DNA of 55,583 nucleotides from Melioribacteraceae bacterium (GTDB lineage: Bacteria; Bacteroidota; Ignavibacteria; Ignavibacteriales; Melioribacteraceae): contig BQMY01000123.1 of assembly GCA_022181065.1 (NCBI GenBank), positions 1 through 55,583 of the forward strand. Reading direction: 5' to 3'. Below are positions 1 through 55,583 of the stretch, one piece after another (position 1 is the stretch's first letter; every line of letters begins with the position of its first letter). The position numbers and the translations under genes were made by a program. The notes below the pieces were generated by a model, which searched no databases, was not told the origin of the DNA, and was given only the letters and a program-made list of their open reading frames with translations.

Positions 1-89
1 AAAAATACACAGAATTATTGAAAGGTGAAATTAGTTTCACCTCGGATAAAACTTCCGGAACTACTTTTAGAGTAAAGATTCCTGTGTGA
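1..89 (+). CDS. C-terminal end of a histidine kinase (partial, 5' truncated)
   Basis: The frame beginning at base 3 is open from the window edge and stops with TGA at 87-89. The last residues (about 28) read as the end of a HATPase_c domain: a Gly-Thr-Thr-Phe stretch (the G2-type turn) followed by a final beta strand, RVKIPV, as is usual at the C-terminus of sensor kinases. Only this tail is visible, so the sensor type and partner are unknown. Its stop lies inside the 3' end of the next, convergent gene (23-bp overlap). Confidence 0.55.
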   Translation, partial: KYTELLKGEISFTSDKTSGTTFRVKIPV

Positions 90-3000
90 TTTCGGTGTCT
101 TCTTCTGATAATTTTCTTACAAGTCCCGAATATTTCTGCTCAATTTTAAATCCGAAACGATAAAAATACTCAGGTCTGAAAAATCCGGTAGTAACATATT
201 TAACCTTTTCGGAACGTAATCTTTCGAATAGCTCATTCATCAGCTTTTCGCTTACACCTTTACGTCTGTATCTGTTAGAGACCACAATCTTGTCCATAAA
301 AACCGTCTCATTATCGATGTATTGATAGAACAAACCTCCCACAATAAATCCACGCTCGGATATGGCAACGAGAAAATCATGATCATCGCTGAAATTAACG
401 AGCAGATTGGCTTCAATAAATAATTGATGTAGCCTTGAAATTTCTTTAGGTGATACCGGTTTTCTGATATAGAATGAATCGCCATCGGAATCGAAGTATT
501 CAACCACAAGATTAGCCGAATGGGTACCCTCTTCTTTAGAGCGAATGATCACCGCTGAATCTGAAGGTTTGAGATGTGGATATATCAAACGGGTGAGGAA
601 ATACTTTTCGCGTTTGGTCAGTTCAATTTCAGACTCGATGTTTGTAATGAGTTCACGTGCCTGATCGAGTGAGAGGATGTTATGATGTTCTTTGGTTACA
701 ATATCCTGCAAAATTGAGCGCAATTCCGCTGAACTATTTAAAAATACTGTATTAAGGAAAAATCTTGCCCGGGTATCTTTGTTTGCATCCTCAAGTTCCG
801 GTAAATGATAAGTATTGTAAAGATCTGTTAGCATTGATGCCTGAGCAGTAAAAGAAGCGTCTTTATTTAATTCTGACCATCTGTGAAAACGTTTGATTGC
901 GAAATAGAGCTGTTTTGGTATAAATCCATTTTCCTCAACGGTTCCTAAAAATTGATTTAGATCGTTAATAACTCTGTCATCACTTTTTATTATTCCATCT
1001 TCTAACAGTTTTTGTAATTCTTTGAGTAGTTTTATACCACTTTCTTCACCCTCAGCATTGATAAGTCCCGAAAAAATATAATTGCAGATATTTTTCTTTT
1101 TCAGGAAAGGATATTCTTCTTCGGTAATTTTTACAAAATTATGATAAAAGAATTCAAATAGCTCACCAATATTTCCGGCTATTTCCCTGCTGGAAAATGA
1201 TACAACTTTGGTACCCGTTTGGTAATCGTGCGAGGGAATAATATAATTATTTATTGTTGTGTCGCCCAGCATGAGTTTGTGTCCGGTGAGCTTCCAGAAG
1301 TTAAAATATGCTGCCGCGGCGTTCCATACGAAGAATGACCAGAGATGGTACATCCTGGTATAGGCAGTTTCTTTTTTACGTGTCTCCCTCTGAACAAATT
1401 TCTTAACCGCATCGCCGGGAAAGAATTTACCGCTCCACAAATCATTTTCTGTCCAGTACCCTCCAAAATCCTCAACGAGTTCCTGCATAAAATATCTTGA
1501 TCCGGCGAGAATAAGCCAATTGACCTCTTCTTTTACGTTTTGTACTGAAAGTTTCTTGTTCAGATTTAAAACAATTTCAAATGAGCCGAGCATCCTTGTC
1601 TGAACCGAAACACGGTAAACCGATTTATCATGGTAGCTTCTAAGATGACTTATCCAAATTCCGCCCGGTGGAATATTGTTCAACATTATAAGCTTACCAC
1701 CCGAGAAGAGGAAAATGGCTTCACGAATTATGGCAGTGCTTGTAATAGCGTTTATTATCCGTTCCTTGTCACCTTCATCCATGCCCTCTTCGGTGATAAT
1801 AACATCCTTCCATCGGTATTCATCGCCTGTTTCCATATCGACAGCGATTTTTTGATTTGTCCCGAGCCAATTTCGGAATCCGGTTCTCATGGAGGTTCTG
1901 CAATGCAGGGCAAGTTCGGCAATTTCCGGATGAGAATCGAACAATTGATATTTAACAAAGACCTGTCGCAAGTGCTGATACGTGGTTGGATGCTGCGCGC
2001 CAAACTGACCGAGAAGGTAGAATAGACTTTTTATTGCCTTGAGTGATTCAGGATTATCATCAATGTATTTACGGATTTCTTCTTCAAGTACATTTTCGAT
2101 GATCAGGAGGTTCTCTTTTATATTTCCCGCGTCAATAATTTGATTCACGATTGAATCATCCAGCAGTTCCGGGTTCGCAGAGAGGTAATTTCTCAAAATT
2201 AGTAAAAACGAGAAATTCTCAGGATTTTGCAATGTTATTTTGAACATCTCCTTTTGAAGTACCGAGCTTTCGAATAAGCAGGGACGTTCCATTATCGACA
2301 ATGCTACCTTGAACCCGATCGCGCTTTTTTCTTTCAATGCCGCCGAGATATATTGAAGCGCAAAAAGAGAATAGTCCTCAATTCCGCTGAGCATCAGTTC
2401 AAAGGCTTTATGAATTCCCCACGTGGAATTTTCTCCCGCGCGCATCAATTCTGTTAACTTTTGCCTTGTAGAATCAAGTTTTCTTGCGGAATTGACAGCG
2501 CTAGTGACTGAGATACCTGAATCAGAATTATATTGTCTTATCCATTGAAGAATATTATCTCCGGCAAATTGGTACAAAGCTGTATTGCCTGCCCAATAGA
2601 CAGGATTAGTAAGAAACGGCTGGAGGTCAATTACACCCGATCTGGTTCTGTAACTGAAATTACCAATTCTGAATACGTCTTCAGAAATTTTTTCAATCGC
2701 GAGTGATTTTTGCAATTTGGGAATTATCACTGACTTCTCAGCGCTTAAGATACCCCTGTTAAGGCAGCCGTGTTCGCGAAGGAACCAATTTGGAACTCGA
2801 ACTTTGATTTTGTCAACCGTTAGGTTTGTATGCGGACTTTCATACATTTCTTCAATTATTTCCGCAAAATTACTCTCGATTATTTTTCTTTTAAAAGTTC
2901 CTTTTGGGGTTAGTTCACCGTTATCGAGGGTAAATGGACGAGGAATAATTCTAAAATCAACTATTCGTTCAAATGGCGCGAGAAATTTATTTACTGTCGC

Positions 3001-4863
3001 AATTACTGTTGAAAAGTAGTCCTGCTTTTGTTGAGTATCGGTATCCTGGAATATACCGTCATTGCCTTGAAAATCAGGAAAAATGAGAACTGTATTAAAA
3101 GGTCGGTGATCACCAACAAGAAATACCTGATGTACAAAATCAAAGTCGTTAAACAGATTTTCAATTTTTTGCGGGGCAACCGTTTCCCCCTTAATGTTCT
3201 TATAGATTTCCTTCTTTCGGTCGATAATTTCAATAAAACCGTTGGAATCCTTCTTCATTATATCTCCGGTAGCGAAATAACCATCTTCCGAGAATACTTC
3301 GCTTTCTTCCTGTCCGAAGTACCCAAGCATAACATAGTTACCTTTTACGAGCAGTTCACCATCCGCAGCCAGTTTTATTGAAATTCCGGGAAGCGCTCGC
3401 CCGAGAGAGTTGGGGATATATTCTCCGGGTGGAGTCATGGTAATGCCTCCGGTTGCTTCTGTCATACCAAAACCGCTCATCAACTCAACCCCATATTTCT
3501 GGAAAAACATAAATATATCGGGATCAAGATAGCCTGCTGCTGATAAACCCCAGCGCAATCTGCCACCTGTAAGGTCTTTAACTTTTTTTGTTATAACCTC
3601 TATTTCAGAAAATTCAATATCAACTTCAGCGCTTACTTTCTCATACAATTGAATCCATTTTTTAGGAATGGAAATAAAAATGGAGGGATTAACCATTTTC
3701 ATATTTTTAATCATTGTCTCAGCTGAAGGATTCTCCATAAATGAATATTCAGCATTCCAGAATACCGATCCCGTAAGTTCGAAGTATCTGCCGAAAGTAT
3801 GGAAAAGAGGGAGGTAACATAAAAACCCATCGTCCTCACCTATTTCGGGGATTGCCATAGCCCTGCAAAACCTTTTATACACAATGTTCATATTCGAAAA
3901 CATTATTCCCTTTGGCTCACCGGTTGTGCCGGATGTGTACATCACAGTGCAAGTTTCATTAAGCGCCGGGCGCACAAACGCTTCAGGATCAAAATCCAAT
4001 TTAGATTTAAGGAATTCATCGAATGAAAAGACCCAGCTCTCGGCACTTGAACCATGCAGCATGACGGCATATTTGAGATGCTTTAATTCATTTTTGATCG
4101 ACTTAATTTTATTCAGCTGTTTTTCATCAGAAAGTAAGATAATACCACATTCAGATTGATTGAGTATATATGAGATATGCTGAGGCACGGAGTTAGCGGG
4201 AATCATCACGTTTAGAATTCCGGCTCTTAGACAGGCAAGATCAAGTTGTGCCATATCGGGAGAATTTTCCATAAGAAAGGCAACTTTTTTTGATTCCGCT
4301 TTACTCAGTAAATTTTTAATTGCAGATGAAAATCTTTTTGTTTTTTTTTCAACATCACTCCAGGAGAGCTTCAATACCTTATCTCCTTTGATGATATTAA
4401 AAAGCGTTTTTGAAGGATATTTTTCTACCCTCTGATTAAAAAGTTTCTCAAAATTGTAGTCACTTTTTAACAGAAGCGAAGCAATCAGGTCTTCCCATCT
4501 ATCTTCTCGATAAATCTTTACAAGGAATTCTGTCAATCGAAAAATATCGAGATATTCGTAAATAAGTTCCTTTATGGCTTGGGTATCCCCTGAATCCAGA
4601 ATATGTTTACCAAACTCAAAATAGGTTTCTTTATCCAGATGTTCAGCGAAGGCTCCGTGAAGCTTGTTTTTGAAAGAAACGTTTAGAATATCCCTTATAA
4701 CGGGGAATATTTTGTCTTTCTCTATATCCGTGTCGTTTTTAACAATTTCCATGAGAATCTGATTAAATTCAGAAACATTTTTCTCAAGATCACCTTCTTC
4801 AAAGGAGGCGCTTCCGGCGTAAAACTTATCTTTAATCGCGAGTAAAGGGGAGACCATTTCCAT
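67..4863 (-). CDS. Acyl-CoA synthetase (AMP-forming) / uncharacterised middle region / GNAT acetyltransferase fusion
   Basis: A protein of about 1,598 aa. After a helical N-terminal 130 aa, residues 135-660 form an ANL-superfamily AMP-forming long-chain acyl-CoA synthetase: P-loop-like motif YTSGTTGEPKG near 309, GFGMTEATGG near 464, and the GDI and DRKKE motifs around 533-550. Residues about 700-1440 match no domain I recognise. Residues about 1455-1590 are a GNAT domain with the acetyl-CoA loop VVSNRYRRKG. Standalone synthetases are 550-650 aa, so this is a genuine fusion. The frame extends upstream to a TTG at 4965, but that codon lies inside the citrate synthase terminator, so I chose ATG 4863; ATG 4857 is an alternative. 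Fatty acid activation is supported by family; a protein-acetylation or N-acyl role for the C-terminus is inference. Confidence 0.85.
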   Translation of the reverse strand: MEMVSPLLAIKDKFYAGSASFEEGDLEKNVSEFNQILMEIVKNDTDIEKDKIFPVIRDILNVSFKNKLHGAFAEHLDKETYFEFGKHILDSGDTQAIKELIYEYLDIFRLTEFLVKIYREDRWEDLIASLLLKSDYNFEKLFNQRVEKYPSKTLFNIIKGDKVLKLSWSDVEKKTKRFSSAIKNLLSKAESKKVAFLMENSPDMAQLDLACLRAGILNVMIPANSVPQHISYILNQSECGIILLSDEKQLNKIKSIKNELKHLKYAVMLHGSSAESWVFSFDEFLKSKLDFDPEAFVRPALNETCTVMYTSGTTGEPKGIMFSNMNIVYKRFCRAMAIPEIGEDDGFLCYLPLFHTFGRYFELTGSVFWNAEYSFMENPSAETMIKNMKMVNPSIFISIPKKWIQLYEKVSAEVDIEFSEIEVITKKVKDLTGGRLRWGLSAAGYLDPDIFMFFQKYGVELMSGFGMTEATGGITMTPPGEYIPNSLGRALPGISIKLAADGELLVKGNYVMLGYFGQEESEVFSEDGYFATGDIMKKDSNGFIEIIDRKKEIYKNIKGETVAPQKIENLFNDFDFVHQVFLVGDHRPFNTVLIFPDFQGNDGIFQDTDTQQKQDYFSTVIATVNKFLAPFERIVDFRIIPRPFTLDNGELTPKGTFKRKIIESNFAEIIEEMYESPHTNLTVDKIKVRVPNWFLREHGCLNRGILSAEKSVIIPKLQKSLAIEKISEDVFRIGNFSYRTRSGVIDLQPFLTNPVYWAGNTALYQFAGDNILQWIRQYNSDSGISVTSAVNSARKLDSTRQKLTELMRAGENSTWGIHKAFELMLSGIEDYSLFALQYISAALKEKSAIGFKVALSIMERPCLFESSVLQKEMFKITLQNPENFSFLLILRNYLSANPELLDDSIVNQIIDAGNIKENLLIIENVLEEEIRKYIDDNPESLKAIKSLFYLLGQFGAQHPTTYQHLRQVFVKYQLFDSHPEIAELALHCRTSMRTGFRNWLGTNQKIAVDMETGDEYRWKDVIITEEGMDEGDKERIINAITSTAIIREAIFLFSGGKLIMLNNIPPGGIWISHLRSYHDKSVYRVSVQTRMLGSFEIVLNLNKKLSVQNVKEEVNWLILAGSRYFMQELVEDFGGYWTENDLWSGKFFPGDAVKKFVQRETRKKETAYTRMYHLWSFFVWNAAAAYFNFWKLTGHKLMLGDTTINNYIIPSHDYQTGTKVVSFSSREIAGNIGELFEFFYHNFVKITEEEYPFLKKKNICNYIFSGLINAEGEESGIKLLKELQKLLEDGIIKSDDRVINDLNQFLGTVEENGFIPKQLYFAIKRFHRWSELNKDASFTAQASMLTDLYNTYHLPELEDANKDTRARFFLNTVFLNSSAELRSILQDIVTKEHHNILSLDQARELITNIESEIELTKREKYFLTRLIYPHLKPSDSAVIIRSKEEGTHSANLVVEYFDSDGDSFYIRKPVSPKEISRLHQLFIEANLLVNFSDDHDFLVAISERGFIVGGLFYQYIDNETVFMDKIVVSNRYRRKGVSEKLMNELFERLRSEKVKYVTTGFFRPEYFYRFGFKIEQKYSGLVRKLSEEDTEITQESLL

Positions 4864-4948
4864 CAATAATCCGATGTTAGTTGTGAAATTGTTTGAATAT
4901 AAATAAAAGCGATAAAATTTAAAAGAGGATGGAATATAATGATTTGAA

Positions 4949-4977
4949 CAGAAAAGCCGGAGCAAAACGCTCCGGCT
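4949..4977 (-). terminator. Intrinsic terminator of citrate synthase
   Basis: A perfect 9-bp stem (AGCCGGAGC / GCTCCGGCT, 4955-4963 and 4969-4977) with a 5-nt loop lies 7 nt after the citrate synthase stop. On the minus strand it is followed by TTTTCTGTT. Confidence 0.85.
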
Positions 4978-4983
4978 GAAAAA

Positions 4984-6288
4984 TTATTTTATACCGGCAA
5001 TTTCTTCCATCATTGCAGTAGTAATTGATTTTGGTCTTTCGAGCGGATATCCTAATGCCCTGTCCCAAATAATATTTGCGGCAACACCAAGCGCGCGTCC
5101 GACACCGAAAAGTACAGTATAATACTCATACTCTTTGAGTCCGTAATGCCACTGAATCACACCTGATTGGGCATCAACATTTGGCCACGGGTTTTTAGCT
5201 TTGCCTTGCTCAAGCAATATTGGCGGAACGACTTTATAAAGAAGGTCAACATACTTGAATAAGGCATCATCTTTAAGGTGTACAAGACTGAATTCTCTTT
5301 GTGCCTGATATCTTGGGTCGGTTTTACGCAGCACAGCATGCCCGAAACCGGGTACAACCTGACCTGATTCGAGAGTATCCCAGACAAATTTTTTCATCTC
5401 TTCTTCTGAAGGAATTCTACCTTCCATTCTGTCCATTACTCCCTGAATCCAGCGAAGTACTTCCTGGTTGGCAAGACCATGCAGAGGACCGGCAAGACCG
5501 TTAAGCATAGCGGAAATCGCGTAATACATATCAGACAGGGCGCTTGCAACCAAATGACCTGTGTGAGCACTTACGTTACCACTCTCATGATCACTATGAA
5601 TAATAAAATAGAGTCTGGAAACGTCATCATAAGGTTTATCAATTCCCATCATATGAGCAAAGTTTCCACCCATATCGAGTGACGGATCCGGTGCGATGAT
5701 TGTATCACCTTTATATTTCATACGGTAAATGTATGATGCGATTTGCGGAAGTTTAGCCAGCAGATTGAGAGCATCTTCATAAGTAGATTCCCAATAATCC
5801 ATTTTGTTAACACCATCGCGATAAGCTTTGGCAAACTCGGACTCTCTTTGCATTGCAACAACAGCAGCCGAGAACATTGTCATCGGGTGAGTATCTCTCG
5901 GCATTGCTCTTAGAATATCAAAAACATATTGAGGAACATGCTGACGGTTGTTAAATTCTTTTGCAACCTCGTCAACCTCTGCCTTTGTAGGTATTTCACC
6001 TGTTAAAAGAAGATAGAAAAAGCCTTCGACATACGGCATTTCACCACCTTCAACCTTGGGCAGTTTTTCCATGACTTCAGGAATGGTGTAACCTCTGAAT
6101 CTAATACCTTCCTGAGGATCGAGATAAGAAATATCGGTTGTTAATCCTTTGATTCCTCGCATTCCACCGATTACTTGCGCGATAGTTACTTCACCGACTT
6201 TCGTATCGCCATATTCTTTTAATAATCTTGTGGTTCTTGGGCGCCAAGCTTCAATCTTGGTGTGCAGTTTTTCTTTTAAAGAACTCAT
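4984..6288 (-). CDS. gltA: Citrate synthase, eukaryotic/mitochondrial type
   Basis: A 434-aa enzyme condensing oxaloacetate and acetyl-CoA to citrate, the entry step of the TCA cycle. It resembles the mitochondrial-type branch rather than the E. coli-type hexameric branch: HSDHESGNVSAHT near 231-243, GPLHGLANQEV with His270, VPGFGHAVLRKTDPR with His317, and Asp372 in PNVDAQSG. These correspond to the porcine catalytic triad His274/His320/Asp375. The start at 6288 is fixed by an AGGAGG Shine-Dalgarno sequence 5 nt upstream. It stands alone between two minus-strand neighbours and has its own terminator. Mitochondrial-type citrate synthase is known from Bacteroidota-related lineages. Confidence 0.97.
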   Translation of the reverse strand: MSSLKEKLHTKIEAWRPRTTRLLKEYGDTKVGEVTIAQVIGGMRGIKGLTTDISYLDPQEGIRFRGYTIPEVMEKLPKVEGGEMPYVEGFFYLLLTGEIPTKAEVDEVAKEFNNRQHVPQYVFDILRAMPRDTHPMTMFSAAVVAMQRESEFAKAYRDGVNKMDYWESTYEDALNLLAKLPQIASYIYRMKYKGDTIIAPDPSLDMGGNFAHMMGIDKPYDDVSRLYFIIHSDHESGNVSAHTGHLVASALSDMYYAISAMLNGLAGPLHGLANQEVLRWIQGVMDRMEGRIPSEEEMKKFVWDTLESGQVVPGFGHAVLRKTDPRYQAQREFSLVHLKDDALFKYVDLLYKVVPPILLEQGKAKNPWPNVDAQSGVIQWHYGLKEYEYYTVLFGVGRALGVAANIIWDRALGYPLERPKSITTAMMEEIAGIK

Positions 6289-6318
6289 AACTCCTCCTGG
6301 TGATAATATGGTTTCAAA

Positions 6319-7602
6319 TTATTGACGAAGAATTTGCTTCGCCGCGTCAAAACCGCTTTTTACAGCGCTTTCGATAGTAGAGGGTAAGCCGGTATTTGTC
6401 CAGTCACCGGCAAGAATAAGGTTATCGAATGCTGATTTGATACCTGATCTAGCCATCTCGAATTCGGGTGAAGGCACAAACGTGGCTCTTTTTTCTTTAA
6501 TAATAACAGTTTCTTCTACATCACTTCTGCTAAAAAAGCTGAAGTGAATTTCCATCTCATCAAAAATCAGTTTCTCTAACACATCTTTCGAATAATCAAT
6601 TAAATTTTCAGCATCACTAATTACGATACTGATCTTATTCTCATGAACAAAAACCCATTGAACAGGGGAGTCTAAAAAAGCATAATATTGCTGATTGAAT
6701 CTTTCAGTATTTAATTTAATATGTATTGAAAGAATTGGTTTATACTCAGGATTTACTTTGTTTTTACCCGAGAATTCCGGCAATACTTTATAGAGTGCGT
6801 GTATTGGCACAGCACTAATAATATAATCAAAATTTTCGTAAGAACCTTTATTGGTATTTACTTTCAGGATATTTTTGTCACTATAAAATAATTTTTCCAC
6901 TCTCTCTGAAGTTTTAATATTTCCTTCATGGTTTTGTATATACTCAAGCGCATCATCAACGAACAATTCAGATAATCCTGCGTTTGGAACAATAAAATGG
7001 TAGCCGTCAGTTCTATTTATAAATATTTCTTTTAATACTTTAGCGAATGAACTCGCAGCTGCATGCTCAGGGGAAGCGTTCAGAGTTGCCACTACCAGAA
7101 TATTCCATAAGTATTTGATACTGTTTTCACTTTGGCGAAGCTGCGTCAGCCAGGCTTTTACCGTAAGATTACTCAAATTATCGGGATTTGTGAATTTTAG
7201 TCTTATCAATAATCCTGAAACTGATAGCCGCTCAGAAAGAGAAAGAACTTTAAACTTCAATATTGCGTTTAGCAAATCGAATGGATATTTGTAAGATTCA
7301 CCGGACAGGTAAAAGGATTCACCGGTACGGTTAAGAAAAGTGATAAAAATCGTTTTTATGATAGAAGTTTTGTGTGAAGTTCCGATAAGATTCAGGTAAT
7401 CGAGGGTATGATCATAACAACTCAAAAGCAGATGCTGACCATTATCATAGGTGAAATTTTTTTGGGGATCGTAACGTGAATATGTTCTTCCTCCCAATTT
7501 GGGAGAAGCTTCAAGAAGGGTAACTTTATAATTATTTTTTGCAAGCAGAACCGCGGATGCGAGTCCGGAAAGACCGCCACCGATTACGATTACTTTCTTC
7601 AT
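6319..7602 (-). CDS. hpnE: Hydroxysqualene dehydroxylase (squalene-associated FAD-dependent desaturase)
   Basis: A 427-aa flavoprotein of the amine-oxidase/phytoene-desaturase fold. A Rossmann GGGLSGLASA motif (residues 8-17) and LLEASPKLGGR bind FAD; DNGQHLLLSCY is the family signature of HpnE. Together with HpnC and HpnD it makes squalene from farnesyl diphosphate via presqualene diphosphate and hydroxysqualene. The C-terminal LAGDWTNTGLPSTIESA stretch is the second FAD-contact motif. The start codon overlaps the hpnD stop as TAATG, so the pair is translationally coupled. It is the last gene of the hpnCDE operon. A carotenoid desaturase is the alternative, but the context makes HpnE much more likely. 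Confidence 0.93.
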   Translation of the reverse strand: MKKVIVIGGGLSGLASAVLLAKNNYKVTLLEASPKLGGRTYSRYDPQKNFTYDNGQHLLLSCYDHTLDYLNLIGTSHKTSIIKTIFITFLNRTGESFYLSGESYKYPFDLLNAILKFKVLSLSERLSVSGLLIRLKFTNPDNLSNLTVKAWLTQLRQSENSIKYLWNILVVATLNASPEHAAASSFAKVLKEIFINRTDGYHFIVPNAGLSELFVDDALEYIQNHEGNIKTSERVEKLFYSDKNILKVNTNKGSYENFDYIISAVPIHALYKVLPEFSGKNKVNPEYKPILSIHIKLNTERFNQQYYAFLDSPVQWVFVHENKISIVISDAENLIDYSKDVLEKLIFDEMEIHFSFFSRSDVEETVIIKEKRATFVPSPEFEMARSGIKSAFDNLILAGDWTNTGLPSTIESAVKSGFDAAKQILRQ

Positions 7603-8444
7603 TAATATACCAGGCTATACTTAGCCCATACACCTAACGCAATTCCAGTCTTTTGTAGTTTTGATACATTAATTCGTTCTTCGAAAACGTTAAATTCTTT
7701 TTTCTCAAGTTTTTTAAGGAGGTTAAAGTATATATGCTGCATAGCTCTTGCGGCGAACATCGCAGGTTTGTCCTCAAAATCAAGATTTTCATTGGCTTTA
7801 TCAAAATAGTCGTGTGCCCGGGTTGATAATTCGTTCATCAAGGCAAGATAATTACTGTTATAATTGTTCGCGAAGATATCCTTTTCCGAATAACCGAATT
7901 TTGTCATTAGGTCAGAGGGTAGGTAAATTCTTCCAATTTCAGCGTCCACTTTCACATCACGCATTATATTGGTAAGCTGAAGCGCGTAACCGAGATTGAT
8001 GGCAAAATCAACAGCGGATTTATTTTTGTACCCGAATATCTCAATACACATTAAACCAACCGTAGATGCAACATAGTAGCAATATTCCATGAGATCGTCA
8101 ACAGTTACATATGAGCGTTTTTGCAAATCCATTTCCATGCCTTTGATAAGCTCAAAGAAAGGCTCAAATGGAATGTTGAATTTTTTTATAATAGTGGAAA
8201 GTTTATTCAAAAGTGAAAAATCCGAGTTGCCATACAGGCCTTTTTCCAACTCAACGCGCCATTTTCTTAACTGCTCATACCGGATATCATCGGGGATGTT
8301 ACCTTCGTCTATGATATCGTCTGTTTTACGGCAAAATGCATAAACGGTGTGCATAGCGTCTCGTTTTTCTTCGGGAAGAAGATTGAGCGCATAGTAAAAG
8401 CTGCTTTTACTTTGTTTTGATATTTCGTGTTGTTCAGTCAGCAT
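7602..8444 (-). CDS. hpnD: Presqualene diphosphate synthase (squalene/phytoene synthase family)
   Basis: A 280-aa trans-isoprenyl diphosphate synthase. The two aspartate-rich, Mg2+-binding motifs are present: DDIIDE (42-47) and DVKVDAEIGRIYLP (163-176). It is expected to join two farnesyl diphosphates into presqualene diphosphate. The gene overlaps hpnC by 11 bp upstream and hpnE by 1 bp downstream, so the three are one operon. Assignment to HpnD rather than a phytoene synthase rests on the paired paralogue HpnC and the adjacent HpnE; sequence alone cannot fully exclude a C40 product. Confidence 0.93.
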   Translation of the reverse strand: MLTEQHEISKQSKSSFYYALNLLPEEKRDAMHTVYAFCRKTDDIIDEGNIPDDIRYEQLRKWRVELEKGLYGNSDFSLLNKLSTIIKKFNIPFEPFFELIKGMEMDLQKRSYVTVDDLMEYCYYVASTVGLMCIEIFGYKNKSAVDFAINLGYALQLTNIMRDVKVDAEIGRIYLPSDLMTKFGYSEKDIFANNYNSNYLALMNELSTRAHDYFDKANENLDFEDKPAMFAARAMQHIYFNLLKKLEKKEFNVFEERINVSKLQKTGIALGVWAKYSLVY

Positions 8445-9297
8445 ATTTTTTAGCGGTTATTAGAGCTTTCATCATCAACAGGAGGTGCTCGGATTTATTT
8501 AACTTTGGACTAGAATTTAATACTTTATATTGTAAACTATCAATCTTATTTATTATTTTTTCACCACCCATGATAGTCCAGAGTATTTGAGTTCTTAATT
8601 TTGAAGGCAGCATTGGCAGAATTTTCCTTCCGTTATCAAAAAGATAGCGTACCCTGTCTGTTTCATACTTGATCAGTGCATTAAAAGCGTCCACGTTTCT
8701 AAGTGAGGCGAAAGAGTTTTCGTCCATATTAAATTTATAGAGGTCTTCTCTCGGGATGTAAATTCTGTTTTTCTCCAAATCCGCGCTTATATCCTGCAGA
8801 AAATTTGTAATCTGAAGAGCTGTACAGATATTATCGGAATAAAAGTATATTTTTTCATCATCAATTTGATGGAGCTGTAAAATTATCCTGCCAACCGGAT
8901 TGGCGGAAAGTTTACAATAATCGACCAGCTCCTTGAAAGTTTTATATCTGTTTTTTTTTGTATCCTGTCGAAACGCTTCAAGCAACATTAAAAATAGCTG
9001 AGGGTCGAGCTTTTTATAGAATATTGTGTTGTGAAGTGCCATCCATACTTCATCTCTGTACTTGCCCGCCAGTGCAGCGCGAAAATTATCTTCATATTCA
9101 TCCAGACTTTTAATTCGCTGGAATGGGGGAACGTTGCCTTCGTCTGCAATATCATCAGCCTTTCTGGCAAAAAGATAAACCACCGCGACATGTTTTCTCA
9201 AATCCTCAGGTAAAAACCTGGAAATAACGGGGAAATTCTCATAGTGGTCTTTCGCCATTTTTTGAGCTATTTCGTAAGCTGTATCCAAATTATTCAT
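8434..9297 (-). CDS. hpnC: Hydroxysqualene synthase (squalene synthase HpnC)
   Basis: A 287-aa squalene/phytoene synthase paralogue with DDIADE (48-53) and a second motif QDISADLEKNRIYIP (168-182). In characterised hpnCDE pathways it converts presqualene diphosphate to hydroxysqualene. The frame can be extended to a TTG at 9312, but ATG 9297 is preceded by AAGG at 5-nt spacing and gives the usual family N-terminus, so I start there. It is the first gene of the operon; the promoter must lie in the AT-rich 130 bp before it. No squalene-hopene cyclase gene follows, so the fate of the squalene is not shown here. Confidence 0.92.
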   Translation of the reverse strand: MNNLDTAYEIAQKMAKDHYENFPVISRFLPEDLRKHVAVVYLFARKADDIADEGNVPPFQRIKSLDEYEDNFRAALAGKYRDEVWMALHNTIFYKKLDPQLFLMLLEAFRQDTKKNRYKTFKELVDYCKLSANPVGRIILQLHQIDDEKIYFYSDNICTALQITNFLQDISADLEKNRIYIPREDLYKFNMDENSFASLRNVDAFNALIKYETDRVRYLFDNGRKILPMLPSKLRTQILWTIMGGEKIINKIDSLQYKVLNSSPKLNKSEHLLLMMKALITAKKYAD

Positions 9298-9430
9298 TAT
9301 TGCCTTGCCCAATAACTTAAATTTACCCGGAAACGGAATTAAGTAGCTAATATAATTAGAAAATAAATAATTTTAATAAAAAAACGAAGTTTTGTCTGGT
9401 GAAAGAAGTAAAAAGAGGAAAAAGGTGAAG

Positions 9431-10456
9431 TTACATTTCGATTGCGTTGTTATTATCCGATTTTTTTAGTGATTCTTCAGCGGCATAGCCATCAAAATAC
9501 CTGGTTTTTACAGCATGATTTATGATGTTCTTTATCCTTCGATGACTATATTCGTAACGTACTAACTGACCTAAATTAATTGACTTTTTATCATAAAGGC
9601 ATAATTTGAGTGACCCTGATGGTGAAAGTTTCAGTTTGCTGCAGGTGCTGCAAAAATTACGGGAGAATCCGCCGATAATTCCAATTTTACCAAGAAATCC
9701 TGTCACCTCAAACATGTTCGCGTTGTGTGTATTTTGAATAGCTGGTGATATACCGGGAATAGCTTCGGTGAGTGTTTTGTAAATTTCACGCGAGGTGACT
9801 ATCTGTTCATCAGAAAATCCTGCTTTAATCGGGATTACTTCACAAAATCTTACATCAACCGGGTATAACTTTGATAAATAGGCAATGTCAATAATTTCTC
9901 TGTCATTAACATCTTTTATTACAACGCAGTTAACCTTGATTTTGGTTTTGCCGTAAGCGAGGTTGTTTATTGTTTCGAGAACTTTATCGAGATTATTTTT
10001 ACCGGTTATTTCCCTGTATTTTTTTTCTTCCAGGGTATCAAGACTAATATTTATACTATCGAGGGGTAATTCTTTTATTTCATCAATATACTTACCAATA
10101 TGTGCGCCATTGGTAGATATATTAACGGAATCAATTCCGGGAAGCGCAATTGTGCGTTTTAGAATGGATATAAAATCTTTTCTAAGGAACGGTTCGCCAC
10201 CCGTAAACCTGATCTTTTTAATTCCAAGTTCAGTGAATATTTGAAGCAGATATAGTAATTCATCCTCGGATAATGTATCCTCAACGGGATAATTTTGACC
10301 ATCGGGTGATTTTGTGCAGTATGTACATGACTGATTACACTCATGCGTAACTGAAACACGTAAGTAGTCTATCGAACGGTCGTAATTATCAATTAACTTT
10401 TCACTAAATGAAAAGATATTGCTATTTGAAAGCTTAATAGCTTTTTTCTCCGTCAA
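9431..10456 (-). CDS. MoaA-like radical SAM protein, divergent
   Basis: A 341-aa radical SAM protein. It has the SAM cluster motif CNQSCTYC (Cys40, 44, 47), FTGGEP (84-89), and a MoaA-type second cluster (Cys269, Cys272, Cys286). The family GTP 3',8-cyclase makes the first molybdopterin intermediate from GTP. Two features differ from canonical MoaA: the Arg pair that binds GTP triphosphate after the second cluster is Lys274/Lys276 here, and the essential C-terminal Gly-Gly is absent (the protein ends AIEM). So it may be a weakly conserved MoaA or a paralogue acting on another substrate. It starts with TTG at 10456, supported by AGGA 7 nt upstream; there is no nearby ATG. No other moa genes are adjacent. 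Confidence 0.75.
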   Translation of the reverse strand: MTEKKAIKLSNSNIFSFSEKLIDNYDRSIDYLRVSVTHECNQSCTYCTKSPDGQNYPVEDTLSEDELLYLLQIFTELGIKKIRFTGGEPFLRKDFISILKRTIALPGIDSVNISTNGAHIGKYIDEIKELPLDSINISLDTLEEKKYREITGKNNLDKVLETINNLAYGKTKIKVNCVVIKDVNDREIIDIAYLSKLYPVDVRFCEVIPIKAGFSDEQIVTSREIYKTLTEAIPGISPAIQNTHNANMFEVTGFLGKIGIIGGFSRNFCSTCSKLKLSPSGSLKLCLYDKKSINLGQLVRYEYSHRRIKNIINHAVKTRYFDGYAAEESLKKSDNNNAIEM

Positions 10457-10595
10457 ACGGGTTTCCTGCTTTTGGTTGACTGGTTAAAATTAAGCTAAAA
10501 AAAGAATTTTATATTAGCAAGGAAAATAATTATTGTAAACCAGGATTTATATCAACTTTTACCCCAAAAATGAAAAATGTTTGAATTAAATAATC

Positions 10596-10611
10596 TGTGA
10601 TGCAGATCACA
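10596..10611. promoter_or_regulatory. CRP/FNR-superfamily type palindrome
   Basis: TGTGATGCAGATCACA is a perfect match to the CRP half-site pair TGTGA-N6-TCACA. It lies 140 bp upstream of the TTG start of the MoaA-like gene and downstream of the convergently placed 3' end of the NHL-repeat gene, so the MoaA-like gene is its most likely target. The binding protein is inferred only from the motif. Confidence 0.6.
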
Positions 10612-10692
10612 TTAAAATAATTTTACAAATTCGGTAATTTTTACTTTTATCAGAATTTATCCTGATTGAGACTTGAATAGTCTGCAAATTTG

Positions 10693-10726
10693 AGAAAAGA
10701 CGAATTTTACTTAATCCGTCTTTTCT
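10693..10726 (-). terminator. Intrinsic terminator of the NHL-repeat gene
   Basis: A 10-bp stem, AGAAAAGACG (10693-10702) with CGTCTTTTCT (10717-10726), lies 13 bp after the stop at 10739. Its lower part is an A/T run that supplies the U-tract. Confidence 0.7.
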
Positions 10727-10738
10727 GTTGAGTGATTC

Positions 10739-11869
10739 CTACTTAAGTAGCATCATCTTTCGTACCTGATTAAACTCTCCGGCAGTGATTTGATAATAGT
10801 ATATTCCTGATGTAAGATGGCTTCCGTGAAATTTTATATCATGGGTTCCTGCTTGATATTCCCGGTTAGTCAGCACAGAAACTTGTTGACCAAGTGTATC
10901 AAATATGGTGATTTTCACTATTTCTGCAGTTGGTATCGAAAAACTGATATTTGTTTCGGGATTAAATGGATTCGGATAATTAGGTTTTAGTGAAAACCTT
11001 TGAGGCGCATCGTTTTTATCGTGGATTGATGTAGGGGTTAACATTCCGGTGATCATTCTGAGCGATCTTGTATTGTACTGTGAAATGAAGAGTGTATCAC
11101 CAGTTAATGAAGTGGTTATTCCGTTTGGTGTATTAAATGTAGCTTCCAAAAGGGGACCATCAATTCCTCCGCTTGCACCACTTCCGGCAAATACGGTAGC
11201 TCCACTACCATCTACAGGTATTTTATATATCCTGTTCCTGTTGTAAGCGCTTGCGTATATATTTTCTCCGACCATTGTCATAAATCCAAGCCATCCGGGT
11301 AGGTCGGCTATCTGTTCAAAGTTCTTTGAACTATCTACCCTGAATATTTTGCCATCTGTAAAATTACTGATATACAGATATCCTGAATCATCATTTAATA
11401 TCCCGATCGGACCATTAAGTGGTGATCCCGAATGCCATAATGAGGATTCTCCATTTAAGTTTACAGTGTAGATGCTGTTAGAAGTGTAACTTCCTGCCAT
11501 CATGGTAGTTTCATCAATAAAATGAACAACACTTGGCTGCGGAATAGTAGTGAATACACTTTTTGCTCCTGTAGTGTCAACCCGGAATACCTGATTAGTT
11601 CCAACATTAGGAATGTACAAAAATCCATCAGGCCCAAAAGCTAATCCGTTGGGACTGTCAAGTCCACTCACAAAAATTGAAGTTTCTCCGTCGGGAGTAA
11701 TTTTAGTTACTGTTTGTCCGTAATACTCGGAAGCGTAAATATTTCCGTACATATCGACTGCCAGTCCGTCATTGAAAGTTGATGGACCGGGAACGAGGGT
11801 TTCTACCTGTTGCGCAAAGCTGGTGACGGAAAGTATGATTGAAACCAGAATTGGGATAATAAATTTCAT
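10739..11869 (-). CDS. Secreted NHL/SMP-30-like beta-propeller protein with T9SS sorting domain
   Basis: A 376-aa exported protein. A signal peptide (residues 1-20, ending SFAQQ) is followed by NHL/SMP-30-type propeller blades from about 25 to 280, with repeats of the form GL(A)FGPDG-LYI-N-VFRVD and NDDSGYLYISNF. A C-terminal T9SS type A sorting domain follows from about 298 (NYPNPFNPETNISFS), ending RKMMLLK. The sorting domain directs export through the outer membrane and surface anchoring or release. I start at ATG 11869 (GAGG 5 nt upstream) because it begins the signal peptide; an in-frame start 12 codons earlier does not. The ligand or activity is unknown. It has its own terminator. Confidence 0.85.
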   Translation of the reverse strand: MKFIIPILVSIILSVTSFAQQVETLVPGPSTFNDGLAVDMYGNIYASEYYGQTVTKITPDGETSIFVSGLDSPNGLAFGPDGFLYIPNVGTNQVFRVDTTGAKSVFTTIPQPSVVHFIDETTMMAGSYTSNSIYTVNLNGESSLWHSGSPLNGPIGILNDDSGYLYISNFTDGKIFRVDSSKNFEQIADLPGWLGFMTMVGENIYASAYNRNRIYKIPVDGSGATVFAGSGASGGIDGPLLEATFNTPNGITTSLTGDTLFISQYNTRSLRMITGMLTPTSIHDKNDAPQRFSLKPNYPNPFNPETNISFSIPTAEIVKITIFDTLGQQVSVLTNREYQAGTHDIKFHGSHLTSGIYYYQITAGEFNQVRKMMLLK

Positions 11870-11964
11870 GTTAACCTCACAAATTATTAGATAAGATGTC
11901 CACAAATAAGTGAAGTTAACGTGCTTAATCGTTCGAGAATATAAAGTCGAACCTCAAAAAAGGA

Positions 11965-13074
11965 TCAAACGGCAGATTTTATAATGTTTTTATAGTATTC
12001 ACCGGGTGTTGTATTCATGAGCTTCTTGAACGCGGTATTAAAAGTAGTTTTTGAGTTGAATCCTGCTTGATACGCGAGAGCAAGTATAGTGAGATTTTCA
12101 TTTTTACTCGATTCTGCAATAGCTTTAAATTCCGTGATACGATATATATTTATAAAATCAAAGAAATTTTTGCCATAATGCTCGTTGATTATTCTTGAGA
12201 GCAGATTACGGTTGATACCGGTCAGGTCTGAGAGTTCATTCAAAGTTATTTTGGGCTGAAGGTATGGTTTATTTTCAACCATTATAGCATCTATAAGTTT
12301 GGCGTATTCAGTGTAATCTTCTTTCGGTTGGTTTTGAATAACCGGAGTTTCAATATTTTCATTCACGAACTGAAATAGTGAAGGAAATAACAATACCATG
12401 TATGAAAGGAGTAGAACCAAAAAGGACAAGCTAAACCAAACCAATTGATAACCAAGAAAGTTGTCATCGTGATCCGGTAAGAATGTTCTCACCAAATAAC
12501 TGGCAAACCATATTAATATTGCTGTGCAGGTGATGAGAAGGATCGTGTTTAGCAATATTAAATTTGGTAACGAGGATTGTCGGGTCATTGAGATATTATT
12601 GAATCTTTTCAATAAACTGAAATTTAATATGATGTAGAAAATATTCTGTATGATCGCAAATAGTTCAATCCCGTGGAAGGTCGTATTAAATAATCTCAAA
12701 TATCGGATGGTGTCCTGGTTTGAGAGAAATAAGATGGGAAGGACAAAGATAAAATACGCAAACAACGGTATAAAATGTATCCAGGTTCTAACTTTGGGAA
12801 GGGGATTAGTTAAAAAAAGCTTTGTGAGGTAGAGGTATAGCAAAGGTCCGAAAGCGAATATCAAAAAATCACCAATGAAAAGGAGTCTTACCAAAATCAA
12901 TGTAAGAGGTTGATAAGTATAGAAAAATCTTCCGGCTAAAGTTATTACCACGAACAGGACAAACCAGCCTAGTATTCGATTTGAATTTTGTACAGGCGAG
13001 TCCTTTTTGAATAAATTTACTGAACTTAGTATGCCGGCAATTATAGATATTACTATGGAAATCTTGAGTAGCAT
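11965..13074 (-). CDS. Membrane-bound AraC-family transcriptional regulator
   Basis: A 369-aa protein with an integral-membrane N-terminus (about seven hydrophobic helices in residues 1-235) and a cytoplasmic AraC-type double helix-turn-helix from about 265 to 365. The latter includes ITLNELSDLTGINRNLLSR and LAYQAGFNSKTTFNTAFKK, followed by the TPGEYY ending typical of the family. This layout is common in Bacteroidota-type genomes and suggests a membrane signal is read directly into DNA binding. The start is supported by AGGA 6 nt upstream. It is flanked by two genes for T9SS-exported proteins in the same direction, but has 95-140 bp gaps on each side; its targets are not known. Confidence 0.85.
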   Translation of the reverse strand: MLLKISIVISIIAGILSSVNLFKKDSPVQNSNRILGWFVLFVVITLAGRFFYTYQPLTLILVRLLFIGDFLIFAFGPLLYLYLTKLFLTNPLPKVRTWIHFIPLFAYFIFVLPILFLSNQDTIRYLRLFNTTFHGIELFAIIQNIFYIILNFSLLKRFNNISMTRQSSLPNLILLNTILLITCTAILIWFASYLVRTFLPDHDDNFLGYQLVWFSLSFLVLLLSYMVLLFPSLFQFVNENIETPVIQNQPKEDYTEYAKLIDAIMVENKPYLQPKITLNELSDLTGINRNLLSRIINEHYGKNFFDFINIYRITEFKAIAESSKNENLTILALAYQAGFNSKTTFNTAFKKLMNTTPGEYYKNIIKSAV

Positions 13075-13164
13075 CTTTTATCCTGTCGTTAGGAAAGGAT
13101 GCAATATTGGATTAAAATACCATTTATACAAGACAGGAAATAGTGGAGAATCTTTTTTGTACTT

Positions 13165-13196
13165 AAAAAAATGAGCGGACAAGAAAGAGTCCGCTC
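13165..13196 (-). terminator. Intrinsic terminator
   Basis: A perfect 8-bp GC-rich stem, GAGCGGAC (13173-13180) and GTCCGCTC (13189-13196), with an 8-nt loop lies 18 bp after the stop at 13214. It is followed on the minus strand by seven T. Confidence 0.9.
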
Positions 13197-13213
13197 AAGC
13201 AAAAAAATAATAA

Positions 13214-15010
13214 CTATTTCAACAGCATCATTTTCTTCACGGAATTGAATGCACCTGCAGAAATTTTGTAAAAGTATATACCGGAACTTAACCCGCTTCC
13301 ATCGAATGAAACAGTATAGGTGCCGGGATCGTAAACTGTATTTACAAGATTCTCGATATTATTTCCCAGTACATCAAAAACCGTGATCGTCACTTTTTCG
13401 CGTGAGGCAATGCTAAAGCTGATCTTTGTTGAAGGGTTAAACGGGTTTGGATAGTTCTGAGTCAAGCCGTAAGAAACCGGGGTGGATAGACTCTCAACAC
13501 CAGGGAGTTCGGAGGAAGAGCTGAGGATTATTTTACTTCCTGCTTTTTCACCGTTAACAGTTAGAATATATTTATCATTCTGCATTTCTACCGTCACAGG
13601 AAATTCCAATGCCTGGAATAAAATAGTATTATTAACATTTGTTATATAAGTATTGTCGCTGTATCGAACGTCGGCTACACCGTTTGGCGGAAGCGGGGGA
13701 AGTTCATTTTTGTTTACTGCCTGCTCACTTGTATAAAGCGTAAATTTATATCCGTTCGCATCAGTGATAATAATCGGTTCCAGAGTAGAACTATTTAGTT
13801 CTTCTTTTGAGGCGGTGACCCCATTTATGATCAGTTCACCTGCTCCTGAAGTTTTTATCCAATATCCCTTGCCCGGAATGAGTAAATCGGAATTTATATA
13901 GCCATTTTCAAAACTGAAAAAATTACTCTGGAGTATGCCTTCCGGTTCGGTGGTAATTTGGGATACAGAAACTTCATTGTTATAAATACCTATGATATTC
14001 CATCCTTCCGCGAGTTCAATATTGCTTGTTGGAACGTCTCCACTAATTTCATATTGGAACTGATCATCAAATTTTAACCAATATCCACTGCCGGATGCGA
14101 GATTTTCAACCTGAATGTATCCTGCGTCAAAACCAAACGCATCTGATGTAGCATCGGGGAATATATTTGTGACAGACATATCCTGCATTTGCAGCGGTGG
14201 AGAAACCAGATTCCAACCGTTGTTTACATTGATAGTTACGGATTCTTGTGATACTTCGGGTATTATATTTTTTATTGTTCCAGGAATAACGAAAGGGGGT
14301 ATGGGTACATATTCTGATATATCAAATAGCTCTGATGGCTGGTACTCTTTTACTATCCAATTGTCAGGGGCTATCCACACACTATTTGTTATCGCTACAA
14401 TTTCAATTTCAAGAGCAGGGAAGGGTGGAATCTCAATGAGGAAGTAGATCCCTGTCTTAATCTCGAATTTTTTGCAGTTAAAATCGCCTAATTCAGTCGA
14501 GATAAGTTCATCATTCAATCTTTTACCTGATAACTTGAACCTTAGAGGAAACTCCTGTCCATTAAATGCCAGTGTCGTATCAAATACAAATATATCATAC
14601 TCAAATCCAGCGGGTGAACCGAAATCATAAAAATCTATCCAATTGGCAAAGCCGGGGAAAGTGCCGGTATCACCCGGAATAACAAAGTTTTGCAATCCGT
14701 AGAACACGGACGCAATGTCATCATCAAATTTTATATAATTCGAATCGATCCATGGTAACGCGCCAATAGTATTATAACTTCCATATTTTGATAATATAAG
14801 ATTGCTCTCTTCTCCCTGAAAAATACCTTCTGCTACAAATGTATCTGCTTTAACTGAGGTGAGTGAATAAACAGGATTATTGAGGGAATCTAACGGGGTT
14901 ATTTCGTAATACCATTTAAAACCGGGGTTTGCCGGAAAATAGTTTGAAGCTGATTGGGCGGAAATAAAGGTGGAAGAAAATAAAATTAAGAAGAGCAAAA
15001 ATCTTTTCAT
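13214..15010 (-). CDS. Secreted protein of unknown function with T9SS sorting domain
   Basis: A 598-aa protein with a signal peptide (1-18, ending FISAQS). An N-terminal beta-rich domain with an early GFKWYY motif is of the type seen in lipid/cell-surface DUF3108-like proteins. Two short repeats around 262 and 335 contain Gly-Trp-Asn (GWNLVSPP and GWNIIGIY), each followed by a SGYWLK/GKGYWIK element. A T9SS sorting domain follows from about 515 (NYPNPFNPSTKISFS). The start is supported by GAGG 5 nt upstream, and a strong terminator follows. I do not recognise a catalytic family. The GWN...GYW repeats are frequent in exported proteins of this group and look like beta-sandwich modules. Confidence 0.8.
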   Translation of the reverse strand: MKRFLLFLILFSSTFISAQSASNYFPANPGFKWYYEITPLDSLNNPVYSLTSVKADTFVAEGIFQGEESNLILSKYGSYNTIGALPWIDSNYIKFDDDIASVFYGLQNFVIPGDTGTFPGFANWIDFYDFGSPAGFEYDIFVFDTTLAFNGQEFPLRFKLSGKRLNDELISTELGDFNCKKFEIKTGIYFLIEIPPFPALEIEIVAITNSVWIAPDNWIVKEYQPSELFDISEYVPIPPFVIPGTIKNIIPEVSQESVTINVNNGWNLVSPPLQMQDMSVTNIFPDATSDAFGFDAGYIQVENLASGSGYWLKFDDQFQYEISGDVPTSNIELAEGWNIIGIYNNEVSVSQITTEPEGILQSNFFSFENGYINSDLLIPGKGYWIKTSGAGELIINGVTASKEELNSSTLEPIIITDANGYKFTLYTSEQAVNKNELPPLPPNGVADVRYSDNTYITNVNNTILFQALEFPVTVEMQNDKYILTVNGEKAGSKIILSSSSELPGVESLSTPVSYGLTQNYPNPFNPSTKISFSIASREKVTITVFDVLGNNIENLVNTVYDPGTYTVSFDGSGLSSGIYFYKISAGAFNSVKKMMLLK

Positions 15011-15150
15011 TTTAACCTCATTTATAAACTTTTGACTGCAAGTTAATAAAAAAATCGAGGTTGTATGGTGACTTCAGGCATTATTTTTAAGATGGCGATG
15101 TGGATGAATTGAGAAAAATTGAAACTGTGTTTCATATCAATTCCAATTTG

Positions 15151-15185
15151 ATAAATAAAAAAGCCATCTTTCCGGAAGATGGCTT
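15151..15185 (-). terminator. Intrinsic terminator of the Asp-box propeller gene
   Basis: A perfect 10-bp stem, AAGCCATCTT (15161-15170) and AAGATGGCTT (15176-15185), with a 5-nt loop is followed on the minus strand by a T-rich run. It lies about 50 bp after the stop at 15238. The rest of the 227-bp gap holds no gene I can support. Confidence 0.88.
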
Positions 15186-15211
15186 CTACAAAGTTCGATA
15201 AGAGCTTATGG

Positions 15212-15243
15212 TTATTTATAGTTAGTATCATATGATACTATTT
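15212..15243. repeat. 32-bp exact repeat straddling a stop codon, copy 1
   Basis: This 32-bp stretch is identical to 31990-32021. Both contain the perfect 18-bp palindrome TAGTATCATATGATACTA, whose minus-strand reading begins with the TAG stop of the gene. In both places the gene encodes a T9SS-sorted protein ending MILMK or MILLK. Confidence 0.85.
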
Positions 15244-17988
15244 CATCAATATCATCTTCTTACTCATTGAATAACTACCTGAGGTTATTGTGTACAGGTA
15301 AACCCCGGAGGTGAGTGATGATGCAGTGAACGATACGGTATAGTTTCCAGCGGACTTTGACTCATCCACCAAAGTTGTTATATGATTTCCAAGGATATCA
15401 TAGATAGATAGATTCACATTCGCACCAGCTATACTTTCCGGAATTTGATACGCGATAGTCGTTGACGGGTTGAATGGATTAGGATAATTTTGTTCCAGAT
15501 TGAAGGTTTCGGGCACTGAATTATCATGCATTGATAAAATATTGTCTGAACTCGCATAAAAAATCCCGCGACCATGTGTTCCGACTGCAATTTCTCCTGT
15601 AGCCGGTACTGAGACTATGTCGTTTGTAACAACATTACCTATAGTTCCCACACCTTCCTTGATCCACTCTGTGGAACTACCATTCAGGTTATCGACAGAA
15701 TATACACCTGTACTCGTTGCAAGATAATACTTGGTTACACCATTGTGTGTTACAATTTCTGCTCCTCTTACAGATGGACCGGTTGATCCTGATAAATTTC
15801 CTTCCACAGAAGTGTAGGATGAACCACCGTTGCTTGAATGAAATACCGAGACGATATTATAGTTTGAGAAAATGACCAGTAGTTCATCGCTATTTGCAGG
15901 GTTTACAGCAATATCATGTAAATAGGCACCGGAAGCCGCATCTGAAACCGATACATCCTGGAAACCACTTGTTGAAGTATTAGCATTTGTGATTTTTACA
16001 AGTTCAGGTTTACCACTGCCTGACATACCAACATAAAGCGTATGATCAGATCCAGCGCCAAACGCGGAAATATTATCAACATTGAATGTATTTGCTATAT
16101 CACCGAGATTAGACCAGCCTTCGTCAGTACCGTCAAAGTTTTGATTCGTTATCGAGCCAATCTGAGTATTTCTCAGGAGATTGGTTCCATCCGCATAGTA
16201 CATCACGTTTTCATCCGCCGGATCAAGTAAGTAAGGATGTAAGAACTGTCTGTCATTCACAGTTAATGGCGAAACAACAAACCATGTTCCGTTAGGGTAT
16301 AATTTGCTGACATAACCTTCCTGCGAAGAAGCAACCACAAAAGTTGATCCGAAATAGATAAACGCGCCATCACCACTACTTAAATCGCTGCTGGTCTGAG
16401 CTGTACCATTACTGTACGCGAAAAATGGTGATCCGTTATCCTGAGCTCCCCCGCCAAGGTAAAAAGAACCGCTGAGAGTACCCATATCAATTTTATAAAA
16501 CTGCGTTACATTATATCCGGAATTTTTATCGACCCATGAAATTGAATTAGAAACCTGGTTAATATCAGCGATATAACTTAAACCGCCATCGTGACCGGAC
16601 CATAATGCATCGGGGTTTGCGGGATCGAAAAAGAGCGCATGCTGATCAGGGTGTTGATTTTCGTACTGTGAAATATCGTTTGAAGTAGCATAACCCCCAA
16701 TCCAGTTTTCAGCTTTATTATTTGCTGGAGTTGCGAATCCATCAAATGAACGGTACAGATTTGTTGCACCAAAAAGAACAAAATCAGGATCATCAGGTTT
16801 AACTTCAAGGATCATGTTATAGCTACCCTGTGTATTGATATCACCAACATTACCACCAAACTGGGGAAGATTGTTTGAGCGGTCAACAGACGTTGCGGAA
16901 TTTCCGGTTATATTCAGTTTATGAAATGCCGGTTCCGGATCACCATTGCCATCCACAGCATCTGTCCAGACGTAAGCAACCGAATTATCCGATGGTGCAA
17001 ATGCCACCACGCTTCTTCGCCAGCCGCCATAGTTATCATACTCAGCAGGTGTGTTCTCGTTCCATGTTACGCCATCATCTGTTGAAATATAAACGCCACC
17101 ATCAATTGATGAAGAAGCATTTTCTTTGTAAGAGGTTGACGCTATTATTGTACCATTTTCGGCGATATCAAACTCATAATATCTCACACTTCCTGCCGGA
17201 GTACCACCGAAAACTTTATTAAATGATGCACCATTATCGGTAGATTTATAAATGCCAAACATCGAGCCGGCAAAGAAGACCGATCCGCTTGTTTTACTTA
17301 CCATAATTTTTGAGATATAATCGGTGGGGGAATCGAAAGTTTGCAGAGTACCTTCAGAGACTATCCTGAACCAGCTTTCACCGCTGTTGGTAGATTTATA
17401 AATCCCGCTTCCGTACATTCTTGCGGTCCATCCTCTGTCAACAGCAGATTGATCCATTTCACCGGCAGAGTAGTACCACACATTAGTATTGTTGGGATCC
17501 TGGCAGATATAACTGACACTAAGATCAGTTGATGGATCAGATTTAAGCACCCAGGTATTACCTTTATTGGTCGATTTCCATATTCCGCCATTTACACCAC
17601 CTGCGAGTATAATATTGGAATTAGTAAGGTCAACGGCCAAAGCACGTGTGCGCCCACCAATATCAGTAGGACCGGCATCTTTCCAGTCGAGTGTAGTAGA
17701 GTTTTCTTTATTCAGGCGAGAAGAGGATTTTTTTTGCAAGTCGTTAGCAAATTTTAATTCCTTCGCTCTCATATTATCAGGAATTTTATTGGTAGCAGGA
17801 TCTTTAGTAATATTGAAAAAATAATCGCCGCGTGCTTTTTTATTTTTCTTTTTAATTATCGACTTCTCTGCTTTGGAAAGCTGATGAAACGGCTTGTTTT
17901 CTTTCACGGGTATTAAAAGAAAACTGACGCCAACAACCATAAGCAAGGTCATAAGAGTTATAATTAATTTATTTTTAAGAATGCCCAT
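15238..17988 (-). CDS. Large secreted Asp-box (BNR/VPS10-like) beta-propeller protein with T9SS sorting domain
   Basis: A protein of about 916 aa with an N-terminal hydrophobic segment (residues 5-26) that serves as signal peptide or anchor. A charged linker follows, then repeated Asp-box motifs (S-x-D/N-x-G-x-S/T-W): STNKGNTW, STNSGESW, STDNGASF and STDDGVTW. These mark sialidase/sortilin-type beta-propeller blades. A T9SS sorting domain ends the protein (NYPNPFNPSTTIAYQ onward). No sialidase Arg triad could be identified, so I call it a binding or scaffold propeller rather than an enzyme. I chose ATG 17988 over TTG 18000 because GGGA lies 6 nt upstream of it. The preceding lipoprotein gene ends 14 bp upstream, so the two are probably cotranscribed. 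Confidence 0.82.
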   Translation of the reverse strand: MGILKNKLIITLMTLLMVVGVSFLLIPVKENKPFHQLSKAEKSIIKKKNKKARGDYFFNITKDPATNKIPDNMRAKELKFANDLQKKSSSRLNKENSTTLDWKDAGPTDIGGRTRALAVDLTNSNIILAGGVNGGIWKSTNKGNTWVLKSDPSTDLSVSYICQDPNNTNVWYYSAGEMDQSAVDRGWTARMYGSGIYKSTNSGESWFRIVSEGTLQTFDSPTDYISKIMVSKTSGSVFFAGSMFGIYKSTDNGASFNKVFGGTPAGSVRYYEFDIAENGTIIASTSYKENASSSIDGGVYISTDDGVTWNENTPAEYDNYGGWRRSVVAFAPSDNSVAYVWTDAVDGNGDPEPAFHKLNITGNSATSVDRSNNLPQFGGNVGDINTQGSYNMILEVKPDDPDFVLFGATNLYRSFDGFATPANNKAENWIGGYATSNDISQYENQHPDQHALFFDPANPDALWSGHDGGLSYIADINQVSNSISWVDKNSGYNVTQFYKIDMGTLSGSFYLGGGAQDNGSPFFAYSNGTAQTSSDLSSGDGAFIYFGSTFVVASSQEGYVSKLYPNGTWFVVSPLTVNDRQFLHPYLLDPADENVMYYADGTNLLRNTQIGSITNQNFDGTDEGWSNLGDIANTFNVDNISAFGAGSDHTLYVGMSGSGKPELVKITNANTSTSGFQDVSVSDAASGAYLHDIAVNPANSDELLVIFSNYNIVSVFHSSNGGSSYTSVEGNLSGSTGPSVRGAEIVTHNGVTKYYLATSTGVYSVDNLNGSSTEWIKEGVGTIGNVVTNDIVSVPATGEIAVGTHGRGIFYASSDNILSMHDNSVPETFNLEQNYPNPFNPSTTIAYQIPESIAGANVNLSIYDILGNHITTLVDESKSAGNYTVSFTASSLTSGVYLYTITSGSYSMSKKMILMK

Positions 17989-18002
17989 CACTATTCCCAA
18001 GA

Positions 18003-18380
18003 TTATTTAATAAATTCGATAAACTGCCATTGGTTATTGTTTTCACCAAGCAATGTAACTGCTTTAATTTTTATGGTTATGTTTTCTTGATTGTTTTTTG
18101 CGGTCTTAAAACGTTCGAAAATTGTTCCGCGATCTGAAAAATAGACGGATATGATATTTCCTTTGGTTAACGAGGGGGTATTGCCACCCGACTTGCTATC
18201 CAGGACTTTTAGAGAAACTTTACTTTGCGATTTATCGATTCCTTCAACAGAGGCAAATATACTGATGATTCCAGGCGCCGGCTTTGGCAGGTCAATCGCC
18301 TTTTCAGCGGTACTTTTGTCGGGAGAACAGGAAGAGAGTATCAATATGAAAGAAAGAAAAAAGAAATATTTGTATTTCAC
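18003..18380 (-). CDS. Small lipoprotein of unknown function
   Basis: A 125-aa protein with a hydrophobic N-terminus and a clear lipobox, LSSC (Cys18 becomes the lipidated residue), followed by SPDKST. The rest is a single small beta-rich domain with no family I recognise. It starts with GTG at 18380, preceded by GGTGA. It lies directly upstream of the Asp-box propeller gene with a 14-bp gap, so it may be a periplasmic or outer-membrane partner of that exported protein. Confidence 0.75.
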   Translation of the reverse strand: MKYKYFFFLSFILILSSCSPDKSTAEKAIDLPKPAPGIISIFASVEGIDKSQSKVSLKVLDSKSGGNTPSLTKGNIISVYFSDRGTIFERFKTAKNNQENITIKIKAVTLLGENNNQWQFIEFIK

Positions 18381-18566
18381 ATGTTCACCATTGTTTTTAG
18401 GGAAGATATCAAATAAGACTAATTATCGCAAAAGAATTATTTTTCTTTTAAACTTTTTAATACCGTATTAAATGATCATGTGATATAAAACAAATTTTCC
18501 GCAAAAACTGAAAATTTCTATTTCTGTTAAATGTTCCGTATTTTTATTTATAAAAAAAGAGAGAAC

Positions 18567-18905
18567 ATGGAACGAAACGCCGAGATAAATATTAAAGTTA
18601 ACTTGAATAATGATAACTTTCCTGAACAGATTAAATGGGATGCTACCGAAGCCAATTTCGATGGTATGAAAGAAGCCCAGGCAATGTTTTTATCTTTCTG
18701 GGATAAAGATGAAAAGGCTACATTGAGTATTGACCTCTGGACAGATGAAATGCTTGTTGATGATATGAACGCACATTATTTTCAGGTATTTCTTAAAATG
18801 GCAGATACGTATTATAATTCATCAAAAAACGCTGAAGTTGCTGACTTCATTAAACAGTTTGCTGTAAGTTTTGCCCGGAAGATGAATCTCAACATAAAAG
18901 GATAA
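18567..18905 (+). CDS. gldC: Gliding motility/T9SS-associated protein GldC
   Basis: A 112-aa cytoplasmic protein that reads as GldC over its whole length: an N-terminal INIKVNLNNDNFPEQIKWDA strand pair, a MFLSFWD segment, the LSIDLWTDEMLVDDM motif, and a helical end finishing FARKMNLNI. GldC accompanies the gliding/T9SS machinery in Bacteroidota and relatives; its exact role is not settled. The frame is open 12 codons further upstream, but the family begins at the ATG used here. No other gld/por/spr genes are present, but eight T9SS substrates are encoded in this window. Confidence 0.85.
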   Translation: MERNAEINIKVNLNNDNFPEQIKWDATEANFDGMKEAQAMFLSFWDKDEKATLSIDLWTDEMLVDDMNAHYFQVFLKMADTYYNSSKNAEVADFIKQFAVSFARKMNLNIKG

Positions 18906-18991
18906 TATTTTCGTTGATAACTATTTTAGTTATATTTGTCGAGACGCATATTAATTGTAAGAAATTTTGATGAACTTCATTAAGGATAAAT

Positions 18992-20626
18992 TTGATAAAA
19001 TTGATTAGAAGGTTTTTGGACTGGATTTATTCAGAACAATCACCTAAACCTGCTCCCCAAAGTAACAAAACCAAAGATGTTGTTGAAAAAGAGAAAGTTT
19101 CAACAAAACCCAAGAGAGAAGGACGGTCTTCTGAAAAAATAGAGAAGAATAATCGCCCACCCAAAAAAACGGAAAGGAAGCCAAGGCCCAGAAAAATTGA
19201 ACCGGAAGTACCGGTCGAAAAGTGGGAAGTGAGTAAATTTCCTGTTGAACAAATTGAGGGGAAAACCAGATTCCATGATCTGAAGTTGCCCGATGAGATA
19301 ATGCATGCGTTATCCGATCTCGATTTTAAGTATTGTACAAGTATTCAGGAAGAAGTTCTCCCGCATACTATTTCGGGTAAAGACGCTGTTGGTCAGGCAC
19401 AAACCGGTACAGGTAAAACCGCGGCTTTTCTTATCACAATATTTAACAAGCTCCTCAATGATGGGAAAAAAGCTAAAATACCTAAATCTTCGCCACGGGC
19501 ACTGGTTGTGGCGCCGACCCGCGAATTGGCGATACAGATTAGCAAAGATGCCGAGTTGCTTGGTAAATACCTGGATTTAAGTGTGGTTGTTGCTTATGGC
19601 GGAATGGACTATAAAAAGCAGATTACCAGATTGAAAGATGGTTACGTTGATCTGCTTATTGCCACTCCCGGCAGACTAATAGATTTCAGGCAGAATAATG
19701 TTGTGAAGCTGAATATGATTGAGGTGCTGGTTCTCGATGAAGCTGACAGGATGCTTGATATGGGCTTCATTCCTGATGTTCGTAAAATAGTTAGATTCTG
19801 TCCTCCCAAGGAAAAACGCCAAACATTATTCTTCACAGCAACCTTGAATATGACTGTTGAAAGATTAGCTTTCAGCTGGACTAACGATGCCGTTACTGTA
19901 AGAATTGAACCGGAAAATGTAGCGGCGGAAAGTGTTGATCAAAAGGTTTACATCACTACTGGCAGTGAAAAAATCAAGTTACTTTATAACATATACACAA
20001 AATTGAATCTTTCCAAGGTGATGATTTTTACCAACAGAAAAGATGAAGCCAGGAAAGTTGCTGAAGAATTATTCAAGCTCGGCATCGAGGCAAAGATGAT
20101 ATCGGGGGATGTGGATCAGAAAAAACGTATCAAAACTTTGCAGCAGTTCAAGGATGGTGAGCTAAACGTGCTGGTAGCAACTGATGTTGCGAGCAGGGGC
20201 TTGCATATTGATGGTATCAGTCATGTTATAAATTATTCGTTGCCCGATGATCCTGAGGATTATGTTCACCGGATTGGCAGAACAGGGAGAGCGGGCGCAA
20301 GTGGAATTTCTGTTAGTTTTGCTTCGGAGTTCGATTCATTCAATATCCCGGCTATAGAAAAGTATATTGGACAAAAATTCACATACGAAGATCCCACAGA
20401 AGATCTACTCGAGGAACTGCCGGCACAAAGTAGAGAAATGCCCAAATCACAGCCCCAAAACAGACCCGGCTCGGGTAAAAGAAGAGGACGTCCATCAGGA
20501 AATAGAAGAAACCAGGGTCCGAGAAGACATTCTGATAGCCGCACTCCTAATCAGAAAAGACCTCCCAGAAAAAGAAATAATCCCGGTGAGGAAAAGGGAC
20601 GTCCAAACAAACCGGATAGTGAATAG
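18992..20626 (+). CDS. DEAD-box ATP-dependent RNA helicase (RhlB/RhlE-like)
   Basis: A 544-aa protein with all helicase core motifs: AQTGTGKT (136-143), PTRELA (175), TPGR (225), DEAD (249-252), FTAT as motif III in place of SAT, ATDVASRG (396), and HRIGRTGR (426-433). A lysine/arginine-rich N-terminal extension of about 90 aa and an Arg/Pro/Gly-rich C-terminal tail (about 480-544) are likely disordered RNA-binding regions. It is expected to unwind structured RNA in decay, ribosome assembly or cold adaptation. It starts with TTG, with AAGGA at 5-nt spacing. A 12-codon open frame (ATG 18970 to TAG 19008) overlaps this start in another frame and could act as a leader peptide. Confidence 0.93.
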   Translation: MIKLIRRFLDWIYSEQSPKPAPQSNKTKDVVEKEKVSTKPKREGRSSEKIEKNNRPPKKTERKPRPRKIEPEVPVEKWEVSKFPVEQIEGKTRFHDLKLPDEIMHALSDLDFKYCTSIQEEVLPHTISGKDAVGQAQTGTGKTAAFLITIFNKLLNDGKKAKIPKSSPRALVVAPTRELAIQISKDAELLGKYLDLSVVVAYGGMDYKKQITRLKDGYVDLLIATPGRLIDFRQNNVVKLNMIEVLVLDEADRMLDMGFIPDVRKIVRFCPPKEKRQTLFFTATLNMTVERLAFSWTNDAVTVRIEPENVAAESVDQKVYITTGSEKIKLLYNIYTKLNLSKVMIFTNRKDEARKVAEELFKLGIEAKMISGDVDQKKRIKTLQQFKDGELNVLVATDVASRGLHIDGISHVINYSLPDDPEDYVHRIGRTGRAGASGISVSFASEFDSFNIPAIEKYIGQKFTYEDPTEDLLEELPAQSREMPKSQPQNRPGSGKRRGRPSGNRRNQGPRRHSDSRTPNQKRPPRKRNNPGEEKGRPNKPDSE

Positions 20627-20685
20627 TTCTAAAATCTGATTGACTACGGGCAGGTAGTTGGAGTTGAGGTAAATGATTTGAAAAC

Positions 20686-20717
20686 GGGTGAAAGTATTAC
20701 ACTTTCACCCTGTAAAA
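20686..20717. terminator. Bidirectional intrinsic terminator between convergent genes
   Basis: A perfect 10-bp stem, GGGTGAAAGT (20686-20695) and ACTTTCACCC (20701-20710), with a 5-nt loop lies between the helicase stop and the biotin-carrier stop. A/T-rich tracts on both sides let it serve both genes. Confidence 0.8.
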
Positions 20718-20719
20718 TT

Positions 20720-21028
20720 TTAATTAAATTCGATCAGAAGCTGATTCTTCATAACCTTTACACCCTCGGTTACATGAATCTTTTTAATTTTTCCTTCCAA
20801 ATGCGATCTTACCGAATTTTCCATTTTCATTGCTTCAAGGATTAGTAATCTGTCATCTCTGTTGATGACATCACCTTCCTTTACATAGATTTTTTTGATT
20901 ACACCGGGAATTGCAGCAAATATTTTATCCTGTGCAGGTGGCTCATACTTTTTTCTGTTTATGAATTTTTTTGAAAGATTGGTTTCATAAACGGTGTCGT
21001 CTATTACAAGTTTTTTATTATCCATCAT
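20720..21028 (-). CDS. Biotin carboxyl carrier protein of an acyl-CoA carboxylase/decarboxylase
   Basis: A 102-aa biotinyl-lipoyl domain protein. The biotinylation motif EAMKMEN places the biotinylated Lys at 68, inside the usual hammerhead fold (residues 34-102: GVIKKIYVKEGDVI ... GVKVMKNQLLIEF). There is only a short N-terminal stretch, so this is a free carrier subunit rather than part of a biotin carboxylase chain. Two ATGs (21028 and 21025) follow AGGGAG at 4 and 7 nt; either could be used. It begins 8 bp after the carboxyltransferase gene, its evident partner. No biotin carboxylase is encoded nearby. Confidence 0.9.
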   Translation of the reverse strand: MMDNKKLVIDDTVYETNLSKKFINRKKYEPPAQDKIFAAIPGVIKKIYVKEGDVINRDDRLLILEAMKMENSVRSHLEGKIKKIHVTEGVKVMKNQLLIEFN

Positions 21029-21036
21029 TGCACTCC

Positions 21037-22581
21037 CTAGAATGGCGCGATGCCATGTTTACGTTCTATTTGAGTGTCTTTTTTATTCGCGCAGACTTTC
21101 AACGCATGTAAAATATTGTCTCGTGTTTCTTCGGGGTTGATAACCGAATCGACATGACCATTTGACGCAGCCACATAAGGATTAGCAAATTTGTCGCTAT
21201 ACTCTTGTACTTTCTGCTTACGAGTAGCTTCGGGATCGCTTGAATTATTTATCTCATTTCTGAAAATAATATTCGCGGCACCTTCCGGACCCATAACCGC
21301 AATCTCGGCAGTAGGCCATGCAAAAACAAAGTCGGCACCCAAATGTCTTGAACACATAGCGATGTATCCTCCACCATATGCTTTCCGAAGAATAAGTGTG
21401 ATTTTCGGAACAGTCGCTTCACTATAAGAGTAGAGGATTTTTGCACCATGCCTGATAACACCGGCGTGTTCCTGGTCAACTCCCGGTAAATAACCGGGTA
21501 TATCTACCAGGGTAAGCAAAGGTATGTTGAATGCGTCGCAATATCTGATAAATCTTGCGGCTTTATCTGAAGAATCAACATCAAGTACACCCGCCATAAC
21601 TAGTGGTTGATTTCCAACTATACCTACAGTTTCGCCATCGAATCGAGCAAAACCAATCACTATATTTTGAGCCCAGTGCTCCTGAATTTCAAAGAAATCG
21701 GAATCATCAGAAATAGCTCTGATTACGTCCCTGATATCATAAGGCTTTTTGGAATCGGTAGGAATAACTTTTTCGATATCAAATTTATCTTGCGGGGGCT
21801 GGGTTTTAATTTTGTCAGCTTTTTTCTTGTTATGCCACGGGATGTAAAGAAAAAGTTTTCTTACCTGTTCGAAACACTCTAGTTCGGAATTTGAGAAGAA
21901 GTGAGCATTTCCGGTGGTATCGGTTTGAACCCGCGCACCACCGAGGTCTTCCATGGATATTTCTTCGCCCAGAACGGTTTTAATTACTTCGGGACCGGTA
22001 ATAAACATTTTTGAAATTTTATCAACAACAAATACAAAATCCGTTAGCGCGGGGGAATAGACCGCTCCGCCGGCGCAGGGACCCAAAATAATAGATATTT
22101 GTGGAATAACTCCGGATGCTAATGTATTACGGTAAAAGATTTCACCATATCCCGCCAGAGAATTAACACCTTCCTGGATACGCGCGCCACCTGAATCGTT
22201 AATTCCGATCAATGGCATACCTTTCGAAATAGCATGATCCATCAGTTTTGTGATTTTTCTTGCATGCATAAGACCCAGTGACCCGCCCGCAACTGTGAAA
22301 TCCTGCGCGAATACGCATACGGGCAATCCGAAAATAGTGCCTGTACCGGTAACAACGCCGTCAGCATTAAGATTTTTTTTATCCATATTGAAATCTTGAC
22401 AAGCGTGCTTTACAAAAAGATCGGTTTCAAAAAAGGAGTTTTCATCCAGTAGAGCGTTTATTCTGTCGCGAGCGGTAAGTTTACCCATAGCTTTTTGTTT
22501 CGCCACCGCTTTCTCGCCACCACCTTCAGCGACCTGATCTTTTCTTTTAAAGAAATCAACGAGTTTACTTTTTATAGACAT
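21037..22581 (-). CDS. Acyl-CoA carboxyltransferase (propionyl-CoA carboxylase beta / methylmalonyl-CoA decarboxylase alpha)
   Basis: A 514-aa protein, the usual length for PccB/MmdA, with N- and C-terminal crotonase-fold halves. Recognisable stretches are the GKLTARDRI N-terminus, the oxyanion-hole regions NDSGGARIQEGV and GPCAGGAVYSPALTDF, VDIPGYLPGVDQEHAGVIRHG in the second half, and RKAYGGGYIAM. The enzyme moves a carboxyl group between biotin and propionyl-CoA. PccB and MmdA cannot be separated by sequence reading alone; a decarboxylating Na+ pump would also need an OadB/MmdB-type membrane subunit, which is not here. It forms a two-gene operon with the biotin carrier. No clear ribosome binding site precedes the ATG. 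Confidence 0.92.
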   Translation of the reverse strand: MSIKSKLVDFFKRKDQVAEGGGEKAVAKQKAMGKLTARDRINALLDENSFFETDLFVKHACQDFNMDKKNLNADGVVTGTGTIFGLPVCVFAQDFTVAGGSLGLMHARKITKLMDHAISKGMPLIGINDSGGARIQEGVNSLAGYGEIFYRNTLASGVIPQISIILGPCAGGAVYSPALTDFVFVVDKISKMFITGPEVIKTVLGEEISMEDLGGARVQTDTTGNAHFFSNSELECFEQVRKLFLYIPWHNKKKADKIKTQPPQDKFDIEKVIPTDSKKPYDIRDVIRAISDDSDFFEIQEHWAQNIVIGFARFDGETVGIVGNQPLVMAGVLDVDSSDKAARFIRYCDAFNIPLLTLVDIPGYLPGVDQEHAGVIRHGAKILYSYSEATVPKITLILRKAYGGGYIAMCSRHLGADFVFAWPTAEIAVMGPEGAANIIFRNEINNSSDPEATRKQKVQEYSDKFANPYVAASNGHVDSVINPEETRDNILHALKVCANKKDTQIERKHGIAPF

Positions 22582-22677
22582 AACTGTATTCTTTTAAGTT
22601 TATAAATAAACCTTTAATATACGCTTATCCGATTTTAAAGACAAGAATATATAAACTTTGAAAGGTGAAATTTAGCA

Positions 22678-23337
22678 TTAATCGCTTATATGCACCAGTT
22701 CAAATTCAATTACATCCAGCCCCAGAATACTTTGAATAGTACCTGTGAATCCACCGGAAGCCAAATGTGCCTCCGATTTCACAATTCCAATTCCGGGCGC
22801 AAGCCACTCTATAAGTCGGTCAGTTTTCCTTCTGGTTTTTATCGTCATCTCAATTTTGATACATTCGAATGTACCTGCTTCGGTGGTAATGGATTCTTCC
22901 GCGAGTAATTCTCCAGAAATAGTCACTTCTCCTGAATATTCCTCAATACTCTGCATTCCGGTCCAACTCCAGGTATCGCCAATTTTAATCGGGAAGGGAA
23001 TACGGGTTACCGGACTTTCATAGGTTACCGTTTTACCCCAGAAGAGAATTTCGTTTTCAGTTTTTGTGAGAAGTATATGTCCGTTTGAATTGTGGAGATT
23101 CTGACTATACTCAATTCCCGCGCCATTGTATGAAACCCTGAATGTTGAGTCTTCTTTTTCCATCGACATTTCGGTTTGACCAAAGCTTGAATCATAAATA
23201 TAGTTTATGCCATCTTTTAGCGGCATATAAGCTGAGTTAAATAACTTTGGTGTGAGAGTATCTGAAACAGATTCTTCAGAATTCTGTGAAAAGACAGGGG
23301 TATAGACAAGCAGAAATACTAATGCAAAACGTAACAT
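22678..23337 (-). CDS. Secreted protein of unknown function
   Basis: A 219-aa protein with a signal peptide (about 1-18, ending PVFSQ), followed by a beta-strand-rich domain. The region around 110-165 (PIKIGDTWSWTG, then AGTFECIKIEMT) resembles a motif pattern common in DUF3108-like and other outer-membrane-associated lipid/polysaccharide-binding barrels of this group. There is no T9SS sorting domain, so it is probably periplasmic. The start could instead be GTG 23346, three codons upstream; ATG 23337 gives the better signal peptide. It is a single gene, read in the same direction as the carboxylase pair. Confidence 0.7.
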   Translation of the reverse strand: MLRFALVFLLVYTPVFSQNSEESVSDTLTPKLFNSAYMPLKDGINYIYDSSFGQTEMSMEKEDSTFRVSYNGAGIEYSQNLHNSNGHILLTKTENEILFWGKTVTYESPVTRIPFPIKIGDTWSWTGMQSIEEYSGEVTISGELLAEESITTEAGTFECIKIEMTIKTRRKTDRLIEWLAPGIGIVKSEAHLASGGFTGTIQSILGLDVIEFELVHISD

Positions 23338-23549
23338 ATCATTCACTCATTATTGATTAGCCTAAAAATAAAAAATTGAACTTTAAAAACTATGGAGTAA
23401 TTATTACCAAAATGTTAATTGGAATTTCGGTTAAGAATTTTATTATCTTGAAAATAAGAAGATATTGAATCCTTAATAGAAAAATAATGTTGCATTAATA
23501 TATAGTTGACATATATCCTATATATTTTAAGTAAAAAATAAGGAGAAAT

Positions 23550-23750
23550 ATGGAATTCAATGAAGGTGAAAATGTGGTTTACACATTTCCGAATCCGGTG
23601 GATGGCGCAAAAAAATCTTTTTCCGGAAAGATTTATTTGATAACGGATAGCTGGATATTTATTAAATCGGAAGATGATATAATACTGAGGGTTTCGTTCC
23701 ACAATGCAGGTATGATTGAGCAGGAAGGAGACAAGCGGAAAGCTGTATAA
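23550..23750 (+). CDS. Small protein of unknown function (66 aa)
   Basis: A 66-codon gene with a textbook ribosome binding site (AGGAG 5 nt before ATG) and ordinary codon use. The product is hydrophilic and predicted mostly beta-strand (EGENVVYTF, KSFSGKIYLITDSWIFIKSED, ILRVSF), like a small SH3-type barrel. It has no signal peptide, metal-binding cysteines or membrane segment, and I do not recognise the family. It stands alone upstream of the tRNA genes. The 203 bp before it are very AT-rich with no clear sigma70 promoter. Confidence 0.65.
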   Translation: MEFNEGENVVYTFPNPVDGAKKSFSGKIYLITDSWIFIKSEDDIILRVSFHNAGMIEQEGDKRKAV

Positions 23751-23778
23751 ATAAATTGAAAATATTTCCAATTTTCAC

Positions 23779-23807
23779 TTGATATGTGTCAGGCAAAGCT
23801 ATATATT
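23779..23807 (+). promoter_or_regulatory. Sigma70-like promoter of the tRNA-Gly gene
   Basis: TTGATA (23779-23784), a 17-bp spacer, then TATATT (23802-23807). A start about 7 bp further on would give a 5' leader of roughly 38 nt before the tRNA. Confidence 0.55.
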
Positions 23808-23852
23808 TACAATCTAGTTTTTAATAGCTCATACAAAAACTGAATACGATAT

Positions 23853-23925
<73 letters not shown>

Positions 23926-23929
23926 CAAG

Positions 23930-23955
23930 AATCCACTTTGAGTGGATTTTTTTTT
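23930..23955 (+). terminator. Intrinsic terminator between the two tRNA genes
   Basis: An 8-bp stem, AATCCACT (23930-23937) and AGTGGATT (23941-23948), with a 3-nt loop runs into an unbroken T tract (to 23955). Confidence 0.85.
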
Positions 23956-23972
23956 AGCTTGAAATATTTTTT

Positions 23973-24046
23973 GGCGGCGTGGCCAAGTGGTCGAAGGCGA
24001 AGCTCTGCAAAAGCTTTATTCATCGGTTCGAATCCGATCGCCGCCT
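23973..24046 (+). tRNA. tRNA-Cys (GCA)
   Basis: A complete 74-nt cloverleaf: acceptor GGCGGCG/CGCCGCC, anticodon stem AAGCT/AGCTT with loop CTGCAAA (anticodon GCA at 24007-24009), and T loop TTCGAAT. CCA is not encoded. The repeat R1 begins 6 bp after its end, so the first hairpin of R1 also serves as this gene's terminator. Confidence 0.97.
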
Positions 24047-24052
24047 CAAGGA

Positions 24053-24518
24053 AAGTCTGATTACACAGTGTGGTCAGGCTTTTTTCGTTTAAAGGGCTTC
24101 GATTATTCTAAAACAAAATTGAAAGAAGATAGCTTGTAAATATGGTTGTCATTCCTGTGGATCCGCCTCGGGCGAAAGGAATCCGGTTTATCAGTTCATT
24201 TAGCGTAATTTGAATGAAACTTCACAAACTGAGCCCACCCCTCCGACGCGTCTGACCCTCCCACCCCCAGGTGCGTAAACTTTGTCAAATGGAGGGGTGT
24301 AAGAAATCCAGCTTATTTTTAAAACAGAAGAATTCATTGAGTCGTCCCATCTAACAAAGGGGATGATCTAGAAGGATTTCATACAGTGTGGCGCTAATAG
24401 ACTGGATGCCCGATGGGGCTCGGGCATGACAAAATATGGGATGTTATTCCAGCTAAGTTTAACCACCTCAAGTAATGCTGATTACAGCTAGTAGTCGGAC
24501 TTTTTTCGTTTAAAGGCT
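24053..24518. repeat. Direct repeat R1: gene-free hairpin-rich block bordering the ORP-like operon
   Basis: About 466 bp without a credible gene. It starts with a hairpin, AAGTCTGA (24053-24060) with TCAGGCTT (24074-24081), then a T run and CGTTTAAAGG; it ends with a related hairpin element near 24478-24516. Two blocks inside are shared with R2: about 100 bp after the first hairpin (about 92 percent identical by eye to 28184-28286), and 24226-24302, which differs from 28318-28394 at only 2 of 77 positions. The latter contains a long inverted repeat, CACCCCTCC (24236-24244) with GGAGGGGTG (24291-24299). A further hairpin, ATGCCCGA...TCGGGCAT, is near 24409-24428. Confidence 0.85.
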
Positions 24519-24677
24519 TGATAAACAAAAGAAATAGGGACGAGGGTGTATCTGTTCATTTTGGAATCGACGGCCATGTAATTCTATTTTTTATCGCAAC
24601 TTGGTGTACCTTCTGTCAGCATCTAAAATCCAGTGTAAATATAAGCTTGATATTTTTTACTAATATAAAATAAAGTT

Positions 24678-24731
24678 TTGATAATGAGATATATCTCATT
24701 ATATTTATTATGAGAATATTCTCATAATAAA
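24678..24731 (+). promoter_or_regulatory. Promoter with two overlapping palindromic operators
   Basis: TTGATA (24678-24683), a 16-bp spacer, then TATATT (24700-24705) make a sigma70-like promoter. A perfect 22-bp palindrome (24681-24702, core TGAGATATATCTCA) fills the spacer. A perfect 28-bp palindrome (24704-24731, core TGAGAATATTCTCA) covers the transcription start region. Their centres are 26 bp apart. Both fit ATGAGA-N4-TCTCAT, so one dimeric repressor probably binds both; the DUF134 protein encoded 15 bp downstream is a candidate. Confidence 0.75.
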
Positions 24732-24745
24732 ATTGTGAAAATGGG

Positions 24746-25156
24746 ATGCCCAGACATCGTAGATTAAGAAAAGTTGTTGCTCCACCTGGTTTTCACGGAT
24801 TCAAACCGTATGGAGTTGTTGATATATCGCAAGATAAAGTTGAGCTTTTGTATGAAGAATACGAGGCGATTAAATTATCAGACTATGACGGACTTAACCA
24901 TGAAAACGCATCCAAACTTATGGGTGTATCACGACCGACATTTGCCCGTATTTATGAGAGCGCAAGAAAAAAAATAGCGACTGCCTTCGTTGAGAAAAAA
25001 GAAATTAAGTCTGTTTATGGAAATGCTTTATTAGATGAAAACTGGTACTTATGTAACGAGTGTAACGCGCGTTTTACCATTCCTCGAGGAAGGTCACAAC
25101 AGCAGTGTGCGTTATGTTCGTCAGCAAATACAAAGAATATAAAAGGTGAAAAATGA
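24746..25156 (+). CDS. DUF134/UPF0251 family DNA-binding protein
   Basis: A 136-aa predicted transcription factor. The N-terminal MPRHRR and FKPYGV stretches are family hallmarks. A sigma70-region-4-like helix-turn-helix follows at 36-80 (EYEAIKLSDYDGLNHENAS, then LMGVSRPTFARIYESARKK). A C-terminal zinc-ribbon-like module has Cys103, Cys106, Cys121 and Cys124. DUF134 genes typically sit next to NifX/NifB-fold and MinD-type ATPase genes, as here. It overlaps the next gene by 4 bp and heads the operon, directly behind the two palindromes, which fits autoregulation (inference). The ribosome binding site is weak. Confidence 0.88.
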   Translation: MPRHRRLRKVVAPPGFHGFKPYGVVDISQDKVELLYEEYEAIKLSDYDGLNHENASKLMGVSRPTFARIYESARKKIATAFVEKKEIKSVYGNALLDENWYLCNECNARFTIPRGRSQQQCALCSSANTKNIKGEK

Positions 25157-25470
25157 AAACATTGATAACCGCATCAGATAATAATACTGAAGCGTTGTTT
25201 GATAAACGTTTTGGAAGAGCTGCCTGGTTTTGTGTTTACGATGAAGATTCAAAAGATATTAAGTTTATTGAAAATATGAATGTAAACGCAAATAATGGAG
25301 CAGGTACAAAAGCTGCCGAAAAGGCAGTAGAACTCGATATTAAGAAAATAATTTCGGGTGATTTTGGTCCGAAAGCCAAAGACCTTTTGACTAAATTTCA
25401 AATTCAAATGGTCATTATACAAGAGGATGAGTTAACAATTAATCAAATTATCAACACACTAACAGGTTAA
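25153..25470 (+). CDS. NifX/NifB-fold (dinitrogenase iron-molybdenum cofactor biosynthesis) domain protein
   Basis: A 105-aa single-domain protein of the MTH1175/NifX ribonuclease-H-like fold: an N-terminal MKTLITASDNN strand, the FDKRFGRAAWF loop where cofactor-binding members often carry functional residues, a VNANNGAGTKAAE helix, and IISGDFGPKAKDLL. Family members bind or carry metal-sulfur clusters. No nif genes are present, so this is not a nitrogen-fixation gene. The start overlaps the DUF134 stop (ATGA-type coupling), and the next gene follows after 3 bp. Confidence 0.88.
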   Translation: MKTLITASDNNTEALFDKRFGRAAWFCVYDEDSKDIKFIENMNVNANNGAGTKAAEKAVELDIKKIISGDFGPKAKDLLTKFQIQMVIIQEDELTINQIINTLTG

Positions 25471-25473
25471 ACA

Positions 25474-25698
25474 ATGCCAGGATTTGACAGAACAGGTCCC
25501 GAAGGACAAGGTCCTCAATCGGGTCGTAAAATGGGTAAATGTAACCCGGATAATCAGGAAACAGCAGCTAAAACTGATTCAGAGGAAATCTTCACAGACT
25601 CGCGCAGGAGATCCGGACGCGGGAGAGGCAGAGGTTTAGGTCGCGGGCAAGGTAACGGAAATGGAATGGGAAGAAGGAGTAGAAGAGGTAGCTCATAA
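25474..25698 (+). CDS. DUF5320-like Gly/Arg-rich small protein
   Basis: A 74-aa protein with the family N-terminus MPGFDRTGPEGQGPQSGR followed by a GKCNP segment, an acidic middle, and an extremely glycine/arginine-rich tail with GRG-type repeats (about 48-74). DUF5320 proteins regularly accompany NifX-fold and Mrp/MinD-type genes in anaerobes; their function is unknown. The RG-rich tail suggests nucleic-acid or anionic-cluster contact (inference). It lies 3 bp after the preceding gene; a 113-bp AT-rich gap follows with no gene in it. Confidence 0.8.
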   Translation: MPGFDRTGPEGQGPQSGRKMGKCNPDNQETAAKTDSEEIFTDSRRRSGRGRGRGLGRGQGNGNGMGRRSRRGSS

Positions 25699-25811
25699 TT
25701 TAGTTTTCTACAAAAATATTTAATTATGGGTACACCCGGAAATTAGTCAGGATAACTATAAAGTATCAAGTTTCTAATAGTGCGGTTTTTATAAAACAAG
25801 AGATTAAAATT

Positions 25812-26180
25812 ATGACAAAAAAAATTGCTGTGCCTGTTGATGAGTCAGGTTTATTGGATGGTCACTTTGGTCATTGTAAGTTTTTTGCTTTTTTAGATAT
25901 TAATAACAACGAAATTGTTTCGGAAGAAAAAGTGGCTCCTCCACCTCATGAACCTGGTATATTGCCACCCTGGCTAGCAGAAAAAGGTGTAACTGATATC
26001 ATTGCCGGTGGAATGGGTAACAGGGCTATACAATTATTTAATAATAGTGGTGTAAATGTTTTTGTAGGCGCACCTCAACTTGAGGCTACTGATTTGGTAA
26101 TGGGTCATTTGAAAGGTACTTTAAGTTTTACCGCTAATTATTGCGATCATGGTTCTAACCATGAGTGTGAAGGTCATTAG
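25812..26180 (+). CDS. Second NifX/NifB-fold protein (ORP/MTH1175-like)
   Basis: A 122-aa member of the dinitrogenase iron-molybdenum cofactor family: KIAVPVDESGLLDGHFGHC at the start, AEKGVTDIIAGGMGNRAIQL in the middle, and a His/Cys-rich tail (YCDHGSNHECEGH) likely to bind metal. It resembles the orange-protein (ORP) type subunit whose Desulfovibrio relative binds a Mo-Cu sulfide cluster. That cofactor is inferred for the family, not shown here. The gene is 7 bp before the first ATPase gene, in the same operon. Confidence 0.88.
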   Translation: MTKKIAVPVDESGLLDGHFGHCKFFAFLDINNNEIVSEEKVAPPPHEPGILPPWLAEKGVTDIIAGGMGNRAIQLFNNSGVNVFVGAPQLEATDLVMGHLKGTLSFTANYCDHGSNHECEGH

Positions 26181-26187
26181 GTTATAG

Positions 26188-27063
26188 ATGTCAACCAGAA
26201 TTGCGATAGCAAGTGGTAAAGGAGGTACCGGGAAAACTACGGTAGCGTTAAATTTATTTACAATACTGGGAGACACAATCGCTGAAAAAATTGAGCTTGT
26301 TGATTGTGACGTTGAAGAGCCGAACGACCAGATATTTTTTAAACATGCCGAGTTGGAATCGCAAGAGAACATCTATCAGATAGTTCCGCATATTGATGAA
26401 GACCTTTGCATATTTTGCCGTAATTGCGTTGAATACTGTGAATTTAACGCTATTGTGGTATTACCCGGTGTGAAATTTGCCGAGGTAAACAAGAGCTTGT
26501 GTCATTCGTGTGGAGCTTGTTCCATTGCCTGTGCGCAGGAGGCTATTTTAGAATATCCTCAGAAAATTGGAATGGTAAACTCATACGGGATTAAAAATCA
26601 GATAAAGTTGAAGGAGGGCAGACTTAAAATTGGTTCCGTAATGCAAACCAGGCTCATTAAAGAACTTAAAAATAGGATCTCGGGAGATAGTGATATCATT
26701 ATCTATGACTCGCCACCCGGTACCAGTTGTCCGGTTGTAGAAACAATAAGTGATACGGACTATGTTATACTGGTCACAGAACCAACTTTGTTTGGTTTAC
26801 ACGATTTAAAATTAATGGTAAACCTGATGAAGGAAGTTAATATTCCATATGGTGTAGTTGTCAATAAAGCAGGTTTGGGTGATAATGAAGTCTATGATTA
26901 CCTGAAAAATCAAAAAATTGATTTACTTGGTGAAATAACATTTAGTAAAGATTATGCAAGTATTTACGCACAAGGTGAAATCATTGAAAATATGCCTGAG
27001 AGTATTAAATACCAATATGACCATATTATAGAGAAACTGATGCAAAAGTTAGAAGATGACTGA
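26188..27063 (+). CDS. MinD-superfamily P-loop ATPase with inserted ferredoxin domain (first of pair)
   Basis: A 291-aa ATPase. It has a deviant Walker A, SGKGGTGKTT (9-18). Two 4Fe-4S clusters sit in an inserted ferredoxin domain: C74-x2-C77-x2-C80-x3-C84 and C105-x2-C108-x2-C111-x3-C115. IIYDSPPGTSCPV matches the switch-II region and VTEPTLFGLHDLK follows. Such pairs occur in the Desulfovibrio ORP operon, where the complex was linked to cell division, and next to NifX-fold proteins in many anaerobes. It overlaps the second ATPase gene by 8 bp, so the two likely form a heterodimer. Confidence 0.92.
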   Translation: MSTRIAIASGKGGTGKTTVALNLFTILGDTIAEKIELVDCDVEEPNDQIFFKHAELESQENIYQIVPHIDEDLCIFCRNCVEYCEFNAIVVLPGVKFAEVNKSLCHSCGACSIACAQEAILEYPQKIGMVNSYGIKNQIKLKEGRLKIGSVMQTRLIKELKNRISGDSDIIIYDSPPGTSCPVVETISDTDYVILVTEPTLFGLHDLKLMVNLMKEVNIPYGVVVNKAGLGDNEVYDYLKNQKIDLLGEITFSKDYASIYAQGEIIENMPESIKYQYDHIIEKLMQKLEDD

Positions 27064-27922
27064 GATAACAATTTTAAGTGGTAAGGGGGGAACCGGAAAA
27101 ACATCAATTACCGCAGCACTGGCATCCGTAGCAGAGAATGCTGTGCATTGTGATAATGATGTTGATGCCGCTGATCTTCACCTTATCTTCAAACCCACAA
27201 TTCAAGAAACAAATACTTTTTCAAGTGGTTGGGAATTAAAAATTGATCAGAGTAAATGTAATTCATGTACCCTTTGCTCTCAATATTGTCGTTTTCGGGC
27301 TATTCATCAAGATGAAAACAGTAATTTATATATAAATCCTTTACAATGTGAAGGTTGCAGATTGTGTGAGCGTATATGTCCTGAAAGGGCAATCACTGCT
27401 GTAGAAAAAACTAATAATCACTGGTACATTTCTAATACACGATTCGGTATTCTGGTTCATGCGGATATGGGACCCGGTGAAGAAAATTCGGGAAAACTGG
27501 TTACACAAGTTCGTAAAAAAGCAAAGGAAATTGGTTTAGCCCAAAACAATAAGTTTATTATTAACGATGGACCTCCCGGAATAGGATGTGCAACAATTGC
27601 TTCATTATCAGGTGCTGACAAGGTTCTATTAGTAATTGAACCCACGAAAACCGGATTACACGATGCATGCCGCCTGGTTGAACTCCTGGAATCATTCAAT
27701 GTTGACGCGTATGCAGTTATAAACAAATATGATATCAATAAAAATGTCGCAAAAGATATTGTTACTTTCCTGAATGAAAAACAAATTCCTGTTTTAGCGC
27801 ACATACCTTTTAGCGAAAGTATGGTAGAAGCTATGACTTTGGGGAAAACAATAATGGAGTATCAACCGCAATCAGAAATTGCCGTAATAATTAAGGAAAT
27901 GTGGAGTAAACTGATTAATTAA
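27056..27922 (+). CDS. MinD-superfamily P-loop ATPase with inserted ferredoxin domain (second of pair)
   Basis: A 288-aa paralogue of the preceding protein, with Walker A SGKGGTGKTS (8-17), ferredoxin insert Cys68, 71, 74, 78 and Cys98, 101, 104, 108, and INDGPPGIGCATI in the switch-II position. All eight cluster cysteines are intact. It is the last gene of the operon; the stop is followed by AT-rich sequence containing the third copy of the operon's operator-like palindrome and then repeat R2. The likely role is ATP-driven cluster assembly or transfer together with the two NifX-fold proteins (inference from family context). Confidence 0.92.
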   Translation: MTEITILSGKGGTGKTSITAALASVAENAVHCDNDVDAADLHLIFKPTIQETNTFSSGWELKIDQSKCNSCTLCSQYCRFRAIHQDENSNLYINPLQCEGCRLCERICPERAITAVEKTNNHWYISNTRFGILVHADMGPGEENSGKLVTQVRKKAKEIGLAQNNKFIINDGPPGIGCATIASLSGADKVLLVIEPTKTGLHDACRLVELLESFNVDAYAVINKYDINKNVAKDIVTFLNEKQIPVLAHIPFSESMVEAMTLGKTIMEYQPQSEIAVIIKEMWSKLIN

Positions 27923-27977
27923 ACCTGGTTCACGCCATCGATAATTTTTACTGAGATGAAATCTTAACGGGAAAAAT

Positions 27978-27997
27978 TATTGAGAATTTTCTCATTA
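27978..27997. promoter_or_regulatory. Third operator-like site, downstream of the operon
   Basis: TATTGAGA-ATTT-TCTCATTA is an imperfect copy of the two palindromes at 24681-24731, with the same TGAGA-N4-TCTCA core. It lies 55 bp after the last ATPase stop. No gene on either strand starts close to it; it could drive a short RNA into R2 or bind the repressor to form a loop across the operon. Confidence 0.55.
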
Positions 27998-28155
27998 AAG
28001 GATGGTTACGATTTTTTCTTGTTTCTACAATATAATCTGTGCAATTTTTGTTATCCCAAAATCAGCAATATATTTCAATTTTGCAGTTCAAATTACTTCA
28101 CGTAAATCATTATTATACTTACTTCAAGTGTAAGTTAACCAGGTTCAAATCAACT

Positions 28156-28588
28156 ATAGTCTGATTACAGTGAGTAGTCGGACTTTTTTCGTTTAAAGGG
28201 CTTCGATTATTCTAAAACAAAATTGATAAAAGATAGCTTGTAAAAATGGTTGTCATTCCCGCAGGTCCGCCTCGGGCGAAAGGAATTCAGAAGGAAAATA
28301 TTGTGGAGGTGCAGAGCAAACTGAACCCACCCCTCCGACGCGTCGGACCCTCCCACCCCCAGGTGCGTAAACTTTGTCAAATGGAGGGGTGTAAAAACTA
28401 ATTCTTTCACGTGAACTTGTATTTTTTACATTTAACCGCTATAAGTGAACTTGATTGGAAATATATTCCCCAAAACAAGATGCCCTTTTTCAAGGGCATG
28501 CCAAAGAAAGAGGATGTTATTTCCACTAAATCAATAGCATTAAGGAAGTCTGATTACTGATGTTATCAGACTTTTTCGTTCAAAGGGT
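28156..28588. repeat. Direct repeat R2: second copy of the hairpin-rich block
   Basis: About 433 bp in the same order as R1 and the same orientation. It has a terminator-like hairpin, AGTCTGA (28158-28164) with TCGGACT (28178-28184), plus a T run; the shared 100-bp block; the 77-bp block 28318-28394 with inverted repeat CACCCCTCC (28328-28336) and GGAGGGGTG (28383-28391); a GCCC...GGGC hairpin near 28482-28500; and a closing perfect 8-bp hairpin, AAGTCTGA (28546-28553) with TCAGACTT (28566-28573), plus T run. Bases 27998-28155 before it are AT-rich, and I see no gene there. No open frame in R2 looks real. Confidence 0.85.
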
Positions 28589-28610
28589 GGAAGAATAAAA
28601 GATTCCTGCT

Positions 28611-29594
28611 TCACCGCAGATAGGCGGATATAATTCTCTCAATCATATCGTTTGTTTCCGGATTGATTATCTTTCTCTTCGGATCAGCTTCGAACCAATT
28701 GATTGTGTTTTTTATTCCTTCCCGGAAAGGAATTGATGTTCGAAATTCAGGCACAAGAGATTTAATTTTTGAATTATCAAAAATCGCGCTTTCTGATTTA
28801 TCGCCTAGTAGTGATCCGGTGAATGATTTTTCGATTGAACAAATAAAATCGGAAGCAATGTGAATTATATTAGCTTCAGCATTTACAGCATTCGCAATAT
28901 AGGTGTAAATCTGGTTCCAGGTTAGAACCTCATCAGATGTAATATTATATGCCTCACCAATTGCTTTACTATTTCCCAATAATCCGGCAAATCCTGTAGC
29001 GAAATCTTTCGAGTGAGTTATAGTCCAAAGAGAAGTACCATCTCCGTGGATAATAACTTTTTTCCCTTTTTCAATTCGGTCGATGATCGTATAACCGTTT
29101 GAACCTGCAATTGAGAAGGGAATTATGGTATCATATGTATGCGAAGGGCGCACAATGGTAATCGGAAATTCGTAGCGGTTGTACAGTTCGTTTAATTTTT
29201 GTTCACACGCTATTTTATTGCGGGAATATTCCCAATAGGGATTCTCAAGTGGCGTTGATTCTGTGATGATGTGAGTTTGAATTGGTTTTTGATATGCGGA
29301 TGCTGAACTGATAAATATATACTGTTTGGTTCTGTCTTTGAATAAATTAAAGTCACGAATAATATCGGCTTCAGTAAATGCGATCCAGTTTACGACAACA
29401 TCCCATAAGTGGTCGCCGAGTATAGAGTTTACTGACAGAGGGTTATTTATATCGCCAGCGATTCTGGTAGTTCCCGGGATTTCATCTCCGGATATACCGC
29501 GATTAAGCAGGTATAACTCAAATCCTTTTTCTACACATAATCTACTCACTGATGAGCTGATATTGCCGGTTCCTCCTATAAAAAGAACTTTCAT
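28611..29594 (-). CDS. NAD-dependent epimerase/dehydratase (extended SDR)
   Basis: A 327-aa Rossmann-fold protein with the nucleotide-binding motif FIGGTGNIS near 5-13, the SSASAY segment with catalytic Ser/Tyr region near 96-101, YSRNK as the Tyr-x3-Lys pair near 123-127, and VRPSHTYD. This fits an extended short-chain dehydrogenase acting on a nucleotide sugar or similar; the substrate cannot be read from the sequence. Its length is normal for the family. It lies 36 bp downstream of the arylsulfotransferase-like gene in the same direction and may be cotranscribed with it. Confidence 0.85.
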   Translation of the reverse strand: MKVLFIGGTGNISSSVSRLCVEKGFELYLLNRGISGDEIPGTTRIAGDINNPLSVNSILGDHLWDVVVNWIAFTEADIIRDFNLFKDRTKQYIFISSASAYQKPIQTHIITESTPLENPYWEYSRNKIACEQKLNELYNRYEFPITIVRPSHTYDTIIPFSIAGSNGYTIIDRIEKGKKVIIHGDGTSLWTITHSKDFATGFAGLLGNSKAIGEAYNITSDEVLTWNQIYTYIANAVNAEANIIHIASDFICSIEKSFTGSLLGDKSESAIFDNSKIKSLVPEFRTSIPFREGIKNTINWFEADPKRKIINPETNDMIERIISAYLR

Positions 29595-29630
29595 TTCTCA
29601 ATCCCTTTTTTATTTGTTTCCTTTGACTGC

Positions 29631-31916
29631 TTATTTCAGGAGCAGCATTTTCCCGGATATTTTATTGTTACCTGCAGTTAAAGTGTAAATGTAAACACCT
29701 GTTGGTAAATCGTCCGCGTGAAATTCAATCTGATGATAACCTTTCTCTAAAAATTCATCAAGCAGAGTTGTTACTTTTTCTCCGAGAATATTATATATCT
29801 CCAAAGCGGTATGTGATGTTTGCGGAAGACTGAACCTAATTATTGTTGACGGGTTAAATGGATTAGGATAATTATTCTCCAGATGGAAATCGAACTCTGT
29901 GGCTATTTTTTCTTCATCAATATCTGTGAGACCAATTTCAGTCAGCGAAAAATTATCCAACCAGATATCATTCTCATCCTGACCACAATTAATAATTACT
30001 CTCGCCTGATAGTCGGTAGGATTTTCCATAACAAAATCGACTATGAAATGTTCGGTTTGTGGTTTTAATATATCAAGTCCGTTACGGCTATAATTTTCCC
30101 AGGGTTCACTGTTCCTGCCCAAATGGGCGTCAAAAGTTCGCTGCGTTTCGGCTCGCCCATCGAACTCGAACCTGTATTCTCTGCCCTGAATGAGGGGAAC
30201 ATTCAGCTGCATAATTTGAATATCGTAAATATTAATACCCTTATTAGTAATATCAATTTTACATTCGCCGTTTTCTATTTGAAAGTTGGCGTGTCCCGGG
30301 CTATTAAGATAAAAATCCCACGCATCAAACCCCGATGTAAAGTCACCATTATCGAGATAGTTTTCACCGGGTTCAATAAAATTGACATAAATTTTTTCAA
30401 TATTGGAAAGGTCACTAATCTGTTCATTTCCGAATATAGCCTTTACGCCAAAAAAGTATTCCGTTTTATTTTGTAGCTCGGTTATGTGCATATAGTTTTG
30501 AGATATGGTGTCAACAGGTTCCAGGGAATTTTCAAAGAGCCCGGCATAAACTATATACTTTGTCTCAGTTGTATCTCCGAACTTATTGAATACAAGGGTA
30601 ACTCTTTCAGGAAACGGGTCCGCTGTAAGGTAGGGGGTTTCGTGGATGTATTCCCATTCAAATCTGTATGTTCGGTAGGTGGTAGTGTTATTAACAAAAT
30701 CTCCTTCATAAAGAACGTTTCCATTAGAATCAACTTCGACAGCTTTGGGTAATCCGGCTCTGGAATAATTTATCAGCGTATTACCATTTGGAAGCCTTTG
30801 CGAATTACCCATCCATGCGTGAAAACGGTCGGGTTGATGCCTGTACTGCCATACCAGTTCGGCTTTCATGTTGACTGTATCCAGTTTGTATTCTACAGCC
30901 CTTGAAAACTGAGGCTGATGGTAATTGCCGTTATCATGGATGAGATAGTTTCCCGGTTTACCTTTTACCGGGCGGGCAAAATGCTGATATGAAATACCAT
31001 ATTCATCATTTACAAATTCAAAATCGCTTGAAGCGCCACCCAATCTCCAAATAACTTCACCTGTTTCCCGATTTATTTTGGTTACTTCCGACTGGTTGCG
31101 GCTGGAAGTAATAATATGTCCGTCAAAATCGATGGCAATAGAATTCATGTGGATGTAATCAATGGTACCCGCCGTTAAATCTTCGTGAACAGCATTTGTA
31201 ATATCAAACATATCGTTTCCAAGACTTTCGAAAACAAGATTGCCCTGGTTGTCGAATTCCTGTATATGATTATCGATTACCAATGCATTTGTATTTCCTC
31301 CAGGTACAATCTGACTCATATCCACATGTCTTGTCCCCCAGGCAATAAGGAAATAGTGTCCGTTTTCGAGCATAAACATTTCGTGGAGATCAGTATCATA
31401 TCCATTTGCGCATCTGAATGTGTCTGTTATTGTGCAACTGGAATCCATTCCGACGAATGCCCAAACAGGTTCAGTATAACGACGCGTTAAAATTCCGGTT
31501 GGTTGAATTTTAAAGTCATGCTGCATATCTCCAACACGCTGATAAAAGTAGGGAGTGCCGTCATTTTCCAAAATCATGATGTAGGATGATCCACCCCATG
31601 TAGTTAAAAATAATTTTCCCGGAGCTATACCTTCGTTAATTATTGTTGGTTCAAACACCGGGAAATCATAAGGAACAGAAACTCCATTAATAATTCGGAC
31701 TTCTCCATCAGGTTGGTACTTTGTGTTCTGTTTGATCTCATTTTGGTTGGAATAAAGCCTTTTTGAATATGAATTTCTGAAAGAGATCTCTGAACTTGAA
31801 ATATCACCTGACTGGTCGCTATAATCAGGATACAAATCGTTTCCTTGATCATATGCCAACGCAGGAGAATAAATTAAAGTCGAAACGAGGATAAGATAAT
31901 TTACAAGTTTACGCAT
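29631..31916 (-). CDS. Secreted arylsulfotransferase-like (ASST) protein with CBM and T9SS sorting domain
   Basis: A 761-aa exported protein. A signal peptide (1-21) is followed by an ASST-type six-bladed propeller from about 95 to 440, recognised by HMNSIAIDFDGHIITSSRN, INRETGEVIWRLGG and NYLIHDNGN/NGNTLINYS. A fibronectin-III-like module lies at about 445-515, a CBM4/9-type beta-sandwich at about 520-665 (NYLDNGDFTSGFDAWDF start), and a T9SS sorting domain from about 680. ASST enzymes transfer sulfate between phenolic esters; several exported relatives are uncharacterised, so activity here is inference. AGGAGG lies 13 nt before the ATG, with a 2-codon frame (ATG TTT TAG) between, which is an unusual spacing. 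Confidence 0.85.
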   Translation of the reverse strand: MRKLVNYLILVSTLIYSPALAYDQGNDLYPDYSDQSGDISSSEISFRNSYSKRLYSNQNEIKQNTKYQPDGEVRIINGVSVPYDFPVFEPTIINEGIAPGKLFLTTWGGSSYIMILENDGTPYFYQRVGDMQHDFKIQPTGILTRRYTEPVWAFVGMDSSCTITDTFRCANGYDTDLHEMFMLENGHYFLIAWGTRHVDMSQIVPGGNTNALVIDNHIQEFDNQGNLVFESLGNDMFDITNAVHEDLTAGTIDYIHMNSIAIDFDGHIITSSRNQSEVTKINRETGEVIWRLGGASSDFEFVNDEYGISYQHFARPVKGKPGNYLIHDNGNYHQPQFSRAVEYKLDTVNMKAELVWQYRHQPDRFHAWMGNSQRLPNGNTLINYSRAGLPKAVEVDSNGNVLYEGDFVNNTTTYRTYRFEWEYIHETPYLTADPFPERVTLVFNKFGDTTETKYIVYAGLFENSLEPVDTISQNYMHITELQNKTEYFFGVKAIFGNEQISDLSNIEKIYVNFIEPGENYLDNGDFTSGFDAWDFYLNSPGHANFQIENGECKIDITNKGINIYDIQIMQLNVPLIQGREYRFEFDGRAETQRTFDAHLGRNSEPWENYSRNGLDILKPQTEHFIVDFVMENPTDYQARVIINCGQDENDIWLDNFSLTEIGLTDIDEEKIATEFDFHLENNYPNPFNPSTIIRFSLPQTSHTALEIYNILGEKVTTLLDEFLEKGYHQIEFHADDLPTGVYIYTLTAGNNKISGKMLLLK

Positions 31917-31989
31917 GCTAAAACATCCACCTCCTGAACTATGAATATAGATAGTCAGGCAATATCACCTGACCATCCATGATGAAATT

Positions 31990-32021
31990 TTATTTATAGT
32001 TAGTATCATATGATACTATTT
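31990..32021. repeat. 32-bp exact repeat straddling a stop codon, copy 2
   Basis: Identical to 15212-15243, including the 18-bp palindrome. Here the palindrome starts at the TAG stop of the GH81 gene. The two copies are 16.8 kb apart and in the same orientation relative to their genes. Confidence 0.85.
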
Positions 32022-35000
32022 TAGCAAAATCATTTTTTTACTGTCGTTAAACTCTTTATTGTTGTCACCAACTGCTTTGATCCTGTAAATGTATAGACCG
32101 GATGATAAATTGGCGCCATTAAACCGGACATTGTGATATCCCGCAGAATATTTTCCGCTCGCGATTTTGCTAACTTGCTGACCTAGTAGATTGTACAGAA
32201 TTATTTCAACGTTGGAACTGACTGTCAGCGCAAATTCTATTTTTGTCACAGGGTTAAACGGATTAGGATAATTCTGTTTCAACTCAAAATTTTGCGGTAG
32301 TGTCTGTTGACCCTCTAAATCAGTAGTTGAAGCTCTTAATTCAATCCAGTTCAGATTAAACTGTCCTGAATGAAACTCAACGTGCATAATTTGCTCGCCG
32401 GCATCCAGATAAACATCAGGAATTACAAGTTCTTCCCAGAACTGCCAGCCGCCGGTAACAGGGACACTTACTACACCGGTAAGATCAATTCCGTTAAATT
32501 CGATATGAATACCACCACCACCGGGTACTGATGAAATAAGCGGAACAACGTTGTACAAACCAGCCTCGGGAACGTCAATTGTGTATTCCACCCATTCACC
32601 ATCTTCAATCCATCCGATGTTGTAACCACCACCAACATCATTGGATGCTTCAATATCAACTCCTTCATCGCTTCTGAATGGTACACCCCAGTTAACAGCG
32701 TCAACATCATGGTAGGCAACTCCCTCACCACCAAGATCATAAAATTCTGCCTGTACAATTCCGGGAATGCTGATTGCAGTTCCATTATAGGGTGTTCCAT
32801 TACCAAGCACCTCTATTGTCATATTGTCTGTTGTGGTGAGATTGAGGTCGTTTGTGATGGTTAATGATACATCATAAGTTCCAACCTCTGTAAATACATG
32901 GCTCGTATCAGCAGTAAATGCAGTTGTGCCATCACCAAAATCCCATTTGTAGGTGAGGGGAGAACCATTGGGATCAAAACTGTAGCTTCCGGTAAACCCT
33001 ACATTCAGAGGGACTTTCCCTGATGATTTATCTGCCAGTAAAAGCACAACGGGCGCATTTGGATCTGCAGGGGATGTACTTATAGCCTCCAACTTTTTGG
33101 GCGCGACTGTCATCGTAAATCCATCAGAAAATGTAACCAATCTTTCCTGAGAATTGGCATTATAGGCAACATATGTTAAATAACCTTCAGAATCTCTGAA
33201 AACAGCGAATGTGGCAATATCCGCGAATACAGATGTTTCTACGTGTCCCATTTTCTTCAAATTATATAACCAGTGATAAGTATGAGCTCTTGACTCGCCG
33301 TCGAAAGGGGTGTATGCACTATCAGCGTAATAATATGAAATAGCTAAATCAGGATCAGCCAACGCAAGGTATTCCCAAAAAATATCTTTCCAGACTATCG
33401 GCTGCCCGTTTCTCTCCTCCACAACTTCATTGTAGTTTGTGAGAACATATTCGGGGTCTCTTCCAAGATAAAGCGAACCGCTTGTGATCGGAAGCAGGTT
33501 TATACCATGAATAAATTCCGGATCGGCACCAAACCAGGTTGAGTGTACACCTTTTCCTCCCCATACCATTCCAATTGCGACATGGGGGTAATCTTGCGGG
33601 AATACTTCTTCATCAACGTCGAACCAATATTGATCCAAAGCGGATGCTTCGGTGGTATGCAGAAATATTCCCAAATCCCTTATTTCAGTCTGATTAGTAA
33701 CTTCACCCCATAAAGCTGTTGCCGAAGCAAAATTCATAGATTCCGAGCTTGACTCCTGATTATTCCCCTCGGCAAAATCTCCGTGTCCCGCTGCCCATGA
33801 ATGTCCCGCATAAGCGTCAAATGATCTTAAAAATGGAAACATATCATCATTCCTGTCCCAGCTGTTCGCGTCTCTGATCAGCATATTCACCATTCCACCC
33901 CAGTTATCCCGAGCTGCCCAGGTACTATCGTACATGGCAATTGTGGCGGCACTTACAATCGCATAACTCGCATGAAAATGATGATCATTTATCTGGTTGT
34001 CAGCTCCATATCCTGAAGGGTATCCTGTCATTACATCCCATGAATTGATATAAGAATATTCCTGCTCGCCTCCTGCGGTAAACCACTCTTCCAATCTCGT
34101 CTTCAACTGGTTTAGCAAATAGTCGCGTTCTTCAGTAGCGCCGAGTTGATCGGCTATGTGTACAATATTCGCAAAACGCGCCATAGCTTTTCCGTTTTCA
34201 TAAGTTGGTCCGACAGGAAGTGTTTCCCCGGCAACCTCTTCAATGAAAGATAAAAGAACTGATCGATTATAATTTCCCTCATCTGGCAAAGCGGGCAAAA
34301 TACCCGAATACATGAGCTTTGTGGAAAATGTGTTGCCTTCTGATAATTTCATTATGCCCCGGGGGGATTGATAAGTGTAGTTCAGCAGGGGATTTGTTGT
34401 ATTCAACCAATGGTGGCGATATAACGCTGTGAGAGTTTGATCGGAGTTTCCCGGATTAGTGTCTTTAAGCTCAGTTTCATAAATATATTCACATGTCAAT
34501 TCGGATGTGGACTCATTGAATACCCAATCAACTTTGCTATTGGTTACGAAAGCATAAGCATGAGACCTGAATAATTCGAGAGTTGCCGGATCAGCATCAG
34601 GAAGTAATGCAATTGAGAGAAAATCTTCACCGTTTAGTGAGGATTGCAAAATGCTTGTTATTGACCAGACTGAGCCTGTTGGCGCGAAAATTCCATAATG
34701 TTTATTGTTGACTGTGATTCCCAGTACTTCATTCTGGTGATGCCAAACATTTGGAGATTGTGCGGGAGTTATGATCGCGTCTCCACCGGTGATTTTGAAA
34801 AACGCGTAAGGAAGTCCGTGACCTATGGTTGCCTCCATCGATTTTTGACCGTCTTCCCAGGAGGCGGTTACAGTCCAGTCACCATAATGTTTCGTGGTTG
34901 CCTCTGAAGCAGACAATCCGCTAACTCCAACGGTTAGTTGTTTGTCGTATGGATACAGGAAATCATTAGCAACAAATATATGTTCGCTTGTATATCCAAC

Positions 35001-35342
35001 TTCCAAACCTGTTGCCACGGCTTTGAAATTTAATGGATGAGCATAAAGTATATTGGAATAGGGAGAATCAAAAAAAGGATAGATCAAGCTGCTCCAAAAA
35101 TCATTGGTTTGGAAAGGCTGGTTAAAATCAGGGGAGACTTTCGGAAATACATTTACACCATTGAAGTTTTGCGGCCCAATCTCTCCTGACGGCAGGGAAG
35201 TGGAGTAGCTTCCATTTCCAACCTGTACTGTTTGTCCTGAAAGGCTGATAAAAAAACAGCATAAAACAAAGATAACAGATAAAATGTGAGTGGTTTGTCT
35301 GTTGTTTGTGGTTCTGTCTGCAGGAAAGATAGTATTTTTCAA
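32016..35342 (-). CDS. GH81 endo-beta-1,3-glucanase with PKD, CBM6 and T9SS sorting domains
   Basis: A 1,108-aa exported enzyme. A signal anchor (about 18-36) is followed by a GH81 catalytic region (about 50-750). It has the family block DNQINDHHFHASYAIV (catalytic-acid candidate Asp453) and EGNNQESSSESMN, with Glu530 and Glu534 spaced as the base residues of characterised GH81 enzymes. A PKD domain (about 765-845, YKWDFGDGT), a CBM6 (about 855-1004, WIEDGEWVEYTIDVPEAGLY) and a T9SS sorting domain from 1020 follow. It should hydrolyse laminarin/callose-type beta-1,3-glucan at the cell surface. It starts with TTG at 35342, supported by AAGGA. The 476 bp upstream hold no gene. Confidence 0.93.
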   Translation of the reverse strand: MKNTIFPADRTTNNRQTTHILSVIFVLCCFFISLSGQTVQVGNGSYSTSLPSGEIGPQNFNGVNVFPKVSPDFNQPFQTNDFWSSLIYPFFDSPYSNILYAHPLNFKAVATGLEVGYTSEHIFVANDFLYPYDKQLTVGVSGLSASEATTKHYGDWTVTASWEDGQKSMEATIGHGLPYAFFKITGGDAIITPAQSPNVWHHQNEVLGITVNNKHYGIFAPTGSVWSITSILQSSLNGEDFLSIALLPDADPATLELFRSHAYAFVTNSKVDWVFNESTSELTCEYIYETELKDTNPGNSDQTLTALYRHHWLNTTNPLLNYTYQSPRGIMKLSEGNTFSTKLMYSGILPALPDEGNYNRSVLLSFIEEVAGETLPVGPTYENGKAMARFANIVHIADQLGATEERDYLLNQLKTRLEEWFTAGGEQEYSYINSWDVMTGYPSGYGADNQINDHHFHASYAIVSAATIAMYDSTWAARDNWGGMVNMLIRDANSWDRNDDMFPFLRSFDAYAGHSWAAGHGDFAEGNNQESSSESMNFASATALWGEVTNQTEIRDLGIFLHTTEASALDQYWFDVDEEVFPQDYPHVAIGMVWGGKGVHSTWFGADPEFIHGINLLPITSGSLYLGRDPEYVLTNYNEVVEERNGQPIVWKDIFWEYLALADPDLAISYYYADSAYTPFDGESRAHTYHWLYNLKKMGHVETSVFADIATFAVFRDSEGYLTYVAYNANSQERLVTFSDGFTMTVAPKKLEAISTSPADPNAPVVLLLADKSSGKVPLNVGFTGSYSFDPNGSPLTYKWDFGDGTTAFTADTSHVFTEVGTYDVSLTITNDLNLTTTDNMTIEVLGNGTPYNGTAISIPGIVQAEFYDLGGEGVAYHDVDAVNWGVPFRSDEGVDIEASNDVGGGYNIGWIEDGEWVEYTIDVPEAGLYNVVPLISSVPGGGGIHIEFNGIDLTGVVSVPVTGGWQFWEELVIPDVYLDAGEQIMHVEFHSGQFNLNWIELRASTTDLEGQQTLPQNFELKQNYPNPFNPVTKIEFALTVSSNVEIILYNLLGQQVSKIASGKYSAGYHNVRFNGANLSSGLYIYRIKAVGDNNKEFNDSKKMILLK

Positions 35343-35713
35343 TCTTTATTCCTTTTGATAAAAGTGGTTTGCCAAATTGTTTTTAGAGATGAATATAATT
35401 GCCGAGAAATGTTCGCTTATTGAGGAATACTGATTTAGAACGGGAGATAGTTATACCTCCTGAGCAATTAGAAAAGTACTGCAATAATGATACCAGGAAT
35501 TTGTTAAAGTCTTAATTATTCAATTCGGCGGTATTTAGCGGTAATTCTTAAATATCGTTAGCGGATTAATTATACATATTATAACTTACCGTTATTAAAT
35601 TGATAATAAATTCAATGTTATTCAGCGGCAGGAACTGCGATTTTATAAGAAATCAGGCTATTTAATTCTACCCGAATGACGTTTACAGCCCGGTTTTAAC
35701 GAAGTAAATGTTT

Positions 35714-35740
35714 ATGATCCCGACAGAAAGTCGGGATCAT
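35714..35740 (-). terminator. Hairpin downstream of the hybrid kinase gene
   Basis: A perfect 11-bp stem, ATGATCCCGAC (35714-35724) and GTCGGGATCAT (35730-35740), with a 5-nt loop lies about 80 bp after the kinase stop. No long T run follows, so termination is likely but imperfect. The rest of 35343-35818 is AT-rich; I see no gene or further clear motif. Confidence 0.5.
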
Positions 35741-35818
35741 CTTGTATCAAATATACCATTGTTTTATACAACATATTTCTTCGTTTTGAAAAATATAGAT
35801 AACTTATGAGCTATCTGA

Positions 35819-38800
35819 TCAAGGATTCATATGGGCATTTAATAAATTGACCAAATCTGTCATCTTGAAAGGTTTAACCAGGCTACCGGTAAATCCATAT
35901 TTTTTGGGGTTTGCCATTATCGGATTATCGGAGTAACCACTAAACACAAATACCGGAGTTTCTTTCGCAATTTCTTTAACACCGGATATAATTTCTTTTC
36001 CACCCGTTCCACCGGGTATAGTAAGATCAAACATCATTCCGGCAATTTTATTTCCAGCTTTTGTTTCACTATTAACTAAAGATAAAACTTCTTCTCCGGA
36101 GTTAAAACATACCACAGTATATCCAAATTCCGATAAAATTTCTTTCAGAATTACACGTATTGATTTGTCATCGTCAAGAATTATAAAAAGTCCGGTACCT
36201 TGATGATGCTTAACTCCTCCTCCGGTTTTTTCATTAACTTGTTCATTAACTGCCGGTAAATAGATATTAAATAATGTGCCTTTGCCAACTTCTGAACTGA
36301 CCTCAATATCGCCATTATGTTTTTTGATTATTGAATAAGCGGTTGAAAGACCAATTCCATGTCCTGTTGTTTTTGTTGTAAAGAAAGGATCAAATATTCT
36401 TGATAATAATGCTTCAGGGATACCGCTTCCTTCATCTTTCACTGATATAGAAATGTAATTGCCATTGGGGAGTGTTGTTGGATAATTGTTATTGATAACC
36501 AAATTCCTTGCGGACAGATAAATCATGCCTCCATCCGGCATAGCTTGAACAGAATTAATCACAAGGTTATCAATTACTTGTCCAATCTGGTTTTTATCAA
36601 CCTCACAAGACATGAGGTTTTCATCAATATTATAAGTGCATTTTACATTTGATCCACTAAGTGAAAAATCTGTTATTTTTCGTAAAAACGCATTGAGTTT
36701 TTCAACTTTTTTGACGGGTTCTCCACCTTTTGAAAAGGTAAGGAGTTGTGAAGTTAAGTTTTGAGCGCGTTCAATAGAGTCTATTGATCGATTAAGAAAA
36801 GTTGAAATATTTTCATCCCTGGATTTAAGTTTTGCGAGCTCTATATTTCCGTAAATACCACTTAGCAGGTTATTAAAATCATGCGCAATTCCTCCGGCAA
36901 GGGTTCCCAGCGATTCGAGTTTTGAGGAACGAGCCATTATTTCTTCCGATTCCTTTTCCTTCGTGATATCCAGGTTTACCCCGGTCATTCTTATAGGAGA
37001 ACCCGATTCATCTCTAATAACCTGTGCATACGCTTTTAAATAACGAATCTCACCATTTGGTAAAACCACTCTGAACTCGGTATCAAAATCTTTTTCACCA
37101 TTAATTGCCTTTTGTACTTCGTTGCTGGCACGTTCAGCGTCATCAGGGTGAACACCTTTTTGCCAAGTTTCGTAAACTGAGTCAAAATTGGATTTATCAA
37201 CTCCATATAGCTCGAACATCCGGTCATCCCAGGAAAGTTTGTTTTCGACCAGATCTAAATCCCAAACGCCAATTTTCGCTGATTCTGTTGCGAGCGCAAA
37301 TCGTTCTTCAGATATTTTTAATGCATCTTCCGCTTTTTTACTTTCGGTAATATCTCTAAACTCAACAACCCTTACTTGCTTCCCTTTATAAGGAATTACT
37401 CTTGCTTCAAGTCTCACTGGATATCTGGAGCCATCCTTCCTAACACCAATAGCTTCATATGGTTTTTCGTAACCCCGATTGATATTTGATATTACCTTAT
37501 CTCGTGTATCATCCGAAATAAGCAGAAGTCCGTTCATACCGATCAACTCATCATAAGAATAACCGGTGATTTCTGACAAACCTTTATTACATTCAAGAAT
37601 TAATCCCTTATCGTGGATTGTTATACCACCGAAGGATGCGTTATGTAAAGCCTTAAAACGTGCTTCACTTTCGATCAGAGCCTTTTCGGCGTTTATTCTG
37701 TCAGTAATATCGGAGAGAGTTCCTTCTATTGATATAACCTCATTATTTTCATAAATTCCGCTACCGACCTCTTCTACCCAAATCCATTTACCACATTTGT
37801 GTTTGATACGATATATAAGATGAAATGATTTATGAGCAGCCAGAGCATTTTCTACTTTTGTGTAAACATCGTCTTTATCATCAGGGTGGTAAAGATCCGC
37901 AAAGCTGATCTTGTTGTTAAGGAAGTGGAGGTGGGGATATCCTGTAAGTTTTTCAACCTGCTCGTTTATATAAAGCACACTCCAGAGTTTATCATTTAGG
38001 CACAGATAAATTACACCGGGGATATTCTCTGCCAATAAACGAAATTTCTCTTCAGATTTGCGTAAAGCTTCTTCCGCTTTTTTTCGTTCGGTAATATCTC
38101 TAGCAATTCCAAAATAATATATCTGGTTATCTATTTTGAATTTCTTACCACTCAATTCAACGGGTAACAACTCGCCCGATTTAGTTACATGTGTGGTTTC
38201 AAAAATTTGCTGAGTTTCAAATGGGGTCTGTTCCCAGAACGCGACAAATTCTTCCACTTTAAAGTTTGGATCAACAGTATCTATGGGATGCCCTAAAATC
38301 TCGGCTCTTTCCTTACTAAGCATGAGTGCCGCAGTATAATTCACATCTATAATGGTGCCTTCTCCATCCATCAGGTATATAGCATCAGAAGCGGTTTCTA
38401 CCAGTTGTTTAAATCTTGCTTCACTCTGTTTTAATTCTTCTTCAGCCTTTTTCTGTTCACTTATATTGTCCGAATAGGTAATTATTAGTCCGGGTTCAAC
38501 GTAAATAAACCTGAATTTCAACCATTCTCTGGTTCCTGTAACTCTGTTTTTATAATAAAACTCAAAGTCAATTGTACTTTCTGACCTAAGGCACTGATAG
38601 AATTTATTTATTAATTCCGGATTATATTTATAAACATTAGTTGCTTTTTCTCCTAAAAATGAATTGGCTTTATCTTTGGTCATTTTTAAAGCTGTATCAT
38701 TAACCTCAACCAAAATGAAATCATTCTCTTCTACTTTCCAAACAAAAGTGGCGCTTGGATTTGAATTGAAATATTTTGCGAATTTTTCTTCACTTTTTCG

Positions 38801-40354
38801 GTTTGCTTTCTCTGCTTTTTTCATTTCAGTGATATCAATAAACGATACGACGGCATAGTTTATATTTCCATAACTATTCATCTCAGGGTAACCGTTTACA
38901 AGAGCCCATGCAACATCACCCAATTCAGAGCGAGTTACTCCAACAATGTAATTGTTTAACTCTTCTTTCTTGTTGATTATAATATTAACAGGGTACTCCT
39001 CAAGCGGCATGGTCGATCCATCATCTCTTAAAAATTTCCAGTAATGGTCGGTTGCTTCTTTGCCTCTCAACTGATCTTCACTTAGTCCAAGAAGTTGGCA
39101 TGCCCGGTTATTTACTAATTCGATGCTTGTATCCGGTTTGTGAACGATAACACCCGCATTAAGGTTTTTCATGAGTGTTTTGTATTTATTCTCACTTTCT
39201 GCCAATCTTTTATTAGAGGCTTTGATATCGGTGATATCACGCAGAAAAGAGACAATCTTGCCACCATCAATGTTTATATAATTAACATTTACGTGTATAT
39301 CTAAAATTTTGCCGGTTTTAGCTTTATGTTTGGTTTCGAAACTGTCTGAACCTTCCCTGAAAACCTGCGCAATATGTTTTTGGTTTTCTACTTCATTTTC
39401 GATTAATTCCAGGTCGGTTAACTTCATTGTGAGCAGTTCTTTTCGGGAATAGCCTGTCATTTTGCAATATGCATCATTAACATCAATTAAATATCCTTCC
39501 ATATTGACGATAAAAAAACCATCTAATGAAGTTTTAAGTATTAACTCATATTGTCTTTCAGCATTCCTTTGAGCTGTTATATCCTGAATGGTTCCGCGAA
39601 GAATAAATCCCATGCCGTTCTTTTTCTTCTCCGGCTGGCAGATTGCTCTAACCCATTTTTCATTATCCTTCAGTTTAAGGTTCAGGCAAATATCATAAGG
39701 CTCCCCATCTTCTATGGCTCTGGTTAAAGCTGAATGAAAAACCGCGAAATGTTCTTCATTATATATTGTTTTGTAATCACTAATACTCGGAGGAGCTATT
39801 GAGGGGGCTCTTTCATAAATTCTGTAAACTTCTTCTGACCAGACAGGTACACCAACTTCAGGATCGAACTGCCAGTGTCCTATCTTGGCTATTTTTTGTG
39901 CAAGTTCTACGTCAGTAAGCAAATTTTTAAGTTGTAAAGCGGTTTTTTGTCTTTCTGTGATATCCCTGAATATTCCAACAACACATTCTTCACCGTCGAT
40001 TTGCAGCAATCGACCGCTAATTTCGACAATTTTTTCTTTACCTGTATCGGTTAAAATTTGTATTTCAACAGGAGGAGCGGCAACATCCGGATTTTGCTTG
40101 GAGAAAGTAAATGTTTCTTTTGCTTTTATGGAAACATTTTGCGGATGGAGTTGGGAAAAATGCCTGCCAATAAGCTTCTCTACTTTCGTTTCAAATAAAA
40201 CGGCGGCAGCCGTGTTGGCATCAATAATTTTTCCTGTTTTTAAATTTATGAGAAATATTGCGTCGGGGGAGAGTTCGAAAATCGCTCTGAACTTTTCATG
40301 TTCTTGTCGGGAAGGTGCGTCATTGGTATCAGCTTGCGGTTTGTCAACGGACAT
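35819..40354 (-). CDS. Hybrid sensor histidine kinase with nine PAS domains and C-terminal receiver
   Basis: A 1,511-aa soluble kinase with no transmembrane segment. Nine PAS/PAC modules lie in series (about 20-135, 148-262, 267-375, 388-510, 522-632, 644-757, 768-886, 898-1013, 1024-1134), most ending in the DITERKKAEE-type linker. A HisKA domain follows with phospho-accepting His1158 in GGIAHDFNN, then a HATPase_c with its N box near 1263 and DEGSGIP, and a receiver domain (about 1388-1505) with acidic DDD, phospho-acceptor Asp1443 and LVKPFK. The signal is unknown; several PAS domains suggest redox or small-ligand sensing. GGAG precedes the start. It is divergent from the ADP-dependent kinase gene across 329 bp without another gene. 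Confidence 0.93.
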   Translation of the reverse strand: MSVDKPQADTNDAPSRQEHEKFRAIFELSPDAIFLINLKTGKIIDANTAAAVLFETKVEKLIGRHFSQLHPQNVSIKAKETFTFSKQNPDVAAPPVEIQILTDTGKEKIVEISGRLLQIDGEECVVGIFRDITERQKTALQLKNLLTDVELAQKIAKIGHWQFDPEVGVPVWSEEVYRIYERAPSIAPPSISDYKTIYNEEHFAVFHSALTRAIEDGEPYDICLNLKLKDNEKWVRAICQPEKKKNGMGFILRGTIQDITAQRNAERQYELILKTSLDGFFIVNMEGYLIDVNDAYCKMTGYSRKELLTMKLTDLELIENEVENQKHIAQVFREGSDSFETKHKAKTGKILDIHVNVNYINIDGGKIVSFLRDITDIKASNKRLAESENKYKTLMKNLNAGVIVHKPDTSIELVNNRACQLLGLSEDQLRGKEATDHYWKFLRDDGSTMPLEEYPVNIIINKKEELNNYIVGVTRSELGDVAWALVNGYPEMNSYGNINYAVVSFIDITEMKKAEKANRKSEEKFAKYFNSNPSATFVWKVEENDFILVEVNDTALKMTKDKANSFLGEKATNVYKYNPELINKFYQCLRSESTIDFEFYYKNRVTGTREWLKFRFIYVEPGLIITYSDNISEQKKAEEELKQSEARFKQLVETASDAIYLMDGEGTIIDVNYTAALMLSKERAEILGHPIDTVDPNFKVEEFVAFWEQTPFETQQIFETTHVTKSGELLPVELSGKKFKIDNQIYYFGIARDITERKKAEEALRKSEEKFRLLAENIPGVIYLCLNDKLWSVLYINEQVEKLTGYPHLHFLNNKISFADLYHPDDKDDVYTKVENALAAHKSFHLIYRIKHKCGKWIWVEEVGSGIYENNEVISIEGTLSDITDRINAEKALIESEARFKALHNASFGGITIHDKGLILECNKGLSEITGYSYDELIGMNGLLLISDDTRDKVISNINRGYEKPYEAIGVRKDGSRYPVRLEARVIPYKGKQVRVVEFRDITESKKAEDALKISEERFALATESAKIGVWDLDLVENKLSWDDRMFELYGVDKSNFDSVYETWQKGVHPDDAERASNEVQKAINGEKDFDTEFRVVLPNGEIRYLKAYAQVIRDESGSPIRMTGVNLDITKEKESEEIMARSSKLESLGTLAGGIAHDFNNLLSGIYGNIELAKLKSRDENISTFLNRSIDSIERAQNLTSQLLTFSKGGEPVKKVEKLNAFLRKITDFSLSGSNVKCTYNIDENLMSCEVDKNQIGQVIDNLVINSVQAMPDGGMIYLSARNLVINNNYPTTLPNGNYISISVKDEGSGIPEALLSRIFDPFFTTKTTGHGIGLSTAYSIIKKHNGDIEVSSEVGKGTLFNIYLPAVNEQVNEKTGGGVKHHQGTGLFIILDDDKSIRVILKEILSEFGYTVVCFNSGEEVLSLVNSETKAGNKIAGMMFDLTIPGGTGGKEIISGVKEIAKETPVFVFSGYSDNPIMANPKKYGFTGSLVKPFKMTDLVNLLNAHMNP

Positions 40355-40683
40355 CCTTACTCCAATATAAAAGTTGAAAACTAATCATCAGTAACATTCA
40401 GTAGTTTTAGAGGGATAAACTTACTACCGAAAACTTAAATGCAAACATTTTAAAGTCAAAATATAATTGTATCACAGTTAAATAACTAAAATCATTACAT
40501 CAGAATCCAGGTGATTGTTAAAAAACAATATATTAAGAAAAAAAATATTATCATAAAGGAACCTTGAAATCCATAAAATAATAATTAACCAAATATTTCT
40601 TCCAATTTTTCCAATTACTTTATTATTATTGCGTCTATATTATATATTTATCGTCAAAGATTTTAAAAATTGAGTTGATTATT

Positions 40684-42117
40684 ATGGAAATTAGAAAATT
40701 ACAAGAAATCTGGAAAGATCATTTTAATTCATCCGGGGAACAGTTGAAAAAGATGGCAGAAGTCAATGGACTCATCAGTGCTTTTAATGCCAATATTGAC
40801 GCTGTAATCAAGATATCAGGAGAAAAGATAGAAAAAATCATTGATGAATTCGGACTTAATCCTGATCATCTTATACAAGATAATGAGCAGAGTATTCGTT
40901 CTGTGGAGGATGCTATACGTGGCTTAATCAGATGCTTCAGAGGCGGATTCGCGGAAGAATGGCTGATAGAGGAGAAAGAAGTTTTTGAATGGCTTAATAA
41001 AAACATCGGTTACGACAAACTTCAGATGGGTGGTCAGGGTGGTATCGTCGCAAATGTCATGGCTACTTGCGAGGTTGGAAATGTGTATGTTCATACTGCA
41101 TCATCCCCGAAAGAACAATCCGGGTTATTTCAGGATTTACCGAATTTGCAAAATGTTGATTTGAATGGTGAACTTAAAAAAGCATATGAAATTGACAGAC
41201 ATGAAGATATCCCTCTAATTCACTGGATCATCGAATTTGATAAAAATGACAAGCTGAACATTGGTGGGGAAAACATAGTCTGCCCAAAATCGAACAGGTT
41301 TATAGCAACTTATGATCCACTTAATTTTAGTCTGACAATAGATCAGGCCTTTCACAAAAAAATGAGCGAGCCAACTAAAACATTTGAATATATAATTCTT
41401 TCGGGATATCAGATGTTGAAGGAAAAGTTAAACGATGGCAGAACCGGAACAGAGAGAATTGATGAGTCAATTCTCGCCGTTAATGAATGGTTAAAAAACA
41501 ATCCTGATAGTTTACTCCATTTCGAAATTGCTTCGACACGTGATAAAGTGGTGCGTAAATATCTTGTGGATAAGTTAGCTCCTAAAGCCGATAGTGTAGG
41601 GTTCAATGAGAGAGAGCTTATCGATATCCTGGAAGTAATCGGTGAGGAAGAGTTAGCCGGTAAATGTGATAAAGAGACAAGCAGCAGCAACTTGTTTGAA
41701 GGAATGCTGAAAGTATTTGAGTACACTGGTTGTAGCAGAATGCAGCTGCACATGTTCGGGCTATACATTACACTTCAGAAAAAGGGATTCAGGGTAACGC
41801 CTATTCAAAACAGAAACGGTATGCAATTAGCTGCCAATATAGCGGCTACAAAAGCTGGTACGGGTGCTATTGATTCTCACGAAATATTGTTGTGGTCTAA
41901 AGATAAAGATGTATCAGAAGTAGGACTTAATGAACTCACCGCGCTCTCTGAAAAAGTCTCTGAACTTTTCGGCAATAATGATTTGTGTGAAAAAGGTATT
42001 TTTACAGACGAAAATATTGAAATAATTGCTGTTCCTACAATTATAATTGACAAACCAATTACACTGGTCGGAATGGGTGATACAATATCCTCCATTTCAC
42101 TTGTTGCCGCAAGATAA
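40684..42117 (+). CDS. ADP-dependent sugar kinase (ADP-glucokinase/ADP-phosphofructokinase family)
   Basis: A 477-aa ribokinase-like protein. It has FNANIDA (34-40) at the substrate site, MGGQGGIVANVMA (115-127), an NERE motif (about 309), and the catalytic GMGD with Asp466 near the end. This matches the ADP-dependent glucokinase/phosphofructokinase family of archaeal modified glycolysis, which phosphorylates glucose or fructose 6-phosphate with ADP. Bacterial members are comparatively uncommon. Glucose versus fructose 6-phosphate preference cannot be decided here, but the next locus releases glucose from an alpha-glucan, which favours a glycolytic role. I start at ATG 40684 rather than the in-frame TTG 40675; neither has a strong ribosome binding site. 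Confidence 0.88.
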   Translation: MEIRKLQEIWKDHFNSSGEQLKKMAEVNGLISAFNANIDAVIKISGEKIEKIIDEFGLNPDHLIQDNEQSIRSVEDAIRGLIRCFRGGFAEEWLIEEKEVFEWLNKNIGYDKLQMGGQGGIVANVMATCEVGNVYVHTASSPKEQSGLFQDLPNLQNVDLNGELKKAYEIDRHEDIPLIHWIIEFDKNDKLNIGGENIVCPKSNRFIATYDPLNFSLTIDQAFHKKMSEPTKTFEYIILSGYQMLKEKLNDGRTGTERIDESILAVNEWLKNNPDSLLHFEIASTRDKVVRKYLVDKLAPKADSVGFNERELIDILEVIGEEELAGKCDKETSSSNLFEGMLKVFEYTGCSRMQLHMFGLYITLQKKGFRVTPIQNRNGMQLAANIAATKAGTGAIDSHEILLWSKDKDVSEVGLNELTALSEKVSELFGNNDLCEKGIFTDENIEIIAVPTIIIDKPITLVGMGDTISSISLVAAR

Positions 42118-42133
42118 GACCCCGATATTAAAG

Positions 42134-42158
42134 AAATCCCGTTAGCAGCGGGATTTTT
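42134..42158 (+). terminator. Intrinsic terminator of the ADP-dependent kinase gene
   Basis: An 8-bp stem, AAATCCCG (42134-42141) and CGGGATTT (42149-42156), with a 7-nt loop ends in a T run 17 bp after the stop. It separates this gene from the sensing locus that follows. Confidence 0.88.
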
Positions 42159-42303
42159 GTTTAATTTTTTTTCATTCGCCCCATTTTAAAGAGTAGTTGG
42201 CAGATTATGGAAATTAATTAAAGTTTGATTGATACTTGTTATTTATCGGGGGTATGATTTTTGTTTGTTTAAGATAAGTGTGTAAACAGAGTTCCCGGTA
42301 TGT

Positions 42304-43617
42304 ATGAAAAATAACAGATCTCTTCCCCAAAACATATCCTCCTATATCTTCGGAGCAACATTATTATCCCTTGCCGGATTAAGTCTGTTTTATCTAAATC
42401 CTTATGATTTTGGTTTAGGCGGGGTATCGGAACCTGAGAAAGTATATTTCGCGGATCATATATCCGAAGTCTATTTGGAGATAATCAATGAGTTCAATGA
42501 GATTCATGAAGGCGAAATTGAGGTAGTTCCGGTAGATCTTCCATTTGAAAAGTTCACAACTAATGAACGTAAAGAGATATTGTTCCGATTCCTGCGCGGT
42601 AATGATGTAATTGACATATTTGTCGTGGACCAGATCTGGATTCCGCGTTTCGCTAAATGGGGGGCTGACCTGAATGTTTACCTCCATGACTTTGTCCGTG
42701 ACAGCTTGATTACACAGTCCCAGCAAAGTGCTTATTACGGAGACAAACTTGTTTCCGTGCCTATACATCTGGATATGGGAGTAATGTTTTACAGAAAAGA
42801 TCTTTTACAGAAGCATTTTGATTTTGAAAGTATCGAAACTGATTTAAGTAATTCTATCAGTTATGAGAGATTGTTTGATATTGCGGAAAAACATGATGCA
42901 AATTTACCGAAATATGTGTTCCAGGCGGATAATTATGAAAGTCTGGTCTGCAATTTTGTTGAATTATGGGCTTCAGTAAATGCAAGAGAACTGACATCTT
43001 ATGAGGACATCGACTCAGTTTCCGCACTGAAAACACTTGATGCACTGGAGTTGCTTATTAAAAATTCAGGTGTGAAGAGAGCTACTCTCGCGCAATTAAA
43101 CGAAACTTCAAGTTTTTCCTATTTTCTCGAAAACCATGGACTTTTTCTCAGGGGATGGCCAAGTTCCATTATGGATATGAAATCATTAGGTTATAGTGAC
43201 AGTCTATTGAATAACATAGGTATAGCGGCTCTCCCGCACTTCATGGAAAAAAGTTTTATCATTGGCGGCTGGAACATGATGATATCCAATAATTCCACTA
43301 AAAAAGTTGAAGCGGCAAAGTTTATCAAGTTTTTGATGAGCCATGATAGTCAAAGAAAAATCTATAAAAGCAGGGGACATGTTTCTACTAACATAAACCT
43401 TTATAAAACTAGTGAGTTAGAAAAAGATGAGAATTTGAGGTTTTTTAGTAATATGCTGAATTATGGTGTTTACAGACCGGTTGATAAACAATATACCAGA
43501 CAGTCGGATATATTGTCATATTATCTAAATCAGTTTGTAAAAGGTGAATTAACTAAAAAGGAAACCATACATAAGATTATCACAGGTATGGAGCAGGAAG
43601 ATTTTATTCTAAGGTAG
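42304..43617 (+). CDS. Membrane-anchored extracellular solute-binding protein (family 1-like)
   Basis: A 437-aa protein with an N-terminal hydrophobic helix (about 12-32) and no lipobox, followed by a two-lobed sugar-binding-protein fold. Recognisable stretches are YLEIINEFNEIHEG, DIFVVDQIWIPRFAKWG, LVSVPIHLDMGVMFYRKDLL and IGGWNMMISNNSTKKVEAAKFIKFL, typical of ABC-type carbohydrate binding proteins. No permease or ATPase genes are nearby. Instead the gene is followed after 3 bp by a histidine kinase gene and then a response regulator gene, which argues for a sensory role: reporting an extracytoplasmic sugar to the kinase (inference). Confidence 0.85.
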   Translation: MKNNRSLPQNISSYIFGATLLSLAGLSLFYLNPYDFGLGGVSEPEKVYFADHISEVYLEIINEFNEIHEGEIEVVPVDLPFEKFTTNERKEILFRFLRGNDVIDIFVVDQIWIPRFAKWGADLNVYLHDFVRDSLITQSQQSAYYGDKLVSVPIHLDMGVMFYRKDLLQKHFDFESIETDLSNSISYERLFDIAEKHDANLPKYVFQADNYESLVCNFVELWASVNARELTSYEDIDSVSALKTLDALELLIKNSGVKRATLAQLNETSSFSYFLENHGLFLRGWPSSIMDMKSLGYSDSLLNNIGIAALPHFMEKSFIIGGWNMMISNNSTKKVEAAKFIKFLMSHDSQRKIYKSRGHVSTNINLYKTSELEKDENLRFFSNMLNYGVYRPVDKQYTRQSDILSYYLNQFVKGELTKKETIHKIITGMEQEDFILR

Positions 43618-43620
43618 TTT

Positions 43621-45096
43621 ATGAAAATAACCAGTTTAATATCTCGCGGTAAAATAGCAAATCTAAAATACAATCATCTGCTGATTTTATTTCTTGTTTT
43701 ATTTCTTTTTCAAATCGGTTTATCTTTCATTCACAAAGCGACTGTAAATGATTTTCTCGACGGCGCGAATAATTGGTACAAGAAAGATTCAGCCGAAAGA
43801 TTTGCCAACATTACAACCACCTCCCTTGAGTTATTGATTGAAACAAGCAGCAATCAGAAAATGGAGCTTGAGGGGAGTAAGGAAGAGATAATAAAATCTA
43901 TAAATATTATCCTCAGTTGGCAGAATCTTAAGAAACGAGTAAAAGATATTTCTCTTGTTTTTGAAGTCAATAATAATTTTTACGCTATTAGTGACGGTAT
44001 GAATTTGTATGAATTTATATTCGAATCCAGAAGGGATGATAAATTATTACTTCAGAATAGTGTTATCGCGGAAGTTGAAAATATAACCGAATACTACAAT
44101 GAAGTTAGTTTAACTGAAAAAATTATCACGGGCAATGATAAAGAGAAAAGAATTCACATTGCTGTGCCATTTTCTCCGCGGGGTGAACATGCCGGAATGG
44201 TATTTATCAATTATGAGCCTGATTTTTCGGAGATGACGCAAGAAATTATCGCCGGTTATGACAAATTGGGACTTATATATTCAACACTGATAATTTTCGG
44301 ATTGCTGATAATGTATTATATAAGCGCGTATATTCTGAAGGAGAGGGATTACGCGCACAAGCTATATCTTGAAGAACATGAACAAAGCCTAAAACACAAA
44401 ATTGATCTGGAAAATGAATCACGTTTTACAAAAAGGATTTACCATACTCACCATAAGGCTGAAAAAATTATGGGATTTATCAAAAATGATATCAGCAAAA
44501 TGACAGATAACCTGTTAAAATATAAACTATTGAAGTATTCAAACTTCATTTCAAGAGTTATTTATGATATGAAATGGTATGATCCGCCTGTCAATACGGT
44601 TCGTAATGTGATTTATAATACCAACATAAATGAAGTGATCAGATTTCTCACCGAACACGTTTTTAAACGAGTATCAGATAATGATGGAAGTGTGGAATTT
44701 AAGCTCTCACTCGATGAAAATTTGCCCACAGTAAATCTGAATGAGTTTGTAATATGGGAAATACTGGAACCGTTGATCCAGAATAGCATTGAACATTCAG
44801 GAGAAGATTATCTTACGGTAACAATTTCAACAGCGTATGATAGTGGACAAAATAGGGGGAAGATTATACTCGAAGATAACGGTGCAGGATTAAAGCCGGA
44901 GTTTTTATCGGAAGATGAATCGGGAATACAAAAAATATTCCTTGAAAATCTTACATCCGGCAGCTATGGAGGCAGACATAGAGGTTATGGTTGTTATATC
45001 GCTCATACTATGGCTACAAAACGTTGCGGGTGGTCGCTTAGAGGAGAAAACAGGGAAGTCGGCGGCAGCCGTTTTCTAATTGAACTAAAATATTAA
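43621..45096 (+). CDS. Membrane sensor histidine kinase
   Basis: A 491-aa kinase with a transmembrane helix (about 19-37), an extracytoplasmic sensor of about 180 aa, a second helix (about 220-242), then a cytoplasmic dimerisation region and HATPase_c domain. The N box is LEPLIQNSIEHS, G1 is EDNGAGL and G2 is GGRHRGYG. The phospho-acceptor region is not a standard HisKA box; the best candidates are the His residues in RIYHTHHKAEKIMGF (about 276-290). It sits 3 bp after the solute-binding protein gene and 9 bp before the regulator gene, so the three form one sensing unit. Confidence 0.88.
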   Translation: MKITSLISRGKIANLKYNHLLILFLVLFLFQIGLSFIHKATVNDFLDGANNWYKKDSAERFANITTTSLELLIETSSNQKMELEGSKEEIIKSINIILSWQNLKKRVKDISLVFEVNNNFYAISDGMNLYEFIFESRRDDKLLLQNSVIAEVENITEYYNEVSLTEKIITGNDKEKRIHIAVPFSPRGEHAGMVFINYEPDFSEMTQEIIAGYDKLGLIYSTLIIFGLLIMYYISAYILKERDYAHKLYLEEHEQSLKHKIDLENESRFTKRIYHTHHKAEKIMGFIKNDISKMTDNLLKYKLLKYSNFISRVIYDMKWYDPPVNTVRNVIYNTNINEVIRFLTEHVFKRVSDNDGSVEFKLSLDENLPTVNLNEFVIWEILEPLIQNSIEHSGEDYLTVTISTAYDSGQNRGKIILEDNGAGLKPEFLSEDESGIQKIFLENLTSGSYGGRHRGYGCYIAHTMATKRCGWSLRGENREVGGSRFLIELKY

Positions 45097-45105
45097 GCGG
45101 GAATT

Positions 45106-46560
45106 ATGTTTACAGACAATATTATCAATATACTACTTATTGAAGATGAAGAATATGATGTTCAGCGAGTTAAAAATACCTTGCAGCTGTTTGAGCAGAA
45201 TATCAGGATCAAAGCGGTTGTTTCCTCAGGTATAAAGGCAATAAATCTTCTTGAGGCGAATGCCGAGGATTACGATGTGGTTATCATGGATTACCAGATC
45301 TCCGGCGGTTTGATGGGGGAGAAGCTTATAAGAAAGATTAAAACGATAGACCCCTTGTTACAGGTAATTGTAATTACAAAAATGACGATCAACATCAATG
45401 ACCTGAATTTTGCCAACGAACTTATTCAGGCCGGGGCGTTTTGGTTTTGCACAAAATATCCGGGTGATGTTGATTACATTTATCAACCAACAGATTTTAG
45501 CCTGAGCATATTTAACGCCAAGCGTAAAAGAGAGCTTGAGTTTGCTCAAAGAAGTTCCGATATGAAACTTTCCAGGAATATTCGGGAGATTTTGAGTTCC
45601 AAAAAAATTATCGGCAGTTCACAACCAGTGCAGCAGCTTCATAACAGAATAGATAAATGCGCCGCGACAACCGCTTCAGTGATGATAACCGGTCCTTCCG
45701 GTTCGGGAAAAGAATTGGTCGCCGCAAACATCCATTATCGAAGTGAAAGGAAATATGAAAATTTTGTTGCCGTTAACTGCGGTTCAATTCCCACCGAATT
45801 AATTGAAAGTGAACTTTTCGGATATACCAAGGGCGCTTTCACAGGAGCCGATAAAAACAAAGAAGGTTTGTTCGAATACGCAAATAAGGGAACATTATTT
45901 CTTGACGAAGTAGCCGAATTGCCGCATAATGTACAGGTCAAATTGTTAAGAGTTCTGCAGGAAGGAGAACTTGAGAAAATCGGGTCAACCGAACGTAAAA
46001 AGGTTGATGTGAGAATTATCTCAGCCACAAATAAAGATCTGAAGCAGGAAGTAGTGGAAAGACGATTCAGGGAAGACCTTTTTTACAGATTGAATGTAAT
46101 CCCTATTCGTGTTCCATCTTTGGCTGAGAGAGCAGACGATATCACGCTGCTATTCAGGCATTTTCTCGGTGAATTTTCTCAACAGCTGAATATACCATTT
46201 CCCGAAATCCGGGATGACGCTCTCGAAATTTTGCGAAATTATGAGTATCCCGGTAATATCAGGGAATTGAAAAACATTACACAGCGCATTTTATTCGATT
46301 CTGAAGGAATTATAACGCCAAATATTGTTCGTAATTCTGTTGAAGGCGCACCAATTATGTTTGAATCGAGCTCCGGGGAATTTAATCAGATTCTTGAGAC
46401 GGAGGAAATCCTGCCTTTCAGTGACGCTAAAAAAATACTTCACAAAAAGTACCTCACATATGTGCGCGAAAACTCAAATTCTGACGCGCATGCAGCCGAG
46501 CAGCTTGGGATGGCGCCATCCAATTTTCATAGAATTTGCAAGGAGCATGGTCTGAAATAG
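45106..46560 (+). CDS. Sigma54-dependent response regulator (NtrC family)
   Basis: A 484-aa enhancer-binding protein. The receiver domain (1-125) has the acidic pocket IEDEE and phospho-acceptor Asp62 in VVIMDY. The AAA+ sigma54-activation domain (about 168-400) has Walker A GPSGSGKE (196-203), the sigma54-contacting GAFTGA loop (243-248), Walker B LFLDE (264-268), and an arginine-finger region RRFREDLFYRLNVI. A Fis-type helix-turn-helix ends the protein (HAAEQLGMAPSNFHRICKEHG). It should be phosphorylated by the adjacent kinase and act from upstream sites. The first candidate site begins at the base after its stop codon. Confidence 0.95.
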   Translation: MFTDNIINILLIEDEEYDVQRVKNTLQLFEQNIRIKAVVSSGIKAINLLEANAEDYDVVIMDYQISGGLMGEKLIRKIKTIDPLLQVIVITKMTININDLNFANELIQAGAFWFCTKYPGDVDYIYQPTDFSLSIFNAKRKRELEFAQRSSDMKLSRNIREILSSKKIIGSSQPVQQLHNRIDKCAATTASVMITGPSGSGKELVAANIHYRSERKYENFVAVNCGSIPTELIESELFGYTKGAFTGADKNKEGLFEYANKGTLFLDEVAELPHNVQVKLLRVLQEGELEKIGSTERKKVDVRIISATNKDLKQEVVERRFREDLFYRLNVIPIRVPSLAERADDITLLFRHFLGEFSQQLNIPFPEIRDDALEILRNYEYPGNIRELKNITQRILFDSEGIITPNIVRNSVEGAPIMFESSSGEFNQILETEEILPFSDAKKILHKKYLTYVRENSNSDAHAAEQLGMAPSNFHRICKEHGLK

Positions 46561-46599
46561 TTATCAAAAATGATAAGTTTGTCTTATCAATTCCGCAAC
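46561..46599 (+). promoter_or_regulatory. Putative enhancer sites of the sigma54 regulator, first array
   Basis: A perfect site TTATCA-AAAA-TGATAA (46561-46576) is followed 23 bp later by a half site, TTATCA-ATTC (46584-46593). The same motif and the same 23-bp step recur at 49732. The array lies about 105-140 bp upstream of the membrane protein gene. Confidence 0.6.
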
Positions 46600-46659
46600 A
46601 TAATACATAATTTTTACTGATTACAAGCTGTGAATCAAAAAAAGCTGATTTTCTTATGA

Positions 46660-46676
46660 TGGCATAAAAAGTGACT
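46660..46676 (+). promoter_or_regulatory. Candidate sigma54-type promoter (weak)
   Basis: TGGCATAAAAAGTGACT keeps the -24 TGGCA and the 10-bp spacing from GG to the -12 element, but has GA rather than the conserved GC at -12. It lies between the enhancer-like array and the membrane protein gene. The match is partial and depends on context. Confidence 0.3.
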
Positions 46677-46702
46677 CTCTCATAAAAAAAATAGAGAGTT
46701 AA

Positions 46703-47680
46703 TTGGTTTTACAAAGTAAAATATTAGTTGCGGCAGAAAAAATTAAATATCTCTGGATTCCGGTTTTTTACTTCTATATTGCTGATGCGGTGCCGCTATT
46801 TGAACTTGTTATTTTTATCTTCATTTTTTCCATTTCATTGATAAATCAAAGAAAATCAGGGACTAAAAATGAGAAATCGATTATCAAGCCAATATTCCTG
46901 CTAATGATCGAATTGCTTCTTATGAGCAGAGTTTTTCATTTAATCTTAACTGCAAACTCGGGATCGCAAGGTGAGGTGATTTTTGTTTTATCTCTCGTTC
47001 TTCTGTTTTTTACTTCCGTAAGAATTAAATCGAACCTTTTATACAAATGGTATCTTGTATCGATAATAATTATAGTTATAACAACGCTACTAATTTTTAG
47101 CGGCGTATCGGTTACAAAGTACGCAGTTACTACTGATTTGACATTATTATTGCCATTAATTGCTACTATTTTTCTGTTACTGCTCAGACCGGGCAGTAAT
47201 AATCAACCCGGGGTTTTATTAATCAAAACAGTTGGGGGAATTATCAATTCCGCGCTTGCTATTTTTGTTTTTACGCAGTTAGATATTGAATTTATTACTT
47301 TTAAATGGTCAGGCGGAGAAAATTCAACTATTTACTTATTGTCAACATTAGCGGGCTGTATAGCGCTATTTTTTATTTCCTTGAATGAACTGATAACCAG
47401 GGAAATAATACCCGAAACCAAACGAATCCTTGCTCCATTTCTTGAAGGTGGTTCAAACAATAAAATTCAGCTTACCGAGCGTCTTACGCTTCTTGCGGTA
47501 TTAATATTCATTCTTGTGTTTGGCTCAATAAATATGGAGCAACTAGGAGTGAGAATTGATACAATACTGATTTTCTACGTTGTTCTTTTATTCATTAACA
47601 GATATAGTTGTCTAATAAGAAATATTAGTCTTCGCACAGATCAGGAAGTTACCAGGTCTGTAGAAGCCAAAAAGCATTAA
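46703..47680 (+). CDS. Polytopic membrane protein of unknown function
   Basis: A 325-aa protein with about ten hydrophobic helices (centred near 25, 40, 70, 98, 123, 151, 182, 219, 270 and 296), short loops and a charged C-terminus. I do not recognise a transporter or enzyme family, and there are no conserved charged residues inside helices typical of sugar permeases. It starts with TTG, preceded by an AGAGAG stretch. It is the first gene after the enhancer-like array and is followed 31 bp later by the GH66 gene, so it is probably cotranscribed with it. A role in sensing, uptake or envelope assembly of the glucan system is possible but unproven. Confidence 0.75.
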   Translation: MVLQSKILVAAEKIKYLWIPVFYFYIADAVPLFELVIFIFIFSISLINQRKSGTKNEKSIIKPIFLLMIELLLMSRVFHLILTANSGSQGEVIFVLSLVLLFFTSVRIKSNLLYKWYLVSIIIIVITTLLIFSGVSVTKYAVTTDLTLLLPLIATIFLLLLRPGSNNQPGVLLIKTVGGIINSALAIFVFTQLDIEFITFKWSGGENSTIYLLSTLAGCIALFFISLNELITREIIPETKRILAPFLEGGSNNKIQLTERLTLLAVLIFILVFGSINMEQLGVRIDTILIFYVVLLFINRYSCLIRNISLRTDQEVTRSVEAKKH

Positions 47681-47711
47681 ATGTTTAATTAAATAATTTT
47701 CAGAGATCATA

Positions 47712-49730
47712 ATGAAATTTTCCAAACTTTTATTCTTTTATGTGATTATTCAACTTTTCTCATCATTTTACGCGCAGAACATTGAGTCGATTATAACTGA
47801 TAAAGCCAGGTATATCCCCGGTGATACAGTATTTTTTCAACTCGATTTCGACCAAAATATCAATTCTGGTGTTTTGCATGTGCGATATTTTCATCTCGGT
47901 ACTGTAATTGATGAAGTAGAAATTGAAGTAATCGACAATCAGTTGTTAAATTGGGAATATATTCCCGTCGAGGATGACTTCAAAGGCTATCTCGCCGAGG
48001 TGAAATTTTTTGTTGATGGTCATCTTCTGGATCGCGATAACATCGCGTTTGATGTTTCTTCCGAATGGACAAAGTTTCCGCGTTACGGCTTTTTAAGTGA
48101 TTATACAATTTTGAATTCGGGTTTGCGTGACGATGTTTTATCCAATCTTAACAGACACCATATTAATGGATTACAGTATTATGACTGGCAGAACAAACAT
48201 CATATTCCTCTCGATGGTACTCCGCAGTCACCCGCTTATTCCTGGAAAAATATTTTTAACAGAACGGTCTATTACTGGACAGTAAGATATTATATCGAGG
48301 AAGCAAATACCTATAATATAAAATCGATGAACTACAATTTATTGTACGGCGCATACTCGGATGCTTCCGATGATGGAGTGAGTGACGAATGGCGAATATT
48401 TGAGGATAATCAGCACCTTACTCCAAAATTTCATGACCTGCCGGATTCCTGGGAGAGTGATATCTATCTTATTAATCCATTTAATCAGGACTGGAAAAAT
48501 TACTTGTTTGACAAAGAAAAGGACGCCTTTGAAGCACTTCCTTTTGATGGATGGCACATAGATCAGCTTGGAAATCAGGGAACAGTTTACGATTATTTTG
48601 GTAATTCGCTTAATTTGAAGAATTCTTATACACCATTTATTTCAGAGGCAAAAGATTTTCTGGACAAAAAAATGGTCATGAATGCAGTGGGGCAATATGG
48701 ACAAGCAGAGATTTCACAGGCTCCGGTAGAATTTTTATATACCGAGCATTGGGATGATGACAGTTACAGCGATATCGCAGATATTATCAAAACAAACAGT
48801 TCTTACTCACAGAATAGCTTAAATACAGTTCTCGCGGCTTATATGAATTATGATTTCGGGCAGTCAACCGGATATTTCAATACGCCGGGAATTTTATATA
48901 CTGATGCTGTTATATTTTCGGAAGGCGGCGCACACCTTGAACTTGGCGAGCATATGCTTCATAACGAGTTTTTCCCCGCTAACAACTTACAGATGAGTGA
49001 AGAACTAACCGCAAGTCTGGTTGACTATTACGATTTCCTCACAGCATACCAGAATATTCTCAGGGACAGCGTATCAAACGGTTTCCTGACACTTACTAGT
49101 GATATATCTTTATCAAATTTTGTAAAGACAGGCTCTGTCTGGAAAAGAGTTAAAACAAAAGATGAGATGGATATCATTCATCTGATAAATTTTATAGGAG
49201 CAACACATACACGCTGGAAGGATAAAAACGCAAATCAGACTGCCCCAATCATTCAGAAAGACTTTGAATTTAATATTCATAGTTCTAAAAGTATCGGCAG
49301 GATTTGGATGGCATCACCCGATACAATCAGCGGTTCACCGGTCTCACTGCCATTTACTGAAAGTTCGGGAGTTTACACGATATCAGTCCCGTATCTTGAA
49401 TATTGGACAATGATAGTTGTTGAATATGGTGATCAGGTTGGTGTTGAAAAAAATAATGGTAAACCCGATAAGTTTACGTTGGGCCAAAATTTTCCTAATC
49501 CGTTTAATCCGAATACAACAGTAGAGTTTACGATCAGCGAACCGGGAACAGTTAAATTCGGTGTGATTGATATTCTGGGGCAGGAGATTTTGACGATGAA
49601 TACTCATTATAATTTTGCCGGTAACTATCATATAAATATCAGCGCGAAAAATCTTTCATCGGGGGTATACTGGTACTATATGCGGCAGAATGAGAATGTA
49701 GAAGTTAGGAAGATGATGGTTTTAAAGTGA
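47712..49730 (+). CDS. GH66 dextranase/cycloisomaltooligosaccharide glucanotransferase-like enzyme with T9SS sorting domain
   Basis: A 672-aa exported enzyme. A signal peptide (1-21) and an N-terminal beta domain (about 22-115) are followed by a GH66 barrel. The barrel has PRYGFLSDY (123), LNRHHINGLQYYDWQNKHH (146), MNYNLLYGAY (206), FDGWHIDQLG (278-287, nucleophile candidate Asp284), FLYTEHWD (acid/base candidate Glu345), and the block TDAVIFSEGGAHLELGEHML (397-416). A T9SS sorting domain follows from about 593. GH66 enzymes cleave or cyclise alpha-1,6-glucan; dextranase is more likely than the cyclising activity because I see no inserted CBM35. Catalytic residues are assigned by family pattern. 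Confidence 0.93.
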   Translation: MKFSKLLFFYVIIQLFSSFYAQNIESIITDKARYIPGDTVFFQLDFDQNINSGVLHVRYFHLGTVIDEVEIEVIDNQLLNWEYIPVEDDFKGYLAEVKFFVDGHLLDRDNIAFDVSSEWTKFPRYGFLSDYTILNSGLRDDVLSNLNRHHINGLQYYDWQNKHHIPLDGTPQSPAYSWKNIFNRTVYYWTVRYYIEEANTYNIKSMNYNLLYGAYSDASDDGVSDEWRIFEDNQHLTPKFHDLPDSWESDIYLINPFNQDWKNYLFDKEKDAFEALPFDGWHIDQLGNQGTVYDYFGNSLNLKNSYTPFISEAKDFLDKKMVMNAVGQYGQAEISQAPVEFLYTEHWDDDSYSDIADIIKTNSSYSQNSLNTVLAAYMNYDFGQSTGYFNTPGILYTDAVIFSEGGAHLELGEHMLHNEFFPANNLQMSEELTASLVDYYDFLTAYQNILRDSVSNGFLTLTSDISLSNFVKTGSVWKRVKTKDEMDIIHLINFIGATHTRWKDKNANQTAPIIQKDFEFNIHSSKSIGRIWMASPDTISGSPVSLPFTESSGVYTISVPYLEYWTMIVVEYGDQVGVEKNNGKPDKFTLGQNFPNPFNPNTTVEFTISEPGTVKFGVIDILGQEILTMNTHYNFAGNYHINISAKNLSSGVYWYYMRQNENVEVRKMMVLK

Positions 49731-49731
49731 C

Positions 49732-49804
49732 TTATCAAAAAAGATAAGATTTTATTATCGGAATTGATAAAACAATTCTTTTTAATACATATCAATCCCG
49801 ATAA
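49732..49804 (+). promoter_or_regulatory. Putative enhancer sites of the sigma54 regulator, second array (three copies)
   Basis: Three sites of 16 bp: TTATCA-AAAA-AGATAA (49732-49747), TTATCG-GAAT-TGATAA (49755-49770) and ATATCA-ATCC-CGATAA (49789-49804). Start-to-start distances are 23 and 34 bp, which keeps them on nearly one face of the helix. The array begins 2 bp after the GH66 stop and ends 56 bp before the next gene. Confidence 0.65.
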
Positions 49805-49810
49805 TCCTAT

Positions 49811-49827
49811 TTGGAACGGAATATGAA
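49811..49827 (+). promoter_or_regulatory. Candidate sigma54-type promoter (weak)
   Basis: TTGGAACGGAATATGAA has GG, 10 bp, then GA, the same partial pattern as at 46660. It lies immediately downstream of the enhancer-like array and about 33 bp before the ATG. The -12 element is GA rather than GC, so support is weak. Confidence 0.3.
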
Positions 49828-49860
49828 TAATTATAATAAACCAAATTTAATGGAGCAAAA

Positions 49861-51321
49861 ATGAGAATCAAGTTTGTACTATTATTACTTTTCGTTACAG
49901 GTGCGATGTTCTCTCAGCCCGTATCTGTGACTTTTCAGGTTGACATGTCGGTGCAGGTGGGATATGGTCTTTTCGATACCGCGAATGACATTGTTTACTT
50001 GCGTGGAGAATTTAACGACTGGGATTTAAATTATCCGATGACAGATGATGATGTTGACACGATCTACACTTTTACCATCGAAGGTTTGATGCCGGCGGAT
50101 ACATTCAACTATAAATACTACCGCTCAAATGGCGAAACATGGGAAGATGATCCGGAGCGTGTTCTTATTGTACCAGATCAGGATGATACTCTGGAAGTAG
50201 CCTTTTTTAACCGTCAGGATGGCAGCACTGTTTCAGGTGATGTTCTCGTGGCGTTTAATGTGAACATGGAATTTGAAAAAATCGCCGGAAGATTTGAGCC
50301 GGGAAATGATACCGTTTGGGTAAGAGGCGCGTTTAACGGCTGGGCAGGAACCAATCCTATGACACAATCAGTTACTGATCCCAATATTTATGAAGGACAG
50401 GCTGATCTGTTCCTCTTTGAAGGAGATACAATTCACTACAAGTTCGCGTATGGAACTTCCAATGATATTACCTGGGAAAATGACTTTACACAAAATACCG
50501 GTGGACACAGACTAATAGGGATAACAGCTGATGTAATCAATGATGGATTTATACTCGACGAGGGAACATTCAATGAAATTTCTCTTGATGATGTTACCAA
50601 CTATGAGTCTTCAGTGGTATTTTCGGTTGATATGAACAACGCGGTTGATCTTAATGGAAACCCGTTTACGGCTATTGAGAATGTATTCGTCTGTGGCGGT
50701 ACTTTTCCGCTTGGCTGGGGATGGGATCAAAATCAATATGATAATGCCACCTTTATGAATGATAATGGTGAAGAGGGTGATACAACACCGGGTGATGGAA
50801 TTTGGGCAGTAAGAGTATTTTTCCCCCAATACACTCCGTTGCTTGTTCAGTACAAATATGGAGCAAACTGGGGATTGAGCAGTAATAACGGCACTAATGA
50901 CAATGAAAACCCGTCAGGTGAAGATCACTGGATAGAACTTCTTCCGGTTATGGTTAGTGCCCGGGTTGAAAACGTTTTTGGTGAAGCTACCACTTCAGAT
51001 AATCCTCATATTTTACTTGATGTTGTAACTGATCTTGAAGAAGTAAATACTGGTGTAACAGGATTTGCTTTAAAACAGAATTATCCTAATCCTTTCAATC
51101 CTTCTACTACGATCAATTTTGCGATTCAGGAGACCGGATTTGTTACATTGAAAGTATATGACATTCTTGGAAATGAAATTACCACGCTCGTCTCTGAGCA
51201 TCTAAATTCGGGTGAATATAAAGTTGGATTCGACGGTTCTTCTCTCTCTTCGGGAATCTATTTTTACGAGTTACGTACGAAAGAAAATATCGCGACAAAC
51301 AAAATGATTTTAATAAAATAA
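49861..51321 (+). CDS. Secreted multi-module glycan-binding-like protein with T9SS sorting domain
   Basis: A 486-aa exported protein. The signal peptide (1-19) is followed by three related early-set beta-sandwich modules at about 20-125, 128-240 and 250-385. Each starts with a pattern such as VTFQVDMSV...VYLRGEFNDW, VAFNVNME...VWVRGAFNGW or VVFSVDMN...VFVCGGTF. This pattern resembles CBM20/CBM48-type starch-binding modules (G-x-F-N-x-W). A T9SS sorting domain follows from about 398 (NYPNPFNPSTTINFA). A surface alpha-glucan-binding role is inferred from module type and the adjacent GH66. The gene is directly behind the three-site array and is probably the first of its own transcript. GGAG lies 5 nt before the ATG. 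Confidence 0.82.
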   Translation: MRIKFVLLLLFVTGAMFSQPVSVTFQVDMSVQVGYGLFDTANDIVYLRGEFNDWDLNYPMTDDDVDTIYTFTIEGLMPADTFNYKYYRSNGETWEDDPERVLIVPDQDDTLEVAFFNRQDGSTVSGDVLVAFNVNMEFEKIAGRFEPGNDTVWVRGAFNGWAGTNPMTQSVTDPNIYEGQADLFLFEGDTIHYKFAYGTSNDITWENDFTQNTGGHRLIGITADVINDGFILDEGTFNEISLDDVTNYESSVVFSVDMNNAVDLNGNPFTAIENVFVCGGTFPLGWGWDQNQYDNATFMNDNGEEGDTTPGDGIWAVRVFFPQYTPLLVQYKYGANWGLSSNNGTNDNENPSGEDHWIELLPVMVSARVENVFGEATTSDNPHILLDVVTDLEEVNTGVTGFALKQNYPNPFNPSTTINFAIQETGFVTLKVYDILGNEITTLVSEHLNSGEYKVGFDGSSLSSGIYFYELRTKENIATNKMILIK

Positions 51322-51328
51322 AACTGAG

Positions 51329-51352
51329 GGGGATAATTTTTATCCCCTTTTT
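51329..51352 (+). terminator. Intrinsic terminator between the binding protein and glycosidase genes
   Basis: A perfect 8-bp stem, GGGGATAA (51329-51336) and TTATCCCC (51340-51347), with a 3-nt loop runs into five T. It lies 8 bp after the stop, so it can lower or block readthrough into the glycosidase gene. Confidence 0.85.
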
Positions 51353-51364
51353 AATTTGAAGACT

Positions 51365-53992
51365 ATGAAAATATACTTGTTTATTATAACTTTTATTTCC
51401 TCGCAGTTTTTTGCTCAATCGGCTATATATGAGAATAACTCTTATTCCCTTTTTCATGACAGGGTTGTCGAGGGTGAGAAAGAAGCTGTGGTTATTTCAC
51501 CCCGTGAAATTACAACCAACTATGTGGGCGCGCTTGCTGATGGTTTTGACAGACTCGTAAAATTCAAGTTTGCGCTAAATGGCGCCGATAATGAACGTCC
51601 GTCCGGGATGGATCATGAAGTTTATCTTAATCCGAAAGATGGATATTTTGAAACTCCGCTGTTTATTTTCGGGCAGCCGGATCCTGTGGGCTCAGGGCTA
51701 CCGCAGGGAAAAGAACATAGTATCAGACCGGATCAAAAGTTTAACGTAAAGTTTCGTGTTGATATGCGAAATGTATTAAGAGAGTTTGAGGAAAAAGGAT
51801 ATTATACTCTTTATAATGGTGAAAAATTAAATAAAAGTGAGTTTAAAGGTGTTTTTTTAGCAGGTAGTACAACACCATTAATCTGGGATTTTGATCAGCT
51901 GCCAAAAATGAAAAATCTTGAACTTTCAGATGCTGATGGTGACGGTATATTTGAGGTAACTCTCGACTTTGTACCAACATCATACAGGAGTGTGAAAGGG
52001 GAAATTGGGGTATGGAAACTCAAAAAAGATGTTAGTCAGTTTCCACAGCTGAAATCGACAGTTCCTATAGTTGAAGCAATGTACAACCTGTCACTTGAAG
52101 AGTTGCTTGAAAATGTTCGTCCTGATGGTGCTTTCATGGCGGGCGCAAAATGGAATGGCGTATGGACAAGGGATATCAGTTATTCAATAGTGTTAAGTCT
52201 TGCGTCAATAATGCCGGACGCTTCTAAAGTAAGCTTGATGGCAAAAGTAAAAGATGGAATGATAATTCAGGATACAGGGACGGGAGGTTCTTATCCGGTA
52301 TCATCTGACAGGATGACATGGGCACTTGCTGCATGGGAAATATATAAGTCCACCGGCGATTTGAATTGGTTGCAGACTATTTATCCTGTAATTAAAAAAT
52401 CGGTTGATCAAGATCTGCAAACATTATACAATGAAGATGTATCCCTTGCTTCCGGTGAATCATCATTCCTTGATTGGCGGGAACAATCTTATCCCGAATG
52501 GATGGATCCCAAAGATATTTATATTTCGAAAAACCTCGGTACAAATATAGTACACTTCGCGACTCTGGATATCCTCGCCAATATTGAAGAAATATTCGGA
52601 TATGATTCAGAAAAATATCAATCTCTATCCGACAAATTAAGGGAAGAGATAAATAGACAATTGTGGGTAGAAGAGAAAGGGTATTACGGTCAATATTTAT
52701 ACGGAAGAAACTATTTGAGCCTTTCTCCCAAAAGTGAAACTCTTGGCGAAGCCCTGTCAATATTATACGAGGTCGCTGATCAGGAACGTGCTGAAAGAAT
52801 AGTTAAAAATACCCCGGTAACTGAATATGGTTCGCCTTGCTTTTATCCTCAAATACCGGGAATTCCACCATATCATAATAATGGTATTTGGCCATTTGTG
52901 CAGGCGTATCACACCTGGGCAGCTGCTAAAGTTAAAAACGAAGCTTCAGTGGTTCATGGCTTTGCTTCCATATACAGACCCGCGATGCTATACCTGACGA
53001 ATAAGGAAAACTTTGTCGCGGAATCAGGAGATTTTAATGGTACGCAGATCAATTCAAACAGACAGTTATGGAGTGTAGCCGGGAATATCGCTTTGGTGCA
53101 TCGTGTTTTATTCGGAATGGAGGCAACAGCTGATGGTATAACGTTAGACCCATTTATTCCGGAGGCTATTGGGGGAGAGTACAGCCTGACAAATTATCGT
53201 TATCACAAAGCGATTCTTAATATTAAAATCACCGGATTTGGTACTTCACCCGAATCAGTGTTGATCAATAATGTTAAACACGAAAATGTAATCATTCCCA
53301 ACGAGGCTGAAGGTGTTTATGATATCGTCATAAATATGAATGGTTCGAATGGAGCAGACGAATACAATTTGGTAGAAAATCGATTTTCTCCCGAAACTCC
53401 TGATGTTAATTTTAGTGGAAGTTTAGTGACATGGTCTAAAGTACCGTCGGCAAAAAAATACAAGGTCTATATAAATGGTGAGTTTAAGGAGAGTATTTCA
53501 ACGAACGAATTTAATTACGAAAAAGATACCTCCCTTAAAACATTTCAGGTTAAGGCAGTTGACCAATATGGGTTTGAATCATTCTTATCAGAACCAATTC
53601 ATTTAATTGAAGAAACGAAGGTTCAAATTGTAGATACAGATAATACCAAAATCTCTCCGAATAAAAATACAAAATTGGAGTTTAACTTTGATATTGATGA
53701 AGCAGGTACATACGCAATTGACTTTTATTACGGAAATGGCACCGGTCCGATCAACACCGATAATAATTGCGCTATCCGAACTGTAATGTTGAACGGACAA
53801 TCAAAAACGCTCATCTTACCACAGAGAGGTACAGGTGACTGGAAAGACCGAGGTTATTCGAATCCTCTTCACTTCTCACTGAAAGCAGGTGAACAAAACT
53901 TGTTGATAGAATATTCGGATATAAATATAAATATGGATGGAGAAATTAACGAAGCTGTAATAGAACATTTCAGAATCATGAAATTAGATTAA
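51365..53992 (+). CDS. Exported (alpha/alpha)6-barrel glycosidase, probable alpha-glucosidase type
   Basis: An 875-aa protein. A signal peptide (about 1-17, ending FFAQS) and an N-terminal beta domain (about 20-215, with a VFLAGSTTPLIWDFDQL segment like a starch-binding module) are followed by a six-hairpin (alpha/alpha)6 region of about 225-615. This carries AKWNGVWTRDISYSIVLSLA, GGSYPVSSDRMTWALAAWE, FLDWREQSYPEWMD and HNNGIWPFVQAYHTWAA, a pattern seen in amylo-alpha-1,6-glucosidase- and trehalase-like clans. A Fn3-like stretch (about 670-745) and a final CBM6-like sandwich follow. The exact GH family is uncertain. There is no T9SS sorting domain, unlike its neighbours, so it is probably periplasmic and processes oligosaccharides released outside (inference). 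I start at ATG 51365, not TTG 51356. Confidence 0.82.
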   Translation: MKIYLFIITFISSQFFAQSAIYENNSYSLFHDRVVEGEKEAVVISPREITTNYVGALADGFDRLVKFKFALNGADNERPSGMDHEVYLNPKDGYFETPLFIFGQPDPVGSGLPQGKEHSIRPDQKFNVKFRVDMRNVLREFEEKGYYTLYNGEKLNKSEFKGVFLAGSTTPLIWDFDQLPKMKNLELSDADGDGIFEVTLDFVPTSYRSVKGEIGVWKLKKDVSQFPQLKSTVPIVEAMYNLSLEELLENVRPDGAFMAGAKWNGVWTRDISYSIVLSLASIMPDASKVSLMAKVKDGMIIQDTGTGGSYPVSSDRMTWALAAWEIYKSTGDLNWLQTIYPVIKKSVDQDLQTLYNEDVSLASGESSFLDWREQSYPEWMDPKDIYISKNLGTNIVHFATLDILANIEEIFGYDSEKYQSLSDKLREEINRQLWVEEKGYYGQYLYGRNYLSLSPKSETLGEALSILYEVADQERAERIVKNTPVTEYGSPCFYPQIPGIPPYHNNGIWPFVQAYHTWAAAKVKNEASVVHGFASIYRPAMLYLTNKENFVAESGDFNGTQINSNRQLWSVAGNIALVHRVLFGMEATADGITLDPFIPEAIGGEYSLTNYRYHKAILNIKITGFGTSPESVLINNVKHENVIIPNEAEGVYDIVINMNGSNGADEYNLVENRFSPETPDVNFSGSLVTWSKVPSAKKYKVYINGEFKESISTNEFNYEKDTSLKTFQVKAVDQYGFESFLSEPIHLIEETKVQIVDTDNTKISPNKNTKLEFNFDIDEAGTYAIDFYYGNGTGPINTDNNCAIRTVMLNGQSKTLILPQRGTGDWKDRGYSNPLHFSLKAGEQNLLIEYSDININMDGEINEAVIEHFRIMKLD

Positions 53993-54014
53993 CTATATCA
54001 CTTTTGGAGGAAAC

Positions 54015-55289
54015 ATGAAGAAAATATATTTACTTGTTATATGGGTCGGTTTAACGATTACATCTTTAGCCCAGGTAGATTTGTATGTAAGGGGTGATTT
54101 TAACAGCTGGGGAACAGATGGTGGTGGTCCCTTGGTTGATGACGGCACAAACGGTGACGCCGTAGCTAATGACAGCATTTTTACATATACGGTTACTATG
54201 GGCACTACCGGCAGATACGAATGGAAAATCGCAAGTGAGGACTGGAGCCAGATATTCCCCTGGGCAGGGGGTGATGATAATGCGTGGTTGATAACTACCG
54301 AGGATAATCAGGATGTAATATTCACAATTGACAAGAATGTTTATAATGATGGTTTTGAACCCGGGTTTAATGTCGTAAACGCAAATGATCAATTACCCAC
54401 ACCGACAAGTGATATAGTCGCGGCAGGTGATTTCCAGGGATGGAATAACGCAGGTGGTACAGTTTTATATGATGACGGTACAAATGGTGACTGGGTTGCT
54501 GGTGATGGTATCTATACTTACTATTATATCGAGGCAAACGCCGGAACATACAGTTGGAAACCGGTCATGAGCGGCACCTGGGATACATGGGTCTCAGCAG
54601 GGAGAACTGTTTCATCTACCAACTTGCAATATATTACTGAATCGGCTGATGAAGAAGTATTCTTCTATCTTGATATAAATACAGGTCGAGTTGCAACTGC
54701 GGTGGGTGCGCCATTGCCTGTTGAACTTGTTTCATTCAGTGCTTCAGTGCAGAAGAATGAGATAGTTCTATTGTGGGAAACCGCATCTGAATTGAACAAC
54801 ATGGGTTTCGAAATTGAAAGAAAAGTTGATGGCTCTGACAAATGGGTTAAGATTGGTTTTATTGAAGGAAGAGGAACTACAACAAACACTTCAAAGTACT
54901 CGTTTACAGATAATCCTGAAGTGAGCAATACTTACTTTTATCGACTAAAACAGATGGATAATGATGGTTCTTTCGAATACTCCGGCTATGTGGGAATTGA
55001 ATTTACTAAACCACTTGAATTTGAGTTGGGTCAAAACTATCCGAATCCTTTTAACCCTTCGACTACAATCAGTTTTTCTGTACCTGAACAATCAAAAGTT
55101 ACATTGAATGTTTATGATATTACTGGTGGACTAGTTGAACAGGTTTTAGATGAAAACTATGAAGCGGGTTATTACGAAGTAAATTTCAACGCGAACAATA
55201 TTCCATCAGGAACTTATTTTTACACGATTTCCGCCTCAGGAATTGAAAATTTCTGGCAAAAAACCGGTAAAATGCTCCTCTTGAAGTAA
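54015..55289 (+). CDS. Secreted tandem-module glycan-binding-like protein with T9SS sorting domain
   Basis: A 424-aa exported protein. The signal peptide (1-19, ending TSLAQ) is followed by two related modules at about 20-115 and 128-230, each with a G-D-F-x-x-W motif (VRGDFNSWGTDGG and AAGDFQGWNNAGG) and a DDGTNGD-VA(N/G)D stretch of the kind found in pullulanase-associated or CBM-like domains. A fibronectin-III-like domain (about 238-335, LPVELVSFSASV start) and a T9SS sorting domain from about 340 follow. GGAGG lies 5 nt before the ATG. It follows the glycosidase gene by 22 bp, so the two are likely cotranscribed. A surface alpha-glucan-binding role is inferred from context. Confidence 0.82.
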   Translation: MKKIYLLVIWVGLTITSLAQVDLYVRGDFNSWGTDGGGPLVDDGTNGDAVANDSIFTYTVTMGTTGRYEWKIASEDWSQIFPWAGGDDNAWLITTEDNQDVIFTIDKNVYNDGFEPGFNVVNANDQLPTPTSDIVAAGDFQGWNNAGGTVLYDDGTNGDWVAGDGIYTYYYIEANAGTYSWKPVMSGTWDTWVSAGRTVSSTNLQYITESADEEVFFYLDINTGRVATAVGAPLPVELVSFSASVQKNEIVLLWETASELNNMGFEIERKVDGSDKWVKIGFIEGRGTTTNTSKYSFTDNPEVSNTYFYRLKQMDNDGSFEYSGYVGIEFTKPLEFELGQNYPNPFNPSTTISFSVPEQSKVTLNVYDITGGLVEQVLDENYEAGYYEVNFNANNIPSGTYFYTISASGIENFWQKTGKMLLLK

Positions 55290-55319
55290 CCCCTCGTCTT
55301 TATATAAAACTAAACAACA

Positions 55320-55341
55320 AACCCGGATTTTCATCCGGGTT
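55320..55341 (+). terminator. Probable terminator of the binding protein gene
   Basis: An 8-bp stem, AACCCGGA (55320-55327) and TCCGGGTT (55334-55341), with a 6-nt loop lies 30 bp after the stop. Only a short T-rich stretch follows. Confidence 0.6.
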
Positions 55342-55375
55342 AGCTTGTTGAAAAACCAGGTTGTTGATTTTCACG

Positions 55376-55508
55376 TTCCCCTTACGCCTGAGGCGCACAG
55401 GTTTGAAGGGGGAAATCACTCCGCCAATGGCGGATTTTGTGATGGGGGATGACCTAAAGTCACAAAAAATGTAATAAATCATCCTCCGTCTTCCGACATT
55501 CGTCGGAA
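55376..55508. repeat. Cluster of inverted repeats in the gene-free end region
   Basis: Several adjacent hairpins: TTCCCCTT (55376-55383) with AAGGGGGAA (55406-55414), enclosing CGCC-TGA-GGCG; TCCGCC-AAT-GGCGGA (55420-55434) flanked by ATCAC and GTGAT; and TTCCGAC-ATTC-GTCGGAA (55491-55508). The style (G/C-rich short inverted repeats in AT-rich DNA) resembles that of R1 and R2, but the sequences are not the same. Confidence 0.6.
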
Positions 55509-55550
55509 TCCACCTCCTTGGAAGGCAATGCTGTCAACTTAAGGGAGAAA

Positions 55551-55583
55551 ATGAATTTAAAATTCAATAGGATTGTTATAATT
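55551..55583 (+). CDS. Start of a new gene, cut by the window edge (partial)
   Basis: ATG preceded by AGGGAG at 3-nt spacing opens a frame encoding MNLKFNRIVII before the window ends. The basic then hydrophobic start looks like a signal peptide or membrane anchor. Nothing more can be said about the product. Confidence 0.5.
   Translation, partial: MNLKFNRIVII

Follow-up and report, generated by a model that had tools for sequence, protein, structure and literature searches.

Sigma54-controlled sugar operons are known from Firmicutes, e.g., LevR with the levanase operon; activators of the LevR type are one-component proteins under PTS control. In Bacteroides, polysaccharide loci are known to be run by SusR-like and HTCS regulators; "glucosidase and dextranase" are named in a passage on a SusR-type regulon, and the main text of the same source makes no mention of sigma54, RpoN or NtrC (PMC3878776). 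CuaDSR of Ruminiclostridium cellulolyticum is a three-component system for the control of sugar uptake, with XylFII-LytS mentioned alongside (PMC10384115). A comparative sigma54 survey defines the sigma54 promoter and proposes cell-exterior control, while its main text does not mention Bacteroid, Chlorobi, dextran, levanase or hydrolase (PMC3162934). As for dextran use in Bacteroidota, the text on a branched-dextran system uses the term GH66 on ten occasions and "dextran utilization locus" on three (PMC10316084).

Here, we analyzed a stretch of 55,583 bp from a Melioribacteraceae genome (the window), in which tandem palindromes follow the gene of an NtrC-type regulator and, again, a dextranase gene. 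These arrays are very probably upstream activating sequences of the 45106 regulator, within a three-component glycan switch (binding protein, kinase, activator) that depends on sigma54 and drives hydrolases and transporters. The genes concerned are:

42304–43617 (+), sugar-binding protein (SBP_bac_1, Pfam E 5e-14) with a hydrophobic N-terminal segment 11–29 by hydropathy
43621–45096 (+), sensor histidine kinase (HATPase_c, E 1.8e-9) with hydrophobic segments 12–30 and 216–234 by hydropathy
45106–46560 (+), NtrC-type response regulator with a receiver, an AAA+ sigma54-interaction domain and a short C-terminal HTH-like segment
46703–47680 (+), membrane protein with about nine hydrophobic segments, unmatched in Pfam, whose gene would open the controlled unit
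47712–49730 (+), GH66 endo-dextranase with a T9SS C-terminal tail (Glyco_hydro_66, E 3e-174; Por_Secre_tail)
49861–51321 (+), secreted CBM20/AMPK1_CBM-like starch/glucan-binding protein with a T9SS tail (Pfam)
51356–53992 (+), six-hairpin glycosidase (Bac_rhamnosid6H/GDE_C-like, Pfam)
54015–55289 (+), T9SS protein with a choice-of-anchor X match and a pullulanase-X25 match below cut-off

By sequence, the closest solved structures of the 42304 protein are trehalose/maltose-binding proteins (1eu8, E 8e-31), and we propose that it acts as a periplasmic glycan sensor. The kinase would carry an extracytoplasmic domain between its two hydrophobic segments; its HTHHK region is nearly invariant in an alignment of 27 sequences, and the cytoplasmic part of its model matches histidine kinase structures. 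The gene preceding the first array encodes an NtrC-type regulator, just as the original prediction had it, with matches to Response_reg (E 5e-11) and Sigma54_activat (E 8e-71) and a GAFTGA loop at residue 243. It shares 53–61% identity with 21 relatives, and D57 and D62 of the receiver, the candidate phosphoacceptors, are invariant in 22 sequences. No Pfam HTH_8 match was obtained for the regulator at E 1; its C-terminus is spanned by the NorR model alignment, and the C-terminal segment is conserved in relatives.

The GH66 domain is full length (profile 1–546 of 546, 581 bits), and the protein scores 626 bits against the EndoDexBT3087 model, which is under the model cut-off of 730. The 51356 product matches six-hairpin/GDE glycosidase models and neither GH31 nor GH13; Bac_rhamnosid6H-matching proteins lie beside GH66 also in two other genomes, G257 (L292) and G019 (L298). 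None of the nine window proteins scanned (40675–55289) matched susC or susD. The linkage of GH66 with the kinase recurs, as 9 of 18 GH66 genes are positioned 2.6–16 kb downstream of a homologous kinase on the same strand, and in three of the 18 GH66 genomes (G078, G085, G191) the kinase matches are weak only. None of the 17 GH66 genes of relatives has a site of this type in the examined stretch around the gene. The sites of the window and the promoter-like elements behind them are:

46561–46576 (unstranded), operator 1a, TTATCAAAAATGATAA, no mismatch to TTATCA-N4-TGATAA
46584–46599 (unstranded), operator 1b, TTATCAATTCCGCAAC, a half site with four mismatches, 23 bp from 1a
46659–46676 (+), predicted -24/-12 element, ATGGCATAAAAAGTGACT, GG at 46661, 61 bp after operator 1b, 12.7 bits
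49732–49747 (unstranded), operator 2a, TTATCAAAAAAGATAA, one mismatch
49755–49770 (unstranded), operator 2b, TTATCGGAATTGATAA, one mismatch, 23 bp from 2a
49789–49804 (unstranded), operator 2c, ATATCAATCCCGATAA, two mismatches, 34 bp from 2b
49811–49828 (+), weak -24/-12 candidate, TTGGAACGGAATATGAAT, GG at 49813, 8.7 bits

All five sites had been claimed, and they are present at 46561, 46584 (half), 49732, 49755 and 49789; the claimed first step of 23 bp is exact in both arrays, the last step of the second being 34 bp. Operator 2c could also pair with 2b in a hairpin. The observation that arrays begin at stop codons holds in the window, where array 1 directly follows 46560 and array 2 starts 1 bp after the GH66 stop at 49730, but not as a general rule, since in relatives the offset after the regulator stop ranges from 0 to 221 bp. 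The best single site was matched in 0 of 2000 dinucleotide shuffles of the array 1 gap and in 13 of 2000 of the array 2 gap, and the best pair at 21–24 bp was equaled in 0 of 2000 in each gap. With ORFs taken from 120 aa upward, the window has 19 gaps of 60 bp or longer; a pair with up to four mismatches occurs in the two array gaps only, the next best gap having seven. The perfect TTATCA-N4-TGATAA site is found at three places in the 4.9-Mb genome, one of them (C99:24794) intragenic, and a copy with one mismatch at 44477 lies inside the kinase gene. Equal frequency of the sites elsewhere, named beforehand as a point against the proposal, is not what is seen: the tandem N3/N4 pattern gives ten matches in the own genome (some being the same place read on both strands) vs. 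one in the reversed control, and six of the ten fall at two such regulator loci. Across the 18 Sigma54_activat loci of this genome (3.1–3.5 kb each), perfect sites occur at the window's locus and at that of a paralogue, C99, only. A TTATC half site after the palindrome, comparable to operator 1b, is seen also in L104, L108, L112 and L180.

In Ignavibacteria and neighboring phyla, we found 122 distinct kinase-NtrC regulator pairs, 120 of which have an adjacent sugar-binding protein homolog. An operator family, TTATYA-N3/4-TRATAA, intergenic and usually tandem at about 22 bp, is present in the locus of 76 of 116 regulators; for the other 40, the locus sequence examined holds no perfect site in an intergenic array, and one 11-member regulator clade has no site with up to one mismatch in the 300 bp after any regulator. 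Perfect operators within 250 bp after the regulator stop were detected in 33 of 74 loci vs. 0.16 expected from shuffles. In the 1.76 Mb of triad loci, perfect N3 sites number 187 (reversed control, 8) and tandem N3 pairs with up to two mismatches in all number 106 (reversed control, none), with centre spacings peaking at 22 bp (55), 23 bp (22) and 21 bp (14). Related sites recur in homologous loci, and the anticipated co-occurrence with the regulator system was likewise observed: 36 of the 82 kinase-bearing genomes carry perfect tandem N3 arrays, as opposed to 0 of the 212 that lack the kinase (Fisher p 1e-23, which overstates independence because the genomes share ancestry). Within the window's order, the corresponding values are 33 of 40 and 0 of 19. 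The own-genome match in this N3 count is that of the C99 paralogue, the N4 arrays of the window lying outside the pattern. In relatives, it is common for a second array to lie a short way ahead of a gene. Among 63 genes behind sites (62 first genes behind post-regulator sites of relatives and the window's GH66, second in its unit), Pfam assigned T9SS tails (32), SSF symporters (19), GH2 (16) and GH5 (12).

Each array had also been said to be followed by a poor GG-N10-GA element. Both elements are present (46661, 49813), each being the top match of its gap with a matrix, TGGYAYNATTNTTGH, from whose training the window was left out, the remaining scored regions being the training set; the first scores 12.7 bits and the second 8.7 bits. 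The predicted starts are at about 46686 and 49838. The 49813 candidate is the best match in its region, at an atypical distance of 42 bp from 2b and 8 bp from 2c; matrix matches are mostly located 60–76 bp downstream of arrays. At 10 bits or more, 88 of 121 array regions have a match vs. 3 on the opposite strand and 2 when reversed, and opposite-strand controls reach at least 8 bits in 8 of 121 and at least 9 bits in 5 of 121. A promoter lies downstream of 50 of 55 post-regulator arrays and antisense in 1 of 55, placing the dyad sites on the correct side, and 33 of 38 arrays of the "other" class have one downstream.

In 98 aligned family promoters, GG at -24 is kept in 96–98% and G at -12 in 99%, with a spacing of 10 nt, whereas about 72% lack the C that classical sigma54 promoters have at -12 (A.34, C.28, T.36). 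Both window elements have A in its place; we therefore call these elements sigma54-type and not classical matches. The GTG-type -12 of the first element is shared with four of the seven clade mates examined (L057, L060, L075, L095) and absent from L055 and L111, no element being found in L058. In L057, a pair of N4 sites with a 23-bp step (the first with one mismatch) is followed 59 bp further on by ATGGCATAAATTGTGTAA. Genome-wide, summed over 36 genomes, TGGCAYR-N4-TTGCW gives 62 matches vs. 36 in the control and the TTGWW form 194 vs. 188; thus, the canonical TTGC is the enriched form. The combined site and promoter pattern was found 31 times, spread over 16 of the 38 family genomes, vs. 7 times in the control. 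The own genome encodes one RpoN (Sigma54_DBD, E 3e-59), with the ARRTVAKYRE box present.

The 16-bp N4 form of the window is a minority variant of a 15-bp N3 family. Over the triad loci as a whole, N4 sites show no enrichment (15 vs. 11 in the control; tandem N4 pairs 2 vs. 4), and the argument for the window's form is therefore one of position and clade. The window's regulator groups with those of L055 and L057 (support 98); N4 sites accompany all three (that of L055 with one mismatch), and spacer length tracks the regulator tree (8 N4 rows, 3 changes vs. 7.8 when shuffled, 0 of 500). Within the own genome, the intergenic sites of the dextran locus are 16 bp long and those of the C99 paralogue 15 bp, the only perfect N4 copy of the C99 locus being intragenic. 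The regulators of L055 and L057 also share genomes with N3 loci (L070; L114 and L131, respectively). Candidate distant sites before GH81 and GH3 genes are of the 15-bp type, the former with these features:

35592–35606 (-), N3-type operator, TTATCAATTTAATAA, upstream of the GH81-CBM6-T9SS gene 32016–35342 (-)
35479–35496 (-), -24/-12 element of the GH81 gene, CTGGTATCATTATTGCAG, 16.7 bits, 97 bp after the N3 operator

We propose that the 35592 operator is a target of the C99 paralogue rather than of the window's regulator. Our search of the own genome for distant targets of the latter gave none that convinced, the one N4-type candidate (on C83) preceding genes that look non-sugar by eye; its regulon therefore looks local. 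Only tentatively can the picture be widened to a lineage-wide sigma54 glycan control, in which paralogues of the same cell are separated by one bp of operator spacing and promoters mostly lack the -12 C (TTG followed by A, T or C).

It seems improbable that some other DNA-binding protein, e.g., a repressor or a global sugar regulator that by coincidence governs these glycan loci too, uses the palindromes as its operators, with the NtrC regulator acting elsewhere. Such a reading could draw on the regulator's HTH being missed by HTH_8, on the 40 regulators whose examined locus lacks a perfect-site intergenic array, and on binding to the palindromes being predicted from sequence; yet all 36 genomes with tandem N3 arrays have the kinase, spacer length follows the regulator tree, and the usual 60–76 bp to a -24/-12-like element fit a sigma54 enhancer and not an overlapping repressor. 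More remote still is the idea of RNA hairpins or terminators ending the regulator and dextranase genes. It would explain why the sites start 0–1 bp past stop codons and why 49755 and 49789 pair as a hairpin (-19.5 kcal/mol and z -3.4 for a 91-nt fold). Pairing of this kind is, however, an expected by-product of any two palindromic sites. Folding of the first array is weak (-6.1 kcal/mol, z -2.0), the stop codon distance varies in relatives, sense-strand promoters stand behind nearly all post-regulator arrays, and a terminator scan, which covers loops of 3–8 and not the 20-nt loop of the second hairpin, calls none at either array. Chance in AT-rich intergenic DNA is next to negligible: the bare pattern at three mismatches is indeed not rare (110 in the window vs. 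69 expected), but shuffles, reversed controls and recurrence in relatives contradict it.

Possible, although we doubt it, is that enhancer function is confined to the first array (46561/46584 with 46661), 49732–49789 being a decayed or structural copy and the genes from 49861 onward co-transcribed with GH66. The second promoter scores at a level reached by some opposite-strand controls, its distances to 49755 and 49789 are unusual, and the gap holds the strong hairpin; against this, the tandem sites are exactly 23 bp apart with two mismatches in all (0 of 2000 shuffles), second arrays are common in relatives, and most of the "other" arrays have a promoter downstream. The second array is the weaker claim, and its geometry and promoter are weak.

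In the preferred reading, that of a sigma54-dependent switch, the membrane-anchored 42304 protein would present a glucan oligosaccharide, presumably derived from dextran, to the 43621 kinase, through which it would signal by contacting the sensor domain on ligand binding, by analogy with CuaDSR. The kinase would phosphorylate the 45106 regulator, whose activated oligomer would bind the tandem palindromes, its GAFTGA loop remodeling sigma54-RNA polymerase at the -24/-12 promoter that sigma54 is expected to read about 61 bp downstream. Transcription from about 46686 would yield the membrane protein and the secreted dextranase; with less certainty, a start at about 49838 would serve the genes of the surface glucan-binding protein and the glycosidase. 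The regulon originally predicted (sugar-binding protein, kinase, sigma54 regulator, dextranase, surface proteins) gains support from the recurrence, the co-occurrence, the promoter matrix and the GH66 linkage. We found no printed description of this switch and its sites recurring before sugar-use clusters of related bacteria. It points to a control logic across Ignavibacteria and neighbors that differs from the SusR-like and hybrid two-component systems of Bacteroides, namely a sigma54-type two-component switch that senses through a binding protein and whose operator code is readable. It also proposes a function for dozens of uncharacterized NtrC regulators and would let glycan regulons be predicted straight from DNA in largely uncultured lineages, while the paralogue series is natural material on how operator spacing separates enhancer-binding proteins.

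Like LevR and the levanase operon, the locus would combine sigma54-dependent activation with glycan hydrolase and sugar uptake genes, but through a two-component NtrC-type regulator with an adjacent binding-protein gene. It shares dextran utilization in Bacteroidota with the branched-dextran system, from which, compared by title and abstract, it differs in that none of the nine scanned proteins matches SusD (PMC10316084). The -11/-12 promoter variants of the sigma54 survey concern species with several RpoN copies, whereas one was found here (PMC3162934). As in SusR/HTCS systems, local glycan sensing would turn on a linked polysaccharide-utilization locus; in HTCS, however, a single hybrid protein carries AraC domains and the motifs are direct repeats (PMC3878776), and the present locus, with its NtrC-type regulator and no susC/susD match in the nine scanned proteins, stands apart from SusR/HTCS-controlled PULs. 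With CuaDSR and XylFII-LytS it shares a dedicated sugar-binding protein gene beside a sensor kinase and response regulator in the control of sugar uptake, yet CuaR is a YesN/AraC regulator (PMC10384115), whereas here a sigma54-type activator is joined to tandem palindromes about 60 bp upstream of a -24/-12 element, before secreted T9SS hydrolases and SSF symporters.

The dextran locus lies on the forward strand of the window, which is contig C123 of a 4.9-Mb genome. It joins a sensory triad to surface carbohydrate-processing genes and carries two arrays of the palindrome TTATCA-N4-TGATAA:

42304 (+), sugar-binding protein gene
43621 (+), histidine kinase gene
45106 (+), NtrC-type response regulator gene
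next (+), membrane protein gene, followed by the GH66 dextranase gene with a T9SS tail
thereafter (+), genes for a CBM20-like T9SS protein, a six-hairpin glycosidase and a further T9SS protein
46561 and half site 46584, first array; GG of its proposed -24/-12 element at 46661
49732, 49755 and 49789, second array; GG of its proposed -24/-12 element at 49813

The repeat sites of the original prediction were borne out in position and exceed chance. The structure predicted for the kinase displays nothing beyond an ordinary histidine-kinase core, and the HTH of the regulator is not recognized by Pfam. Directly upstream of the triad lies an ADP-dependent phosphofructokinase/glucokinase-type gene (40675-42117), the product of which scores below the NCBIfam cut-off of each of the three named equivalogs.

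Among the 294 genomes of the class, 137 contain a match to the kinase, and in 82 the match is strong (E 8.4e-76 or lower, judged by hand from the match list). A scan of named genomes gave 228 relatives, 80 of which were retained, including records of Ignavibacteria, Melioribacter, Stygiobacter electus, Calditrichota, KSB1, Kryptoniota and Neomarinimicrobiota. The pooled fetched loci held 162 kinase ORFs; removal of 4 without an adjacent regulator and of 36 duplicates left 122 distinct kinase-regulator pairs, a set that still includes near-identical pairs of sister species (e.g., loci L084 and L091). A binding protein adjoins 120 of these pairs.

We found that the palindrome recurs with the triad. 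Perfect TTATYA-N3/4-TRATAA sites follow the regulator stop codon in 33 of 74 loci, vs. 0.16 predicted by shuffles, and sites with at most one mismatch in 43, vs. 4.9 predicted (the 74 being those with at least 250 bp past the stop, out of 80 kinase-regulator loci at that stage). Across 1.76 Mb of loci, perfect sites numbered 187 for N3, 15 for N4, 5 for N2 and 4 for N5, vs. 8, 11, 1 and 7, respectively, in reversed controls. Tandem pairs numbered 106 for N3 (control 0) and 2 for N4 (control 4). Of the two N4 pairs, one is the window's second array and the other belongs to locus L057. The N3 excess in both counts indicates that the 15-bp form is the family operator and the 16-bp form of the window a variant. 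Clusters with a perfect site number 139, and 123 of them fall between genes: 55 follow the regulator, 30 precede the binding protein gene and 38 lie elsewhere. The region upstream of the binding protein gene, initially chosen as a control, proved to contain real arrays, with a perfect site in 19 of 73 loci. Among the 30 arrays located there, the promoter points toward the gene on the other side in 16 cases and toward the binding protein in 6; thus, autoregulation is no general feature.

A tree of 116 regulators places the window's in a single clade with those of L055 and L057 (SH-aLRT 98), and all three have N4 sites. The eight N4 regulators require 3 changes on the tree vs. 7.8 in shuffles, and none of 500 shuffles was as low. 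Comparison of recognition helices gave no clean rule separating N3 from N4. For 40 of the 116 regulators, some of them with short flanks, no perfect-site intergenic array was present in the DNA examined. In one clade of 11 regulators (L097, L105, L110, L114, L115, L120, L121, L124, L127, L133, and L213) the TTATYA site is absent from the 300 bp after every member, and this clade may use a different operator.

Most of the arrays are accompanied by a directional promoter element. GG-N8-TTG occurs within 200 bp after 66 of the 123 intergenic arrays, vs. 13 for the opposite strand and 15 for reversed sequence. A promoter matrix refined on 121 array regions, with the window held out, has the consensus TGGYAYNATTNTTGH and reaches at least 10 bits in 88 of the 121 regions vs. 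3 and 2 in the controls, a gap that stems partly from training on the same regions; its GG lies mostly 60–64 or 69–76 bp past the array. The GG-N10-GA elements originally proposed proved to be the best matches of this matrix in the window, at 46661 (12.7 bits) and 49813 (8.7 bits). The former is located 61 bp past the half site, the commonest distance class of the family, and its GTG-type -12 is shared by four of the seven clade mates examined:

L057, ATGGCATAAATTGTGTAA
L060, ATGGCACTATTTGTGAAA
L075, GTGGCACTATTTGTGACA
L095, ATGGCATCATTTGTGGAA

The -12 of L055 and L111 differs from this type, and in L058, whose next gene begins further away, the 300 bp searched scored poorly and gave no promoter. 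The 49813 element is unusually spaced, 42 bp from 49755 and 8 bp from 49789, and we assign it to the second array less firmly. The -12 C is missing; it is mostly absent from array-linked promoters, in contrast to canonical TTGC sigma54 promoters, which are enriched genome-wide over the reversed control in 36 genomes, while TTG[A/T] is not.

At the genome level, 36 of the 294 genomes carry perfect tandem N3 arrays, and among the rows listed the control matched nowhere. A strong kinase is present in all 36; another 46 have such a kinase and no perfect tandem, and the remaining 212 have neither. The genomes under comparison are of common ancestry. The window's N4 arrays fall outside this pattern, and their genome scored via C99, the contig with a paralogous triad. 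Across the 38 genomes of the family, a combined site-plus-promoter pattern was matched 31 times, in 16 of them, vs. 7 times in the reversed control. Within the genome itself, perfect sites occur only at the window's and the C99 regulators among 18 Sigma54_activat loci (3.1–3.5 kb each), and a looser tandem pattern matches at the window, the C99 locus and three other contigs. Several candidates were not counted as targets. Two came from the tandem search: C5:10855/10867 lies inside an ORF and its promoter is not convincing; C74:209071 has no convincing promoter, and its next ORF is sensor-like by eye. At C83:15926-16004 (locus L226), an N4-type palindrome with a 10.1-bit promoter element 50 bp further on overlaps an ORF end and precedes genes that by eye resemble acyl-CoA/acetate metabolism and not sugar use. 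A whole-genome N4 scan with two mismatches (1105 vs. 511 in the control per strand) is dominated by AT-rich background and uninformative alone.

The paralogous locus and the distant features proposed to belong to it are organized as follows:

C99, in order: second binding protein, kinase and regulator genes, N3 sites, GH5-CBM6-T9SS gene, array with TTGGCATCAAAAATGCAT, SSF symporter gene, TonB receptor gene
window 35592-35606 (-), N3 operator
window 35479-35496 (-), 16.7-bit -24/-12 element
window 32016-35342 (-), GH81-CBM6-T9SS gene, beta-1,3-glucanase-like, downstream of both
L256 (on contig C93) 4302-6869, GH3 gene preceded by an N3 operator and a 13.3-bit promoter

The window's GH81 gene is a likely target of the C99 regulator. 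Intergenic sites with at most one mismatch are all N3 at the C99 locus and all N4 at the dextran locus, a correlation in few genomes on which the paralogues might be kept separate by operator spacing; a perfect N4 match at C99:24794 lies inside the GH5 gene and was discarded as coding. The GH3 gene is broken into two ORFs (313 and 529 aa). Adjoining the GH81 gene, an arylsulfotransferase-like protein with CBM4_9 and a T9SS tail is encoded at 29631-31916 (-).

Target genes were surveyed with Pfam in a set of 63 (the window's GH66 and, from relatives, the 62 genes that come first after a post-regulator site), which revealed 32 T9SS tails, 19 SSF symporters, 16 GH2, 12 GH5 and 4 TonB plugs. Arrays at other places in the loci are followed by 30 distinct genes, and 26 of these are SSF symporters. 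At a threshold of E 0.001, GH66 itself matched 36 of the 294 genomes, and the match was strong in 18 (E below 1e-170). Nine of the 18 strong genes, including the window's, lie 2.6–16 kb downstream of a strong kinase on the same strand (G000, the window's genome, G019, G057, G118, G124, G134, G254, G257, and G286). Of the other nine genomes, G078, G085 and G191 have weak kinase matches only, and the remaining six GH66 contigs are 7–27 kb long. Eight of the nine kinase-linked loci bear a post-regulator array, three N3 and five N4 (one mismatch in L104). The ninth, G019, possesses GH66 and the triad and has after its regulator no site within one mismatch, only the two-mismatch ATATCAATCTGATAT. 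Of 17 GH66 genes in relatives, none has a qualifying site within its own stretch of DNA examined. In G019 (locus L298), which was read throughout, the GH66 gene comes sixth among the ORFs past the regulator and may share one operon with them.

Given the genes, operators, spacing, promoter class, co-occurrence and linkage observed here, we infer a system in which a ligand would be sensed through the binding protein, phosphate would pass from kinase to regulator, and the regulator would bind the palindromes at promoters dependent on sigma54. In the open-access literature we found no prior description of such sigma54/NtrC polysaccharide control in Ignavibacteria or Melioribacter, an absence that is no proof, and such a regulator is not evident in the matching passages of the Melioribacter roseus genome paper. 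By sequence, the solved structures closest to the window's binding protein are trehalose/maltose binders by name, a kinship that proves no ligand and with which an alpha-glucan would fit.
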